A DNA stretch of 64,000 nt from Thelonectria olida (taxonomy: Eukaryota > Ascomycota > Sordariomycetes > Hypocreales > Nectriaceae): the NCBI GenBank assembly GCA_020736575.1, contig JAGPYM010000021.1, positions 248,001 through 312,000 on the forward strand. The letters run 5' to 3'. Every line of letters begins with the position of its first letter. The stretch's first letter is position 1. Under the pieces are notes generated by a model, which was not told where the DNA came from, ran no database searches, and was given only the letters and a program-made list of their open reading frames with translations. Shown one piece after another: positions 1-64,000 of this stretch. The position numbers were made by a program, and so were the translations under genes.

Positions 1-972
1 TCCCCAATCATCAAAATTGACATGGAGAGGGTAAAGCTGGAGAAGGAGGTACAGGATTTCTGGCTGAGTAGCACCTACGTGATACGAGTCGTCCATATCT
101 TCCTCTCGTTCGTCTTCCTCCGACTCTTCCTCGGAAACCGACTTCTCTTCACCGGCCTGCCCAAGGCGCCACCATATTCAAAGTCGGTCGAGATCGAGGC
201 CAGCCCGGAACAGCGCACAAAGACACGCATCGCTTCTCTCCGCATCTCAGCACCCAGGATGCGTCGTATCATCGAGGCCTGTCGTGAGCGCAAGACGACC
301 TTTACGCCACTTTTGCTCTCTATGATGCTGGCCGCTCTGGCTTGCGATTACTACCCTGATGCAAAGGTCGGCATGTCAAACTTCGCCCTGGACATGCGGG
401 GAGTGTATCCTCAAGGGAGCGAGAACTCGGGCAAGTTGCTCTCATGCGCTGGCGGCGGTAGCAAGTGGGCCTGGCTGGACCGATACCGTCGCGTTTTTCC
501 TCGTGCAGACGGTGCAAAGAACAAGGATGAGGATGTTAAAGCCAAGGTAGACAAGGATGCTGCATGGGCTCTGGTTAAAGAATATGGCGCCACGGTAGCC
601 GAGTGCGTGAAGCCCAAAGGCTCTTCAGTCATGGTCATGTTCAAGGCGGCCAACTCAATGACGAACGATCTGGAGGGCATGTTGGGTTCCAACTTTCCGG
701 CCTTGGGTCTGCATCTGCAGAATTGCTTCCAGGTGTCCAACCTAGGAGTGTTTGCGACTGGAGATAAGAGCGGGCCGTGGAAGATTGACGACATGTGTTT
801 CTCGGCTTCTGCCATCAACGGCAATATTTGCTATAATCTGAGCTTGGGTGTGACTGGAGCAGAGGGCGGCGACACGGTGATTCTTGCCTGCTACGAAAAT
901 GAAGTTATGGGCGAGGATCTGGTGTCTGGGATATTAGAGAAGACGCTTGAAAAGATTGAGGCGATTTGTTAG
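1..972 (+). CDS. Alcohol O-acetyltransferase-like protein, 3' part only
   Basis: The frame is open from the first base of the window, so the gene begins outside; the ATG at 22 is probably internal. About 323 residues are visible. They resemble the C-terminal half of the fungal alcohol acetyltransferase family (AATase, PF07247), which transfers acetyl or acyl groups from CoA to alcohols and is related to the condensation/BAHD fold. A hydrophobic segment lies near residues 20-40 of the visible part, followed by the family-like stretches FALDMRG and FQVSNLGVF. The HxxxD catalytic motif expected in the N-terminal half cannot be seen here, so activity cannot be judged. The stop is TAG at 970-972. 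The family call is by recognition of the overall pattern; an uncharacterised member of the same fold is the main alternative. Confidence 0.65.
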   Translation, partial: SPIIKIDMERVKLEKEVQDFWLSSTYVIRVVHIFLSFVFLRLFLGNRLLFTGLPKAPPYSKSVEIEASPEQRTKTRIASLRISAPRMRRIIEACRERKTTFTPLLLSMMLAALACDYYPDAKVGMSNFALDMRGVYPQGSENSGKLLSCAGGGSKWAWLDRYRRVFPRADGAKNKDEDVKAKVDKDAAWALVKEYGATVAECVKPKGSSVMVMFKAANSMTNDLEGMLGSNFPALGLHLQNCFQVSNLGVFATGDKSGPWKIDDMCFSASAINGNICYNLSLGVTGAEGGDTVILACYENEVMGEDLVSGILEKTLEKIEAIC

Positions 973-2246
973 ACGGTTGTTCTGGTACATAGTTACCTAG
1001 ATACATGGATAGGTAGTGTGATGATCAACTAATCTGCGTGTTTTACAATAGAATAGGTACGCAGGGTACATGGGTAGTTAGAATATAAATGTGTATAATC
1101 ATTTGTGGATACATGAACTGAATCAACATGAAGCATTCTTTACGGCGTTTCATAAATCAACAAGGCATTTATGATCCAAGGCAGAAGTGAGAATATGGCC
1201 TCGAATACTGACCTAGTTGCACATTACTCCTCCCCGTGTGCGCTCAGCTCTAGTACAAGGCACAGGCGGGACGACACCCTTGTTGACGTACGTAGAGGGC
1301 TTGCCAAACTTGGCTCCTAATCGAGGTCGCAGCCACCAGTTGTAGCACACTGCGAGTATTCTAAGAATTACGAGTATACTCCGGAGAACACTTATACGTG
1401 TCCTTCCAACCAAAGTATCAAGCAGTCGTAGTCGAGACCAGGGGTGGCCTTTTAGAATAACAGAATAACAGTCTCAGAGGCACTAGCGTCGGATGGCGTG
1501 ATGGATACGACTTGGTGGTAGTATCCCGGTTTCTGGGAGCTGTCTATGACTTGTACCTCTGGTATACTCAAGTCCTTACGTACGATAGAAGATGAATGAA
1601 CCTATAATTCTTGACATTCCTAGAAGCAGAGATCTCTCATTCCTTGAAAAGGCGATACAGGCTTGTATTCAGCAATTTGGATTCCCAGCGAAGAAGTGAC
1701 GTGGAGCAGTTCCAAAGCCGACAGGTCAGAATGAAATGCATACTTCTCCCCATATGGCATGAAGGTCTAGTCAAGGTCTGTACGTTTGGTCGGCATGCAG
1801 ACTTTGGGAGGAAGAGAACCAACGGTCGGTTGCAGGTCCTTTCTCCGCATCGACGCACTCGGCATTCGCGCAAAGATATGGAGACCAGATAGCTTGAAAT
1901 TCAGGGTAATTAGATGATCGCCGAGTGTATGAAACCGGCCATCCAATAAATAACCAACACGTGAGTCATTGAACCAAGATTCGCCGGCGACCTCGCATAT
2001 GCACTGAGCTCCGATAGTCGAGATAACATCAGGGGTAGGTCAAGTTCAGAATCAAGGTTGGGTGTCAATATCTCCAGGTTCATATCACAAAGTATTGATT
2101 GTCATACAAGTTGTCATTTACAGCCTGTTTCTTAACCTTATCATCAAGCTGAGACCATTGCTTGGACCACGATCAAACCAGCACCACACACTCACACGTT
2201 TAAACAACCGAGTCCTGCAGGGTAGCAACTCAGCCCTAGGTACGAT
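973..2246. other. Intergenic region, no gene seen
   Basis: About 1.27 kb between the acetyltransferase-like gene and the aminotransferase. Both strands are broken by stops; the longest frames are under 120 codons and carry no recognisable motif. It holds the terminator region of the upstream gene and the promoter of the downstream one. Confidence 0.6.
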
Positions 2247-3586
2247 ATGGCCTCCACAACAGTCACATCCTCCATTTTCCATCGCTCGCTGCCAAAGTCA
2301 TATCCAACCGCAGTCAAGGGAGATGGCGTATACCTCGTTACGTCTGAAGGCAAACGCATCTTTGATGGCAGCAGTGGTGCGGCGGTATCTTGCCTCGGGC
2401 ATGGGAACCGAGAAGTGATAGACGCCATTTGCGAACAAGCTCAGGACCTCGCATTCGCTCACACCTCGTTCTTCACTTCGGATCCGGCAGAGGAGTTGGC
2501 GCACTTTGTTCTCAAGAGGAGCGCTGACGCCTTTCACAAGATTCTCTTACTTTCGCCTGGATCCGAGGCCAACGAATCGGCCTTCAAACTTGTCCGTCAA
2601 TACCACGTGCACAACGGGCAGCCGGAGCGCGTGTACATTACTGGCAGAGACAGCTCATACCATGGCAATACACTGGGCGCACTCGCAGCTGGCAGCAACA
2701 CACTGCGTCGAGCTGTGTTTGAGCCCATCCTAAGCTATGCCTTTCAGCATGTACGTCGATGCTTCTTTCAGGCCGACAGCAGCGGGAAGAGCGAAGTTGA
2801 GTACGAAGATGAGCTGCTCGCCGAGTACGAGGTCGAATTCCACCGTCTCAGTCCCCAGACGATCGCAGCCGTGGTTGTCGAGCCTGCGGTAGGCTCAACG
2901 CTCGGCGCTGTCCCGGCCACCCAGACGTACCTCCCGAGACTGATTGAACTCTACCACAAATACGGAATCCTAGTCATATTTGACGAAGTCATGTGTGGCA
3001 TGGGCCGCACTGAAACTTACCACGCATGGCAGGGCCTTGGAGGAGTAACCCCTGATTTGCAAACAGTTGGGAAGGGTCTATGTGCCGGATACCAGCCTTT
3101 GTCAGCAACCTCATGGGGCGCAAGGTCTACGACGGATTTGCGGAGCATTCCAAAGGCCCCGGAGCGTTTCTTAGTGGCCACACATTCCAGGGCCACTCGA
3201 TGGCTTGTACTGGCGCTCTGGCTGTGCAGAAGATCCTCGCACGAGATGATCTGGTAGCAAACTGCCATTTGATGGGCCTGAAACTGCGCGATAGTCTGAA
3301 GGCCGAGCTTCCCAAGGAATTTGAATCAGGTGGCGGAAGGCTCAGAGGCCTGGGACTCTTCAGGGCAGTGGATTTCGGAGACATGGGTAAAAGCTTCGGC
3401 GGCCTTTTGGCTCCGGACGTGGCAGCAAAATGCTTCGAGCTCGGTGCTACTGTTTACTTGTGCTCGCCTGCAGTGGATGCCATACTGCTATGTCCTCCGT
3501 TCATTATGACCGAGTCTCAAACAGTTGAGCTTGCACGCATACTGATACAAGGCTTGTCAGGCGTTATGACCTTGCGTCGCCAATGA
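2247..3586 (+). pseudogene. Class III PLP-dependent aminotransferase with a one-base frameshift
   Basis: Two overlapping frames together make one full-length (about 446 codon) class III (omega) aminotransferase. The first frame starts at ATG 2247 and carries the PLP-binding features: GSEANESAFKL near residue 107, IFDEVMCGMGR near 245, and VGKGL with the Schiff-base lysine at about residue 276 (codon 3072-3074). The family pattern then switches frame near 3105-3112: the first frame runs on as noise to 3257, while the frame beginning around 3112 gives LMGRKVYDG, SGHTFQGH and the C-terminal domain up to TGA at 3584-3586. No intron fits, because homology is continuous across the switch; one missing base explains it. 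Either the gene is a recent pseudogene or the assembly lost a base. The substrate cannot be told from sequence. Confidence 0.75.
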
Positions 3587-4270
3587 TTTCGGTAGATACG
3601 GGCCTCCATTCCTCGAGTTGGACACAAAAGGGCAAATCAACCAACCAAGCTCGAGTTGATTTAATGAGAGATGGAGTCTGTACCTGATAATGTCTCAAGT
3701 ATCCTAACTACCGTCGGCTTGAGTACTGCTCTAAAATCGTCGTATTATAGTTCTTCTGATTATCAAGCAGCCTTCAATTCGTTAAAGAGCTCCAAACCTA
3801 ACTTCTTGGTCATTTCCCATATCACTTTGAACAAGGCCTTCTTATAAATGCCACCAGGTCAGAATACGCTTGCCATCTACGATTAGGTACTATAGGTAGA
3901 CATCAATCCATTCCCAAAACAGGCTTCTCTGAATACTCACACAACGACAGTCCGTTGCTAACCAAACTCGCAATAGAGCTCGAGAACTATCTCCACACGG
4001 TTTAGCAGCTTACTTTGTACTCTTCAGCTTAATTTGCAATGACAAAGCAGCAATGGCGGAACATGTTCACCTCTCGGCTCGGGCTAATGCGGGCGTCATT
4101 CCGCCCGGCCCCACCACGGATTCGGCCTCCCGCTGATGGATTCGGCTTGTCACGGCTTGGACAAAAGGTACAAGAGACTCAAGAGTGACGTCGACATTTC
4201 ATTTATTATTGTTTTAATTGAAGCAATACTCCCATCAACAAGACCGCACACATCAATTCACACCGTCAAC
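3587..4270. other. Intergenic region holding the fumarylacetoacetase promoter
   Basis: No coding frame with recognisable content. The last 200 bases are rich in CGG/CCG triplets of the kind bound by Zn2Cys6 regulators; see the separate entry at 4090-4107. An in-frame ATG at 4136 precedes the chosen start of the downstream gene. Confidence 0.55.
4090..4107. promoter_or_regulatory. Inverted CGG-N12-CCG motif upstream of fumarylacetoacetase
   Basis: A perfect 6-bp inverted repeat, CGGGCG (4090-4095) and CGCCCG (4102-4107), places CGG and CCG triplets 12 bases apart, about 164 bp before the ATG at 4271. This is the layout expected for a dimeric Zn2Cys6 regulator. Tyrosine catabolism genes in Aspergillus are controlled by such a factor (HmgR), but that this is its site is inference only. 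Confidence 0.35.
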
Positions 4271-5608
4271 ATGTCGTGGCTACCCATCCCCAACGGCTCG
4301 CATTTCTCCCTCGCCAACATCCCCTTTGGCATCATCTCCACGTCCGCCAATGAATCCCCCAGGCCTGCCGTGGCAATCGGTGACCATGTCCTCGACATCC
4401 AGGCCTTTGCCAACGGCGGTGGCTTCTCTGCCTCGCCCGAGATCCAAGAGCGCGTGGCCTGCTTCTCGTCGACAAACCTGAACGCCTTTGCAGCTCTTGG
4501 CCGCCCGTTCCATCGAGTCGTCCGCAAATATCTGCAGTCTGTTCTGTCGGCCGATACAAAACATGCGCATCTGCTCAAAGACAACAAGCAGCTGCAATCC
4601 CAAGCTCTTCTCAACCGGTCTGAAGTCAAGAACCACGTTCCCCTGGCTATCGGGGACTACACTGATTTCTACGCTGGCAAGAACCACGCATACAACGTGG
4701 GCGTGCTCTTCCGTGGCCCGGCCAATGCCCTGCAGCCCAACTATACACACTTGCCCGTTGGTTACCACGGCCGCGCGAGCAGCGTCGTTGCATCTGGCAC
4801 GCCCATCAGACGTCCCTGGGGCCAAATCCTCAAGCCAGGCGACAAGATCCCTACATTGGCTCCATGCGAAAAGCTGGATCTCGAATTGGAGATGGGCATG
4901 TTCATCTGCCGCGAGAATAGTCTCGGTGCCCCAATCTCCGTCAGCGACGCCGAGGACTACATCTTTGGCTACGTCTTGATGAATGATTGGAGTGCGAGAG
5001 ACGTGCAGGCGTGGGAATATGTGCCGCTGGGTCCTTTTACAGCCAAGAACTTGGGCACGAGTATCAGCCCTTGGGTTGTGTTGTCTGATGCGCTGGAGGC
5101 GTCCAAGGGTCCCGGAATCCAGCACGACACGGAACTCTTGCCGTACCTGCGACAGGACTCTAAGGATACCATCTTGGGCATTGATCTCGAGGTCGATCTT
5201 ATCAGTAAGCTTCCTATAATTTTACTCTCGCGTCCTGGTTTGGCATCTACTAATACCAGCGCAGCTTCGAGCGGTAAGAAAAACACCATCAGCCGAACAA
5301 ACGCAAAGAACCTTCTCTGGTCATGGCCACAAATGATTGCGCACCACACCATCACCGGCTGCAATCTTCGTCCGGGCGACTTGTTCGGATCTGGAACGAT
5401 TTCGGGCACCGAGTCGGGCACTGAGGGCAGTTTGCTGGAGCAGACACAAGGTGGAAAGGTAGCTCTGAAGTTGGAGGGAGGCGAAGAGCGCAAGTTCCTC
5501 CAGGACGGTGATACTTTGGTCATCCGCGGTTCTTTTGGCAGCGGCGATTCTGTCGTTGGATTTGGTGAAGTGTCGGGGACTATTCAGGCTCCTCTGCCTC
5601 TATTCTAG
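4271..5608 (+). CDS. fahA: Fumarylacetoacetase (two exons)
   Basis: Fumarylacetoacetate hydrolase, the last step of phenylalanine/tyrosine/homogentisate breakdown, giving fumarate and acetoacetate in the cytosol. The start at 4271 (MSWLPIPNGSHF) fits the family; an in-frame ATG at 4136 would add 45 unconserved residues. The exons are 4271-5204 and 5265-5608, giving 425 aa, close to the family's usual length. The 60-nt intron 5205-5264 has a GTAAGC donor, TACTAAT branch and GCAG acceptor; it is a multiple of three without a stop, so a retained form would stay in frame. Family signatures are present: DFYAGKNHAYNVGVLFRGP around the catalytic His, LPVGYHGRASS, LELEMGMF with acidic metal ligands, and NDWSARDVQAWEYVPLGPF. 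It faces the maleylacetoacetate isomerase gene tail to tail. Confidence 0.95.
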   Translation: MSWLPIPNGSHFSLANIPFGIISTSANESPRPAVAIGDHVLDIQAFANGGGFSASPEIQERVACFSSTNLNAFAALGRPFHRVVRKYLQSVLSADTKHAHLLKDNKQLQSQALLNRSEVKNHVPLAIGDYTDFYAGKNHAYNVGVLFRGPANALQPNYTHLPVGYHGRASSVVASGTPIRRPWGQILKPGDKIPTLAPCEKLDLELEMGMFICRENSLGAPISVSDAEDYIFGYVLMNDWSARDVQAWEYVPLGPFTAKNLGTSISPWVVLSDALEASKGPGIQHDTELLPYLRQDSKDTILGIDLEVDLISKLPIILLSRPGLASTNTSAASSGKKNTISRTNAKNLLWSWPQMIAHHTITGCNLRPGDLFGSGTISGTESGTEGSLLEQTQGGKVALKLEGGEERKFLQDGDTLVIRGSFGSGDSVVGFGEVSGTIQAPLPLF

Positions 5609-5702
5609 TAGTGATTGATTCTAAAATGAGATGGACCGAAGAAAATAGATTCTCAATGATTTTGATTCCTACATTCAGATTTGATTTGGACGTCTATTCT
5701 CA

Positions 5703-6371
5703 TCATTTGGTCCTCAACTCCTCTGGCGTATCCGGCTGGTTAAAGTAATGCGCCGCGACAACGGCAGGATGATCTTTCAAATTCTCAACAACCCGCTTCA
5801 CAGTCGGAAACTGCGAGATATCAACCCCAAACCTCTCTGCGTTCCAAACCGCAGGCAGCAAACAAGCGTCCGCCATGGTGATCTGGTCGCGGAAGGAATA
5901 TTTCCCTGCCGACTTTGCTGCCAAAGCCTCATACGCCCGCAACCCATCCGTCATCAGCTGCTGGTTCCATTCCTCCGCGTTGCCTCCCAACTCTCTGACC
6001 CGGCGCATGATGCGGAGATTCGTGACGGGCTGAGTGTCGGAGGCGATGATGGCGGCTAGGGACCGGACAGTGGCGCGGCCCTTGGGATCCGACGACGGTG
6101 GGAGTATGGGCGTCTCGGGGTGAACTTCCTCTAGGTACTCGAGCGCGGCGATGGACTGGCCGAGCTTGAAGCCATCGTCGTTATCTTTACGAGGCACAAG
6201 GACGGGCACGGAGCCGGAAGGGTTGAGGGCGCGGTGCTGGTCGGATAATTGCTCGCTTTTGAGGAGATTGACGGGCACGCTTTCGTAGGAGATGGACTTG
6301 AGGTTGAGGGCGATACGGAGACGAGCAGAGCAGGAGGATCTGAAGTAGGAATAGAGAGTGTAGTCGCTCAT
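5703..6371 (-). CDS. maiA: Maleylacetoacetate isomerase (zeta-class GST)
   Basis: A 222-aa protein with the zeta-class glutathione transferase layout. It converts maleylacetoacetate to fumarylacetoacetate using glutathione, the step just before fumarylacetoacetase. The N-terminal thioredoxin-like domain carries the zeta signature SSCSARLRIAL (residues 12-22) and NPSGSVPVLV, followed by the glutathione-gamma-glutamyl contact QSIAALEYLEE. The helical C-terminal domain has DACLLPAVWNAERFGVD. The start is ATG at 6369-6371 and the single exon needs no intron. It converges on fumarylacetoacetase with 94 bp between stop codons, as in the tyrosine catabolic clusters of other ascomycetes. Homogentisate dioxygenase, the third usual member, is not in this window. 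Confidence 0.93.
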   Translation of the reverse strand: MSDYTLYSYFRSSCSARLRIALNLKSISYESVPVNLLKSEQLSDQHRALNPSGSVPVLVPRKDNDDGFKLGQSIAALEYLEEVHPETPILPPSSDPKGRATVRSLAAIIASDTQPVTNLRIMRRVRELGGNAEEWNQQLMTDGLRAYEALAAKSAGKYSFRDQITMADACLLPAVWNAERFGVDISQFPTVKRVVENLKDHPAVVAAHYFNQPDTPEELRTK

Positions 6372-6991
6372 GTTGATTTAATGCGTCTAAGATGCTGTAA
6401 CCGTATTGGTATTGGAACGCAGGTGACTAAGTGAGTCTGGGTCTTTGTGCGCTGTGCCTGGATACGACCTCCTTTTGATACAACGACATTGCTGCATCAG
6501 CTGAACATCTTCCACGCTGCAACCGAAGCCATCCGGTGCTAGCCTTTGGGTACCATGATGACGTCCCTCATCATGAGGGGCAGGCTCACTTGAGGCGTTT
6601 GCATGGGAGAAGTTGGAGCTCATGAGCCGGCCGATCATAACCGGCACTATCCCCGCCATGAACTTGGAGTGATTCCGATTCCGCCCCCAGCCACAGAATT
6701 CCGTCTGACCATTCGGCCTTTAGTAAAGCCAAGGCGGTTTGACGTTCAATTCGAAGCAATGAGATTTGAGGATGAGCGTCTGTGCGAATATGTTGTTTTA
6801 TCACTTCGTCTGCATATGGTGTTAATTGGGCTTGCTCGGCTTGGGGTGAGGACGCTACTCGTGCAGTAGGGTTCAGTGTATTCTTCTAATGACCACATAA
6901 TACATCATCCAAGTGTCCAGCACTTGCCAAATGTTTTCTATCATCCATCCCGCCAAGAGCCCATAGCCTGCTTCTCTCCAAATCTACCAGC
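6372..6991. other. Intergenic region, no gene seen
   Basis: About 620 bases upstream of the isomerase and downstream of the next minus-strand gene. Only short overlapping frames without recognisable motifs occur; it should hold the isomerase promoter. Confidence 0.5.
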
Positions 6992-7852
6992 CTAATATGC
7001 CTCCAATCGCTGTCGAGGAACAGATCCCATCCCCAACCATCCCCCCACCACCAAAGCAACAGCAACGCCCAATTGCATAACAAACATCAAAATGAACCTC
7101 GTCAGAAACGTTCCCATAACCGGGTCCAGGCTCGGAATTCGATTCAGCGCATACGTTAGGTTATATCCGACCCTGATCAGCTGGAACGGAAGAGCAGCGC
7201 ACGCCGCACGATACATGTGCTTTGCGAATCGGAAGTTGTGGTGCGGTCGCATGTTGGTGACGCGCTTGCCCGTCTGCCAGAGCCACCAGCAGATGCCGAA
7301 CATGACGAAGAGCATCATGCAGTTTCCGATCTTGTTGAGGCGCTCATTTGCAACACCCCCGGCGCCGGTTGCGCTGGGGCTGCCTCCGTATGTGGCCATT
7401 CCGATGCCGACGGTGTTGGCGAGATGGGTGATGCCGAGGATGATCTTTTCGGTCCATCGTTTGGGGGGAAGTGGTAGTATCGTGTTGCTGTTCGTTTCAT
7501 TAGTACGGGAGGTCCAAAGCGAGACGGTTGGGAGGTTGGTTACGTACACTTCATAGATGATTCCGATCAATGCCAAAGTCAAACAGGCGATACTGCCGGC
7601 ATTGGTCATGATGACGACGGTATTGGGAATCTCGGGGTCGTTGCGATGGACAATCTGGTAGGCATCGGAGACGAATCGCAGCGGAAAGTAGGACAGGAAG
7701 ATCGGCCAGCAGACCATTCCAGCTTTTCCATGCTTCCATGTGATCCATACCGTCGGGATGAAGAGAGCGGCGTGTATGGCAATGTCGGCAATGGCAAGAT
7801 TGATCTTGCTTGCCGATGGGGGGTCGATGGCGACGGTTCTGATGTCGAGCAT
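6992..7852 (-). CDS. Small multi-pass membrane protein, DUF7702-like (two exons)
   Basis: The start is chosen at ATG 7850-7852 (MLDIRTVAI); the open frame reaches 7900 but only with TTG. A 60-nt intron at 7488-7547 (GTACGT donor, GTACTAATG branch, AACAG acceptor) is a stop-free multiple of three. Splicing gives about 266 aa. Hydrophobic helices are visible near IADIAIHAALFIPTVWI, YFPLRFVSDAY, GSIACLTLALIGIIYE, NKIGNCMMLFVMFGICWWLW and FILMFVMQLGVAVALVV, so six to seven membrane spans are likely. The layout, with a conserved motif NTVGIGMATYGG in a loop, resembles fungal integral membrane proteins grouped as DUF7702. Function is unknown and the domain name is given with moderate confidence. 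Confidence 0.75.
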   Translation of the reverse strand: MLDIRTVAIDPPSASKINLAIADIAIHAALFIPTVWITWKHGKAGMVCWPIFLSYFPLRFVSDAYQIVHRNDPEIPNTVVIMTNAGSIACLTLALIGIIYEVYVTNLPTVSLWTSRTNETNSNTILPLPPKRWTEKIILGITHLANTVGIGMATYGGSPSATGAGGVANERLNKIGNCMMLFVMFGICWWLWQTGKRVTNMRPHHNFRFAKHMYRAACAALPFQLIRVGYNLTYALNRIPSLDPVMGTFLTRFILMFVMQLGVAVALVVGGWLGMGSVPRQRLEAY

Positions 7853-9082
7853 CTTGGCTTGGTCAGATGGGCAAGATTTGGAACAGCAAGGGAAATTCAA
7901 AACAAAAGAGGTCTAAGGAGATGGTTTGGTATGATGGAATTGGGTGGCTTGGCAATCTGAAAAGGTAGGGCTGATCTATTATTGATATATCTTCTCATGA
8001 GCGCCCAACGAAGATCAACATGCCGGCAATTGGCTTTTTACATCGGAGAGATTCACGACCCGTATGGTTTTGTCTAAAAATAGGCCTGCGCTGGGACAGA
8101 CACTCAGTCGACCAGCGTGCTAGCTGCTGAGTTTCTGTGTGCAGCAGTGCAACCCCAGATGGTGAAACGCAGCGTTTGGCAGCCAAACAGAGCCAGAAGT
8201 GCCTTAGACCGATCGCGAAACCGAGACCGAGATTGGGGCTCAGCTCTGTGGTCGTGGTTATCTACTGCGGTCTGTGGAGGAGTCAGTGCACGTCGAGTGG
8301 AAAAGAGCCGTGTTTGAAGTTGGACTCGTTCATTTTGCAGGTCTGAGCCACGAAGAAGGATGGATAGAGTTTGAGTAATTAATGTGATGGAGAGGATTCC
8401 GGTCGATCAGTGATGGGCATGTATGTCTGAGGCCGTACCAGGTAAACCTGATAATCAGTGTCGTAGACGAAGGAATGTATGCATACGAAATAGCTTGGCC
8501 TTTCATCAGGAAAACGGAGAAAGACTCAAGTTAATGATGTTGATATGGGACGAAAGAGAAACATCAAAATCGACAAGGTTGGGCATGTTAATATTTTTAT
8601 CTTCTTTTCTCTTGCAGCAACTGGAGATGCTCGAGACAATCCTCACTTCCTCAGCACCGAGCTGTCCGTTAAATGAAAACCCTAATGAGTGCGAAAGCGA
8701 GACCGAGACCGAGAGTTGTGCTACGACGGGGGGGAGTCCACTTATATCTATCTATACATCAAACATGCGTTAACCAAAAGTACGGCATTCCAGATTGTGC
8801 CATGACGCATTGTTTGCTTCGCATTATCGAGTCGTTCTCTGTCGGGGGTTTTCAACACCCTTGAAACACGAAACTAGGGGAATTCTCCCCAATTGAATTA
8901 TGCTTTGCAGTTCTTGAGAATTTGCTTCCCAAAACTTGCAACGACAGCACTTCGTTATGCGCTGTATCGTGTATTTTTTGTCGTTGACTTGGTTTAGTTC
9001 TCAAGGGTGCTCATTACATTTGCTGCAATTTTCACCACTGTTTTCTCGTCACATGTCGGACTTAAGATTGGTTTCTCTTATA
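7853..9082. other. Intergenic region, no gene seen
   Basis: About 1.2 kb with no supported gene. Several frames of 60-116 codons overlap but lack motifs or good starts. Two short related CGAGAC-rich tracts (near 8219 and 8694) are visible. Confidence 0.55.
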
Positions 9083-9780
9083 TTAATCTCTGTCCATACA
9101 ACCATCCAGCCATTGGGTCACTGACATAGCAAATAGACAGGTATTACTTTCATCTCCAGCCCGAGCATCGACACTAAAGGTCCATGTGCCAGACTCCAGA
9201 AACATCGTAGGGATCTGAAAATCAAGTAGGACATCACCGCGGCCACTGCTAGGTAAATAGTCGACCTGGATACCACGGTCATCGCGGATAACAAGGTGGG
9301 CATAACTGTTAAACCCAATAGTCTTGAATGGTATTGTTACTGACTCGGTTTCGTCACGTTCGCCGTCTGGGTAGACGGCAGACCCGCTAACCTTTAAGGT
9401 TGCGTCGGTAAGGTCCTTGTCAGGGAAGCCCAGTTCCTTCTTCTTTGATTCAGGGAGGTAGCCGCGAAGATAGACGAAGAACGTGCGGTCACTAGCTAGA
9501 GGTCAGCATTGTAGCACTGCGGCCTGGACTAAGAATAAGGCATACGCGATAATGGGCGTTGGGGCAATATCAAGAAATTCGACTTTGAAGATCTGGTCTT
9601 CCTTGGGCACGGGGCCGTACGTGGCGTCACTGTGCCCAGGCACCTTGCCGTTGACAGCGCCCGCCATGTTCTTGCTGTGGCTTTGGCAAGAGACACTTGA
9701 TGGCTGGATGACTGGACAGGGTTTGCTATAGTCAGGACAGCGGCGCAGAGAGTCAGCACATGCGCTACAATCGATTTCAT
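9083..9780 (-). CDS. Secreted-protein-like gene, unrecognised family; first exon junction unresolved
   Basis: A coherent coding frame runs on the minus strand from about 9690 to a TAA at 9083-9085 across a clear 54-nt intron, 9492-9545 (GTATGC donor, GCTGAC branch, CTAG acceptor), giving ADRTFFVYLRGYLP across the junction. The following 130 residues alternate polar and hydrophobic residues like a beta-sandwich and end LFAMSVTQWLDGCMDRD. An upstream ATG at 9778-9780 opens a convincing signal peptide (MKSIVAHVLTLCAAVLT), but it lies in a different frame. An intron of about 68 nt beginning GTCCTG would join them in phase, though that donor is poor. The fold recalls fungal ML/PITP-type secreted lipid-binding proteins only loosely. 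It may also carry a frameshift. Confidence 0.55.
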
Positions 9781-11239
9781 GCTTCTCCTCTCGAGTAAAA
9801 GCAATGAGGGAGAGAGGAGAAAGTGAGAACTGAGACAATAAGGACAAGCCTATTGAAGCAGCGAATATTTGGCCGTGAGGCTGTGTTCGGGTATAGAATT
9901 CGCGCACCAATCGACTGCTTCTCTTGTCCGCCTCTCCCTGCTCGAAAAAGTGGCTCGTGATCATTCCATCCAACCATCCATCCAATCATTCTAAAGCTCT
10001 TACTTAGAGGCCAGGCAGCAACTTGCCATCCAGACTTGCATCTGCCCCCACTCCGCCAAGTGAGCCCGCGGTTGATGCGACTCCAGTCGCGACTCTCCGC
10101 CGGGAATCGAAGCAATGGCGATTGCTGCGAACGCCGGAGCAAGCCCGCCGAGCACTCAGACGCAAGTAGAATTTGGTAGAAGTCTGATACATGTTAGCGG
10201 TAGAAGCCACACGAAAACAACGGCACGTACTGGTGCATACGCCCAGCAACATTAGGCTTGTGAATAGCAATGCACCACCGACGCTGACGGGATCCGTCTT
10301 CCTTCGCTATCATTATTCCAAGATCTTTTCAAGCCTACGAGTCACAGAAACGCTCGCAACGACGTGACGTCGTATGAGTTGCTTGCGCATGTAGGGCAAT
10401 CTTCCACCAGCAATGGCAAGATGAGCAGAGTGATCAGCCCTCGCAGCAGACCGACTAGCCTTCTCAAGCCAACTCGAACGGTCTTGCATCTTGTCTCATT
10501 AGAGGGCGTGCCGCACCTTCAAGTGCCAACTAGCGCTTCAGCCGTGGCGTTGGTGCCACTCTGTGCCTGGGACTGGATGTGTATGCCGTTCTCGCAGCGC
10601 TCGGAGGGCCCGTTGGGCCACTCCGAATTCCCGATTCCGCCTTGGAATCGGTTGGGACACCCAGTCCCTCTTCTTCGTGGCTCCACGGCTGACTTGAGGC
10701 TGGATATCACTTTCAAACCATATCGAGCCCCCGGTGGCAGCAAAACAATGTGTTTGTTACGTGGCCCGTTAATTCCTGTCCTCTGTCAACTTCCCTCGCA
10801 TATCTGAGTGGCTCTTGCTCTAACAATGGTAAAGACCTCATGCGGTTTGATTCTAGAACTGGGCTTGGTGGATCTCTCACTCGTTTCTGCTTGGGCCCTG
10901 GACCGTTCTATTGCTCTGGATGACAAGTTATTTCTGTCTTGCTTGATCTGGCTTCGCGGAAGGATTCGATTAGAGGTAGTACAGAGAGCAAAGGTGGCTG
11001 CGCGCGATGCGAGTTGTCGTGGTAGCTGGACGAATGTAGCGCTGTTGAAAAACCTAGAAATCGTTGCATAGATTATTGATAATGCTCATTCAACTGAAAG
11101 CTTCAGTGTACTCAATGTGTCTAGCCGGTGGTCCCAATAGACAATGAACTCCGAGTCACAGGAGCAACAGTGAATTGTCGACTTCGCAAAGCTTGATCTA
11201 GCCCTCTATCTCAAGCAAATCTCCCCGTCGTTGATAAGC
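9781..11239. other. Intergenic region with an 8-bp hairpin
   Basis: No supported gene; frames up to 147 codons occur but lack motifs. An 8-bp perfect inverted repeat with a 5-base loop, CCGATTCC (10631-10638) and GGAATCGG (10644-10651), is the only clear structure. Confidence 0.5.
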
Positions 11240-11856
11240 TTTTTGCACCATATTCCCTCAACTCTGACGCTTCTGCAGTTCGAAAATGGGTGATCGGCAA
11301 GCTCTTCCTTGGGGGTATTCCACCATTCTATCTCGTCATGACACCTGACCAGCTCCATCGAGAAAGCATCCGCGCCTTCAGTATTGACTCAACCTGGGTC
11401 TCTCTTCTCATCGACAGAGCGCTAAGTCTTGGGAACCATCATTCTCAAGATGGAGAAGACGTGATTTGCAAGTACATCAAGAATGCAATCAACAACTACC
11501 TGACCCAGCCACGTGCCGAGGACCAGATCCTGAAGCAACCAGGCGATCCTGGCTTTTTACACCTGCACATCTCACTCCCAATCCACAGGCAGATGTACCA
11601 ACTTGGGGATGAGTTGGCATCCACGGAGCTGAAAGGAGATTTCAAACTGCCGCCTGAGTCACCTGACCCAAGCATGTATGGGAAAGATGTGACATGTACC
11701 TGGAAAAAGACAGAACAAGATGTGCCGTATGATTGGGAAACAAGGATGGTTCATCCGGCTCGCTATACGCAGCATATCTGCTCTGCCTTTCAGCTTTTTT
11801 CTGGAAGAATTGATTCGACAACTCTATATTCTCAGGTGATTCGTCCTTATACGTAG
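11240..11856 (+). pseudogene. Fragment of a fungal conserved hypothetical protein
   Basis: The frame is open from about 11190 and resembles coding sequence from about 11240 to a stop at 11854-11856. It reads VRKWVIGKLFLGGIPPFYL, then a helical stretch ending INNYLTQP, a pattern I associate with the C-terminal part of a large ascomycete family of unknown function. No good start codon precedes it and no N-terminal portion is found upstream, where the frame is closed. The tail after about residue 120 looks unrelated to the family. It is best read as a truncated gene relic in the decayed stretch before the cell-death locus. An unusual small intact gene using ATG 11344 is possible but less likely. 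Confidence 0.4.
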
Positions 11857-12336
11857 GTAGATGATAGAAAAGGTCATGTAGCATCAGGAATGGTCTGACT
11901 TGATCTTGCTTTCGCAAGGCCCCCAATGCATGAAGGTCTCGGCCAAAAATGGTCGTGTCTTGAGCGTGGTACTCAGTGTAATGAGCATTTCTTCCCACAT
12001 TCGCGTCTGTTAGGTGACTCCCTCAGGATCCTCGGTGCTGGTCTTGTATAAAAGAGCGAGTTGAAAGGCTACGTCGCTCAGGATTTTGTCGTCATCATCC
12101 GTCGGGATTATGTCTGCTGATCGACTTCCTAGTCTTAGACTAAGAGATCCGCATAGTGTGGGCGGCTCAGCGTGAATACCGCCCGCTTGAATCCTGAGAC
12201 CTTGCCACCACGCTGGGAATCGATGCGCCTGCCCATATCATCAACCGCCGTCTTGATGTGTCCTATGGTGGCCTCGAAGATGTTGAAATATAATCTTAAT
12301 TTAGAAGATGGTTTATGACCGCAATCTATAGTTAGT

Positions 12337-13506
12337 CTAGTCCGATTCTTCGTCGCCACCAATTATGCGAAGATGCAATTGGGGTTGCGACTTGCAAGCT
12401 TCCAAAACGTCCCTTGAAACTTCACCCTCGTCTACCCTAACGATCAATTCCTTTAGATGTCGGGCCACCACGCTCACGCTCTCTATCGTGTTCACAAGGA
12501 GGTCTGTCACCTCCTCATCAGTACCAAGTTCGTTAAAGAACTCCAGAGTCTCCAGCTCTGGAGGTAGGCCAACCGAATGCAAACGTGGTCTTCCTGTTGT
12601 TCTACCATACAGCTGATGATCCCAATTCAGCCGCAGAGTCTTGAGGGCAGTAAAATCGCGTAGAGCAAGAGCTCTGGAGCTGCGCAAAGATGGTGAATCG
12701 ATTGTGATTGTTTCCAACGAATGACATGCGGATCTGAGAGCACCTATATAGTCTCTGATACTGTCCGAACTCTCTTCCAGTTGAGGCGAAGGTTCTTCAT
12801 CCTGGGTCATGACAAATTCCTTGAGAGCTTTTGAAAATATGAGGAGATCAGAGAGCGCATCGTCGTTGATATCGCATTCAATGAGATGCAGCTTGCTAAG
12901 AGCAGTCTCGTGTGGGCGTTCAATCACGTCGAAACCCCGATCATCTAGTTTGGCCCTCTTAATGACCAGCGTTTCAAGCGTAGGGTGGGCGAAAATGTAG
13001 ATGTTCTCTTGCAAGTCCCAATAACGGTCGTCTTCATCCTGGTAAAAGAGTGTGCATGACTTGAGACAAGCCAGGTCGAAGGGGCTATTGAAAAGGTGTC
13101 CCACGCTGTGCAGGAGCGTAACTGGCACGGCAATGTCCAGCGTCTCCAAGTTGGACATGCGCGAAATGGTCTGCGACAAGTTGTTGGATGGCAACGTTGT
13201 GTCGGCGATCAGACGCGAAAGAGTGGACGCGGGATAGGCAAGCTTGATATCTTGAATGGCCGACCCCCGTCGAGGACGACGGTTAAGAGACTCGCTGAAG
13301 ATTAGGTGCAGCTCCGGCGTCAAGAATTGGACGGTTTTATACAAGACAGCGTCGGCAAGTGAGTGGTAGCGCTTGTTGAGTCTCGAAACGCTGCAGAGGT
13401 CGTGTCCCGACAGCAGCCCAAAGATGAGCACGAGCAGCTTGTCGGGAAGACCAGCAAGCACATCCTTATGGTGATGGTGATGGAAAGCCCTAGGTGAAGA
13501 CGGCAT
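12337..13506 (-). CDS. F-box protein with leucine-rich repeat-like C-terminus
   Basis: A single-exon 389-aa protein starting at ATG 13504-13506. After a His-rich stretch (HHHHHK, residues 9-14) comes a typical F-box, LAGLPDKLLVLIFGLLSGHDLCSVSRLNKRYH split over residues 17-48, which would bind Skp1 in an SCF ubiquitin ligase. The remainder has degenerate leucine-rich repeats (SNLETLDI, PTLETLVIKRAKL, TALSKLHLIECDIND, TALKTLRLNW, ELETLEFF), which probably hold the substrate. It ends with an acidic tail, GGDEESD. Fungal genomes have many such proteins and the target cannot be predicted. It is intact, unlike its neighbours on both sides. Confidence 0.85.
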   Translation of the reverse strand: MPSSPRAFHHHHHKDVLAGLPDKLLVLIFGLLSGHDLCSVSRLNKRYHSLADAVLYKTVQFLTPELHLIFSESLNRRPRRGSAIQDIKLAYPASTLSRLIADTTLPSNNLSQTISRMSNLETLDIAVPVTLLHSVGHLFNSPFDLACLKSCTLFYQDEDDRYWDLQENIYIFAHPTLETLVIKRAKLDDRGFDVIERPHETALSKLHLIECDINDDALSDLLIFSKALKEFVMTQDEEPSPQLEESSDSIRDYIGALRSACHSLETITIDSPSLRSSRALALRDFTALKTLRLNWDHQLYGRTTGRPRLHSVGLPPELETLEFFNELGTDEEVTDLLVNTIESVSVVARHLKELIVRVDEGEVSRDVLEACKSQPQLHLRIIGGDEESD

Positions 13507-13529
13507 TGATAAATAAATGCAATGAAACT

Positions 13530-14600
13530 GTAGAGTTAATTGTAGTTGTTAGGATAGGCAGAATTACTAATAATCCTAGTGCGTATTGGATATCGTTGTA
13601 AAGGGATGGGAGATAGCGATAAGTCACATGACAAGGCCCAGTCCATCGCACAGCGCCACTCCCCCCTTTGTCAGCCTTATCACCGCGGGAATTGCCGCTC
13701 ACAGCTGGACCTTGGACTTGAAGGGCGCTTTCCAAAGTTGATCCCCAGAGACCAAAGACGGTTCGACCATTCTCAACGAGCGCTGGCCAGCTCACTTTGA
13801 AGATGTCTTGGGCGTAAATTGCCGGATCTTCGTCGATTTCCTCCCCGATAACCATGACCTGCCGATAGACTTGTTCGAGGATAGTACTGATTTTCTGGAC
13901 CACTCCCTTGCAGGTCAAAGATTGATCATTGCAGAAATAGCCGATGTTGATCGGGACTTGGAGCTCAGCCTTGCGGAGCTCGCTAGCGAATGCAGCATTG
14001 TTGAGTTTCGCAACGGCTATCTGGCCTACTCCACACGTAACAAGAGCTGCCTAAGAGTATTGCGCAGATACCGACTCTCGGTCGTCGCTCGAGTTTGCTG
14101 CCCTGAGCGCCGAAGCCCAATTATGCATGGACCGCCCCAGCTCGGCTGCGCTCAAGACGACTGTCTCAGCGCATGCTCGGGACTGGCGGAGATGTTGTGC
14201 GGCGTTTATATCTTTGACGTAGCTCAGAAGCCGTTGGAGACTAGGCTCGCTCCAGAAAGAAGCGTTGTTGCTGACCAGTTCGATATCAAACCACTCATCA
14301 ATTCAGATGGTTGCTCGGTGCTGGTAGATCTCTGGGGCCACCATGATCTGCGCTGATATGTCAACGTACTTGATATAGGCGCCAAAGTCGCCATCTTTCA
14401 GGTAACTGTTGGAAATCCTGATGATTTTGTCGTAGGCTGCTTCTGTAAGGATCAGCACCTCGGAGGGGATTGGCGTCTGGCGTGTCAAGCTTTTCAGCTA
14501 GTTTCGGAGCCGTGACTGTTGTAGTTTCCGCTGCTTGCAGGTGCTCGAGAATCTCGGTCAGAACAGTATTAAGAGGCTCCATGCGAGAGGCAGCTACCAT
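13530..14600 (-). pseudogene. Decayed gene, alpha-helical pore-forming-protein-like (N-terminal-type half)
   Basis: Minus-strand coding traces run from about 14600 down to about 13530 in shifting frames. One frame opens with a Met at 14598-14600, a second takes over near 14488, and stops interrupt each. The recoverable pieces are long amphipathic helices, including segments around YDKIIRISNSYLKDGDF, GVGQIAVAKLNNAAF and a helix with VQKISTILEQVYRQV. This pattern of long helices suggests the soluble bundle of alpha-pore-forming proteins of the XaxA/MakA type, homologues of which occur in ascomycetes, but that family call is tentative. Several frameshifts and at least two stop codons make it non-functional. 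A 182-codon plus-strand frame in the same place is a shadow of it. Confidence 0.45.
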
Positions 14601-14728
14601 GCGTGTGGTCTGGATCTGGTTTGTGATGCCCGTAGGAATAAATTCCCTGTGCGTGGAGCGAGTCTTGGTAAACCTGCGCGCCCTCCTCTACCGAGTCGTG
14701 TATTGAATGGCAGTCGTCACTATGTCGT

Positions 14729-15340
14729 CTACCCAAAGCTGTCACAGCTCCTCACTGAAGACCTCTTCAATCTCAGAGTCAAAGTTGGTGAGCAGAGTAC
14801 CACTAACGTGAACCATTCTGCCCAAAACTTATTGACGTCCTGGTACTTTTGATCAATTCCCTTATAGGCCTTGGCGAAACATTCCAGTTGAGTTATTGAG
14901 GCTTCAATACTCGATATCTCAGTCTCTGTTTTTGCAATCCTGGCCCTGCAGTCGTTTTCTTTAGACTCATAAATCTTCTCAATGATAAAGGCACGCAGGA
15001 ACACTAGTCCAGCCCCGATGACGAGCAAGCCGACTCCAAACGACACTGCAACATCATGACGATGAAGGAGGCGAGCATGATGATCAGAGACCACATCTGG
15101 ACGTTTTTGATACTCTCTAATACTACTCCCACCTCGTTGGGGGTCAGTCCTCGGACTGGCTCTTGGGCCATGGGATTCTCAATGCTGAAGCTTCCGACTC
15201 CCTTTGGAAGGTTGATGTTCCGGGACGGGCTGTTCTCCTGCGTTAATTGTGGCACTGCAAATGGCACTACCAATGCTTGCAATGCCGGCCATTTGCCCCC
15301 AACTAACTCAATGTCCCTATTCCAGGCCAGTCTTATCTTC
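14729..15340 (-). pseudogene. Decayed gene with hydrophobic hairpin and coiled coil (pore-forming-like)
   Basis: Lies upstream, in the same orientation, of the decayed gene at 13530-14600. One frame (about 15340-15030) ends in a hydrophobic segment around WSLIIMLASFIVMM, and the reading then shifts by one base near 15050 into a second hydrophobic segment, SFGVGLLVIGAGLVFL. That is followed by a heptad-rich coiled coil (ARIAKTETEISSIEASITQL) and a helix ending FWAEW, after which the frame is lost near 14800. A hydrophobic hairpin followed by a long coiled coil is the expected central part of an alpha-pore-forming protein. The order of the two remnants suggests either two tandem related genes or one rearranged gene. 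It is not functional as it stands. Confidence 0.4.
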
Positions 15341-15722
15341 GAGGAGCATTGTCTCCACTCATCTCATAATACACCGTCGCCTCACAGCCGGTAGCCGAGA
15401 ATAATTGACCAACCTTGGGAGGACCATCGAATCAACTAGAGAATTCCCAAGGCCAAGAACAAAAAATTGCAAAGCGTCCAATGCCACCTTGGGAGAGCCA
15501 GATGCGCATTTTCCCTTTAGTTAAGAGGGGACTCTATGAAATCCCTCTTCTATCATTTCATCTATTATACTATGCTCGTTCAGACACAACCTCTACTTTC
15601 TACCGTGTTTCACACTCTATCAAACATGGACTCTATCTCGCCGTACTAGTCCATAAAACCCTCTGACATCTGGTATCAACCGTCGCTTGGTTCCGATGCA
15701 CCTCTTTGGTGCGCGTTGTCGA
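15341..15722. other. Intergenic region, no gene seen
   Basis: About 380 bases between the decayed gene and the 3' end of the thioesterase. Nothing supported. Confidence 0.5.
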
Positions 15723-16691
15723 TCACAGCTTCGTCGCCGGGAACCCCTTTTTCATCCGAAGAATCGACTGCTGACTGGCCGACGCAACCAGATTACCCTC
15801 TCCATCCCAAAGATTGCCTTCCGAAAATGTTCGTCCACTGCCCGCTCGAGACGTCGTTCTCTCTCTGATATGCCACGCATTCATATTCACCTCGGGTGTG
15901 AAGACACGCAGGGCAAAGTCCAAAGTTGAACAAGCCCCTACATCTTCAAACCACAGATGATTGTGCGTCAAGGGCAGAAAGGCAAGAGCTCCGTCCATGA
16001 GAAAAGCCAACGCCGACATGTTTTCGTTGGGCGATGTGAACGTTCCCTTTGCCTTCTGCCACTCGGCCGACGTCTTGGCAGTGATTGGAAGGGCGTCTTG
16101 GGTTGTTTGCACATTCTTCGCTACGCCCGAGAGATTCTGTCCCGAGACTCCATTGACGCAGTACCGCGTCTCGAAATAGTCATCTGACGCACCCAGGGTC
16201 GTTTTCAGCGTGTGGTACTGTTCTTCGGTGACTTTCCCACTGGCCTTGAGGGCGTCGGCATGGTCCTTGATGTCAGGACAATCATCGGGCTTGGGCCATG
16301 ATGATCGGGGAGGCGCTGAGTATTCCAGTGAGGATGGTTCTTGGACGTGAAAGTCTGCGATGAGCTCAAGACACACTCGGAACTTGTCGTCGCGTTGCTT
16401 CTGCTTTACTTGCACGCGACGCGTTGCAAAAGACCTCGTGTCGCGCGTGGTGGTCACGGTGCAATACAGCTTCTGATCCGTAGATGCAGGGCCGTGAAAG
16501 TGGCCGAGAAGTGAATACAGAGACAGGTTCGAGGGGACAGTGGAACATGCTGCGTTCACGGCAACGGCAACGGCGCATCCTCCGTAGGCGATGGGCATCG
16601 AGTTTCCCATGCGAATAGGGAGATGCTTGGAGACATACTCGCCGGGTTGGAGTTGCTCGATGGCGATTTGTTCAGAGAGCGTGAGTGACAT
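15723..16691 (-). CDS. Acyl-CoA thioesterase (double hot-dog, TesB/ACOT8-like)
   Basis: A single-exon, 322-aa protein starting at ATG 16689-16691. It has the two-hot-dog layout of acyl-CoA thioesterase II. The first domain contains YGGCAVAVAVNAA (about residues 36-48), LLGHFHGPASTDQKLYCTV and TRDTRSFATRRVQVKQ. The second contains ALAFLMDGALAFLPL, then WHIRERTTSRAGSGRTFSEG and NLVASASQQSILR. Members hydrolyse fatty acyl-CoA to free acid and CoA, often in peroxisomes, but no clear C-terminal SKL-type signal is present: the last residues are ATKL, which is at best a weak variant. It sits between decayed genes and shows no obvious functional link to its neighbours. Confidence 0.85.
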   Translation of the reverse strand: MSLTLSEQIAIEQLQPGEYVSKHLPIRMGNSMPIAYGGCAVAVAVNAACSTVPSNLSLYSLLGHFHGPASTDQKLYCTVTTTRDTRSFATRRVQVKQKQRDDKFRVCLELIADFHVQEPSSLEYSAPPRSSWPKPDDCPDIKDHADALKASGKVTEEQYHTLKTTLGASDDYFETRYCVNGVSGQNLSGVAKNVQTTQDALPITAKTSAEWQKAKGTFTSPNENMSALAFLMDGALAFLPLTHNHLWFEDVGACSTLDFALRVFTPEVNMNAWHIRERTTSRAGSGRTFSEGNLWDGEGNLVASASQQSILRMKKGFPATKL

Positions 16692-17200
16692 GTTGAGTTT
16701 ATTGAGATTTTATCCCCAGATCAGACGGAAGCACGTCACTTGTCTTTGAGAGGATGCAGGGGCACTCCATGGTTAATGTATCCATGCCAGCTGAACCGTG
16801 AATCTTTATCCCGCGGCATGTGGTAGGGGATCGCGACCGGGACTTTGTGGGTCCAACCTCGGTTCATCGAAGACGCCAAGTTCGTGACGCCATGGAGCTG
16901 GCGATTGTGATTGGTTTAATGATTAGGTATCTATCTATTAATTCGAGTAGTTCTTCGGGGTCATTTATAATTGACCCGAGAGTCGTAGAGTAGAGTAGAG
17001 ACACACAACTGGGTATGTGACACCATCTACAATAGCTCTCACGTAAGTATGTAGGTAGATCACGGCCTCAAGAATTTCGCATACTCGAGTAATGGAAACG
17101 AGCTAAAAGGATGTAATTACGGCGCTGCTGAGCTAATCATTGCCCATAACTAAGGACGGCCAACAAACGATTACCAACATGAAGCCTCTTCTTGAAACAT
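16692..17200. other. Intergenic region, thioesterase promoter side
   Basis: About 500 bases, AT-rich in the middle, with a short GTAGA tandem tract near 16985. No gene seen. Confidence 0.5.
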
Positions 17201-17238
17201 TGTGATCATCTTTCAACAATCCTTGCTCAAAATGAAGG

Positions 17239-18667
17239 ATGCAATTCGCCCTGATGCGCAGGCCGCGCGAGCCATGTATCAACGAGGATACCGAACGTGG
17301 TGCAATCTCTGGAAACACGCATCTGGCGACACGCGACGACAACACTGCCCAAAATCTTTGGCGCGGAACAAAATCACATGCCGATTCTTATGCTGGCTTG
17401 GGCGTATACTCTCTCCGCACGATGGGCAGAGCTCATTCATGCCGCGCATCTCTCACAGCCGGGGAGTCACCAAACCCACCAACCTACCACAAATGATAAG
17501 CCCCCCATTACAGTCCATATTGGCGACGTTGACGAGGATGCTGCTCACTGGTGGAGTGTCATTCTATCTGGCGGATGGCAGGCAACGATGCGCAATTCTA
17601 AGGGGGAGCTTCTTTATTCTCCATGGTCTATCAAGCTCATATCAGAGTAGTACTTTATCATCTCGGCAAGTGTCAAGTGAACAAGTTCAGCGCCAAGCCA
17701 TATTCCAGCTGCATCAACCATCACCCATTGTTATTTATCCGAGTATTGCCGCCTTCACGACATTGATGGCTAGAAGCAGGCAGCTCTCTCGGCCACCCTG
17801 CTGATCCTAGTCGCCGAGTACGACTATAGGCTAATTGAGCTCGCAATCCTCGAGTTGTCTCATCAATCAACCCGTGGAGAGAAAAGCCGCACAGAATCTC
17901 CGGCCATGATCGAGAGCACGCCTCGGATTGATAGACTTCTGAGGCTGAGTTCCAATCCAAGGGGTTTGAAGGAGCTCCTTACCAGCATCTTCTTCGAGCC
18001 TGGTGTAACGAGCAACATCTGCGGCATCTGGCTACGAGGCTCCTTTGCGTTTTTGAACACAATCAAGGACCCTCATGCCCGTTTACGGACTTTTATTCGG
18101 CGCGATCCAGAGCTCGGGGGTTTGTGGGTTGGCGCATTCATAACTGGAGCCCACCAGTGCCTACGAGATGCTCGAGGAGCTTCGTGGAAGATTGATCTCA
18201 ATGCAGCTGCCTGGACTGATATCTTTGTCTCTTTCATCCAGGAGCCAGTTCCTGTCCTGGCGTCCGAGGCCTGCGAAATGACTCGTGCTGACGAATCTCG
18301 ACTGCTATATCTTTGTAACGACAAGAACTACACGGTTCCGCCACTCTTTCCATTCGCGTCATTTGGTTCTACTACACTAGTTGACACTAATCTAGATGTC
18401 CGTGAGCATGCGCTATGCGGGAGTAATAATTGCCTTGGATATGCAGGCTTTACCTGGGTCTGCCCGGGCGGGACGACGATAGAGCAAAGCAAGCATGACC
18501 CGCCCTTAACTACAATCCGTCCAAAGTATGGTCAATTTTCACATTATGACGTTGATGTCGATATTGATGACTATGCTCCGATCCGAGGTGATGCTCGTTC
18601 TACTGTAGGGGGGATTCTTCATGGATGGATTTTGAAAACATCAACTCAAAGATCCAACTCGATGTAA
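17239..18667 (+). pseudogene. Conserved fungal protein of unknown function, disrupted by stops
   Basis: Frame 2 carries two long family-like stretches. The first is 17297-17650 (MPILMLAWAYTLSARWAEL, DEDAAHWWSVILSGGW, LYSPWSIKL); the second, from about 17705, contains YLSEYCRLHDIDG and LLILVAEYDYRL, then 17855-18667 with IFFEPGVTSNICGIWLRGSF, DLNAAAWTDIF and YTVPPLFPFASFGST. I associate this with a widespread ascomycete family lacking a named domain. The parts lie in one frame but are separated by TAG 17648-17650, a TGA near 17677 and TAG 17771-17773, the last inside conserved sequence (DIDG-stop-KQAAL) and readable as CAG to TAG. No GT..AG intron restores the region in phase. The N-terminus is also uncertain. 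It is probably a pseudogene in the decayed flank of the gasdermin locus. Confidence 0.6.
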
Positions 18668-19203
18668 AGGTAGGCCAAAGAGGAACGATGCTTGAATGGC
18701 GATGCGGATGAGACTATGGGTGCTACTGCTTCATTATGATCCGCTATGCTTGACCGCATAGACTTAGACAAAACCTGGAAACTTTTGACCTAGATTATGA
18801 GCGTAATGTAGACTTGTCAATTCTTATTCGTCTGACTTTTTAAATTGTTTTATGCAGTACTACGGAAAGTTCTCTTCGCAGATATCCTACCACACCACTC
18901 CACTCCATATCCAGTTCCATAAACCACCCCATCGATTTTGTGCATGGCTTAGGTGGCAATGCATATGCACAGCTGACCGGCTGAGCTGGGACAGTGTCAC
19001 ACGGAGGAAGCTCGTCCGGTCGCGATGACTAATGCCAGAACCGTGAAATTCCCTCAAAGGCTCATTATCATATCATCTAGTCATTTCCTTGTGTATTGAA
19101 CACATCAGCTTGGTCCGTAATTAACCCGCTCATTCGCCCAACAAACCGGTGCTACCACCCTCGTCTGTGTCATTCATTTTACAGTGACATTCTCGGGAGA
19201 TTG
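18668..19203. other. Region upstream of the CHAT protease gene
   Basis: About 530 bases. A TCATTCATTTTACAG acceptor-like sequence ends near 19183, followed directly in frame by the TPR coding sequence, so an upstream exon may exist. I found no convincing TPR exon before it. Confidence 0.4.
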
Positions 19204-21252
19204 ATGACTAAAGATAAAGCAATGGAAGATCTCGATGCTTTCGTTCAACAATGCCAAGAGGCCCTTGATATCACCCCAGAAACTCATCCTGACCGAGCAA
19301 GTCAACTTGAAAATCTCGCTGATGGATATCAGGCTAGATATATGGAGACAGGAGTAGTAAAAGAGCTGGAAACGGCCATTCAGCAGTACCACAAAGCCCT
19401 TGCTTCCGCCCCCGAAAACCATCCCGACCAAGTACCCCGATTTTATAAACTGGGAAACTCGTATCGTGCTAAATACCAACGGACAAAAGCAATTCCTGAT
19501 CTTGAGGCGGCGATTCGACATTACCAAAGAGCTCTCGATCTCACGCCAGACAACCATCCCGAGCGCACAAGGCGGCTTAGTGGGCTTAGTTATTTGCATC
19601 GTTACAGATACCACCGGGTTAAAGAAACGACGGATCTCGACGTGGCAATTCAACTATGCCAGCAGGCGCTTGATCATTCTCCATCCCCTCCAATGGATCG
19701 CCTACACTCAGCTCGGTCCTTACTTGAGCTATACGCTCATACCTTGAATTGGTTATCGGTACACGAAGTCGCCTCCACAGCCGTGTCTCTCATGCATTCA
19801 CATATCACCCGCGCTCTCGAGCATTCAGATAAGCAGAACGTGATTGATGAAGTTGGCAGCTTCGCGTCGGATGGAGCAGCAGCAGCTCTCAATGCGGGAA
19901 AGGAACCTTATGACGCAGTACGCCTTCTTGAACTTGGGCGCGGTATTATCACGAGTTCTTTAAACGACATCCAGGCGGACCAATCCGAAGTGGAGCGAGA
20001 ACGCCTTGATGCTACCCCCACTGAAGATGAACTCAAGTCTGCTGCAGTCCGTGGTCCCATCGTTATTCTTAATGTGAGTGACTACGACTGTCATGCATTG
20101 ATCGTCGAGAAGGGACAGCTTAGGGCCCTAGAGCTCCCGCGTCTAAAGAGTGAAGATGCTCATCTCCGCGCAAATTCATTCTACTATTCGTACCCCACCG
20201 AAGAGGCCTTCAACAGAGCTGAGTCGGAAGCTATCGATCCCGAGTTTCGAGACACGGAATTGCTGGAATGGCTTTGGGACACGATAGCAGAGCCAGTACT
20301 GGATGTCCTGGGGTTTACTAAGCCCCCCCGAGGTGATTGGCCTCGCGTGTGGTGGATTCCTACCGGACCTCTTACCAAGCTCCCGATCCATGCGGCAGGG
20401 CGTTATGCTCATGGATCTTCGGACACGGTCCTAGACCGGGTCATCTCATCCTATAGCTCCTCTATTAGGGCACTCCTTCATAATCGGCAGAATCGCCTCG
20501 AGGCCAACACGTTGCACGAATCGGAAAAGATGGTTCTGGTTGGAATGGAGAAGACGCCAGGCCAGAGTAATCTTCAATTTGCGTCGGAAGAGATCGAAGA
20601 GCTGGGAAAACTTGGGAACTCGATGCAGCTACAAGTAATCAGGCCTCAACCCTACCGAAAAGACATCCTCTCCGCTCTCAACAACTGCAAGATATTCCAT
20701 TTTGCTGGCCACGGACAAACGGATGAGTCGGATCCGTTGGAAAGCGCCTTGCTTCTAGAAGACGAGCCACTAACCATGAGGAGTCTTTTTCAACTGAACC
20801 TTGGTCGAAAGCCCTTCCTGGCCTACCTTTCGGCTTGTGGAACGGGACAAGTCAAGCACGAGGGGCTCATAGACGAGGGACTGCACCTCATCAACACGTA
20901 CCAGCTTGCCGGCTTCCAGCATGTTATCGGCACGCTGTGGAAGGTTGACGACAGGTCATGTGTAGACATGGCGGTCACGACCTATAAGTGGATACAAAAG
21001 CGAGGTTTGAGCGACGATTCTGTTAGTGAAGGTCTTCATCATGCGTGTAGGGAGCTTCGCACACAGTGGATCGCAGACAACATCGCAAGAAGTGCAGCTA
21101 AGCGCGGAACGCAGGTTGAAAGAAAGGATAGCTTTCAAGTTACGACAGAGCTAGGACAGTTCGGCCAAGTTGAAACAAGAGATGTCAGGGATGTCGAGGT
21201 GGTTGATGATACGCCGCTGCACTGGGTCCCTTACGTTCATTTCGGCATCTAG
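19204..21252 (+). CDS. TPR-CHAT cysteine protease
   Basis: The open frame extends to 19096 only through a TTG; the first ATG is 19204, giving 682 aa. Residues 1 to about 170 hold four TPR-like units of about 44 residues, each with a motif such as AIQQYHKALASAPENHPD or AIRHYQRALDLTPDNHPE. The C-terminal half is a CHAT domain, a caspase/separase-fold protease. The catalytic pair is visible as FHFAGHGQT (His503) and LSACGTG (Cys545), with ASEEIEEL and GFQHVIGTLWKVDD around them. TPR-CHAT proteins act as sensor proteases in fungi and bacteria, and CHAT domains are among the proteases found next to fungal gasdermin-like genes. Its stop lies 114 bp from the stop of the gasdermin-like gene, tail to tail. 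The N-terminus may lack an upstream exon. Confidence 0.88.
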   Translation: MTKDKAMEDLDAFVQQCQEALDITPETHPDRASQLENLADGYQARYMETGVVKELETAIQQYHKALASAPENHPDQVPRFYKLGNSYRAKYQRTKAIPDLEAAIRHYQRALDLTPDNHPERTRRLSGLSYLHRYRYHRVKETTDLDVAIQLCQQALDHSPSPPMDRLHSARSLLELYAHTLNWLSVHEVASTAVSLMHSHITRALEHSDKQNVIDEVGSFASDGAAAALNAGKEPYDAVRLLELGRGIITSSLNDIQADQSEVERERLDATPTEDELKSAAVRGPIVILNVSDYDCHALIVEKGQLRALELPRLKSEDAHLRANSFYYSYPTEEAFNRAESEAIDPEFRDTELLEWLWDTIAEPVLDVLGFTKPPRGDWPRVWWIPTGPLTKLPIHAAGRYAHGSSDTVLDRVISSYSSSIRALLHNRQNRLEANTLHESEKMVLVGMEKTPGQSNLQFASEEIEELGKLGNSMQLQVIRPQPYRKDILSALNNCKIFHFAGHGQTDESDPLESALLLEDEPLTMRSLFQLNLGRKPFLAYLSACGTGQVKHEGLIDEGLHLINTYQLAGFQHVIGTLWKVDDRSCVDMAVTTYKWIQKRGLSDDSVSEGLHHACRELRTQWIADNIARSAAKRGTQVERKDSFQVTTELGQFGQVETRDVRDVEVVDDTPLHWVPYVHFGI

Positions 21253-21366
21253 ACCGTTGTTTGGGATTTTGTGCTTCTAGACTGTGTGTAGTTGACCAGA
21301 AGTGCCAATTCTTGCTTCAAATGCGAAGAGCAATTATGTCCATTGTGACAGATGTATCTCTGCCGT

Positions 21367-22203
21367 TTAATCTTCCTCACCATCGCCATCGAATCCTTTC
21401 ATTCCAGCATCTGCTGCACTGACATCGACGCCATCAAAGTAGGTGAAACCTGCTACAAAGTCTTCCTCATCTTCTTCTTCCTCAGCTGCTGAATCCTCCT
21501 GGTCCGCCCTGTACAGGGCAGCCTTCACCTCGTCACGCTGCTTGAACTCGTCTCGTATTTTTGAGTACCGAAACCGACGTAGTCTGTATGCGAGGATGAC
21601 ATTCTCTACCGTATCTTGGTAAAGTGATCCCGACCCTCGATTTGCGTGGACATCGGCAGACACCTCCAATGCAGTCCCGGGAGGACCAACCGCGATGCCT
21701 GCACCGCCTCCTTTGTCCTTGGATCCGATAGCTGTCCGCGACACTTTGCTGGCGACGGCTACCCCAACGACCATGTAAACCTTTGCGTTGTAGCCAGACT
21801 GGCGCACATAGTCGTCGACCTTCTTAGCTCGTAATGCTCTATTTACATAGTCGTCCGGTGGGATAAAGTGCTGGGCCCGAACGTTTGCTGCGTTGATCAA
21901 ATAGGAAACGCTCTTGGCCCTGTTCGCGTCAAGAGACGGTCCAGCACCTACGATGGAGGCGAGGACGGAAGATAGTCCAAGGCCGAAGCTAAAGCCAGCG
22001 TTCGATGCCTTGACGATGCTTTTGGTGATCTGTTCTCGTTCTTCGTCGATGACTGAAGGGTCGATTTTCGTGACCGTGTGTCGATTCAAAATGTCCATCG
22101 GTTCATTAGGGCGTTTGAGAATGCTACCAAGCACTAGGAAGTCTGGTGGGAGAGATTCGTCGGGAACAATCCAACATTTCTTAGATTGCGGATTGAACGT
22201 CAT
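21367..22203 (-). CDS. Gasdermin-like pore-forming protein (RCD-1/HET-Q1 type)
   Basis: A single-exon, 278-aa protein starting at ATG 22201-22203. The pattern matches fungal gasdermin-like proteins: an N-terminal LPPDFLVLGSILKRP (residues 18-32), a conserved FIPPDDYV (113-120), a strand KVYMVVGVAVA (141-151), a Gly-rich hairpin (164-177) and a strand VENVILAYRLRRFRY (199-213). Members insert into membranes and kill the cell after a short C-terminal part is removed by a protease. Here residues 234-248 form a very acidic linker (DQEDSAAEEEEDEED) followed by a 30-residue tail, a plausible cleavage region and inhibitory tail. It is divergent from an ankyrin-S8 protease and convergent with a CHAT protease. 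Identification rests on pattern recognition, strengthened by the neighbours; no frame damage is seen. Confidence 0.78.
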   Translation of the reverse strand: MTFNPQSKKCWIVPDESLPPDFLVLGSILKRPNEPMDILNRHTVTKIDPSVIDEEREQITKSIVKASNAGFSFGLGLSSVLASIVGAGPSLDANRAKSVSYLINAANVRAQHFIPPDDYVNRALRAKKVDDYVRQSGYNAKVYMVVGVAVASKVSRTAIGSKDKGGGAGIAVGPPGTALEVSADVHANRGSGSLYQDTVENVILAYRLRRFRYSKIRDEFKQRDEVKAALYRADQEDSAAEEEEDEEDFVAGFTYFDGVDVSAADAGMKGFDGDGEED

Positions 22204-22639
22204 TTTTTTCGAATTAATAGCTACAGGTCCAAAGATGATCTGTCAGCCTTTCTCGGGCATAGGACTATATGTTGGAAATGTGTAATAATTAGTTAGCAAG
22301 AGCCCGCGGCGTCAAGTCCTCGAACGTCGAACTTGGCAAGCAGAGCGGGATCCAACGTCGACGTTCGCAAATGCAGGTTGATGTCATGCGACTGCACCTT
22401 TGCGAGGATCATGTGCTTACAAGACGGATTCTACGTCAGTGGCTCACCAGCTGGACGGGTCGTCATTGCTTTAGAGCCAATAGTCTAGAACTTCTCTGCC
22501 GATCACCAAAAGCTGCGCAGTGCAACATCTGCCGGCTCCTTCGTGCTGCTCTTTAGCGTCATTCGGTCCGTCGTCTCGGTCAGCCGATGACATACTTACT
22601 TCCTGGATCTCCGACGAGGCTTAATACCAACGTTGCGTC
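22204..22639. promoter_or_regulatory. Shared divergent promoter of the gasdermin-like and ankyrin-S8 genes
   Basis: 436 bp separate the two start codons. It contains a perfect 12-bp palindrome AACGTCGACGTT at 22354-22365 and a related GAACGTCGAAC at 22322-22332, about 30 bp apart. Such paired sites could co-regulate the pore former and its protease; no binding factor is known to me. Confidence 0.5.
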
Positions 22640-25128
22640 ATGAAGAGTTGTCCACCATATACACTCAAGTCAGACTCAAGTGTCAACATGCCCTCGCAAA
22701 GGACCGCGAGCTTCTTCCGCGAGAACAACCTCAATCCCGAGGTAGATCGAGCCGACCGAAGCGATGCGATTCATCTCGCGATTCTCAACCAGCGATTCCA
22801 AATTGTAGAGGAGCTGCTGGAGTTGTATCCTGACCCGGAGGATTGTCTCAACGCAAAAGCCCGAACCGCCCCGAACAAAGGACGCACTCCGCTGCACCAT
22901 GCCGCAAAGCTAGGTCGTACCATGATCGTGAAGAGGCTTCTAGCAAGAAATGCCGATGTCGATGCGACAAGCTTGAACAAGCGCACAGCTCTCATCTTTG
23001 CTACTGAAGCACAACACAGCGAGATTGTGAACTTGCTCCTCGACAAAGGAGCCAATGTCAACGCCCATTCGAACCGAAAGACGGACAAGCTGTGTGCACT
23101 TCATATCGCCGCACGGCTGGAGTCGCTCGATATTATTCTGAATCTTCTCCGTTGCGGAGCAAATTTGACCCTGTGTACGGCAGATGGAGATACTCCTCTA
23201 CATATTGCTGTTAGAGAATGTCGCGAACCTGCAGCCGCTCTTCTTCTCTTTCATGGGGCATCTCCCATGGCCTTGAACAAGAATGGAGTCTCACCTCGCA
23301 GCCTCATTGACAATCTACCGAAAAGGGAGCGGAAGAAGTTTGAGCGCTTGTTTTATCGTGCCAGTGTCACCCCTGAAAGAAATCTGGGCGCTTTTCTTGA
23401 AAAACACGTCGTTCCAAACTCCCGGTTGGACATCTCCGCGGCTCTTCATTGGGCCATAGAGGAGAACCAAGAAGCGGTCGTTGCTTGTCTCCTACACATC
23501 GATTCGCACGCGGCGAACGCAATAGACTCTACTGGATTGTATCCGCTTCATCACGCAGCGAGTTCTGGGTTCCAACAGTGTGTGCTGGTCCTTCTTGAGA
23601 AGGGCGCAGACGTAGACAGCAAGACACGAGCAGCCTGGACACCTTTGATGCTGGCAGCTAAAATGGGTCATAAAAAGGCATGTCAGACTCTACTTGAACA
23701 TGATGCAAGCCGCACAGCAGAGAATGACGATGGAAATACTGCGTGGCAGGTTTCTGAATCAAGTGGTCACCCTCTTGCAATGCTACTCGAGGCATCCGCA
23801 GCTGCTGACGGGGATGCGGATGCTGAGGACACCCAGTGGCCAGAAGGTAAGCGATCCAGCCACACAACCGCTCCGACATGTTGTGACTTACCTTTCCAGG
23901 CGAGCTTTACTCAAGCAGCGACGGGGTTCATGGCATTTCGTCTATGAGCTCTCCTCAGAAGTTCGTAGAATCATCTCTTGTAGTTAGATGCTCACTAAAA
24001 GCTAACTGACGATCCAGCCCGAAGCATATCGAGGACTTCCTTGCTTCTCTCGAGCGTACTTGGTACAAGATTGGATGGACCGCCGAGGATGACGAGATTT
24101 CTTCCGACAGGAAGTGGCATGGACCAGTTAAAATCGCGGTCCTCGACACAGGGATTGACTTGGACCACGAATCATTTCTCGAGCCAGCCCAGAGACGGAC
24201 AAAGGCAGGGAAGAATGCGATGAATGTGGCGCCCGAATATCGAGAAAAGCCACAACGGGAACGGATTAAGACGTGCAAGAATTTTATCGGAGGTTCGAAA
24301 GAAGATGTCAGTGACCTTGACGGCCACGGGACCCATGTCGCCGGACTCATCATGTCCATTGCTCCACGTGCAGAGCTATACATTGCGAAAGTCGAATCTA
24401 AGTTTGCCGCGGGAGAGAGGTGTAACTGTCCCGTCGAGGAGGTAAGTTGCGAAGGGCTCAGAAGTGGGAATGGTTGGAGTAATAACTCACAATGCGTGTA
24501 CCAGGCAGTCAAATGGGCTACAGAACAAGCCGTCGACATCATTACCATGTCCTTGGGCTTCTCCCAAGAGAGATATGAGCTGGCCGAGGCTCTCAGAGAA
24601 GCCAACCATAAAGGCATCATTGTCTTTGCCGCGGCCTCCAACCACGGGAACCGTCGCCTCATCGCCTGGCCGGCACGCGACCGCGACTTGGCCATATGTG
24701 TGACATCGGGAGACGAATATAACCGCCCCTCAAAGTTTGCCCCGAGCCCCAATCGTAGCCTCCCCATGCTCATAACCCACGGTGAGAACGTCTACAGCCA
24801 GTGGCCGACGAGCTTGGGCGGCGGCTTTCGCAGGATGAGCGGTACTTCTGTGTCGACGCCGATTGCTGCGGGAATGGCGGCCATGATCCTCGCCTTTCTC
24901 AACAAGACTAACGAGTGGGACGAGAAGAAGAAGCGGGAGTGGCTTGACTGGTCAAAGGAAAGGAGCATACGGAGTACGGCAGGCATGAGGCGGGTATTGG
25001 AGCGCATGTGCCGGAACAGTGAAAGACTGGTTGTTTTGTCGGCTGAGCTGATGTGGGAGCAGAATCCCAAGTTTCTTGATCTTCAGGTCCTCTCTAATCT
25101 GGGGATTTATGAGGCTGATGATAGATGA
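22640..25128 (+). CDS. Ankyrin-repeat subtilisin-like (S8) serine protease, four exons
   Basis: The exons are 22640-23846, 23900-23960, 24018-24441 and 24505-25128, giving 771 aa in phase. The introns (53, 57 and 63 nt) have good acceptors; the second donor, GTTCGT, is weaker and the third is stop-free. Residues about 40-395 hold ankyrin repeats (GRTPLHHAAKLGRTMIVKRL, DGDTPLHIAVREC, GLYPLHHAASSGF, AWTPLMLAAKMG). Residues about 455-735 are a subtilase with a full triad: Asp466 in AVLDTGID, His526 in DGHGTHVAG, Ser679 in SGTSVSTP, and oxyanion Asn610 in AAASNHG. There is no signal peptide or propeptide, so it should act inside the cell. The repeat-plus-protease plan and the divergent gasdermin-like gene suggest a sensor that cleaves the pore former. 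An alternative start is ATG 22688. Confidence 0.9.
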
Positions 25129-27113
25129 TTTGAATATGAAGCACAACAACTTGGTAGAATTTCCAATGCATTCTACTGTCATCTTCTCCAGCCATCTACT
25201 TTTCCACACCCGCCCAATGCAGTAAACGATCATGCTGCTCCCATTCTCGCCGAATGCAGCTGGGCTGTGAAACTCTACCCTACAAACAAGACATGTCTCA
25301 GGGTGCCGTCTTTGACGGACGTCCCTAAAGTAACTAGTACAATCTCTGAAGAGTTACTGACGATCACCCATAATTCAAATTCAGATTGAAACTTGTTGTT
25401 AAACGACACAATTTGCGTTAGACATATTCCGAAACCGATGAGTCACTATTCACACCTTGATAATGGCCAACTTGGACAAGCTCTGAAAGTACTATCAAGA
25501 AGTGGTCAAGCGACTGCACGATCTCGGGCAGTCGGGTTCCAGGCATTTATCGAGTCAGCCCATCATCACGTCGTAACTGCCTCCTTCTGTCTCGCTTCAC
25601 GGATCCCGAGTCCCGAGCGATGTGTGACGGCGTTTGAGAATTCCGATTCCAATACCGATCGATCTTCTGTGCCTGATCTGCTCGACCATTGGCTTTTTGC
25701 CAGCAGTTGCTTCACTGTAAGAACAAGAAGCGGAAATCCTCGTCGGAAGGGCAAATTGTCGACGCCACGGCGGACTTTTGGCGATGCAGCGGAGCGGGTG
25801 GAGGACGTTGTGATAGCCCAACGGACAGCGTCTATTGCATCCCTTATTTAAACTACAGTTCACGACGTCAAATGTTCCTCCGCGCGCCGCGTGGCCAGTC
25901 AATAGCGAAATGCACATGCATAGTCTCAAAGTGCGGTATAAGCTAATTGGTACCAAGACCCAATTTGGGGTTTGATGAAAACGGAGGAGGCGGAGTGTCT
26001 ATTCATCCGAATCCCCCACAGAAATGAGACCACAATGATAGGTGCGAATGAAGTATACAATTCGCGCCTTTGGAATGTGCTCGTGATCTGCAAGGGTCAG
26101 GTCACGCAGGAGCGACATGCATCAGCGTCGTAGTTGTCTTGAGGAATGGTGTTCATGTGTGATAAGCTGACAAGCTGACAGCCTTCGAAGGCTCGACAGC
26201 AGCCTAAAACGGAAAACTGCCATTCGCTGGGGAACGAGTTTGTGAGGGAATACCGAATCTGCAGCTGGGAATAAGAGTCGCAGAGAGAGGGAGCGGGTGG
26301 GGATCATGGGGAAAGGAGCAAATAAGGCAAACCACCTGGGAGTAGAACAAGGGTGAGTGAATGGAACAGGAATCCGCGGACAGCCGCTTATGTCCACCAC
26401 CTCAGAACGCGCGGGCTGACACGTTGAACAGGTATCAACTCTGACATATCCCCACCAAGACGAAAGAGAAGAAGAAAATAAGCTTCTTGGCGAATGATCA
26501 GGGTGACAGACAACAGCCCTTCTTAAAGTCTTGTACAACTTTGGCCTAGTTGCCAATGCCCTCACCCCCGCGGAGGCCCGATTCTAGCATGGCCGGTGCC
26601 CGCGGGCCCGATGTGGACATTCTCCAGGCTGAGAAGCTGATCCGACTCCGTTGGCATCGGCTCATTCAAGGCAGGCTCCGTTGGTTTCGTGTCAGAGTGG
26701 AAGCCGAGACAGGACAGGCCTCCACTACCAAGCTACCACACCCACCTATGAATGAGTTCGTGTGCCCGCGGGAGACCGGGCATGTCTCTTTTGGGTATTG
26801 CACTGGGGAAACGTCCTTTTACTTCGTAATTCGTACAGGAAAAAAAAAAACGCGGTTCAGTATTCAAGAAACTCCGCATATGCGACACTTGCTTGGCGTG
26901 CAGGCGGAGTTTTCCTGGACCCCGAAATGGAGGAAAACGTCATCGGGAGACGATAATTATATTATCTTGAAAGATTCTGTTTAAGACAGATCTATTCCTC
27001 GATCATCTGGTCATTGTCTGAAGAAGTACAACCAAGGAAAGCAATCAATCCCAGAGCTTACACCTCAACCCTTGGAATCGTTCGACACTCCCGGCCAGGA
27101 GGCATTTGCGAAG
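25129..27113. other. Intergenic region before the ABC transporter
   Basis: About 2 kb with no supported gene; overlapping frames up to 152 codons have no motif. It probably carries the transporter promoter, with CCGCGG palindromes listed separately and an A-tract near 26840. Confidence 0.55.
26373..26772. promoter_or_regulatory. Cluster of CCGCGG palindromes including a PDRE-like TCCGCGGA
   Basis: TCCGCGGA at 26373-26380 fits the yeast pleiotropic drug response element TCCGYGGR. Three more CCGCGG cores follow at 26568-26573, within CCCGCGGG at 26599-26606, and within CCCGCGGG at 26765-26772. All lie 340-740 bp before the start of a PDR-type transporter, so a Zn2Cys6 drug-response regulator is plausible. 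Function is inferred. Confidence 0.4.
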
Positions 27114-30100
27114 ATGGCCTCCCCACGGGCCACCGATATCAACATTGCGACTGATGACTACTCAACATTTTCATCTTCAGCCACGGCCAATGGCAGAGAC
27201 AACGGTGGCGAGACCCCATCCCGACCAACCTCGATAGATGGTGAAATCGAAGACCTCGCACGGCGATTCTCGACAACCATCGGCGACGAGCTGCACGCCT
27301 TCAAGCCGCAGCCAGGAAGCCAATTGGACCCCAATTCTCCCCATTTCGACGCTCGGGAGTGGGTAAAGGCCCTCGTCAAGCTGAACGACTCGGATCCGAA
27401 CTCGGCGCCCTCGCGAAGTCTCGGCGTTGCCTTTCAGAATCTTAGTGTTCATGGATGGGGGACGGGTGGTGCCGAGTACCAAAAGGGCGTGTTGGATATG
27501 CCATTGGATGCTGTGAAGTCTCTGGCTGGTCTGGTTTTGCCGAATCGACGGAAGGAGAAGATTGAGATTCTTCACAACTTTGAGGGTGTCATTGAGGAGG
27601 GCGAATTGCTACTGGTTTTGGGTCCTCCCGGCGCAGGCTGTAGCACTCTGCTTAAGACGATTGCTGGCGAGACGGCTGGACTCAAGGTTGACGACCAATC
27701 GTACATGAACTTCAGAGGTGGGAACCCTTCGCTGCCTTTCAGCCACTTTCTTCGATCAGTACTGACAATGCACAGGAGTCGACACAAAACATGTCCGCGA
27801 TAGGTTCCGAGGCGACGTCCTCTACAACGCCGAAGTCGACACCCACATCCCTCATCTCACCGTCGGCGAAACCCTCTCGTTTGCCGCGAGAGCAACCTCT
27901 GTCCGCCACGTCCACGAAGGCGTCACGCGCGACCAGGCGGACACGATGATGCGGGACGTCATGATGGCCATTTTCGGCATCAGCCACACAATCGACACCC
28001 AGGTCGGAGACGACTTCGTGCGAGGCGTGAGCGGCGGAGAACGAAAGCGCGTGAGCATCGCCGAGGCCGCGCTCACGGGAGCGAAGCTGCAGTGCTGGGA
28101 CAATACGACGCGCGGATTGGACAGCGGGAACGCTGTCAACTTTTGCAAGACGTTGAGACTCCAGGCAGATCTTCTCGGTGTGGCCGGGGCCGTGGCTATC
28201 TATCAGGCGCCTCAGTCTGCCTATGATGTAAGCCATGCCTTGGGGAGCTCACAAGCAGACAACTAACATTCTGACAGCTCTTCGATCGTGTGACTGTCTT
28301 GTATGAAGGCCAACAGATTTTCTTTGGAAATATTAACGCGGCCAAGGGGTACTTTGAAGAGTTGGGCTTCGAGTGTAAGTCACCAACGCAGCCTCTCCAA
28401 GGGCGCCAACCTCACTAACAATTACAGGCCCTGACAGACAGACGACTCCCGACTTCTTGACCTCCATGACCAGTCCCCAAGAGCGTCGCGTCAAGCCCGG
28501 CTACGAGAACAAAGTCCCCCGAACCCCCGAGGAATTCGCCCAGCGATGGAAGTTCAGCGACCAGCGAAAAGAGCTCGTCGGCGAGCTCACCACGTACGAG
28601 GCCAAGCACCCAGCCGAGGAGCGTCTAGGCTCGTACAAGGAGTCGCGCCAGGCCGAAAAGTCCGAGAGACAGCGCAAGGCGTCTCCGTATACGATTTCGT
28701 ATGCGCAACAAGTATCGCTCACCATTTGGCGCGCTTGGCGGAGGCTGCTTTCGGATCCAATGTTTACTATTGCGTCGCTGCTGTTTAACTTGATCATTTC
28801 ACTGGTACTTGGGAGCCTGTTTTATAACCTCAAGGACGGGTCGGCGACGTTTTATTCTCGTGGCGGTGTCATTTTCTTTTCGCTGCTGTTCAACGCTTTT
28901 GCTAGTCAGCTGGAGGTGAGACCGACGACGTTCCAAGCCAGGGCTCTTCGGGCCCTTGGGATCACTCATTAACATGTGCCATAGGTTTTGACGGTATACG
29001 CCGAGCGTCCTATTGTCGAAAAGCACAACCGCTATGCTCTCTATCATCAGTCAGCCCAGGCGATTGCAAGCTACCTCATCGACATCCCATACAAGACGGC
29101 CAACATGTTCACCTTCAACCTCGTTGTGTACTTCATGACGAACCTGCGACGAGACGCTGGCCACTTCTTCTTCTTCTGCTTGACCACGTATCTCACGACT
29201 CTAGTCATGTCTTGTATCTACCGAACACTGGCTTCCATCACGCGCACCTCGCACCAGGCCATGGTTCCGGCGTCGATCCTTACTATTGGCCTGATGGTTT
29301 TCACCGGCTTCACTATTCCAACTGACTACATGCTTGGCTGGTCTCGGTGGATGAACTACATTAACCCTCTTGCATATGCGTTTGAGGCCCTGATGGCTTC
29401 TGAATTTCACGACAGAGCCTTCCCTTGCACGCAGATGATCCCTCAAGGCCCGGGCTACGAGAACCTCCCTTCTGGATCCCAAATTTGCATGTCTGTGGGC
29501 GCAACGGCGGGATCTATGGTCGTCGATGGAGACAGGTACCTCAACCTGTCGTTCAAGTACTACAATGCCCACAAGTGGAGGTCAGTGATTATCGACTCCA
29601 TCCCTTGAGCCCATTCAAACTAACTCAACCCTAGAAACGTCGGCATTCTCTGCGGCTTCTTGGTCGCCTTCTTTTTCATGTACATGGTCTCGGCGGAGTT
29701 CTCAAAGCCTCCGGTAAGCAAGGGTGAAGTCCTCGTTTTTAAGAAGGGCAAGGGACCATCAAAGGGCTCTCGCGATATCGAGTCTCAGCAAAGCCGTCCT
29801 GTTGCTGCCCAGAACTCGCCCAGCACGCCTGGACAAGGCCAGAAGGGACTGTCTGCTGGTGCCTCTGTGTTTCACTGGGAGAACCTGTGCTATGATATTC
29901 AGATCAAGGGCAAGGATCGTCGACTCTTGGACCAGGTTGATGGTTGGGTGAAGCCTGGTGTATCGACTGCCCTCATGGTAAGCAACCTTGTACCAGTTGG
30001 TGAGATTTTACTGATGATTATTCTTAGGGTGTATCTGGGGCCGGTAAGACGACTCTTCTCGATGTTCTCGCAACTCGCGTTACAATGGGCATCGTCAGTG

Positions 30101-32090
30101 GCGACACTCGCATCGACGGCAGACACACCGACTCTTCCTTCCAACACCGCGTCGGCTACGTCCAGCAGCAAGACCTGCACCTCAACACCATGACTGTCCG
30201 CGAAGCCCTTGAGTTCAGCGCGCTTCTCCGACAGTCAGCAGAGATCCCCAAGGCAGAGAAGCTCAAGTACGTCGACGAGGTCATCGACATGCTCGACATG
30301 CAAGAGTACTCCGACGCCGTCATCGGTGTTCCCGGCGAGGGTCTGAATGTTGAGCAGCGCAAGCGCCTTACTATTGGCGTTGAGCTCGCAGCTCGTCCCC
30401 AGCTCTTGGTCTTCTTGGACGAACCTACCTCCGGTCTTGACTCTCAGACGTCCTGGGCTATTTGCGATTTGATTGAGAAGTTGACTGCCAGCGGCCAGGC
30501 GGTACTATGCACTATCCATCAACCTTCTGCTGTTCTGTTTCAACGATTTGACAGGCTGCTTCTTCTGGCTCCCGGTGGTAAGACGGTGTATTTTGGAGGT
30601 ATGTTATGCCAACAAGGCATGAGATTTCGCTGAGTGGTTTGAGCTAACAATCCATGGCAGACTTGGGTTCAGGCTCCAAGACGCTTCTTGAATACTTTCA
30701 ACGAAACGGCGCTGCACCTTGTCCCCCGAATGCCAACCCCGCTGAATACATGCTACAAATCATCAAGCCTCCCATCGACCAAGAAGCCTCTACCATCGAC
30801 TGGGCACAGGTTTGGAGAGCTTCTCCCGAGTATCAGGGCGTCAAGCAGGAACTTGCTCGTCTGAATTCTCTAGCCTCAACACTGCCCACAAGTGAGAGTC
30901 AGGATAACCTGGGAGCCGCCTCCCAGCACAAAGAATTCGTCGCCTCGTTCTGGACGCAGTTCTGGCAGGTCCTGTTCCGCACTTGGAAACATTTCTGGAG
31001 ATCGCCGACTTATATCTGGTCCAAGACTGTTCTCATTGTCCTTTCTGTAAGTCCTTTCTGGACATATGAACTTGGTCCAACGCTAATCATGGGTATTTGC
31101 AGTCGCTGTATATCGGGTTCAGCTTCTCGGCCGACAACACTCTTCAGGGATTGCAGAACCAGCTTTACGCCATCTTCATGTACCTTGTTCTTTTTGGAAA
31201 CGTCAACGAGCAGATCATGCCCATGTTTATTCCCCAACGCTCCTTGTACGAAGTCCGCGAGAGACCGTCCAAGATTTACCGCTGGACCAGTAAGTCTTTT
31301 CGCCCGCTGCTCTCAGTGGACGGTTACTGACTATCGCGTCTCAGCCTTTGTTTTGTCCAACATCCTCGTAGAAGCAGCCTGGAACACCATCATGGCAGGC
31401 CTGATGTACTTTTGTTGGTACTATCCCGTCGGCTTTGTGCAGAACACAACCTCGGATGACCAGGCTATCCGCGGCTTCTTGATTTTCCTATTTTTGTGGA
31501 TGTTCATGCTCTTTACGAGCACCTTTTCTCACTTTGTCATCACTTGGATCGAGATGCCCGAGGTCGCTGGTGTTTTGGCTACCTTGATGTGGATGCTTTG
31601 CATTGCTTTCTGCGGGTAAGTCTTCAAGAGCATCGCTTTAGTATGTAATGGTAATAACTAACAATCTCATAGTGTCGGTGTGCCCGCCGAGAGTATCCCC
31701 AACTTCTGGCAGTTCATGTACCGCGCCTCGCCGGCAACATATCTCATGGAAGGCCTCATGAGCGTGGCCGTATCCGGCTCCAAGGTCAAATGCGCCTCCA
31801 ACGAGCTGCTTTACGTCTCCCCGCCAGGCAACATGACGTGCGGCGACTTCTTGGGGCCCTTTGCTAAAGCCGTCAACGGGAATCTGCTTAACCCATCCGC
31901 TAGCGAAAATTGTGCTTATTGTGCGATGAGTACTACGGATAGGTTCTTGGAGAGATTCGACATCTACTACAGCCATCGATGGAGGGACTTTGGTCTGTTG
32001 TGGGCGTACATCGCCTTCAACGTTGCTGGCGCGCTGGCTCTGTACTGGGTTTTTAGAGTCCCCAAGGGCGCTGGTGTGAAGCGCAAGTGA
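27114..32090 (+). CDS. PDR-type ABC-G transporter, full length, 11 exons
   Basis: The start is ATG 27114 ([10 protein letters not shown]). Ten introns were placed: 27718-27775, 28228-28277, 28375-28427, 28916-28984, 29581-29634, 29978-30027, 30599-30660, 31047-31102, 31290-31344 and 31616-31672. They give 1470 aa in phase, normal for full-size ABC-G proteins. The order is NBD1-TMD1-NBD2-TMD2. NBD1 has the degenerate Walker [12 protein letters not shown] (Cys for Lys) and WDNTTRGLD of the PDR group, with signature [11 protein letters not shown]2 has the canonical [12 protein letters not shown] and [13 protein letters not shown], with signature LNVEQRKR. Such pumps sit in the plasma membrane and export drugs, plant compounds or the fungus's own metabolites. 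The substrate is unknown. It converges on the NmrA-like gene. Confidence 0.95.
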
Positions 32091-32197
32091 TGTAGAGACG
32101 AGAGGATAGATTGTAAGATATGGTTCGAGCTAATTCCACTCATTTGAGTGCGCATAGACATGGGGGATAGATATATATATAATTCGATAGAGAATGT

Positions 32198-32233
32198 TTA
32201 GATAGTAGAGAATTATTAGATAGTAGAGAATTA
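32198..32233. repeat. Two exact 18-bp tandem copies
   Basis: TTAGATAGTAGAGAATTA occurs at 32198-32215 and again, adjoining, at 32216-32233, just after an (AT)n tract near 32168-32182. It lies between the convergent transporter and NmrA-like genes and looks like slippage. Confidence 0.8.
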
Positions 32234-32271
32234 AATTTAGATTCCATCAGGCATGCAGTGTCCAAACCTCA

Positions 32272-33261
32272 TCAAACCTTGACCACTTCGTTCTTCAGCA
32301 AAGCCTCCTTCCCCTTGGCCTCCAAGAACTCTTGGTAACTCTCTGTATTAACTTTGGTCTTCAGCTGGTCGGGTGTAATCACGTCTAGTCCAGCGGCGTA
32401 GCTGAACTCGGCCAGGAACCCGGCAGCATCGAGATACTCGAGCGGGATCTTGAGTATCTCATGCATGTCCTTGACACTCATCTCAATGAACTCGGCGTCT
32501 TCGCCCGTAACTCTAGACCACGCCTCGACAACGTCTCCAGCTGTGATGTCGGTATCATAGGCCAGAAGCTTCAATCCGGGCTCCTCGTCTTCAATGAGCG
32601 CGCGGACATACAACCCAACCGAGTTGTTCGCATCGATGATGAGAAGCTGCGTCTTCTTGGGACCCGGAAGAACGAGTGTGAACTTTCCAGTCTTAAGATC
32701 ACGCTGAGGGAACAAAAACAAGTTGTTGTTGTAGATTCCGACGTAGATAAAGGATGTCTTCTTGGCCAGCTCAGTGAGATCCGACTCAATGTAATTGACT
32801 GCTGCGGCCTTGGACTCAAAGTGCTGTGCATGAGAGTATTTGCCCTTCGAGTACGTCTTCAACGGCGTCAGAGCAGAGTAGATGTATCGCTCAAGAGTCG
32901 AGACGTTCGATGCGGCAATGGCGGCGTTCTTTGCGTTTTGCAACTCGGTATCGTAGGCGATTTTGCCCGCAGTCTCGGTGTCCTTGCCAGCGGCCACGAG
33001 GCTATGATACTCTTCCCAGAAATCAGTGTTGACGAAGATGGCAGCAGCGCCTTCAAAGGCGCGAGCAAGAGACTCCGGGTCAGAGAGGTCGGCTTGGACG
33101 ACTTCGGAGCCGAGAGATGCGAGTTCTTTGGCTTTGTCCGAGGACGGTGAACGGGTGATGGAGCGGACGGTCCAGCCAGGAAGAGTGAGGAAAGTCTTGA
33201 CGACTGAGGAGCCTTGGGCGCCCGTTGCGCCGACAACTGCGATGATCTTGGAGGAGAACAT
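32272..33261 (-). CDS. NmrA-like NAD(P)-binding protein
   Basis: A single-exon, 329-aa protein, ATG 33259-33261. It opens with a Rossmann fold (KIIAVVGATGAQGSSVV, the GxxGxxG at residues 11-17), then VVQADLSDPESLARAFEGA and the substrate-side segments SALTPLKTYSKG and FIYVGIYNNNL. This is the atypical short-chain dehydrogenase group that includes Aspergillus NmrA and human HSCARG, which usually act as redox-sensing regulators rather than enzymes; no YxxxK pair is evident. It is divergent from a bZIP-DUF3425 gene with 445 bp between starts. In Aspergillus NmrA binds a GATA factor to control nitrogen metabolite repression. Whether this copy does the same or is a pathway-specific paralogue cannot be told. 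Confidence 0.88.
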   Translation of the reverse strand: MFSSKIIAVVGATGAQGSSVVKTFLTLPGWTVRSITRSPSSDKAKELASLGSEVVQADLSDPESLARAFEGAAAIFVNTDFWEEYHSLVAAGKDTETAGKIAYDTELQNAKNAAIAASNVSTLERYIYSALTPLKTYSKGKYSHAQHFESKAAAVNYIESDLTELAKKTSFIYVGIYNNNLFLFPQRDLKTGKFTLVLPGPKKTQLLIIDANNSVGLYVRALIEDEEPGLKLLAYDTDITAGDVVEAWSRVTGEDAEFIEMSVKDMHEILKIPLEYLDAAGFLAEFSYAAGLDVITPDQLKTKVNTESYQEFLEAKGKEALLKNEVVKV

Positions 33262-33706
33262 TTTGAGAATGGGGGAATGAGTATATGTCTGGCTTTGCTG
33301 TGGTTTGTTTCGTTGCGGTATGGTATTACACGTTATGACGGGGCGTGGCTATTTTATACGCCTCCTGACCTAAGCATACGTGATACATTGAATGCCTCTG
33401 TCTCAAGCTCATGATGCGTTTGTTCACTCATTACTAATGAAGCCTCTGACTTACACCATCGCCCCCTCATGAAAGCATCTTTGGATTACTGCCTGTGCCC
33501 GCTCTGATTGGTCAATCACCCGTAAGCCAGCGACGCCATCCCGACACGGAAATAACTTGATAAGCCCAGTAAGCCAACTCCGCGATGGTTGGACGAGTTT
33601 GCCTCATCCATCATCAATCACCTGCACCCAGCATACCTAAATCGCGGCCCACAACGGAGAAAGAACGAATGAGTCCGGCCGTTGGAGTTATCATTCATCC
33701 GACACC

Positions 33707-34990
33707 ATGCCAGATCACGAGACCGTAAACCCGGCGGGAATAGAGTCTGCCGCTCCGAAGAACCCGCCAAAGCGAGTATTGACAGCTGCTCGCAAAGAGC
33801 AAAACCGAGTCGCTCAGAAAGCATACAGTAAGTTGAGAGATCAATCACACGGCCTACCTCATCTTGTTGTAGATCTAACTACTAATTGTTTATAAGGGAA
33901 GCGTCAAAGAGAGCTGCGCGAGAAACACCGTGCTAATGTGCTAAGGAGCAAGGGAAACCCTCCGACGCTCACCTTGCTCCGACCGCGAGAAGCGGGAGGC
34001 TCTAGTCAGGCAGAACAGAGGGCTTTGCAGCCACCAATTACCGGATCTGAGTTATTTCAGTTCCAACAGAGCCAAAATGACGCCTTTTTACACTTCCCAT
34101 CTATTCCAATGTCGACTCAAGACCAAAATATCTCTCCATCCACTGCCCTTGCCCAACTTCCATCCCGCTCAGAGTCAGAACCTCGGACAGCTTCAAGTCC
34201 TTTCAAAAATTTGGAACTTACTCTATCATGTACGGGAGGCCTCTCGGCCGAGTCTAGTGGAGGCACCGCCAGTGGCAGCGGTGGTCGGAACGCCAATGGT
34301 TCATCTCAAACCGACCAGTCTTTATTACCCACCATCGGGGATGCTGACATCTATGCCAGCGCTCCTCACGCTATCAGAAACACTCTTCAGCTGGCTCCAA
34401 ACAGAGTATTCGCCGCCGGCCTCGAAAACGCAATGGTCCTTGGATTCGACCTGGAAAAACTCCTCGAGTGCAACGGCGACTATGTCTCCCCCTTCTACCA
34501 ATCCAATGCAAACCCCCATAGTGACCCTCTCGCCTTGATAAGCGCAAGCACTTCCCTCGTCAGCTCTTCAAACGGCGGCGCTAACATCCCAATACACCTC
34601 CGTCCGACCATGGCCCAAGTCCTGGTCCCCCATCCCGCCGGCCTGGACCTCATCCCCATTCCGTTCTTCCGCGAAAGGGCCATCATGCTCTCCGTCGCCA
34701 TGCCAGGCACGTTTAGCATGTGGGAGCTCCAAAAGGACATTTTCTCCAGAGACGGGCTGATGTTCTGGCAACCGACGCGGCTCGAGCTGGGGAGCAAATC
34801 GGGGTGTCCCATGTTCCAGCCGTGGGACATGAGGAGCTGGGAGGCGGCGCCGTGGTTTCTGGAGAAGTGGTGCATGATATTTGGGGGGGCGGAGCATAGT
34901 TTCTGGAAGCAAAGCATATGGTGGAATTCGTTACGGGTGGAAGAGGATTGCTCGCCGCGGCAGATTGCGGCTACCAGCCTCGGGGACTAA
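33707..34990 (+). CDS. bZIP transcription factor with DUF3425 C-terminal domain, two exons
   Basis: The exons are 33707-33827 and 33897-34990, giving 404 aa. The 69-nt intron (GTAAGT donor, TATAAG acceptor) interrupts the basic region, which reads NRVAQKAYRKRQRELREKHR once joined and matches the N-x-x-A-Q-x-A-Y-R rule of AP-1-like bZIPs. A leucine zipper is poorly developed. A low-complexity Ser/Gly/Gln-rich middle follows. Residues from about 255 form a DUF3425-like region (HLRPTMAQVLVPHPAGLDL, IPFFRERAIML, FWQPTRLELG, PWFLEKWCMIFG), common in fungal bZIP proteins of this kind. It is divergent from the NmrA-like gene and near the ABC transporter, so a local regulatory role is possible but unproven. 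Confidence 0.88.
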
Positions 34991-35088
34991 GGTGTCAATC
35001 TTCTACACGGTTATGTTCTCGCATGATAGATTACTGGGACAGCTAGTGCGGTTGTTTAAACACCGCAAATTCATTTGCCAGTCATTCA

Positions 35089-37781
35089 CTAATCATACAG
35101 TCTATTCCGGTCAAGTGGCCTCCATGGTACGGCCTTGTCATCCGCTTGCTCGTTTCCTTCTTCCTGGGAGCCTTCCTCTACAATCTTTGGAGGCACCGCT
35201 CTGATCGCGACATAACCAGTCTCGTCCCCAGGTCGCATATCTGCGAGTTGCAAGCGTAGGTCCCCGAGCCGTCTTGCTCTCTCTGGACCATCCAGGCGTG
35301 ATCCTCCGGGGGGCAGTAGCACGTATGGATTATCTCGGGTCATCGTGCTCGCGAAGCCTAACACGTCTGGTCCACGTACAAATCCCTGCAGAAGGAGTCC
35401 TAAGATGGCAAGGATCTCGAGGAACACCGTTGTGGTTAGTAAAATAGCGACCCAGAGCCAGTCCGCGCGGTAGACCTTTCGAGATCTAGCCACCGTGCCA
35501 ACCGTCGAGTTCCAAAAATTATCGAGATCTTCTATACGCAAGTCGTTCATTTGTGGTAGGGTTTCAAAAGTGACGTTGCTATGTCGGGGATTCAATGTCG
35601 TTTCCCAAAACGTATTGAACACTGTAGTCAGGCGTCTCGAGTAAACGGTCGGCCATTTATCCGAATTCATCTGGATAGGACCATACCGATAATCACTGAT
35701 GATGTAGTTATCTGTTGGGGTCAGGGATGAACCCTCCCAACCCAAAACTCCAAGAGCCTCGGGCCATAGCGAAAACGCTTTCTGCAGTGATGCAGGATTC
35801 TTCAACATGGAATATGGAAGGCGATTGGCGGCGGGTGGACCATTAATGCGGCGCTGCCTCCTCGCTGAGCAGCTTGTCGTGGAAGGTCTTGGGCCGCAAC
35901 GCATGTTTGTTTCAAGGACAATGAGTTGCATGGTACAATTAGCCAGAGACACGGTTTGATTTATTCTACTCATGTACAACATGTGTAGGGGCGGTGGGTT
36001 GCGGAGATTCGTCCATTCATCCCAAGACTCCGGCATGGTGATGTTGACGGCGAAGTGTTCAGTATCGGAGCCCGCGTCGCGCACTTTGAGCATTTGGTCT
36101 TTGTTAGAGAGAATTGCGTCATCCGAGTCGTCAAGATAGCCGACGTGTGCGCATTGGAAATCGACGTACGATGTCACAATGGAGAAATCGTAAGAGACCA
36201 CCGGACCTTCTAGGTCCAAGCCTTGGAGCCGGATGCCAAGTAGAGATGAGTAGTATTCGTCGCCACGCGTGAGGGCTGTCTCGTTGATGTCATACATCTC
36301 GCCAATTGCTGCGCTCCTAGACCACTGTGGAATTTTGGGTAGGTTCCAGGGATCTCTTACGGACCGCTGTTGCTCTAGGGACGAGAAGAGATTAGCCGTA
36401 TATAGTGCAACGATATTGGCTCTCTCAGAAGCTGCTGTTGCCCAAGATAAGTACCGTGAACGCTGGTAGCTTGGGTGTAGGTAATAGATTGTCGTGTTCG
36501 CTGTTGTTGCACTGTCCCCAATAAACAGTACTCGCGAGGCGCTCTGGCCTCCAATAGGCGACATCATCCAAGTCAAGAGGAGTGTTAAACCAAGCAAGTT
36601 TCGAGTTCGGATGGAGAACAGCCGCTCAAAGGCTGCAGCGAGGCTCTGACTGCCAAATATCTGCTCCAGAGACGCCAGCGTGATGCCGTCTTTCTTCTCA
36701 AGGCACCAACGCGCAAGGCATTTATAAAAGCGACTAGCAATGGCTGCAAAAACTATCGGAAATACGGTTGGGCCCAGGCGGGTCATCTCCATAGCCTTTT
36801 CTCCGTAGTCGGAACGCTGCTGGCCATCCAGATGAAGTGCAACGATGGCGAGCCCTGTTTCGAATATTAGTTGATGTTGGCTTTGGGAGTAATGATAAAA
36901 GACGTGCTGGGAATTACCTAAGAAACAAAAGGGGATCAATGTGAGGATAATGTTCCAAAACCATCCTAGGGGCTATTCAATGCCCAAAGACTCCAACCTC
37001 TTTCGGCCGCCATGCCACTCTGCGGGGAGACGCAGGCCAAGAGCTTTTTCAGACCATTGACCGTCAGAGGCAGGGATATAATCTTTAGATTCAGAGGCAG
37101 TGTCGGCAGAAGATGTCTGACTGAGAACAGGGACGTAGGTTGATCGGAGACGGAATCGAGCTCTCGGTGTCGAGGAGGACCTGCGCTGAGCATTAGCGGG
37201 ATGGAGGCCACTTCGGCAAATCAAGAACCTGGGCTAATATCATACCGGACTCTCCCGAGAATGCCGAGCAAGAGTACGCAAACAAGCAAGACGCCGGTGA
37301 AGATACACGCCCCTCTGCCAAGGCCTATTCCATCTCTCAAGCCATTGTCTGTGCTTAAGGTCCTAAAGACTAGAGGAGCCGGTTCCGAGATGTATGAAGG
37401 ATCCAATATGGTGGTATTGGACCTGAATTTGGATAGTACGGCGGCTCGTAGGTCGTCCTTCGGACACAGTTTTGAGTTGCAGGGATCTGTGTCGCAACAT
37501 CCAAAGAACGCCGGCTTTGAGTTCCTGCAGGAGAATGTTTTCGTCGATGCCGTCCCTGAAAAGCATTTCCAAAAAATAGATGAGATGTCTCGTAACGCCG
37601 TGGCGTTGTAAGTTGTCGTGCGTAGATGCTCATCGGGGCAAACTCCCGGTCCATTAGTGCAGGGATCGCTGGCACAGCAGCCGATGAAATTAAGCCACGA
37701 GCCGAAGCAAATGTAGAAGTCACCACCATCAGGGCAGTAAAAATCAGATTTTTGCAAGGACAAGAAAGCGTCTGTAGCCAT
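35089..37781 (-). pseudogene. Cys-rich ectodomain fused to a large multi-pass membrane protein, with one in-frame TAG
   Basis: Proposed exons are 37246-37781, 36918-37180 and 35089-36854: 855 codons in phase. The first part, from ATG 37781, is a repeated Cys-rich ectodomain (FYCPDGGDFYICFGS, IGCCASDPC, FFGCCDTDPC, KLCPKDDLRAAVL) and a membrane span, IFTGVLLVCVLLLG. A 65-nt intron (37181-37245, GCTAATG branch, GCGCAG acceptor) leads to SSSTPRARFRL. A 63-nt stop-free intron lies at 36855-36917. The remainder has membrane spans near the start, a large glycosylation-prone outer domain and a final span, WLWVAILLTTTVFLEILA. TAG at 36973-36975 (codon 248) breaks otherwise continuous family-like sequence (LESLGIE-stop-PLGWFWN). 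Without the join, the second part has no ATG before the TAG. Two separate genes, the second broken, is the alternative. Confidence 0.6.
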
Positions 37782-39072
37782 GTTGAAGGAGAAGCGATCT
37801 TTTCCCGGCGATGAAGTAACGATAATGAAAAAATCAAGTCTGAGCAATGAAGGAAGTGATGAAGGAAAGAAAGAGGAGTGGAGGCTTCAGGTCCGGCTTC
37901 TAAAGCCCAGAGTCCGGGCAGGAAGAGGTGCAGACGCCACACTTGAAGCTGAGACAAAAGAGAAGGCTTGGATTGGATATTAAATATAGAAAGGTGTCAT
38001 GCTGGGCTTAGCTGCATGTCGTCGTTTTCAGCCCAGGATACTACCTTTCAAGCTCCAGATGAGTTTGGTGAGGTCCCTAGGTAGGCAAATGCTGGATAAT
38101 ATTCAACACGTGCAGAGTTCTTGATCTGACTGGCAAGGCTTTGTCAGTAAGGACTTGGAATAATTGGAATAGATGGAGGAGATACAGACACTGGGCACAT
38201 GGTCTCCCGAGGTAGCTAACGCTATTCTCTCGGTAATATTTTTAGATACAAGCCCCGCAGGATATGCATATTTGGTCACACATCGACTTGCACTGCAAAC
38301 ATAGTTGCAGCTACCTCTAATATTTGGAGGCCTCAAATTCTGCCTATCCCTATTGCTAGGAGTTAATACATACATTTATACCTCTTCAGTATTATCAGCT
38401 CTAACTGGCAAATCTATGGCTTGTTACAACCAAGAAAGGCCTCAGGTCATTTGTATTATATTTGGTCACCGTTATGCGGACTAGGTAACTAACCGCCGAC
38501 AATGCTAACAAACGTTGACATGCCAATTTAGAAGCTCAAGTATTGCAAAAGCGCTGGTAATACTAACAAGTGATCATACGGCATTAAAGAAATCCCGTAC
38601 GGAGCCTTATGGAAGGTGTATTTTGGGACTCTCCTAGTTAATGATCGTCTTTGGACATTCTCCAAACTTCATACATATAATAGCAATCGGGATACAATAT
38701 TTAGGCCAGCAGGGTCCATCTTGTCTCCATTAGTCCTGAGTATGAAGTTGTTCAAGTCTGGGATCTCGGCGTCTCCGAATGTAGCAGGGAATTGAAATCA
38801 ACTTACTATAGGAGCACTCATTTTGGACTATCTATCTCTAGGAACATCCGATCGGATAACATTCCTAATGTAGGAACCTCTTCCGCTCGTTGTTAGGCAG
38901 TACGTACCTATAAAGCCATTTGAGAAGACCTCAATGACTGCATGCGGTGGTAGCGAGCTGGAGCCAGTGGTAACCACTGGAGGGTCACAAGTGTCATGAC
39001 AGGCAGCCCAGCGGAGGAAGACCAAGCCTTGGCGAGCTGACTCAACTTGCCACGAAAGGAACTCCACATTGG
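37782..39072. other. AT-rich gene-free region
   Basis: About 1.3 kb with many stops on both strands and no recognisable coding sequence beyond short frames. It may be old mutated repeat sequence. Confidence 0.5.
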
Positions 39073-39500
39073 ATCAGGGAGTCCTACTGGCAGCAGCAGC
39101 GCACCAAAGGGGCAATAGGCCGATCTGTGCTGGCAATTTTCGACAAGGATTTTAATCGAACGCCCTATTATGTCTACAATATCATGATCAAGGACTAGAA
39201 CTTCAAGAAGAATCGGAAAACGAGGATAACAAGAGTCTTACACTGGGGCTCGGCCTCTCGGCAGGCATCTACGAAGCAAAAGGAGAAGCGTAAGAGTTCC
39301 CAGTCCACTACCCCAGACCAGTTGGAATCTAAGATTGCTAACCGGAGGTTGATACATAGCCAAATAAAAATGCCATGGGTCAATCCATTCAACATTAATA
39401 AGGCGAGGGGCGAGAGACGGCACCTGTGTTGTTGCCTTTGGGTGGTGGACCGACGATTCACCCACCAAGTTCGATCTCGAAGGTGAGGACGCCTCAAGAC
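39073..39500 (+). pseudogene. Decayed coding fragment, possibly mobile-element derived
   Basis: In the frame starting near 39073 the translation looks like real protein: SYWQQQRTKGAIGRSVLAIF, then FNRTPYYVYNIMIKD, an in-frame TAG near 39196, and NFKKNRKTRITRVLHWGS. The basic, repeated-family flavour and position in an AT-rich stretch suggest a relic of a multicopy element. The D-stop-N context is consistent with CAG to TAG mutation. No terminal repeats were found and I cannot name the family. Confidence 0.35.
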
Positions 39501-39771
39501 TAACCCGTTTTTGATACCTAGGTACAGACTAGATTTCTCTATTTTGATTTACTCAGTTTTTAATCCATTAATATATTCTATATATCAAATCTCCATTTTA
39601 TATCTTGCATCCCGGCCCGGGGTATTGTTATGCGGACGGCTCACTAACGATATTAACGAATCCAACCGGCCGGATTGGAGCCCAAGTATGGCAAACCCTT
39701 TTTAATACTAAGGTAGATCGCTATCATGGATTCTATACCAAGAATACGTTGAGTTTCGCCCAGTCATACCA

Positions 39772-41769
39772 TCAAGCCTTCTTGGTCCTGCTTACCTCCA
39801 ACATGGCATCTTTCCAGACACCTTCCGCCAACGGTTCGTCAGCATGATCAGATGGCCACACAACTGACTCCAGACATTCCCTTGCTTCGTCCCACCGACT
39901 CGTACCAGTCCTGTGAATCCACTTGACAATAAAAGCTTGGAAGCTCGGCTGAAACGCCGGCCTCAACGTTCCTTTCCCGTCCCGCTGGTACTTTGCAATG
40001 CTGAATGCCCCCAGGAAAGCTCTCCAGAACCAAAAGTCGGATGTGGCACTGCGGCCAGACTCGAGCAAGTAGTCTTCCCGGTCTAGATCTCCCTTGAGGA
40101 TAAAGAGCACGCGTCGATGCAGTCGGTCTTCCAGTGGCTGGCCAGCATTAAATATTCCGAGCGCTGCGTTCAGATACAACCCGATTCCAGCGGATGCACC
40201 GGGCCACGAGACTATTATTTTTTCACTAGCCTTTTTAGTCGACTTGGGTCTTCGTTTGCCAGATGTCGACTGCAAATGAGAGCTGACCATGGCGAGAAGC
40301 AATCTCGTCGAAGCTCCTTCGAGCCAAATCTGATCACGGTGACCACCCACATCGTAACGAGGAGGCGAGTCCGGTTTCTGCCTCAGATCAGCCATGGTTG
40401 AGAACTGCCGCAAGCATTCTATAAGCGGGCCACCCTCGATGTCATCAAACACGGTACCGGGGGGAGGCACGTTGAAGAAGGATGGGAATAGCCTCATTGA
40501 CCGCAGCCTAATTTCGAGGCCGCCCATTTCTTCCTTGTGCCATCTGTGCATTAGGAACTCGGTTTCTTCGGGAGTCGGTTTGTAGTCGCTGTCGGAGGGT
40601 CTGATGCCGTCGATGATGTCGCTTAGTCGACTCTTTACACCATGGACAAAGTTGTACGTTCTGGGGCACTATAATTAGGGATTTCCACGCAAATAAGACG
40701 ACAATCACCTACAATAGCAAGTAGCGGTTTGAAAGCTCTTCCTCGAGACTTGGTCGTGGTTGGGGCTCAGGTGTGGGCGGGTTGTGAAGGTCCATGAATC
40801 TCATGAGGCCGTCGATGTGAGTATCAGCCGTTTTAATATCACCAAGAGCACACTAGATCAAAGTCAGGTCATTTGCCAAGTTCCCATACTGGACGCGGCA
40901 ATTAGGTACCTCTGTGAAAGCCAAGGTGCAAATCTCCCTGATACATGTCGTAGCCACTTTGGGCTGCATGTTTTTTAGCCATCCATTGACCAACCGCATC
41001 GCTTCGACTTTATGGTAGAGAAACGTGGATTCATAATTGCGCAAGTTGCCAACATTCCAGGCATAATGCAATGCCGCGATGAGCAGAGAACCGCGGAGCG
41101 CGTCAGGGTTCTGTGTCGCAAGGGCCAGGCTGTAGGACGGCGGCTCAGCAATTGAGCTTCCGTTCCTGGTGGGATATGAACAGACTCACCAGTCTTTGTC
41201 TTTACGGCTCGTGTTATGGCCAATCGGTTCTTCCGCTTTCACAACTACAGCCCAAGGGTTAGCAACCCCATTCGGCAACAGTCGGAGGGGGCGGAAACAT
41301 GCAGTAGTGGAAGAGCTCCGACGATCGAAACGGCATGCTGTTTGGTAGAGCATTGAACGGGTCCACCTCGAAGGATATTATCATGGGCATCTGGGATGTT
41401 CCAACGGGGGGCACCCAAGGCTGTTGTTCCCCCGGGAGCCGGGTTTTCCTGCGATCACGCAGAGGGAGTCCGGGGGCAGGATATTCGCATATCTTGCTAG
41501 CATTGGAGCAATTGATGCTAAGAACGGTTAGCACAGAGGCCACTTGCGTGGCGGCTTGCAGGTTGGTGCATGTCCATGAGTGAGGAGCCAGCCGTATATT
41601 CGACCCAAAAGGGAAGCATAGACGTCAATACTCACCATATGGGGCGCTTTTCGTCGCATCTAAGATGTCTCTGCCTGCAGGTAAGACACCCTGTCCGACT
41701 TCTGGTGTGATGTTTGCGGGATCTCTGGACGACGCTCAGACTCCCGTCTTTTCCGCCGCTGGAGCCCAT
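39772..41769 (-). CDS. Zn2Cys6 transcription factor, multi-exon
   Basis: The start is ATG 41767-41769. Exon 1 (41636-41769) and the next (from 41517), joined over intron 41518-41635, give a perfect zinc cluster: C-LT-C-RQRHLR-C-DEKRPI-C-IN-C-SNASKI-C. The middle domain (LLIAALHYAWNVGNLRNYE, FLYHKVEAMRLVNGWL, CTLAFTE) continues over introns 40853-40909 and 40661-40712 into the last exon, 39772-40660, which holds FVHGVKSRL, LMHRWHKEEMGGLEIRL and a long C-terminal domain ending SRTKKA. A 60-nt intron at 41130-41189 is likely. Between about 41245 and 41300 a further small intron is needed, but I could not place it in phase, so a few residues there, and intactness, are uncertain. It is a nuclear regulator of unknown target. 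Confidence 0.75.
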
Positions 41770-42025
41770 TGATGCGGTCTTCTTGTCTTCTGAATCCTAT
41801 GTCTTGAAGCCGTACATGTAAATACCTTCGGATCTTGTAAGACGACGCGGGATGCTGGGCCTCTTGAGCCTCAGCGAGAGCAATCAAGGGAGAGCAGAGT
41901 TGGTCAGCACTAGAAAAGGAGGGCGCAGCGCAGTGTGACGTGAGAACCAGCAGAGGTTCATGCGCAAGCGAGACTAGGCCGCTTTGGGACAAATACTCGG
42001 ATGAAGGAATCGTCAATAAGTCCAA

Positions 42026-42070
42026 AAGGAGCATCGAGATGAGAAGGAGCATCGAGTTAAGAAGGAGATA
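42026..42070. repeat. 18-bp imperfect tandem repeat
   Basis: Units at 42026-42043 and 42044-42061 share AAGGAGCATCGAG and differ at two bases; a partial third unit follows. It lies about 260 bp upstream of the Zn2Cys6 gene start and may affect its promoter, or be mere slippage. Confidence 0.6.
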
Positions 42071-42196
42071 GAATATAAATGCAGTTGATTTCTCCACGAG
42101 ATGAATCTTAGAAGACTCAATCACCCTCATACACTGAATTGATCACGCTTCTATTCAATCGGCCCCCTTTAAATTCTTCCTCGCCTCTCAACCATC

Positions 42197-43267
42197 ATGA
42201 TTTTAAACGGAATCTCAATCGTGAGTTACAACAAGGCAATTACTAATGGGTTATACACCGGATCTAATCGACAATTAGAATGAACACACCGAGCCTTATG
42301 AGGCCATCTCTCCTCTTAGACCCGAGTTGTCTCAGGCTGGAAAGACTGTCCTCGTCTGCGGTGGTTCCACAGGCATCGGACACGCCATTGCTCGAAACTT
42401 CTGCGAAGCTGGCGCCTCCAAGGTTGTCATCACGGGCCGTCGTTCCGACGTCCTGCAGGAAGCAGTTTCCAAACTCCATGAGGCACACCCCAATACTACG
42501 GTCATTGCCCGAACATGCAACCTGTTTGACCGGACTGAAGCTGAGAAGTTGTGGGACGGCTTTCAAGACGAAAAGGAATCCATCACGGTCGATGTGCTCG
42601 CTCTAAACGCAGTTCATTACCCAGAGCTTAAGCCGATTCTGGAGCAGGGCGCAGATAGGCTCTTTCAGGATTTCGAGGGGAACGTTCGGGCGCCATTGTA
42701 TCTCGTTGAGCGATTCTACAAGCAGCCGGAGCATTCCAAGCAAAAGGTAACGTCGCCTCAATATCATACCATTCGATCCTCTGTATTAGCCACCAGAAAC
42801 TGACAACAATCGAATTAGTACTGCCTCTTTGTCTCTACGCAAGACATCCACCGATGGGACAGCGCCCCTCAAATGCCAGGATATCAATTGACGAAGAACG
42901 CGTTCACTTGTGTTCTGCAGCAAATTGCGCGGGACACTCCAGCCGATTCCATGCAGATTGTCAGTTTCCATCCATCTGTCGTCTTCACAGAGGCGGCGGC
43001 TTCGGCAGGATACACGAAAGATACGTTGCCCTGGACCAGTGGTGAGTCGACAGTCTACAGTTTATGAGTATGGACCTTGGGACTAACAACTATGTAGAGG
43101 ATATCCCCGGTGGCTTTGCCGTTTGGGCCGCGTCTCCAGAGGCCCGATTCCTTCACGGCCGATTTGTGTGGTCGACTTGGGATGTAAAGGACTTGGCTTC
43201 GGACAAGGTCAAGGCAGAACTTGAGGCGGATCCATGGTTGTTGAAGGTGGGAGTCAAGGGACTTTGA
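42197..43267 (+). CDS. Short-chain dehydrogenase/reductase, four exons
   Basis: The exons are 42197-42220, 42279-42746, 42819-43041 and 43098-43267, giving 294 aa in phase. The 24-nt first exon encodes MILNGISI and is supported by a GTGAGT donor and a TTAG acceptor. The fold is a classical SDR: cofactor motif VLVCGGSTGIGHAIA, an Arg-containing second strand (ITGRRSDV) that favours NADP(H), the NAVHY segment in place of NNAG, and the catalytic YQLTK (Tyr and Lys) preceded by FVSTQ. The substrate is unknown. It is divergent from the Zn2Cys6 gene at 39772-41769, with about 430 bp between starts, so that factor could control it; this is inference. Confidence 0.9.
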
Positions 43268-44024
43268 ACTTCGCGTTAATACTACGAAGGTGTCAATATC
43301 ATTGAAATACGAAATAGCATGAAGCATGTCCTCCCATTGCCCATTCATTGTCATGTCCGACATCTCCGAGTCCCGGCTGTTCCGGGTGGGGGTGGGGACA
43401 CTCTCGGCCCCGCTCCGTGACGTACCCTAGAGCATTCGACCTGGGGAGATCGGATTTTATCAGATGCGCCGAACCGGGCCGTAACCGGAGTTTAGAGCAG
43501 AAATCATGCCAATAGGTCCGGAGAATCAAGCCGTCTATTTGGGGAAAGTAATACAGGGATGGTCTTGGGCCACAACGTTAAATATGAGCTGTGGTGGTGG
43601 TGGAAGAACGATTTACCATTGAAGGCAATTTTGACGTCACGAATCTACGTGTGCAGCCACTTGCGTCCCAGTCTCCAAACCAGTCATTACTCGAAATAAT
43701 TGCGAAGCTTTGGAGTAACCATTAAAACATCCCAATCATTTCCCGAAGAGCATGACTAATGCTACAATGCCGACCCAATAGCCGCGCGCGAGTCGTAATG
43801 CCGGACATCAACTAATTTGCCGACCCTCGGCCCTACCTTCGGAACTCCGTGCTTGTGCTTCGTCCACTGGTATATATCCGTATACCCGCAACTCCGGACA
43901 TGATAAAAGCCCTCGACAGTGTCTCTCAAAGTGGAATCTCTCTGCTGAACCTGTTCTATTTTTGGCGCTTCATTTATCTGATCTGATAATCTCTGTTTGA
44001 GAATACGAAAATACGAATATCAAA
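43268..44024. other. Intergenic region, AMID-like promoter
   Basis: About 750 bases. No gene seen. A G-rich tract (GGGTGGGGGTGGGG, near 43385) and a TGACGTA sequence near 43418 are visible. Confidence 0.5.
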
Positions 44025-45510
44025 ATGGTTCCAGCTCTTAAGAACGTCGTCGTCCTTGGCGGCTCCTATGTCGGCCTGGTATGTTCCGAATTCCGAAGCC
44101 CGGAGCGAGATGAGACTGAGCTGACGAATCGTGAAGGCGGCGGTCAAGGAGTTGACTACGGCTCTCCCCAAGACTCACAGAGTATGTGAAAATCCCAGTG
44201 TCCTTCCTTTTGCTCCGACGTTTGGAATTCTGACCACCTCACGTACAGATTCTCTTGGTTGAACCACACAGCCATTTCCACCATCTCTTCGCCTTTGTAA
44301 GTGGCCTGATCCTCTCACCGATACACCGCAACTGACGCAAAACACAGCCCAGATTCGCCATCTTGAGCGGCCATGAGCACAAAGCATTCATTCCTTACTC
44401 CGGTGCCTTTTCTACAGCTGCCGACCCAACTCAGCACTCTGTCATCAGGGCAAAAGCCATCTCCCTAGCCCAGGATCACGTCGTTCTCGACCGGGACTGG
44501 CAAGGCTCCAACAAAGTCCCCTTCGACTATGTCGTCGTTACTACGGGTACCCGGCTGACGCCTCCTGGCTCCATGGAGCACGACGAGAAGCACTTGTCGA
44601 TCGCTTACTTCAAGGCTTACCAGGAGAAGGTCAAGACTGCCAATGACATTGTCATCGTGGGCGGAGGTGCTGTGGGTGTGCAGATGGCGACCGATTTGAA
44701 GGAGCTTTACCCGGAGAAGAAGGTGACTCTGGTACACTCGCGCGACCGACTGATGCCGCTTTACCACCCCAAGATGGACGAGATTATCCGCGCTCGGTTC
44801 GCGGAGCTTGATATCAAGTAAGAGACAGCATTCCTCAATATGTGCATGGGATTTTGCATACTAACTGCAGCACCCAAGCTTGATCACTGGCTCTCGCGCC
44901 GTTGTGCCTCCCAACGGCTTTCCTACCGACGGCAGCAGATTCGAGGTGGAACTCAAGGACGGCCGCAAGGCCCCAGCAGCCGATCTCATCATCCCCGCGA
45001 CCGGCCAAACGCCCAACAACCAGTTCCTCGACGGCCTTGAGCCCTCGGATGGCGTATCACTGACTAACCCCGCCAACGGCTTCATCAAGGTCCTCCCAAC
45101 CCTCCAGTTCCAGGATCCCAAGTATCCCAATTTCTTCGCTGCCGGCGACATTGCCGATAGCGGAGCGCACAAAGCCGCTCGTCCCGGCGTTGGACAAGCG
45201 CAAGTCGTTGCTCAAAACATTGCTGCCATGATTTCGGGAAAGCAGCCTACCGAGAACATTGTAGTAACGCCGCCGGCGATTCATCTCACTTTGGGTTTGG
45301 TGAAGAATATGATCTTCCGAAATCCCGACACGAAGGCCGGCGTGACAGAGCCTTGGGTCAACCCGAAGGAGGAGTAAGTATTCGCCCACAACGCGCTGAG
45401 GGGCAGATTTAGCTGACATTATAAATAGTGGCAAATCAGATATGGGAATAGACGGCGTGTGGGAGAGACGAGGCGTCAAGGTCGCTAGACATGAGGACTA
45501 CCATCTTTAG
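44025..45510 (+). CDS. AMID/FSP1-like NAD(P)H oxidoreductase, six exons
   Basis: Introns are at 44079-44136, 44182-44248, 44297-44347, 44818-44878 and 45374-45428, giving 397 aa. This is a two-dinucleotide-binding flavoprotein: the N-terminal FAD motif VVVLGGSYVGLAAV is split by intron 1, the NAD(P)H motif is IVIVGGGAVGVQMATDL, and the FAD-binding C-terminal motif is FFAAGDIADSGAHKAARPG. The relatives are AIF-like enzymes called AMID or AIFM2/FSP1, which in animals and fungi reduce quinones and have been tied to cell death or to protection from lipid peroxidation. There is no clear mitochondrial leader. The C-terminal exon encodes MGIDGVWERRGVKVARHEDYHL. A type II NADH dehydrogenase-like role is an alternative. 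Confidence 0.88.
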
Positions 45511-45996
45511 AGGTTATGTACGATTAAAAGTTTTAGAGTTGCTATTATGCCAAGCGATATAACAGGTGATATTCTTATTGTTGAAGTACCTATGGAGGTT
45601 AGCATAGAGGGCTTAATAGCAGCCGCGGTGAAATAACGAAGGGATAGCCGCCCGGTTTGACAATGCTGAGACCACTTCTAAGTTGATTGGGCTGCAATTC
45701 ACGCAACGCAATAAGTTGGTTGGTTTCGTACGGGGCAGGACTCAAACCGAATGCTCCAATTGGTCATCGCACATGCATGGTGCACGCAGACGCAGCAGAC
45801 CCTGGGCATATTAGCCGCTCGTAAGCAATCTTGAAACACATACAGGCGCCAGGCACTTGCCAGGCACGTTATTTCAGGCTGCGGCTTCGGCTGCTCGATC
45901 TGTAGGTCAGGTAACTTTTGTTTCATCCTCTCTCTCTTCTACCGAGTGCTTCCTCAACTTCCTCTTCTGCCTTTTAGCTCGGCTTCCCTTCCTTTA

Positions 45997-48524
45997 ATGG
46001 CAATCATGGCTCGCAACAGCGACCTCGGGTTGTCTAGCTGGGAGCCTGTCGACCTTGGCGCATGTTCTTCATCGCAGGAGGTTTGTGCAGTCTTATCGCA
46101 TGATGCACATCTCGACTAACACCTCGAAAGGCCCTCAATGCTGCTGAGACGCAAGGAAATGCCACACCGCCACGACGGAGATCCTCGACTGAAGACTCTG
46201 AAGTCCATGAGAGCGAGGCCGCCCGTCTCCGAACTCGTCGCCAACGCGCTACATCAATGAACGCATGTGCTGGACCATACACACTCATCGACGAATCTAT
46301 TCATGCTCAAGCCAACCCCTCATTTGAGAGTACTTCTGCCGAGAGCCGGAGCTCACACGACGAACCAACGAAGTCTCCTGCAACAGTTCAGAAGCCTCAT
46401 TCACCTAATGCAGTCTGCGCAATCTTGAGAAAGCTGGTGAAACCTATCAGTCTTCACTCTTTGCGGACGTATTTCAAGACATTCAATGCTCCCGAGCCAC
46501 CGAAGGAAGTCTGCAGCAAGAGCAAGTCATTCGCGTTCCGCCATGTCGCCCTCTTCCATCTACCAGCTCTGGCAGTCACCCTTACACTCCTATATCTATA
46601 CGTTATAGAGTGTCGTTGGCCTCTTTCCCACCCTACAGCTGAAGAACTTGCTACCCTTCAATTTGCGGCCAAGGCACATGAGGTCTTGATTCTCATTTCT
46701 CTGACGGACATATTGCTGTATAGAATATGCTATGGTCTCTTGGTCGAAACCAGCGGTATTCCACTCGGTTTCATTTCTTCACCTTTCCACCTTGGCTCTC
46801 CTATCCAGTACCTTTTGAGCTGGGAGTTCTGGGCTGCACTACGATGCTCCGCCACGACTCACACATTTCACAAGATCACAGGTGCTGCGATTCTAGTAGT
46901 CGGCCTGCTTTGCATCGGGGCGAGCCCATTCTCAGCAATTGTGATGATCCCTCGCCAAGGGTGGTGGGACATAGGCAGAGGCAATGGGGTTGTCTATCTA
47001 AACCACAGCCTGTACGGGATGGATCTCGACTCTCGACATGTACCTCAGAATTTGAACATTGGGAATGATACGGGGTGTACACATGCCGAATGCCTACCCA
47101 GCCGACAGTTGACACTGCAGAATCTCTACGGTGCCATACATGATAACCAGAGCCCGTTGTTGTTCAACGTAGAGCAACATACAATCAAGTATGTAAGGAA
47201 CATTACATACACATACTACCATCCGCAGCGGTCCACGTCGCAGAGTCCTCGACCAATTTCGCTCTCCACCGATTTCGGCCCCTACAATTGGTTCAGCACG
47301 GTGGCTGTCGCAACATGTCCCATGTCCTTCCTGAGCAGCGTTTCAAGCCTGTTAGATTTCGCTACGGTCGTCAGCGGCGACGGGTTTAAACGCCATCCCG
47401 GAGAGACGCTTCAAAAGTTCGAACAGCTGGAGACTGGGCCTGTAAGAATGCGCAAATGGAAACAACCTCTCGTCGCGGTCAACTGCGCGCAGAGAGCTTG
47501 GGCAGAAAAAGTGGTGTCTTTCTATTTCGTTTCCGAACTCTTCAACAAGACCATCTCCCTTGACATTGACGAGCACGCCGGTCTCAAGGATTTGGTCAAG
47601 GATGTTGAGGGACCGCCGGGCCCTGTCGGATATCGCTTTCTCAACCTTGCCGATAATATGAGCCTTCCCATCAGTGCAAACATCTTGTTTGCCTCACGTG
47701 TCGGCAAGAATGACAGCAGTCATATCACGCTTAGCCTCTGCCTCGTTTCCGCGCGCTGGGTCGAGGCCGATCTCTGGATGGATTCAACTACATCAGGTAT
47801 AATTCAGAGCCACCTGAACATTTCCTTCGGGGATTTCGCCAAAAGTTTTCGAGATGCTTCCGAGGATACCCAGGTAATCAAGCTGAGAAATGGATGGTTG
47901 AATGGCATTGGTGCTCCCACAAACAAAACGGCAGCAAGCTCAGCATATGACTTAATTTCACGTTACTGCGATACCGGAGAGGGCTTCAAGTTGTACTGCC
48001 TTCCGATTGCCCTCGCCTCGCATATCACGGATGCCTTGGCTCAGCCCGGGGACACCAGCGTTGGTATCGGCGCAACGGGTAACATGAGCTCACGGTATTA
48101 CCTGACACGCTTTGAGAAAAGATTTGCTTATAGCTTTCAGAATGGTAGCACCATCCCTGTAGCATTCGCTTCGCTCCTTCTTCATTGTTTGGCGGTTGTT
48201 ATCCATTTAGCATTAGTCGTCTCGTCTAAGCACCCGTGGCATGGAACGGGTTGGGGAAGTTTTGGTCAAATGATGGTTCTTGCCTTGCGTTCGAGGGTTC
48301 TAGAGGAGTTGGGCAACGTTGGAGGAGGGGTGGCCAGTTCCCAGACATGGAGGAAGACGGCCATGGTGAGGGCTGTAGGGGAGGATGGTCAATTAGAGAT
48401 TGTCCTGGGGGAGACGAAAGGGGTGGTTGAGAGTGAAGCGTTTCAGGAGTTGGAGGACGGGCGTAAGAATGGGAAGACGGAGAGAAAGGCTCACCGAGTC
48501 GAGGCGGGAGTGAAGTATAGTTAA
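45997..48524 (+). CDS. Large multi-pass membrane protein with extracellular domain, two exons
   Basis: The exons are 45997-46080 and 46131-48524 (50-nt intron with GTTTGT donor, CTAAC branch and AAAG acceptor), giving 825 aa. A hydrophilic N-terminal tail of about 170 residues precedes three membrane spans: FHLPALAVTLTLLYLYV, AHEVLILISLTDILLYRI and GAAILVVGLLCIGASPF. A long outer domain with many N-x-S/T sites follows, then a last span, PVAFASLLLHCLAVVIHLAL, and a short cytoplasmic tail. This plan is common in ascomycete hypothetical membrane proteins and is shared with the genes at 35089-37781 and 56741-59011. No enzyme motif is recognisable. It converges with the Zn2Cys6 gene at 48718. Confidence 0.85.
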
Positions 48525-48717
48525 GACAGGGGAAGTGAAACATCCAGAAAAGGGATAATGGCATCGATGGACTGATCAATAAACCAAAAGTGAAGGCTAT
48601 TAGTCTCTGCAACTCTGCATCAAACCTCGGGGGCTCTCGTGAGACTTAGCTGTCACGTTAATTCACGCAAACAGATCTTCACTTCAAACCAAACTCCAGA
48701 AGATTCACCTTGATATT

Positions 48718-51001
48718 TTAAGAATGCAGCGTTCTGTGTTCACTCCAAGACGCCCTCAGCCCATCCAACACTGTTCTCGTCGGCCAAGCATGCTCCCTCT
48801 CCAGCGTAGACATCAACTCTATGATGGCCGCCTGCTCGCCCGGCTCATGGAAGTACTCCCCGCACATTGATATTCCCACACCAGCCGTGACCATGGTTGC
48901 CTGGAACTTCTGATCGCACAAGGCCAAGCCGCATATCCGCCTCGTGGATTGTCGGAGCAGTTCTCCCAGAGCTTGATGCGCAGCGCTAGCGCCGATGCCG
49001 ATGCGTTGCAACTTTGAGTCGTGGACCGCAAGAACTACGCGGGCAATCTCGATATGCTGGAGAGCCATGACCTGGCATTGGTTTGCCATCCAGATAGTGG
49101 GAAAGTATCGGCCTTCGCTTGGATCCCGATCTTTATAGTACAGTGGCTTGAAATGAGGCGGAGGTGTTTCGTCCAAGAACCTCTCAAAATCCTTGAGCGC
49201 ATTCCACTCCTCCGACCTTGATCTCCTCCCTTCGACACTGAGCGCATCGGCGTCTTCACTGAAACAGAACTTGAGTATGTGAGCACACCAGCTAATCACG
49301 CAGTTGGTCCAGTCGTGGTCATCTGCTGCCTCCATGCTGCTAAAGTTGGCATAGTCTTTGACAGCCAATATGGGTAATCGGAATGGCCGCCGGTGGATTA
49401 GTACGGACCAGATTTCTTGGCGCAGGGCGATCCAGCAAGCCGAGTGCCTGAGAGACGGCATGGACGGGGCGAAGATGCCTGGGTCTCGGGGTGGTTGGAA
49501 CAACCCAAAGGACTTGTCTTGCTGGGCTTGGAAGACGGCTTGAATCGCTATGGAGAAGGTCTCGTTATCCATGCCGGTGAAATGTGCTATCAGACGATTA
49601 GGACTGTTGGATTACAAGTGTGCGGGGAGCGCCTTACTGTCGACTTGTTCGTGGTAGCGCAGAATTGTAATCGCCGTCAAGGCGTCATCGCTGCAGGCTT
49701 CTGTAGGATCTCTAGACACATCCATAAGGTATGATATGCACTTGTTATGATAGCATATTGCCGATGCCTCATTGAGATCTGGCAAGAGAATGCCATTGTA
49801 CTCGACTATGCTGTTTGGGTCTCGCAAGGCCCAGAGCTGGGTCAGAAACCTCGCCGCCGCAGTGCAAATTGCGTTTAGGAGCAACGGGCTATACATGGCA
49901 CGAACGGGTACCACATTGCAGTAGTGATGGTCTCTGTCATTAGTATCGAACTAAGGGGTTGTTAGGCAGACAATATCGGAGAGAAGCCCGACATGTGAAA
50001 AATGGCTTACGGAGTTGGAGAGTCTTTCAATGAAACAGCGTACGAGACAGCCTTCTTGCATGCTCAAAGAAGATCCAGCGTAGAGTTTTGGGACGTTGAT
50101 AGCGCTGCCAGAGATGGAGGGCACGCTGTTCGGTCGGTGATGTTGGTGATAGGGGGACTCGGTCTGCGAGCCGGCCGAATCATTACCCATCGCCGAAGCC
50201 GTCTCAAGATGATTATGTTGCCATCTGGAGTGAAAGCCTTCGGGCTCCGAGTAAGAAGTATTTGACGGCTTATCATAGATGGAAGAGGACGGCGTGAGGA
50301 GATTGTCGGTAGTAGTTTCGTCGTTGACGATTGGGTTTTGGTCATCGACATCGATATCGCCCTCCGATGGAGACGCCTCTTGATTTAGCGAAGATGGCAC
50401 ACACAACTGGCCGCCGTTTTCCAATTGTCCAGACCTGGAAAACGATTGCAGTACTTGGGCAGCGGCGTTCAAGGAGGAGTCTGGTTGCCCATCCCTCTCG
50501 GGTTGAGGCTTTCGGATGGATCGGGTAGGAGCATTGTCAGATTCGTCGATGATTGCGAGAGGGCTTTGCTGTTGTTCTATGAGGGGTGAGCCATATTATT
50601 AATAAATGAAGCAGCGTTATTCTCACTTTGAGTCCCGGTTTGGATCCAAGTTTGATCGGGATCAAAGGCAAAAGTGTTTTGGGTGGTGATGAGTCGTTTG
50701 ACGCGGAACCGCTTCGTCGGTTTTTGGCAATTTGAGGAGGACTTTTTGCAGTTGGCGCAGGGAGTTTCTCCATCACCTGAGAAGAACGAGCACAATGATT
50801 AGTCCAAAGATGCCCCGCGACGCTGACGATGGTTGCATTTGGGGTGGCCGAGGAGAACCCACATTTCAGATGCTTCTCTGCAGGTGGGCGAAGGAGGAAT
50901 ATCCTGTCAGCTTCGCATCAAGTCAAAGACAGTGAAACCAAGTCAAACAAACCTCTACACTTGTCGCAAGGAACAGTTCTTGTGCGGGGTTGCGGAGCCA
51001 T
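48718..51001 (-). CDS. Zn2Cys6 transcription factor, six exons
   Basis: The exons on the minus strand are 50953-51001, 50863-50877, 50627-50776, 50011-50576, 49638-49950 and 48718-49586, giving 653 aa in phase. The zinc cluster is assembled from the first three exons, one of only 15 nt: C-DK-C-REKHLK-C-DGETP-C-AN-C-KKSSSN-C, followed by basic residues (KRFRVKR). A Ser/Asp-rich linker comes next. The regulatory domain carries CFIERLSNSFD, YSPLLLNAICTAAARFLTQ and, near the C-terminus, the fungal-specific TF domain 2 pattern (RHSACWIALRQEIWSVLI, FPTIWMANQCQVMALQHIEIA). The start is ATG 50999-51001. It lies upstream of a sugar transporter in the same orientation and could regulate it, but nothing in the sequence proves this. 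Confidence 0.9.
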
Positions 51002-51606
51002 GACACGGCGGCATCACGGAGCGCATTCACGGTGTTTCGATTTTTCTGCTGGTCTGAGATTGAGATGACCAAACAAGGAAGCAGTTCGCCGAGTTGTCGA
51101 CATGGGTGGAAGGAAGGGGAATGTGATTCATTCTTATGCAAGGGCGAACATGGGATTGTTGCTGTATCCACGTCGTGGTTCCCCGCACGAGACAAGGATG
51201 GCATGACTAGTGTTGAGAGGCTTGCATGAATACCCAGAATCTTTCTTCTTTGCACTAGAGCTGGAGATGGTTTAGGGGCTTGAGTGGTTGACCGAATCAC
51301 AGTGTTTGTGAATGGGGGTTGTACTGTTGGGGCGAGTGTTCTCCAAGACTCCAACGGTTTGCTCGTTGGATGCATAAGCAGCTGCAAGTGGAGAGGAGGG
51401 CAACGGCAAACTAGATATCATCACAGGAAGGTGCTTACAGCACCAGGAAGTAGAGGAATCGAGATGAATACAAAGAGAGTTGTGTATTCACAAGGGACGA
51501 CGCCCAAAATACACAATCTAGATAGAATGCAAAAGCCCACCATCCCCCAAACACGCAGTAAAATATGCTCGAGATACCCTGACTAACTAAGTAGACAGTC
51601 CGCCAT
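51002..51606. other. Intergenic region, promoter of the Zn2Cys6 gene
   Basis: About 600 bases between the sugar transporter stop and the regulator start. No gene seen. Confidence 0.5.
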
Positions 51607-53365
51607 CTAAGCAGCACTGGTGACCTGATATCTAGCGTCAGTCCAGACCTCCCGGTCGATGCGTCGGCGAATCTCCTCCTCCTCGATAATGTTGTGATCT
51701 CCAAACAGCTCGGAAATCTGCTCAAGCGACTTGCCAGACGTCTCAGGAACGAGGAAGAAGGAGAAGACAGCAGCGGCCGCGCAGAAGCAGCCAAAGAAGA
51801 GGTACGTGCCCCAGCCGAGCTTGATCATCATCTCAGGAACCACGACGCCGATAATGAAGTTGGCGAGCCAAATCATGGCAGTGGCGGCGCCGACACCCTT
51901 GGCACGCTTGGAGCTGGGGAAGACTTCGGCGGGAAGGGTCCAGGCAAGAGGACCATAAGACACGGCGTAGCAAAGAACGTAGATGTCTGCGAAAGGAAAC
52001 ATGTCAGTTCGGTTTCGGTAATCAGTGACAAACAGGACAAAACTTACAGATCAGGGCAACTCCAAACCATCCCATGGCCTTGTGAGTCTCCCACTTGTCG
52101 TTGAACTTGTTCACAACTCCAGCCATGATCAGATGGGGAATAGCCATGGCGATACCTCCTCCAATAGCCAACTTACGACGGCCAAACTTGTCGAGGTAGA
52201 GGAACGTGGGGATGCCCGCAGCGAGCTGACAGATGTTGACCATGCCTGACAGGATCAGCGCCATATCAGCCGACTGGCCCAGGGCGGCAAAGAATGTCGG
52301 GGCGTAGTAGACGAAGGCGTTGATTCCAGAGAATTGCTGGAAGAATGGGATGCCCAGAGCGATGAGAGTGCGCTTGAGATACTTGGGTCGGAACAGATCA
52401 GCCCACTGAGCGAGCTCCAGCTTGATGGGGTTGGTGGTTTGGTGGTCACGCTCGAGAATGGCCTGCTGGAATCGAACCTCGGAGAGGATTCCCTTCCACT
52501 CGGCCTGGACACGGTCGTCGGTAACGGGGACCCGGCGAAGCTTGGAAAGGGACTGCAAGCTGTCGTCGTCGCGGCCGCGCATCGCCAACCAACGGGGAGA
52601 ATAGGGGAAGAAGTGAATGCCCAAGCCGACCATGAGCGCGGGGACCATCTGGAGGAGGAAAGGCAGACGGAAAGACCACTCTCCTTCAATCTCCTTAGTA
52701 CCGTAGGTGCACCAGTACGCGATAATGGCGCCGATGACGATGCTGATAGCCTCCAGAACGAGCAGCGAGCCTCGCAAGTTGGGTGGCGCGATTTCTGAGA
52801 TGTACAACGGAGCTCCCATAGCCAGAGTGCCAACACCAACGCCACCGATGGTTCGGCCGGCGACGAGGGTTCCGTAGTCGGGAGCAGCTGTCTGAATGAT
52901 GGCACCGACGCAGAAGAAGAATGTTGCCACGGTCAAGGACCACTTTCGAGAGATGCGATCGGCGAGGTACGGAAGAAACAAACAACCGACGAAGGCGCCG
53001 AGCTCCAACATGCCCGTCATGAAGCCGACGTTGAAGCCGTAGCCGGAATGGCCTGGGGCAGTCTCGGGGAACTTCTTGTGGAACTGGTCCATGACCAGGA
53101 TGATGGAGATGACGCCCTGGTCTTTGACGCAGAAATGTTAGCCGCATTGTTTAATGGTGAATGCTGCCGTAGACTTACCATATCCAAAGGAGAAGCCTCC
53201 GAAGGAAGCCAGAGCTGCAGCGCCCAGAACATAGGGCGAGCGAACGATCCCAGCCAAGCCATTGGAGTCGTACGAGATGATGGCTCCGACCTGGACTTGG
53301 ACGTCAGAATCCTCGATCTGGCTGTCCGACGCCTTCGCGTGGCTGACAGATTCCTTGGTCTCCAT
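51607..53365 (-). CDS. MFS sugar transporter, three exons
   Basis: The exons are 53179-53365, 52048-53121 and 51607-51986, giving 546 aa. ATG 53363-53365 opens METKESVSHAK. Sugar porter signatures are clear: GYDQGVI in helix 1, YLADRISRKWS in loop 2-3 (the R-x-G-R-R/K-type loop), PLYISEIAPPNLRG after helix 4, PESPRW replaced by YSPRWLAMRGR, QQFSGINAFVYYAPTFF in helix 7, and PAEVFPSSKRAKG plus PETSGKSLEQI near the C-terminus. Such proteins take up hexoses, pentoses or oligosaccharides by proton symport in the plasma membrane. Inverted CCGGGG sites upstream suggest carbon catabolite control. The exact sugar cannot be predicted. Confidence 0.95.
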
Positions 53366-53681
53366 GTTTGATACCAATGGACCGATCAATGAGATGAAGC
53401 AGAAAAGATGAAAGTTGAGAGATGGTGAGGATGGACTGCTGTAGACACCAAGATCATGAGTCTTCTTCTTCCCCAAGGACGTGGTGTTGCGGCCCTTTTA
53501 ATACTTGCTCGTTCAAACAGACGTCACAGCTCTGACCAGCACCAGGGGATGAAGTTTTACGGCTGGCACCACCATTTCGGCCACGCCACTCCAAGCACTT
53601 GGGCGCCAAAACGGCTTGAACGCCCCCCATGGGGAGAGAGTCGCCTTGGTTAGTCTCATCTTGGGGCCCATTCCCCCCGGC

Positions 53682-53813
53682 CGGGGAAAAACTTGGGGAG
53701 CTGCCGCCTCCGCAGCCCTCAGCCGCCAGGGATGAAGGTTTTCTGCTTGCTTACGTCTGGGAGATTCCGATTGGCCTGCAGGCTGTTTTCTCCATGGAGT
53801 CCGGGGTCCGGGG
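53682..53813. promoter_or_regulatory. Cluster of CreA-type sites upstream of the sugar transporter
   Basis: The CreA consensus is SYGGRG. An inverted pair CCCCGGCCGGGG lies at 53682-53693, and direct copies of CCGGGG follow at 53801-53806 and 53808-53813, some 320-450 bp before the transporter ATG on the minus strand. Paired CreA sites are the functional form in Aspergillus; action here is inferred. Confidence 0.45.
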
Positions 53814-56740
53814 GGAAATCGAGGAAGCGGCCCGTCTGCAATTGTTGCGCTTTGGGACATGAGTCGGCGAAATGTTGCCTGTATGGATGGAGAACGTGAA
53901 GGTGGGGTAACATGATTGTGAAATCTCCGCCGAATGAGTTGGTCTTGGTGTCATGATGTTGGAGGCGCACGAGTCGTGAAGGGAGGGAAAGTGTGGTATT
54001 GGGGAAGTCAGGATATCGTGAGGTCTGATGATTTCTAGGACAGCTTTATTGATGAAGATGACGGTTGAGACTTGACGAGATATGTTCCTGCTCCTGGCCT
54101 GTCATATTCAAATCACCACTCACATACTCATCGAGTCTGGTAGCTTCATCGAGCCGGTTCATGGCGCGCAAGACCAGAGAGCTCAAGATAGGTTTAAAAG
54201 GTTAGAACCCATCATAATCCTTCTCCATGGGGTGGTGCGGAGGAGAATGCCCCAGTTCAGCTATCTCAAGTGAGGGGAATCCCGGGGATATTACGACAAT
54301 CGTCGTTGAAGTCGCCTAAGGTTGCGATGTGTCTCGCCAGAAGAAATCGTTTGTCAAGAGATTGAACGGCATGGTCTCCGACTTGGCTCCTCATGCATGG
54401 TTGTACTCCATCATCTCCTCACGATGCGCGTCGGGTTTTACTCCTCCAGTTCATATAGTTAGAAGTTCATCCCATGGATATGCAGTTGCAGTCAGATTAT
54501 GAGCACTGGTGTGCAGCGCCTGGCATTTGCACTGAATGGTTATTTTCAACCACATGGGACAGCATAAGCATTGAGATAAGAGCATCAAATGGAGAAAGTT
54601 CTGGCAAATATATCGAAATTGGGCATAGAAGCAGATCAGATCCCCTCGACTGGATATTCAAAACAGCTGGGCCTAAGGCTTCTCCAGGGTAATTTCTCAG
54701 ATATCGCCATCAGATAACGGAAAGCACTCAACAGCCACCTTATACCACGTTTGGCAGGCATCGCGGACAGATATCAACCAAGGACAGTCGCTCGCATGGC
54801 AGTGCCTCACACTCTGATACGGCTAGATAGCAAGACTCCAAATCACGCTCGGAGACAAGGCCGAGGGTCGAGGCTTCGATCAAGATACGGATTTGACTCC
54901 TGATATGGGGTTATCCCAGTGAGCTGTGCGTCCTCCTGTCCAATAGTGTGGTGTTGTTAGCAATGCTTCAAGCTGCGAGCCTGTGCAGGGATTGTCCGGG
55001 CAGGCTATCAACTCCTCGTTCTAGTTGCTAATATCGGGCCTCGACAACAACACCAAAGACCAATCTCGTCAGATATGACACATCGGACGCGCCCCAAAAT
55101 GCTCAAGACTAAAGCCATCCCATCGTCACCAGTCCCCGTTCCACCGAAGACGTGGCGCGACCCCGTGGGGAAGGACATTGGTGCATCGACTATCCCACAC
55201 AGTGTCTAGTAATGAGTATATGGAGCAATGGCGAAATCTTGCTACTTCACCGCTCCACTTCTCACAGGCCAGTGGCTAAGCTTCGCCGGTCAAGGCGACA
55301 GAGACTAACGAGCGAGTTCGGCGAAATATTGCCGTATTGGGCAGAGCAGGGCTGCATTGGATGCTAAGGAGATGCTACCCCGCAGCTAGACTTCATTTTG
55401 AGTCATGGAGGCAGACGGATTGTCTAGCCGCCTGAGATACTACCCGGTACATGAGTACGCTCTTGTATAGTCTTTCATAGCCTGGCGGCAGAGCTTAATT
55501 GGTAGAGCTCTAAATCGGGCTTCAAGTAATACATAGAGCGAACTACCTAGGAAGGCGTATACATCGTGAGCCACACAACCAAACTTTTGTCCAAAGAGCT
55601 GCATTATTTCACCCTAGATAATACGCAAGACCTCACAATTCTTATTACCAGATTGTCGTCATTCTATCAAAGTTAAATACTCATTATGGCATGGTGACTA
55701 CGGCGTTGACTGCTGATGCTCAGTACTATAGATCGACTGTCCTGGAGTAAAAATGATGGTCTTGCACTATTCTAGGATAAATTTGTCCTCGCCAACGCAG
55801 AAGTCAGCTGAAGTTTCGTTAAGGCGTTACCCAAGTCTAGAACTAAGTCGTGAACATGCTAGGATTTGAAATCGGAAGCAGGCCTAGGTTCATCTGATAA
55901 CGTGGTTATTTCTCTAGGTTGTGTTTGGTGATTTATTCATACACATGATGACTGGATACCCTGGAATCGCTGCGACGGCGGTGACTATTAGTCAGCCAGT
56001 CACTTCTCCCTTGTGTGGTCATACTGCCCATATCATCAAAGGCCATTTCTCAGCGCTCCGGTGGGGGATGGCTTCCTATGAAACGTTTTGGGTGACACTT
56101 GTGCAAGGTAAGGAGGATTGTCCTTATGCTCGCCTTCGCCAATTGAAACACATTGACACACAAGCGACCTTGCAACGAACCACGTTGAAGCTTGTCATAG
56201 ATGTAAAATCCTTGGATTGATAAATGCCACGTAATCCTGTCTCACTTAGTACGGGCAAATCGCGGCCCTTTCTGAGAATAATGGCTGAAATTGAAACATG
56301 TAAGCACGCTTGATTCTAGGCTGTGCATTTCGTATTACCACACCAATAGGATGTGGAAAAGATGGGCATTGAAGTTGACCAGATTCTGCCATGGCTTGAG
56401 ACGCGATTGGATCATTTGCATCTTACGGCATGGAAACGCAGCCACAAGATCATACCAATTAAATATCAGATCCCGAGTTTGTTTCCCCATGTGCCACTCT
56501 CTCGGTTCCACTTCCCGGCCCTCCCTGCGTTCCAGCTGAGGCATTCCGAGATGTGGCTTGCAGATCCTTCTGTCGACGTCGAGGATTCTCTTTTACATAA
56601 CAAATCTAGCTCAAGCTGCCACTTTTAAATCTGTACCATGTAATCTGACCTTGAACTTGTTTCATGTCAATGCTCCCGAATAAGTTGCTGCGATACAGGA
56701 CAAAGCCATTCCTGATCCCCGGGTGACGACCACTTCCGCA
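53814..56740. other. Gene-poor region
   Basis: Nearly 3 kb with no supported gene. Frames are under 100 codons, many starting at non-ATG codons, and no motif was recognised. One tRNA-like patch is noted at 55486-55530. Confidence 0.55.
55486..55530 (+). other. tRNA-like patch (A-box and B-box resemblance)
   Basis: GAGCTTAATTGGTAGAGC (55491-55508) resembles a tRNA D-arm/A-box, and GGGCTTCAAGT, about 8 bases later, resembles a B-box. The spacing is far too short for a tRNA and no acceptor or anticodon stem forms. It could be a tRNA-derived SINE relic or chance. Confidence 0.2.
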
Positions 56741-59011
56741 ATGAGTTCAGAATGTGATCCAAGACGATACGAACCGATTCCTCAATCCGAGGCGACCCCG
56801 ATCCAGATCGCTCCGAGACCAGACCCGAGTGTCTCCTCTGACACGACCATCCAAATCGCTCCATCCAGGCCTGCAAGTCCTCCACAGGCTGGCCCTGTAC
56901 GAGGATCCTTGAATCAAAGCTGGTGGCATAGGATTGGATATGGCGGCCTACTTACACTCGTGGCCGGAGCCATCATCATACTCGCCTCTTGCGTTGTCCT
57001 GGTCTTTCTCTGGTGGGGAGCCGACGCCGCGAGGGACCGCCGTGAATCGGAGTTTTGGAAAACTATCGTTTCTCGCGGTTGGGCTCCCAGGGTTGTCACC
57101 ATCTGCTCTGCTACGATACGGACATCAATGGTTCTTCACAGTGGGCTCATTGCCGCTGCCACAGCAGCTCTCATACTAGAAACATCTGGCGCAGCCTTTA
57201 TCGACATGGGCGTCCTCTCCACCGAGAGAGCTTTGAAATCAAGTCCACTGAATATTCTGCCTGCCGCTTTCCGACGATCTTTCAAGGCCGGTCGTTCTGG
57301 ATTGTTTCATTTCCTCATCGTTGCGGCGGCTATCTTGATCGTGCTACTCTCTACCTTCATCTCCACGATTCTCCTCTCCGACTTCGCGACGAGCCGTATC
57401 GCGGCACCAGCGAGTATAAACTCTACAGCCCTAACAATGAACAACACCCAGGCCCGCAATGGCGCAGCATACTGGCAGTCTCAACCCTCAGCAAACTGGC
57501 GGTTCGGAGAAACGAAACTTGGCGAACCTCTCGCTGGGTGGGATGATACCGGTGACACCTATCGTGCACTGCTGCCGATAGGAAGGGCAGAACTGAGAGA
57601 ATCACTAGAACACTACAACGGGCCTGCCGTAGTGCTAAACCTGAGAACCTTTTGTGGGAGCCCCGAATTCAGCGGGACCGAACTGAAATACTTGAGCCAA
57701 CAAGATTCATACCGGGACGGAGGACTGCATTTGTTTGCCAACGGATCAGTGAAGCTTGAACCTGATGGAGAACCTGGAAGAGCTTCAGATTTCGAATTTA
57801 AGTGCGAATTGCAATATATTCGGAGGAACGACTCCTACTCAGCCTGGCCGCTCTCGCTCTGCTACAAGAGCTGGTTCGATTACGGTTTCGAGAAGCTATC
57901 AGATTCCTTGTCTGGCGTGCACCATTCGTTCGGCATGATCACCCTCCTTAACACAAGCTCGGGACTGAGCGAAGTCAAGTTTACACGGGGAGACACACAT
58001 GAGGAAGGGATTGCTTTTTTAATTCCCGATAGTCTGAAGAACCTTACCACCCAAACCGAAGGCGTCTGGACAAAGTTCTACAACCAGAGTGGCTCTGAGA
58101 TGTTCGGCGTCACTACTTGTTTCGTAAACAGGCCGCTGCCCATGATTTACAACGTCACCATTTCAGGACGTAGCATCTCGTCAGAGCCCGCCCTCAACTG
58201 GCGCCGCCTGAGCAACAATGGGGCAATCAAGCAAGTCGGGAAGCAGTTCGGGGCTGGTGTTGAGCCTCGCGATTTTGAAAATCGCGGCATACTGGAACTT
58301 GACATCAAAGATTCGTCACTCTTTCCGAAGGGAGCCAATACGTCAATCTTTCCTAGAGGAGATAATCCGTCCATCTCTGAACAGATGCCCCCAGCCAACG
58401 CATTCTTCTTGTTTGATTCGTTTTATCGGGTCGAGGCGGAGACTCCCACAGGCTCCTCGAGCTCCTGGAGCATGATTGATGAAGACACCATGGCGTATGC
58501 CATGCAATTTAAACTCGCGCATATCGCTCATGCATCACTCTTCCAGAGTATCATACAGAAAACGCTTGATCCTGCCCAGGCTGTACAAGCATTGCACACT
58601 AGACTGTACCAGATGATCTATTATAACTGGCAGAATTACTTTGACGTCACCTACCCTGTCCTGACCGTCCATTCAACCGAGACACTCATACCTGCACAGT
58701 GGACAGGACTCTTTCTTGTGCTAGGCCTAGTTGGCCTACACTTTATTATAGTTGCCATTACAATGGCGCTTTTTGCACATCAAACGCGGTTTTCTGCATT
58801 AGGAGAGACCTGGCAGACCGTCGCGCAGATGGTGTCACCACAGACAAAGCAGACTATCGAGACGGGAGATGCTATGAGAGACAAGGATGTGAAAGAGTGG
58901 GCAAAAGCAACTGGTGTGGACGCTGGGGTGTACTATATAGCGCGGTCTGATGAAAGCGGGAGGGTAGAGATACAACTTCGGGCTAAGGCGGAGGATACGA
59001 CAGCGACTTGA
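56741..59011 (+). CDS. Large multi-pass membrane protein with extracellular domain
   Basis: A single exon from ATG 56741 (the frame extends to 56723 only with GTG), 756 aa. A Pro/Ser-rich, low-complexity N-terminus of about 70 residues, with two copies of IQIAP (PIQIAPRP and TIQIAPSRP), precedes three spans: LLTLVAGAIIILASCVVLVFLW, VLHSGLIAAATAALIL and FHFLIVAAAILIVLLSTFI. The outer domain of about 450 residues has many N-x-S/T sites and several Cys. A last span, LFLVLGLVGLHFIIVAITMAL, and an acidic-basic cytoplasmic tail close the protein. The plan matches the two other large membrane proteins in the window, although sequence identity by eye is low. Function is unknown. Confidence 0.85.
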   Translation: MSSECDPRRYEPIPQSEATPIQIAPRPDPSVSSDTTIQIAPSRPASPPQAGPVRGSLNQSWWHRIGYGGLLTLVAGAIIILASCVVLVFLWWGADAARDRRESEFWKTIVSRGWAPRVVTICSATIRTSMVLHSGLIAAATAALILETSGAAFIDMGVLSTERALKSSPLNILPAAFRRSFKAGRSGLFHFLIVAAAILIVLLSTFISTILLSDFATSRIAAPASINSTALTMNNTQARNGAAYWQSQPSANWRFGETKLGEPLAGWDDTGDTYRALLPIGRAELRESLEHYNGPAVVLNLRTFCGSPEFSGTELKYLSQQDSYRDGGLHLFANGSVKLEPDGEPGRASDFEFKCELQYIRRNDSYSAWPLSLCYKSWFDYGFEKLSDSLSGVHHSFGMITLLNTSSGLSEVKFTRGDTHEEGIAFLIPDSLKNLTTQTEGVWTKFYNQSGSEMFGVTTCFVNRPLPMIYNVTISGRSISSEPALNWRRLSNNGAIKQVGKQFGAGVEPRDFENRGILELDIKDSSLFPKGANTSIFPRGDNPSISEQMPPANAFFLFDSFYRVEAETPTGSSSSWSMIDEDTMAYAMQFKLAHIAHASLFQSIIQKTLDPAQAVQALHTRLYQMIYYNWQNYFDVTYPVLTVHSTETLIPAQWTGLFLVLGLVGLHFIIVAITMALFAHQTRFSALGETWQTVAQMVSPQTKQTIETGDAMRDKDVKEWAKATGVDAGVYYIARSDESGRVEIQLRAKAEDTTAT

Positions 59012-59178
59012 CACTCATATGGACATTTGAACACAAGAACAAAACTAATGACTCAATAAAAGCTCATTCATCATCCCGTTCTCTATTCTGTTCGGACCAA
59101 ACTATTGTTGCATTGGCCATGCCTTCTATACTCAACCAATATCAAACTTGACTTTTCTCCCCTTCACAATCTAGCTAT

Positions 59179-60741
59179 CTAGACAAACTCTCGCCTCCAA
59201 ATCTTAATGGGCAGAGGACCACACACAATGTTGAAAGCCTCAAACCTCTCCAGCTTGAAGCTCGGCGACGCCTCAGCAAACTCATACCTATGAACCAGCG
59301 ACGCCAAAACGATGATCTGCTCAAGATACGAAATGTTGCGCCCGATGCAGCCTCTGGCGCCAGTGCTAAATGGCACAAACAGAGGCTCCATGCGCTTCCG
59401 CTCCTCGGCATCCAGCCATCGGGTCGGGTTGAAGGTCTCCGGGTCAGGGAAGATCTTGGGGTCCCGGTGCGTTGCGTAGATCGTCATGTTGACGCTCGTG
59501 TCGCCGGGAATCCAGTCGTCGAGGATCTGGGCCCCCTCGGTGGGTGTGCGGCGTGGGAGACCGGCGGATGTGGGAGGAATGACGCGGAGTCCTTCATCGA
59601 TGCAAGCGCGGAGGAAGGGAAGATCTTTGACTTTGTCGTAGGGAGCGATGACCTCATCCTCTTCAAGAACAGTGTCAAGCTCGTCACGTAATTGCTTCAT
59701 GTATTGAGGGTGCTTGATCAGCAGATCGAGGACATGTGTAAGGGCAATGGCAGTTGTATCAGCGCCGGCGTTGATAATGGCACCGACTTCAGCCACAATC
59801 TCGCCCCATTCGAGGTTGTTAGGAGTCCCGGTCTTGTCCTCCATCATGCAAGAGAAGAAGTCGTCCAGCTCCTCTCCAGCTTGATACCTCCTCAACCGTT
59901 CGGCGGCTTGATGATAGTATATGTCGTCCCAGCATCTGCCATTCTTCCAAATCTTCTTGTACTTGCTGGGGATCGTCTTGGAGAGCCACTCCATCCAGGG
60001 CCAGAGCTTGTAGTCCCACACAAAGACAGACTGGGCGATGGACTGCTGGTTTTGTGCAAAGCGGTAATTGCCGCGATAGAGAGCGCCGTCGCGCTTCTCA
60101 GCCGTGACTTCATCAGTACCGGTGTCGAGGAGGTCCATCTTAGAAGACAGCGTAATGAAGTTGATGGCTTCAATGGTCCACAAGTTGATCCAGTGATTGA
60201 AGTCGAGATTCACATCAGCAGGCTCGGGAATACTGCCCTTGAGAGGACCGGTGCACTTCTGATCGAAAGCTTTGAAGAGTCTCTCGGTGGTATAGACGAC
60301 CTTGTACTCCCAGTTCTCGAGGTTCTTGATGGCAAAGGCAGCGGAGAGAAGACGGCGCTTGCGGGCGTGATCTGGCTTGTCCACAACGTCAAAGAGGTGA
60401 CGATGAGAGCCGGAGAGGACGACATAGTTGTCATCCTTGATGCACTTGGTGTTGTGTCCGTAAATCTGTTTGACGGCACGCGTGTCACCAAACGACAGCG
60501 AGTTGGGCCCGATCCGCAAGACGGGCTCGCCGGTCTTCTTATGGGCTTCGTACAGGTCTCGCGAGCGAAAGCCCTGCGACGCTAGATAGCAGTGCCTGAG
60601 ATCTGTGACGCCGGAAAGGAAGGCATAGTTAGGATACTTGCGAAGTCCCTTTGGGTCAAGAAAGTATAGAAGAATGGGCTTGAAGATGAGAAAAGTGGCT
60701 GCGATGAAGGTCGCAATGCCAAGTGCGAGATAGCCCAACAT
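59179..60741 (-). CDS. Microsomal cytochrome P450 monooxygenase
   Basis: A single exon from ATG 60739-60741 (upstream frame only from TTG), 520 aa. An N-terminal membrane anchor (LGIATFIAATFLIFKPILLY) is followed by all P450 hallmarks: the C-helix segment HARKRRLLSAAF, I-helix oxygen-binding AGADTTA, K-helix EGLR (ExxR), the FNPTRW meander, and heme loop FSTGARGCIG with the axial ligand at Cys465. It belongs to the fungal class II P450s that need an NADPH-P450 reductase in the ER. Notably, a reductase gene is its divergent neighbour. It resembles enzymes annotated as benzoate 4-monooxygenase-like, but substrate and CYP family cannot be fixed without alignment. Confidence 0.93.
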   Translation of the reverse strand: MLGYLALGIATFIAATFLIFKPILLYFLDPKGLRKYPNYAFLSGVTDLRHCYLASQGFRSRDLYEAHKKTGEPVLRIGPNSLSFGDTRAVKQIYGHNTKCIKDDNYVVLSGSHRHLFDVVDKPDHARKRRLLSAAFAIKNLENWEYKVVYTTERLFKAFDQKCTGPLKGSIPEPADVNLDFNHWINLWTIEAINFITLSSKMDLLDTGTDEVTAEKRDGALYRGNYRFAQNQQSIAQSVFVWDYKLWPWMEWLSKTIPSKYKKIWKNGRCWDDIYYHQAAERLRRYQAGEELDDFFSCMMEDKTGTPNNLEWGEIVAEVGAIINAGADTTAIALTHVLDLLIKHPQYMKQLRDELDTVLEEDEVIAPYDKVKDLPFLRACIDEGLRVIPPTSAGLPRRTPTEGAQILDDWIPGDTSVNMTIYATHRDPKIFPDPETFNPTRWLDAEERKRMEPLFVPFSTGARGCIGRNISYLEQIIVLASLVHRYEFAEASPSFKLERFEAFNIVCGPLPIKIWRREFV

Positions 60742-61594
60742 GATGGCACAGTTGGCAGATATCTGCAATGTCGGAGGGAGTGAAAGTGGTTGAGGCAAAT
60801 CAATGCTGATCTGGATGGAGAAAGACGATGGAATTGTGATCAGAGGGTTCTTATATCTGGCATGACTGCAACCGTAGCAGAATCTGCATCACACACTATC
60901 AACTCTCGTCATCGAGAGAACAACGACTTGTTTCTCCTCGCGTAACACCCCGCGGGGAAGAAGGCCGTGGCGACAGGACTAGAATAGCAACTCTGGGGCA
61001 AGTTTCCCAACTTGTTGAAAGAAGTAAACATATACTAACTCGAGAAAGAAAGAATTCGCCGACCTCAACGTCAGAAATGCCCTCGTGAACTCCAAAAAAG
61101 CATCAAGATGTTATGGCTGCCATACTCAACGTTGGACCTTGACCAATCTGACTGCTCTAAGTGGGTTACCCCTCAGTTGAGGCTATTCACTGCCGTCTCT
61201 AGACGATACTAGTCGTCCAAAGATCTAGATCTCCTCCAAGTCTCACCAAGCTGACTAGATGGTTTCTGGAAAGGCTCCTCCGGGCTCGGCGAAGTATTGC
61301 CTAATTGGGCGCACCCATTCGCAGAGATGGCCGACAAGACGAGAGTGAAATTTGCCACTGTTGATGATTTCGGCGAACTCCTTCTAAAAGTAGAATTTGT
61401 ATGAATTGACAAGAGGCAATGTTCTCCGATGGCTGATGGAAATACTTGCCGGTTTTGCATCGACAAAAACTTCAAACTGAATAGTGGTGTAAATCGAGTT
61501 TTCTATATCAACCGAGAGTTCAACATCTGCCTTGAACTGTCGTAGACATGATTATCTAACTTTCTTGTCTCTGACATTCATCATTCTTTTCAAC
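60742..61594. promoter_or_regulatory. Divergent promoter region of the P450 and its reductase
   Basis: 853 bp separate the two start codons and hold no supported gene. The arrangement permits joint control of the pair; no specific site was recognised with confidence. Confidence 0.45.
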
Positions 61595-63673
61595 ATGGCC
61601 AGTTTTTCTGCACTGCCTGATGCTCCCGCGCAGCTCTTGAGCACTGGGTTCCAGACTCTCTCCAAGAACTTGAACCCCGCAGACTTCGTTCTGCTTCCTT
61701 TGGTTGTTCTCGGCTCTGCCTTTGTCATTAATCGTGGTAGCATCTTGCCTCGATCTGACCCATACTACTACAAATGGTTTGAGCGCCCCCAAGATGCCCT
61801 CGGGGCTCGAGCACAAGTCAAGGCCCGAACTCGAAACATTGCCGAGCTCGTCGAGGAGAGTTCTGCCGACATTGTTGTCTTCTGGGGCTCTCAATCCGGC
61901 ACCGCCGAGGGCTTTGCTCATCGTCTATCGAGAGAGGCTCACCAGCGATTCAAGTTGAAGCCCGTTGTGGCAGACTTGCAAGATTACGACTCAGCCACCA
62001 TCGCCAAGATCTCAGCGTCAACCTTGGTCGTCTTTATCGTCTCTACCTTTGGTGAGGGTGACCCTAGCGACAACGCTCAGGACTTCATCTTCTGGCTGCG
62101 CGATAGCAAGACCAGAGCGTCCATGAAGCAGCTGAAGTTTGCTGCTTTTGGATGTGGCAACTCCAACTACAGATACTACAACAAGACTGTCGACGAAGTG
62201 ACGATGGCAATGGAGAAGTTTGGCGCAACGAAGCTTCTCCCCACTGGGAAGGGAAACGAAGCGACTCGAACCACAGAGGAAGACTTCATGGAGTGGAAAG
62301 AGTCTCTCTTTGCTACTTTGGTATCTCAGCTTGGTCTTTCCGAAGTAGAGCGTGGATATGAGCCTCTCGTCGATGTTGTTGAAGACGCGTCATTGCCTGC
62401 TGACCAGCTTCAACTTGGCCCTCCATTCAACAAAGCTCCCAAGAAGCTGGCAAAGGGTTTGGACATTGTCTCGGTCCCCGTCGTCTCAGACAGAGTTCTC
62501 ACAAACTATCCGACGCAAGACCGCTCATGCATCGAAGTGACGGTTGATTTGACCGAACATGCTCAGGTCAAGTACAAGACTGGCGACCACATTGCCGTGT
62601 GGCCCGAGAACTCCAGCGCCGAAGTGAACCGTCTCCTCGCCATCGTGGGCGTCGAGCAAAAGCGTGACACGCCTATCCGCATCAACCAAAAGTCAGACTA
62701 CGACGAGGTCAAGGTGCCTGCTCTGACTACTGTCGATGCGCTATTCCGATTCTACCTGGAGATTTGCAGCCCAATTCCCCGCGAGACCATCCTCGCTTTG
62801 GCTACCATGGCTCCATCAGCAAGTATCAAGGCAGCCCTCGAACAGATCAGTCACGACAGACAGACATACGCTCTCTTCCTGCAGAACAACTACCTCACTC
62901 TGGCTCGGCTGTTGGAGTACACCCTCACCATCGACGCCTCGGCTTCCTGGACTTCCCTGCCTCTATCCTTCGTTATCGATACTCTACCAACAATGCAGCC
63001 TCGTCTCTACTCCATCGCCAGCTCTCGCATCACATCTCCCCGTCACGTCGCCCTTACTGTCTCAGTCAAACCATCTGAACTTCCTGGTAGTCCCAGCACT
63101 TTGATCCCAGGCCTCTCGAGCACATATCTCTCTACCAAGAAGCACGCCGAAGCGGACAGACTGTTCGTGCAGATCAAGGCTTCCAAGTTCAAGCTCCCCG
63201 TCAACGTTACCATTCCCCTAGTCATGGTTGCTGCAGGAACCGGAATCGCTCCCTTCCGTGCCTTCTTACAAGAACGCGGCCGTCTCAGCTCCGTGGGTCG
63301 GGAAGTTGGGCCGATGATTTTGTTCTTCGGATGCCAGAACGAGGTCGATAACCTGTACAAAGAAGAGCTGGGCGAGCTCATTGCAGGACCGTTAGCCGGA
63401 AAACTCGAGGTTGTCACCGCTTTCTCTCGGGCCAACAAGAAGAAGGTGTATGTTCAGGATATGGTTCAAAAACGACGACAGGATATCGTCCGACTGCTCA
63501 AAGACGAGGACGCAGCCTTTTATATCTGTGGTGCTGCGACAATGGCCAAGGGAGTTAGCCAGGTTTTGACTGAGGCAACTATGGAGATCAATGGATGGCC
63601 TGAGTCTAGGGCTAATGATTGGATGGTGGGTAGGAAGAAGGATAATCGGTGGTTCGAAGACGTCTGGAGTTAG
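61595..63673 (+). CDS. NADPH-cytochrome P450 reductase
   Basis: A single exon from ATG 61595 (the frame continues to 61532 only via TTG), 692 aa, typical of CPRs. After a membrane anchor (FVLLPLVVLGSAFVI) comes the flavodoxin-like FMN domain with FWGSQSGTAEGFAHRL, VSTFGEGDPSDNA and FAAFGCGNSNYRYYN. A connecting domain and FAD domain follow (KTGDHIAVWPEN; PRLYSIASS), then the NADPH-binding half with MVAAGTGIAPFRAFLQER, ILFFGCQ and YICGAATMAKGV. It ends DVWS with the conserved near-terminal Trp. It passes electrons from NADPH to P450s in the ER. The gene is divergent from a P450; it could be the general reductase or a dedicated paralogue. Confidence 0.95.
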   Translation: MASFSALPDAPAQLLSTGFQTLSKNLNPADFVLLPLVVLGSAFVINRGSILPRSDPYYYKWFERPQDALGARAQVKARTRNIAELVEESSADIVVFWGSQSGTAEGFAHRLSREAHQRFKLKPVVADLQDYDSATIAKISASTLVVFIVSTFGEGDPSDNAQDFIFWLRDSKTRASMKQLKFAAFGCGNSNYRYYNKTVDEVTMAMEKFGATKLLPTGKGNEATRTTEEDFMEWKESLFATLVSQLGLSEVERGYEPLVDVVEDASLPADQLQLGPPFNKAPKKLAKGLDIVSVPVVSDRVLTNYPTQDRSCIEVTVDLTEHAQVKYKTGDHIAVWPENSSAEVNRLLAIVGVEQKRDTPIRINQKSDYDEVKVPALTTVDALFRFYLEICSPIPRETILALATMAPSASIKAALEQISHDRQTYALFLQNNYLTLARLLEYTLTIDASASWTSLPLSFVIDTLPTMQPRLYSIASSRITSPRHVALTVSVKPSELPGSPSTLIPGLSSTYLSTKKHAEADRLFVQIKASKFKLPVNVTIPLVMVAAGTGIAPFRAFLQERGRLSSVGREVGPMILFFGCQNEVDNLYKEELGELIAGPLAGKLEVVTAFSRANKKKVYVQDMVQKRRQDIVRLLKDEDAAFYICGAATMAKGVSQVLTEATMEINGWPESRANDWMVGRKKDNRWFEDVWS

Positions 63674-63873
63674 TTCAGTCGTATCAAGTGTAAGGCTGCA
63701 AGGCCAAATTTGGATAAAAAGATCATCGAATAAAGGCTTAAATGGACTTTCATTGCATGGCATTTCTCATAAATACATCACAAGGTACAAACGATATTAC
63801 GCGGCTCTCCTTGCCTCTCTCCAAATGTTCCCAACGTCGACATCATGACAAGTACTTTAGTTCAATATATGGA

Positions 63874-64000
63874 TTAGGTGTGGTTTTCGTAGAGAGGTGG
63901 CATCACGGTAAGATCATATGCCTCGTCAGGTGTCTTCCTCGCGAGATCGGACGCGCGTTTGCGGAGAGAAGCAAAGAAGAGGACACCGAAGCTGACTCCA
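63874..64000 (-). CDS. C-terminal end of a gene continuing beyond the window
   Basis: On the minus strand a frame open from the window edge reads a hydrophobic stretch, GVSFGVLFFASLRKR, then SDLARKTPDEAYDLTVMPP and ends LYENHT before TAA at 63874-63876. It looks like the last membrane span and cytoplasmic tail of a membrane protein. Only about 41 residues are visible, so the family cannot be named. Confidence 0.5.
   Translation of the reverse strand, partial: GVSFGVLFFASLRKRASDLARKTPDEAYDLTVMPPLYENHT

Follow-up and report, generated by a model that had tools for sequence, protein, structure and literature searches.

Does a gasdermin gene that lies between two unlike protease genes work with both of them, with one, or with neither? 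The locus that raises this question comes from Thelonectria olida (contig JAGPYM010000021.1) and was analyzed in a window, that is, the whole stretch of DNA under analysis, of 64,000 nucleotides. By the ORF coordinates in the window, three genes adjoin each other: a TPR-CHAT protease gene (+), a 278-aa gasdermin gene (−), and an ANK-S8 gene (+). The ORFs, strands, and gaps given in a preliminary description of the locus agree with these coordinates, including the spacers of 114 bp (TPR-CHAT to gasdermin) and 436 bp (gasdermin to ANK-S8), and the gasdermin-like frame that it called unbroken indeed runs for 278 aa in one frame. The features are as follows.

19204-21252 (+), TPR-CHAT protease gene, 682 aa; convergent with the gasdermin gene, only a candidate member of the unit
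19993-20016 (+), site of two linker deletions in TPR-CHAT, residues 264-271 (alignment with relatives)
20257-21246 (+), CHAT domain with His503 and Cys545 (Pfam best stretch, 352-681)
21367-22203 (−), fungal gasdermin gene, 278 aa, single frame
21421-21447 (−), conserved tail motif F-S/T-Y-F-[ED]-x-x-D-[VI], residues 253-261 (alignment)
21460-21507 (−), variable acidic linker, residues 233-248 (low conservation)
21532-22182 (−), predicted pore-forming domain, residues 8-224; region aligning with the HET-Q1 pore chain (residues 8-223; profile positions 10-224)
22204-22639 (no strand), spacer between the divergent gasdermin and ANK-S8 genes, 436 bp by gene coordinates
22640-25128 (+), ANK-S8 gene, spliced, 4 exons, 771 aa in frame
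22640-23846 (+), ANK-S8 exon 1, ankyrin-repeat region (Pfam Ank_2, 5.3e−48)
23900-23960 (+), ANK-S8 exon 2, hand-chosen with the frame kept; product segment like P0152 by eye
24018-24442 (+), ANK-S8 exon 3, subtilase domain with Asp466 and His526 (Pfam Peptidase_S8; motifs located)
24506-25128 (+), ANK-S8 exon 4, subtilase domain with Ser679 (GTSVSTP motif at residue 677)

ANK-S8 joins an S8 domain with intact Asp/His/Ser to an ankyrin-repeat region, under a hand-chosen splice model that keeps the frame over 771 aa. The Peptidase_S8 match (Pfam, unspliced frame, 5.7e−26) spans positions 24127 to 24930. The catalytic residues earlier claimed to be intact are all in place, both in the four-exon model of the subtilase (Asp466/His526/Ser679) and in the CHAT domain (His503/Cys545). 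The divergent stretch 22204-22639 is a putative promoter, possibly shared by the gasdermin and ANK-S8 genes. No repeats of at least 20 bases were found within positions 16000 to 26500. The DNA to the left of TPR-CHAT (17122-18720) has a dispersed copy elsewhere, at 76 to 80% identity.

Sequence profile and predicted fold identify the 278-aa protein as a fungal gasdermin, as had been proposed. A profile of 31 family sequences, searched against PDB sequence profiles, matches the HET-Q1 pore (9uv9, E = 8.4e−23), RCD-1-2 (8jyz, E = 1.7e−8), and RCD-1-1 (E = 3e−4). Because a Pfam scan of the protein returned no family at E ≤ 1, this identity rests on the PDB sequence profiles and on a fold search. 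The AF2 model is weak (mean pLDDT of 56), and the first 23 matches in a Foldseek search of the PDB with this model are all gasdermins; for the best match (8jyz_B, E = 3.6e−6), the TM score is only 0.40 with a model of pLDDT 56. The profile search and the structure prediction that the preliminary description had suggested for 21367-22203 both lead to gasdermins. The recurrence of a protease partner (see below) led us to discard the reading of an RCD-1-like gasdermin that acts independently of any protease.

Toward the C-terminal end of the protein, the acidic linker has a mean majority-residue frequency of 0.40, versus 0.72 to 0.77 in blocks of residues 1 to 215, and it is followed by a conserved tail in which F256, D260, G270, and F271 are invariant across the 31-sequence alignment. 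The linker together with an F-S-Y-F-[ED]-like tail is present in all 31 aligned gasdermins, as scored with a pattern that is slightly looser than the motif and was written after the alignment was seen. The tail motif was found in none of five paralogous frames checked in the T. olida genome. Together, linker and tail are about the size of a short C-terminal inhibitory tail, an inhibitory role here being only predicted. Given that HET-Q1 is reported to be cut at F238, we predict by analogy that the conserved tail is likely a site of cleavage or auto-inhibition.

To relate the gasdermin to its subtilase neighbor, we compared relatives of both proteins for longest contigs of exactly equal size, which is an indirect measure of synteny. 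Among the best 120 of 459 ANK-S8 relatives, 18 are close (52 to 64% identity, the next being at 39%), and 8 of these 18 match one of 30 gasdermin relatives in exact longest-contig size. Three of the pairs carry consecutive locus tags (QQS21_007927/007928, NW762_003432/003433, and ACHAP5_006279/006280). The other 10 have no gasdermin relative of equal longest-contig size; because each listed protein represents a 90% cluster, they are no evidence of separation either. Stachybotrys apart, the gene trees of nine gasdermin/ANK-S8 pairs are in agreement (distance r = 0.93), as would follow from shared species history too. For both genes, the T. olida branches are about twice as long as that of the sister sequence, a rate difference that is only suggestive, with the sister relation resting on two gene trees. 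The pair recurs in Fusarium, Purpureocillium, Stachybotrys, Conoideocrella, and Moelleriella. These observations suggest that gasdermin and ANK-S8 form an old, stable pair conserved in Hypocreales, insofar as indirect synteny can indicate it.

The same measure gives a different picture for the other neighbor. TPR-CHAT matches the Pfam families CHAT (1.2e−35) and TPR_2 (3e−6), its frame is open over 682 codons with no stop and no frameshift, and it has both FAGHG and SACGTG, which occur in 115 and 112, respectively, of 120 aligned CHAT rows. Even the best of its full-cover relatives share only about 50% identity with it (among the matches listed, the best 120 of 1,713). None of the 119 relatives listed from these best 120 of 1,713 matches any of the 30 relatives of the gasdermin or the 18 of ANK-S8 in longest-contig size, which indicates no sign of a conserved neighborhood with gasdermin in this set. 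In addition, the linker segment measures 24 aa in TPR-CHAT versus 67 to 135 aa in 110 of the 119 listed relatives, namely those with residues before it; the other 9 start inside the segment. TPR-CHAT is without 49 linker columns that at least 90% of 53 relatives keep, whereas no relative examined misses more than 6 of them. Three relatives miss more conserved columns overall, mostly in the N-terminal TPR region (71/71, 71/72, and 71/80 lie before residue 200). This shortening did not figure in the preliminary description. A deposited T. olida model (P0032, 659 aa) lacks 23 further residues and is otherwise identical to TPR-CHAT. A plain pseudogene was not adopted as an explanation, given the open frame and the intact catalytic residues. 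TPR-CHAT looks like a later, lineage-specific local neighbor that comes from a large fungal family. The synteny expected of the triplet is, in sum, indicated by this indirect measure for gasdermin and ANK-S8 and, among the best 120 of 1,713 relatives, not for TPR-CHAT, and membership of all three genes in one unit, as initially proposed, is so far unsupported.

We propose that the locus is probably a two-gene, pyroptosis-like cell-death unit in which ANK-S8 activates the gasdermin, with TPR-CHAT as a lineage-specific neighbor. The proposal is grounded in the gasdermin homology, the intact catalytic residues, the indirectly measured conservation of the pair, and the conserved tail. In its favor, too, 8 of the 9 gasdermin loci of T. 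olida have an S8 match within 10 kb, as against 2 of 9 with a CHAT match. ANK-S8 would be an intracellular sensor-protease whose ankyrin part recognizes a cue; once the cue is sensed, the S8 domain would cleave the gasdermin in its acidic C-terminal tail, the F-S-Y-F-[ED] motif or its close surroundings being the probable site, and the freed pore-forming domain would then oligomerize in the plasma membrane, killing the cell. The CHAT gene would be dispensable to this unit. Compatible with such a unit, since it concerns the CHAT gene alone, is the view that TPR-CHAT is in decay or acts on a different substrate and owes its position to turnover in a region of mobile immune-type genes, to which we give slightly less than an even chance. 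TPR-CHAT is one of 36 CHAT places in the genome (E ≤ 1e−5), which, with its linker deletions, the dispersed copy of 17122-18720, and degraded CHAT fragments close to a further gasdermin-S8 locus, speaks for this view; the unbroken 682 codons and the intact catalytic motifs speak against it.

The 114-bp gap and a reported Podospora anserina gasdermin/TPR-CHAT pair argue against dismissing the CHAT gene. ANK-S8 and TPR-CHAT might each cut the gasdermin on different cues, following recruitment of the latter within the Thelonectria lineage. The tight convergent spacing, the catalytically intact open frame despite about 50% identity to the best full-cover relatives listed, the reports of both CHAT and S8 proteases as gasdermin partners, and the longer T. 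olida branches of gasdermin and ANK-S8 are consistent with two sensors acting on one gasdermin. So is the placement of CHAT genes in the T. olida genome: at 2 of 9 gasdermin loci, both S8 and CHAT occur within 10 kb (CHAT near gasdermin expected at 0.12 loci; binomial chance of 0.006, or 0.008 with ten loci, assuming random placement). The gasdermin profile covered the fetched genome stretches, and divergent gasdermins elsewhere may escape it. A match at C1:1443575 was dropped as a gasdermin, being unlisted by the local profile at E ≤ 10 and charged low-complexity sequence by eye, and an ANK-S8-like match beside a CHAT gene (C79:263663) is ankyrin sequence by eye, with no S8. However, the best 120 of 1,713 relatives give no sign of a conserved CHAT neighbor, some of the 49 lost linker positions are kept in >90% of relatives, and no gasdermin match lies in the 9- to 10-kb stretches around the four CHAT genes of the genome that are most closely related to TPR-CHAT. 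At locus C115, the CHAT gene begins 5.8 kb from the gasdermin of that locus, with an S8 gene and another ORF between them, and is only 41% identical to TPR-CHAT. We consider it unlikely that both proteases cut the gasdermin, and similarly improbable that two cues converge on one gasdermin wired to an old ANK-S8 and a TPR-CHAT caspase relative that has a shortened linker and was recruited recently; a second trigger via TPR-CHAT is a possible prediction. If the CHAT neighbor does act on the gasdermin, the locus would show, in nature, a single executioner shared between two immune sensors, and the shortened linker could alter how TPR-CHAT is kept in check. Finally, protease and gasdermin could be polymorphic partners at an allorecognition (heterokaryon incompatibility) locus, given that het-Q1 and het-Q2 are reported as idiomorphs at one locus. 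Viewed from one strain, we judge this very unlikely: like the genes of most gasdermin clusters reported, these two are neighbors within a single genome, and their pairing is seen again in several genera.

Clusters that join a gasdermin gene to S8 or CHAT protease genes have already been published, and the T. olida locus is a further example. According to reviews of a survey (Clave et al. 2022), some 80% of the gasdermin genes of fungi have a protease gene nearby (S8 about 60 to 63%, CHAT 17 to 19%), and these proteases often carry ANK, TPR, or WD40 repeats; the precedent and the adjacency invoked in the preliminary description agree with these reviews. The literature covered, in which the survey of Clave et al. 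2022 was represented by reviews, yielded no description of the gasdermin, TPR-CHAT, and ANK-S8 triplet. Fungal gasdermin genes are described as undergoing birth-and-death turnover, amid which a pair recurring across genera seems unusual, and the conserved tail offers a predicted cut site that is directly testable. Like the gasdermin-Q2L protease clusters, known to us from reviews of the survey, the locus has a gasdermin beside a repeat-bearing protease, but here both protease kinds flank it. It resembles, from a review description, a two-gene P. anserina cluster in which a TPR-CHAT adjoins a gasdermin and is reported to activate it; in contrast, the T. olida TPR-CHAT is without the linker segment, and 0 of its 119 listed relatives share the pair's longest-contig size. 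Neurospora crassa RCD-1 is matched in gasdermin sequence and fold, yet it reportedly works through two coexisting alleles and no cleavage, whereas T. olida has a conserved protease partner. With HET-Q1/HET-Q2 of P. anserina, in which the S8 protease HET-Q2 is reported to activate HET-Q1, the locus shares a 278-aa gasdermin that ends in a short C-terminal tail, as well as an S8 subtilase, the activator in HET-Q and a predicted one here. HET-Q2, however, is reported to be 388 aa long, whereas the T. olida S8 protein bears ankyrin repeats, and het-Q1 and het-Q2 are described as idiomorphs, whereas in T. olida the protease adjoins, and is predicted to cleave, the gasdermin of the same genome.

The gasdermin gene lies between the two protease genes of the triplet, and the annotated features of the window are as follows.

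4088-5608, FAA hydrolase
12337-13548, F-box protein
15723-16691, acyl-CoA thioesterase
19204-21252, + strand, TPR-CHAT protease gene (ORF)
21367-22203, − strand, gasdermin gene, 278 aa (ORF), 114 bp from TPR-CHAT
22640-25128, + strand, ANK-S8 (ankyrin-subtilase) gene, 771 aa when spliced, 436 bp from the gasdermin start
22640-23846, 23900-23960, 24018-24442 and 24506-25128, + strand, ANK-S8 exons, hand-chosen
32272-33348, NmrA-like

The ORF positions reproduce the coordinates and spacings of the preliminary description, and the catalytic residues that it named fall in the same places (His503/Cys545 in CHAT and, in the hand-chosen exon model, Asp466/His526/Ser679 in ANK-S8). Pfam domains were detected in TPR-CHAT (CHAT, 1.2e−35; TPR_2, 3e−6) and in ANK-S8 (Ank_2, 5.3e−48; Peptidase_S8, 5.7e−26), and the Pfam scan of the 278-aa protein matched no family. 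In PDB searches, the single 278-aa sequence matched the pore chain of Podospora anserina HET-Q1 (9uv9, E = 2.8e−14), and a profile built from it and 30 relatives with 41-61% identity (31 sequences in all) matched HET-Q1 (8.4e−23) and the Neurospora crassa gasdermins RCD-1-2 (1.7e−8) and RCD-1-1 (3e−4). AlphaFold2 gave a weak model (mean pLDDT 56.4, pTM 0.57), for which each of the top 23 Foldseek matches is a gasdermin of fungal, bacterial, or Trichoplax origin or gasdermin D. The profile and structure searches both bear out the original gasdermin-like assignment, and on sequence grounds we regard the protein's identity as a gasdermin as settled, with the structural model in a supporting role.

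The gasdermin and ANK-S8 genes recur together in other fungi. Among the best 120 of 459 matches to the subtilase part of ANK-S8, 18 proteins have 52-64% identity, and the next has 39%. As an indirect proxy for linkage, we compared the sizes of the longest contigs of ANK-S8 and gasdermin relatives, which are identical for 8 of these 18 (Fusarium sp. MPI-SDFR-AT-0072, Stachybotrys elegans, Conoideocrella luteorostrata, Purpureocillium lavendulum, Fusarium torreyae, Moelleriella libera, F. austroafricanum, and F. lateritium). Three pairs carry consecutive locus tags (QQS21_007927/007928, NW762_003432/003433, and ACHAP5_006279/006280). The remaining 10 relatives have no size match with gasdermin relatives, which is no evidence of separation because each entry represents a 90% cluster. 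For nine pairs, the gasdermin and ANK-S8 trees are concordant except for the position of Stachybotrys, and the distances are correlated (r = 0.93), much of which is expected from shared species history alone.

TPR-CHAT has 1713 relatives at E ≤ 1e−10. Among the best 120, its own entry included, none of the 119 others matched the contig size of any of the 30 gasdermin or 18 ANK-S8 relatives. Clonostachys byssicola appears among both CHAT and gasdermin relatives, on contigs of differing size, and Fusarium falciforme, with a CHAT match of 61% over 86% of the query, is absent from the gasdermin relatives. The T. olida genome (52.5 Mb, 165 contigs) has 36 CHAT places, and no gasdermin was found in the 9-10 kb stretches around the four nearest CHAT relatives. 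The preliminary description had proposed that two sensor-proteases, with TPR and ANK repeats, feed one pore former. By the contig-size proxy, conservation of its triplet is indicated for gasdermin and ANK-S8 and, among the best 120 CHAT relatives, not for TPR-CHAT, and a two-trigger device seems unlikely to us; we favor an old gasdermin and ANK-S8 pair with a lineage-specific CHAT neighbor. The gasdermin of T. olida has about twice the unique changes of its sister sequence (e.g., 54 versus 24) when any of four among the five outgroups is used, the rate test with Conoideocrella being not significant (35 versus 24, P = 0.19), and ANK-S8 has 1.6 to 2.4 times its sister's with all five. The faster pair could reflect altered constraint following CHAT arrival or simply a fast lineage.

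In the alignment, the catalytic motifs of TPR-CHAT are intact. Its TPR-to-CHAT linker is 24 aa long; of 119 relatives, 110 have residues upstream and a linker of 67-135 aa (the other nine models begin within the linker). Two gaps, following residues 264 and 271, account for the absence of 49 columns that 90% or more of the 53 relatives in the alignment keep; any one relative lacks at most six of them. The deposited T. olida protein model (P0032, 659 aa), otherwise identical to the protein in the window, lacks 23 residues of unbroken frame, probably an annotation error since relatives have similar coding sequence over part of the segment. To the left, 17122-18720 has a 76-80% copy, in pieces, on another contig (C133:1246698-1248644), which identifies it by similarity as a dispersed duplication; ORF 17774-18667 has no Pfam match at E ≤ 1. 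No second copy of 21100-22700 was found in the genome. The ORFs at 26985-30193, right of ANK-S8, presumably encode a PDR-type ABC transporter.

Using three gasdermin queries plus the profile over fetched stretches, we found support for nine gasdermin loci in the genome, the window's included, some of them fragments. An S8 match lies within 10 kb at eight (the genome-wide S8 search supplied seven, and the one on C94 is a local ORF scoring 26.6 bits against Pfam S8); the exception is a gasdermin-like fragment beside a HET-domain gene (C57:273805-276676). CHAT genes lie within 10 kb at two loci, the window's and that on C115, where 8.2 kb separates gasdermin and CHAT domain. Assuming random placement, the chance of at least two of nine is 0.006 (expected 0.12), or 0.008 for the initial ten-locus count. 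The C115 locus (87015-97088) is thus a second one that combines a gasdermin, an S8 gene, and, one ORF beyond, a TPR-CHAT gene. In place of ankyrins, the S8 neighbors on C115 and C9 are preceded on their own strand by an ORF with DUF7580, probably part of the same gene. Elsewhere on C57 (636326-654985), a gasdermin-like fragment has an S8 match ~7 kb off and degraded CHAT pieces ~8 kb beyond.

After the pore domain of the gasdermin comes an acidic linker (residues 233-248) that varies across the 31-sequence alignment, the majority residue having a mean frequency of 0.40. It is followed in all 31 sequences by F-S-Y-F-[ED]-x-x-D-[VI] or a near variant, a pattern composed once the alignment had been inspected; F256, D260, G270, and F271 are invariant. 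The motif is absent from five paralogous gasdermin frames of the genome (C115, C9, C94, C24, and C155), whose tails are acidic. In two reviews, HET-Q2, the P. anserina S8 subtilase, is reported to cut HET-Q1 at F238, removing ~40 residues (PMC12881547, PMC10989679). We infer that the conserved aromatic motif is probably the cut site or the auto-inhibitory element.

For the hetB incompatibility locus of Aspergillus fumigatus, a CHAT protease is reported (PMC11138114). According to reviews (PMC12881547, PMC10989679, PMC10197012), protease genes cluster with ~80% of fungal gasdermin genes (~60-63% S8 and 17-19% CHAT), the proteases frequently carry ANK, TPR, or WD40 repeats, and clusters of two or three genes are mentioned. 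Because gasdermin-protease clusters, including those with S8 proteases, are already known, the gasdermin and ANK-S8 pair is a further example of this type.
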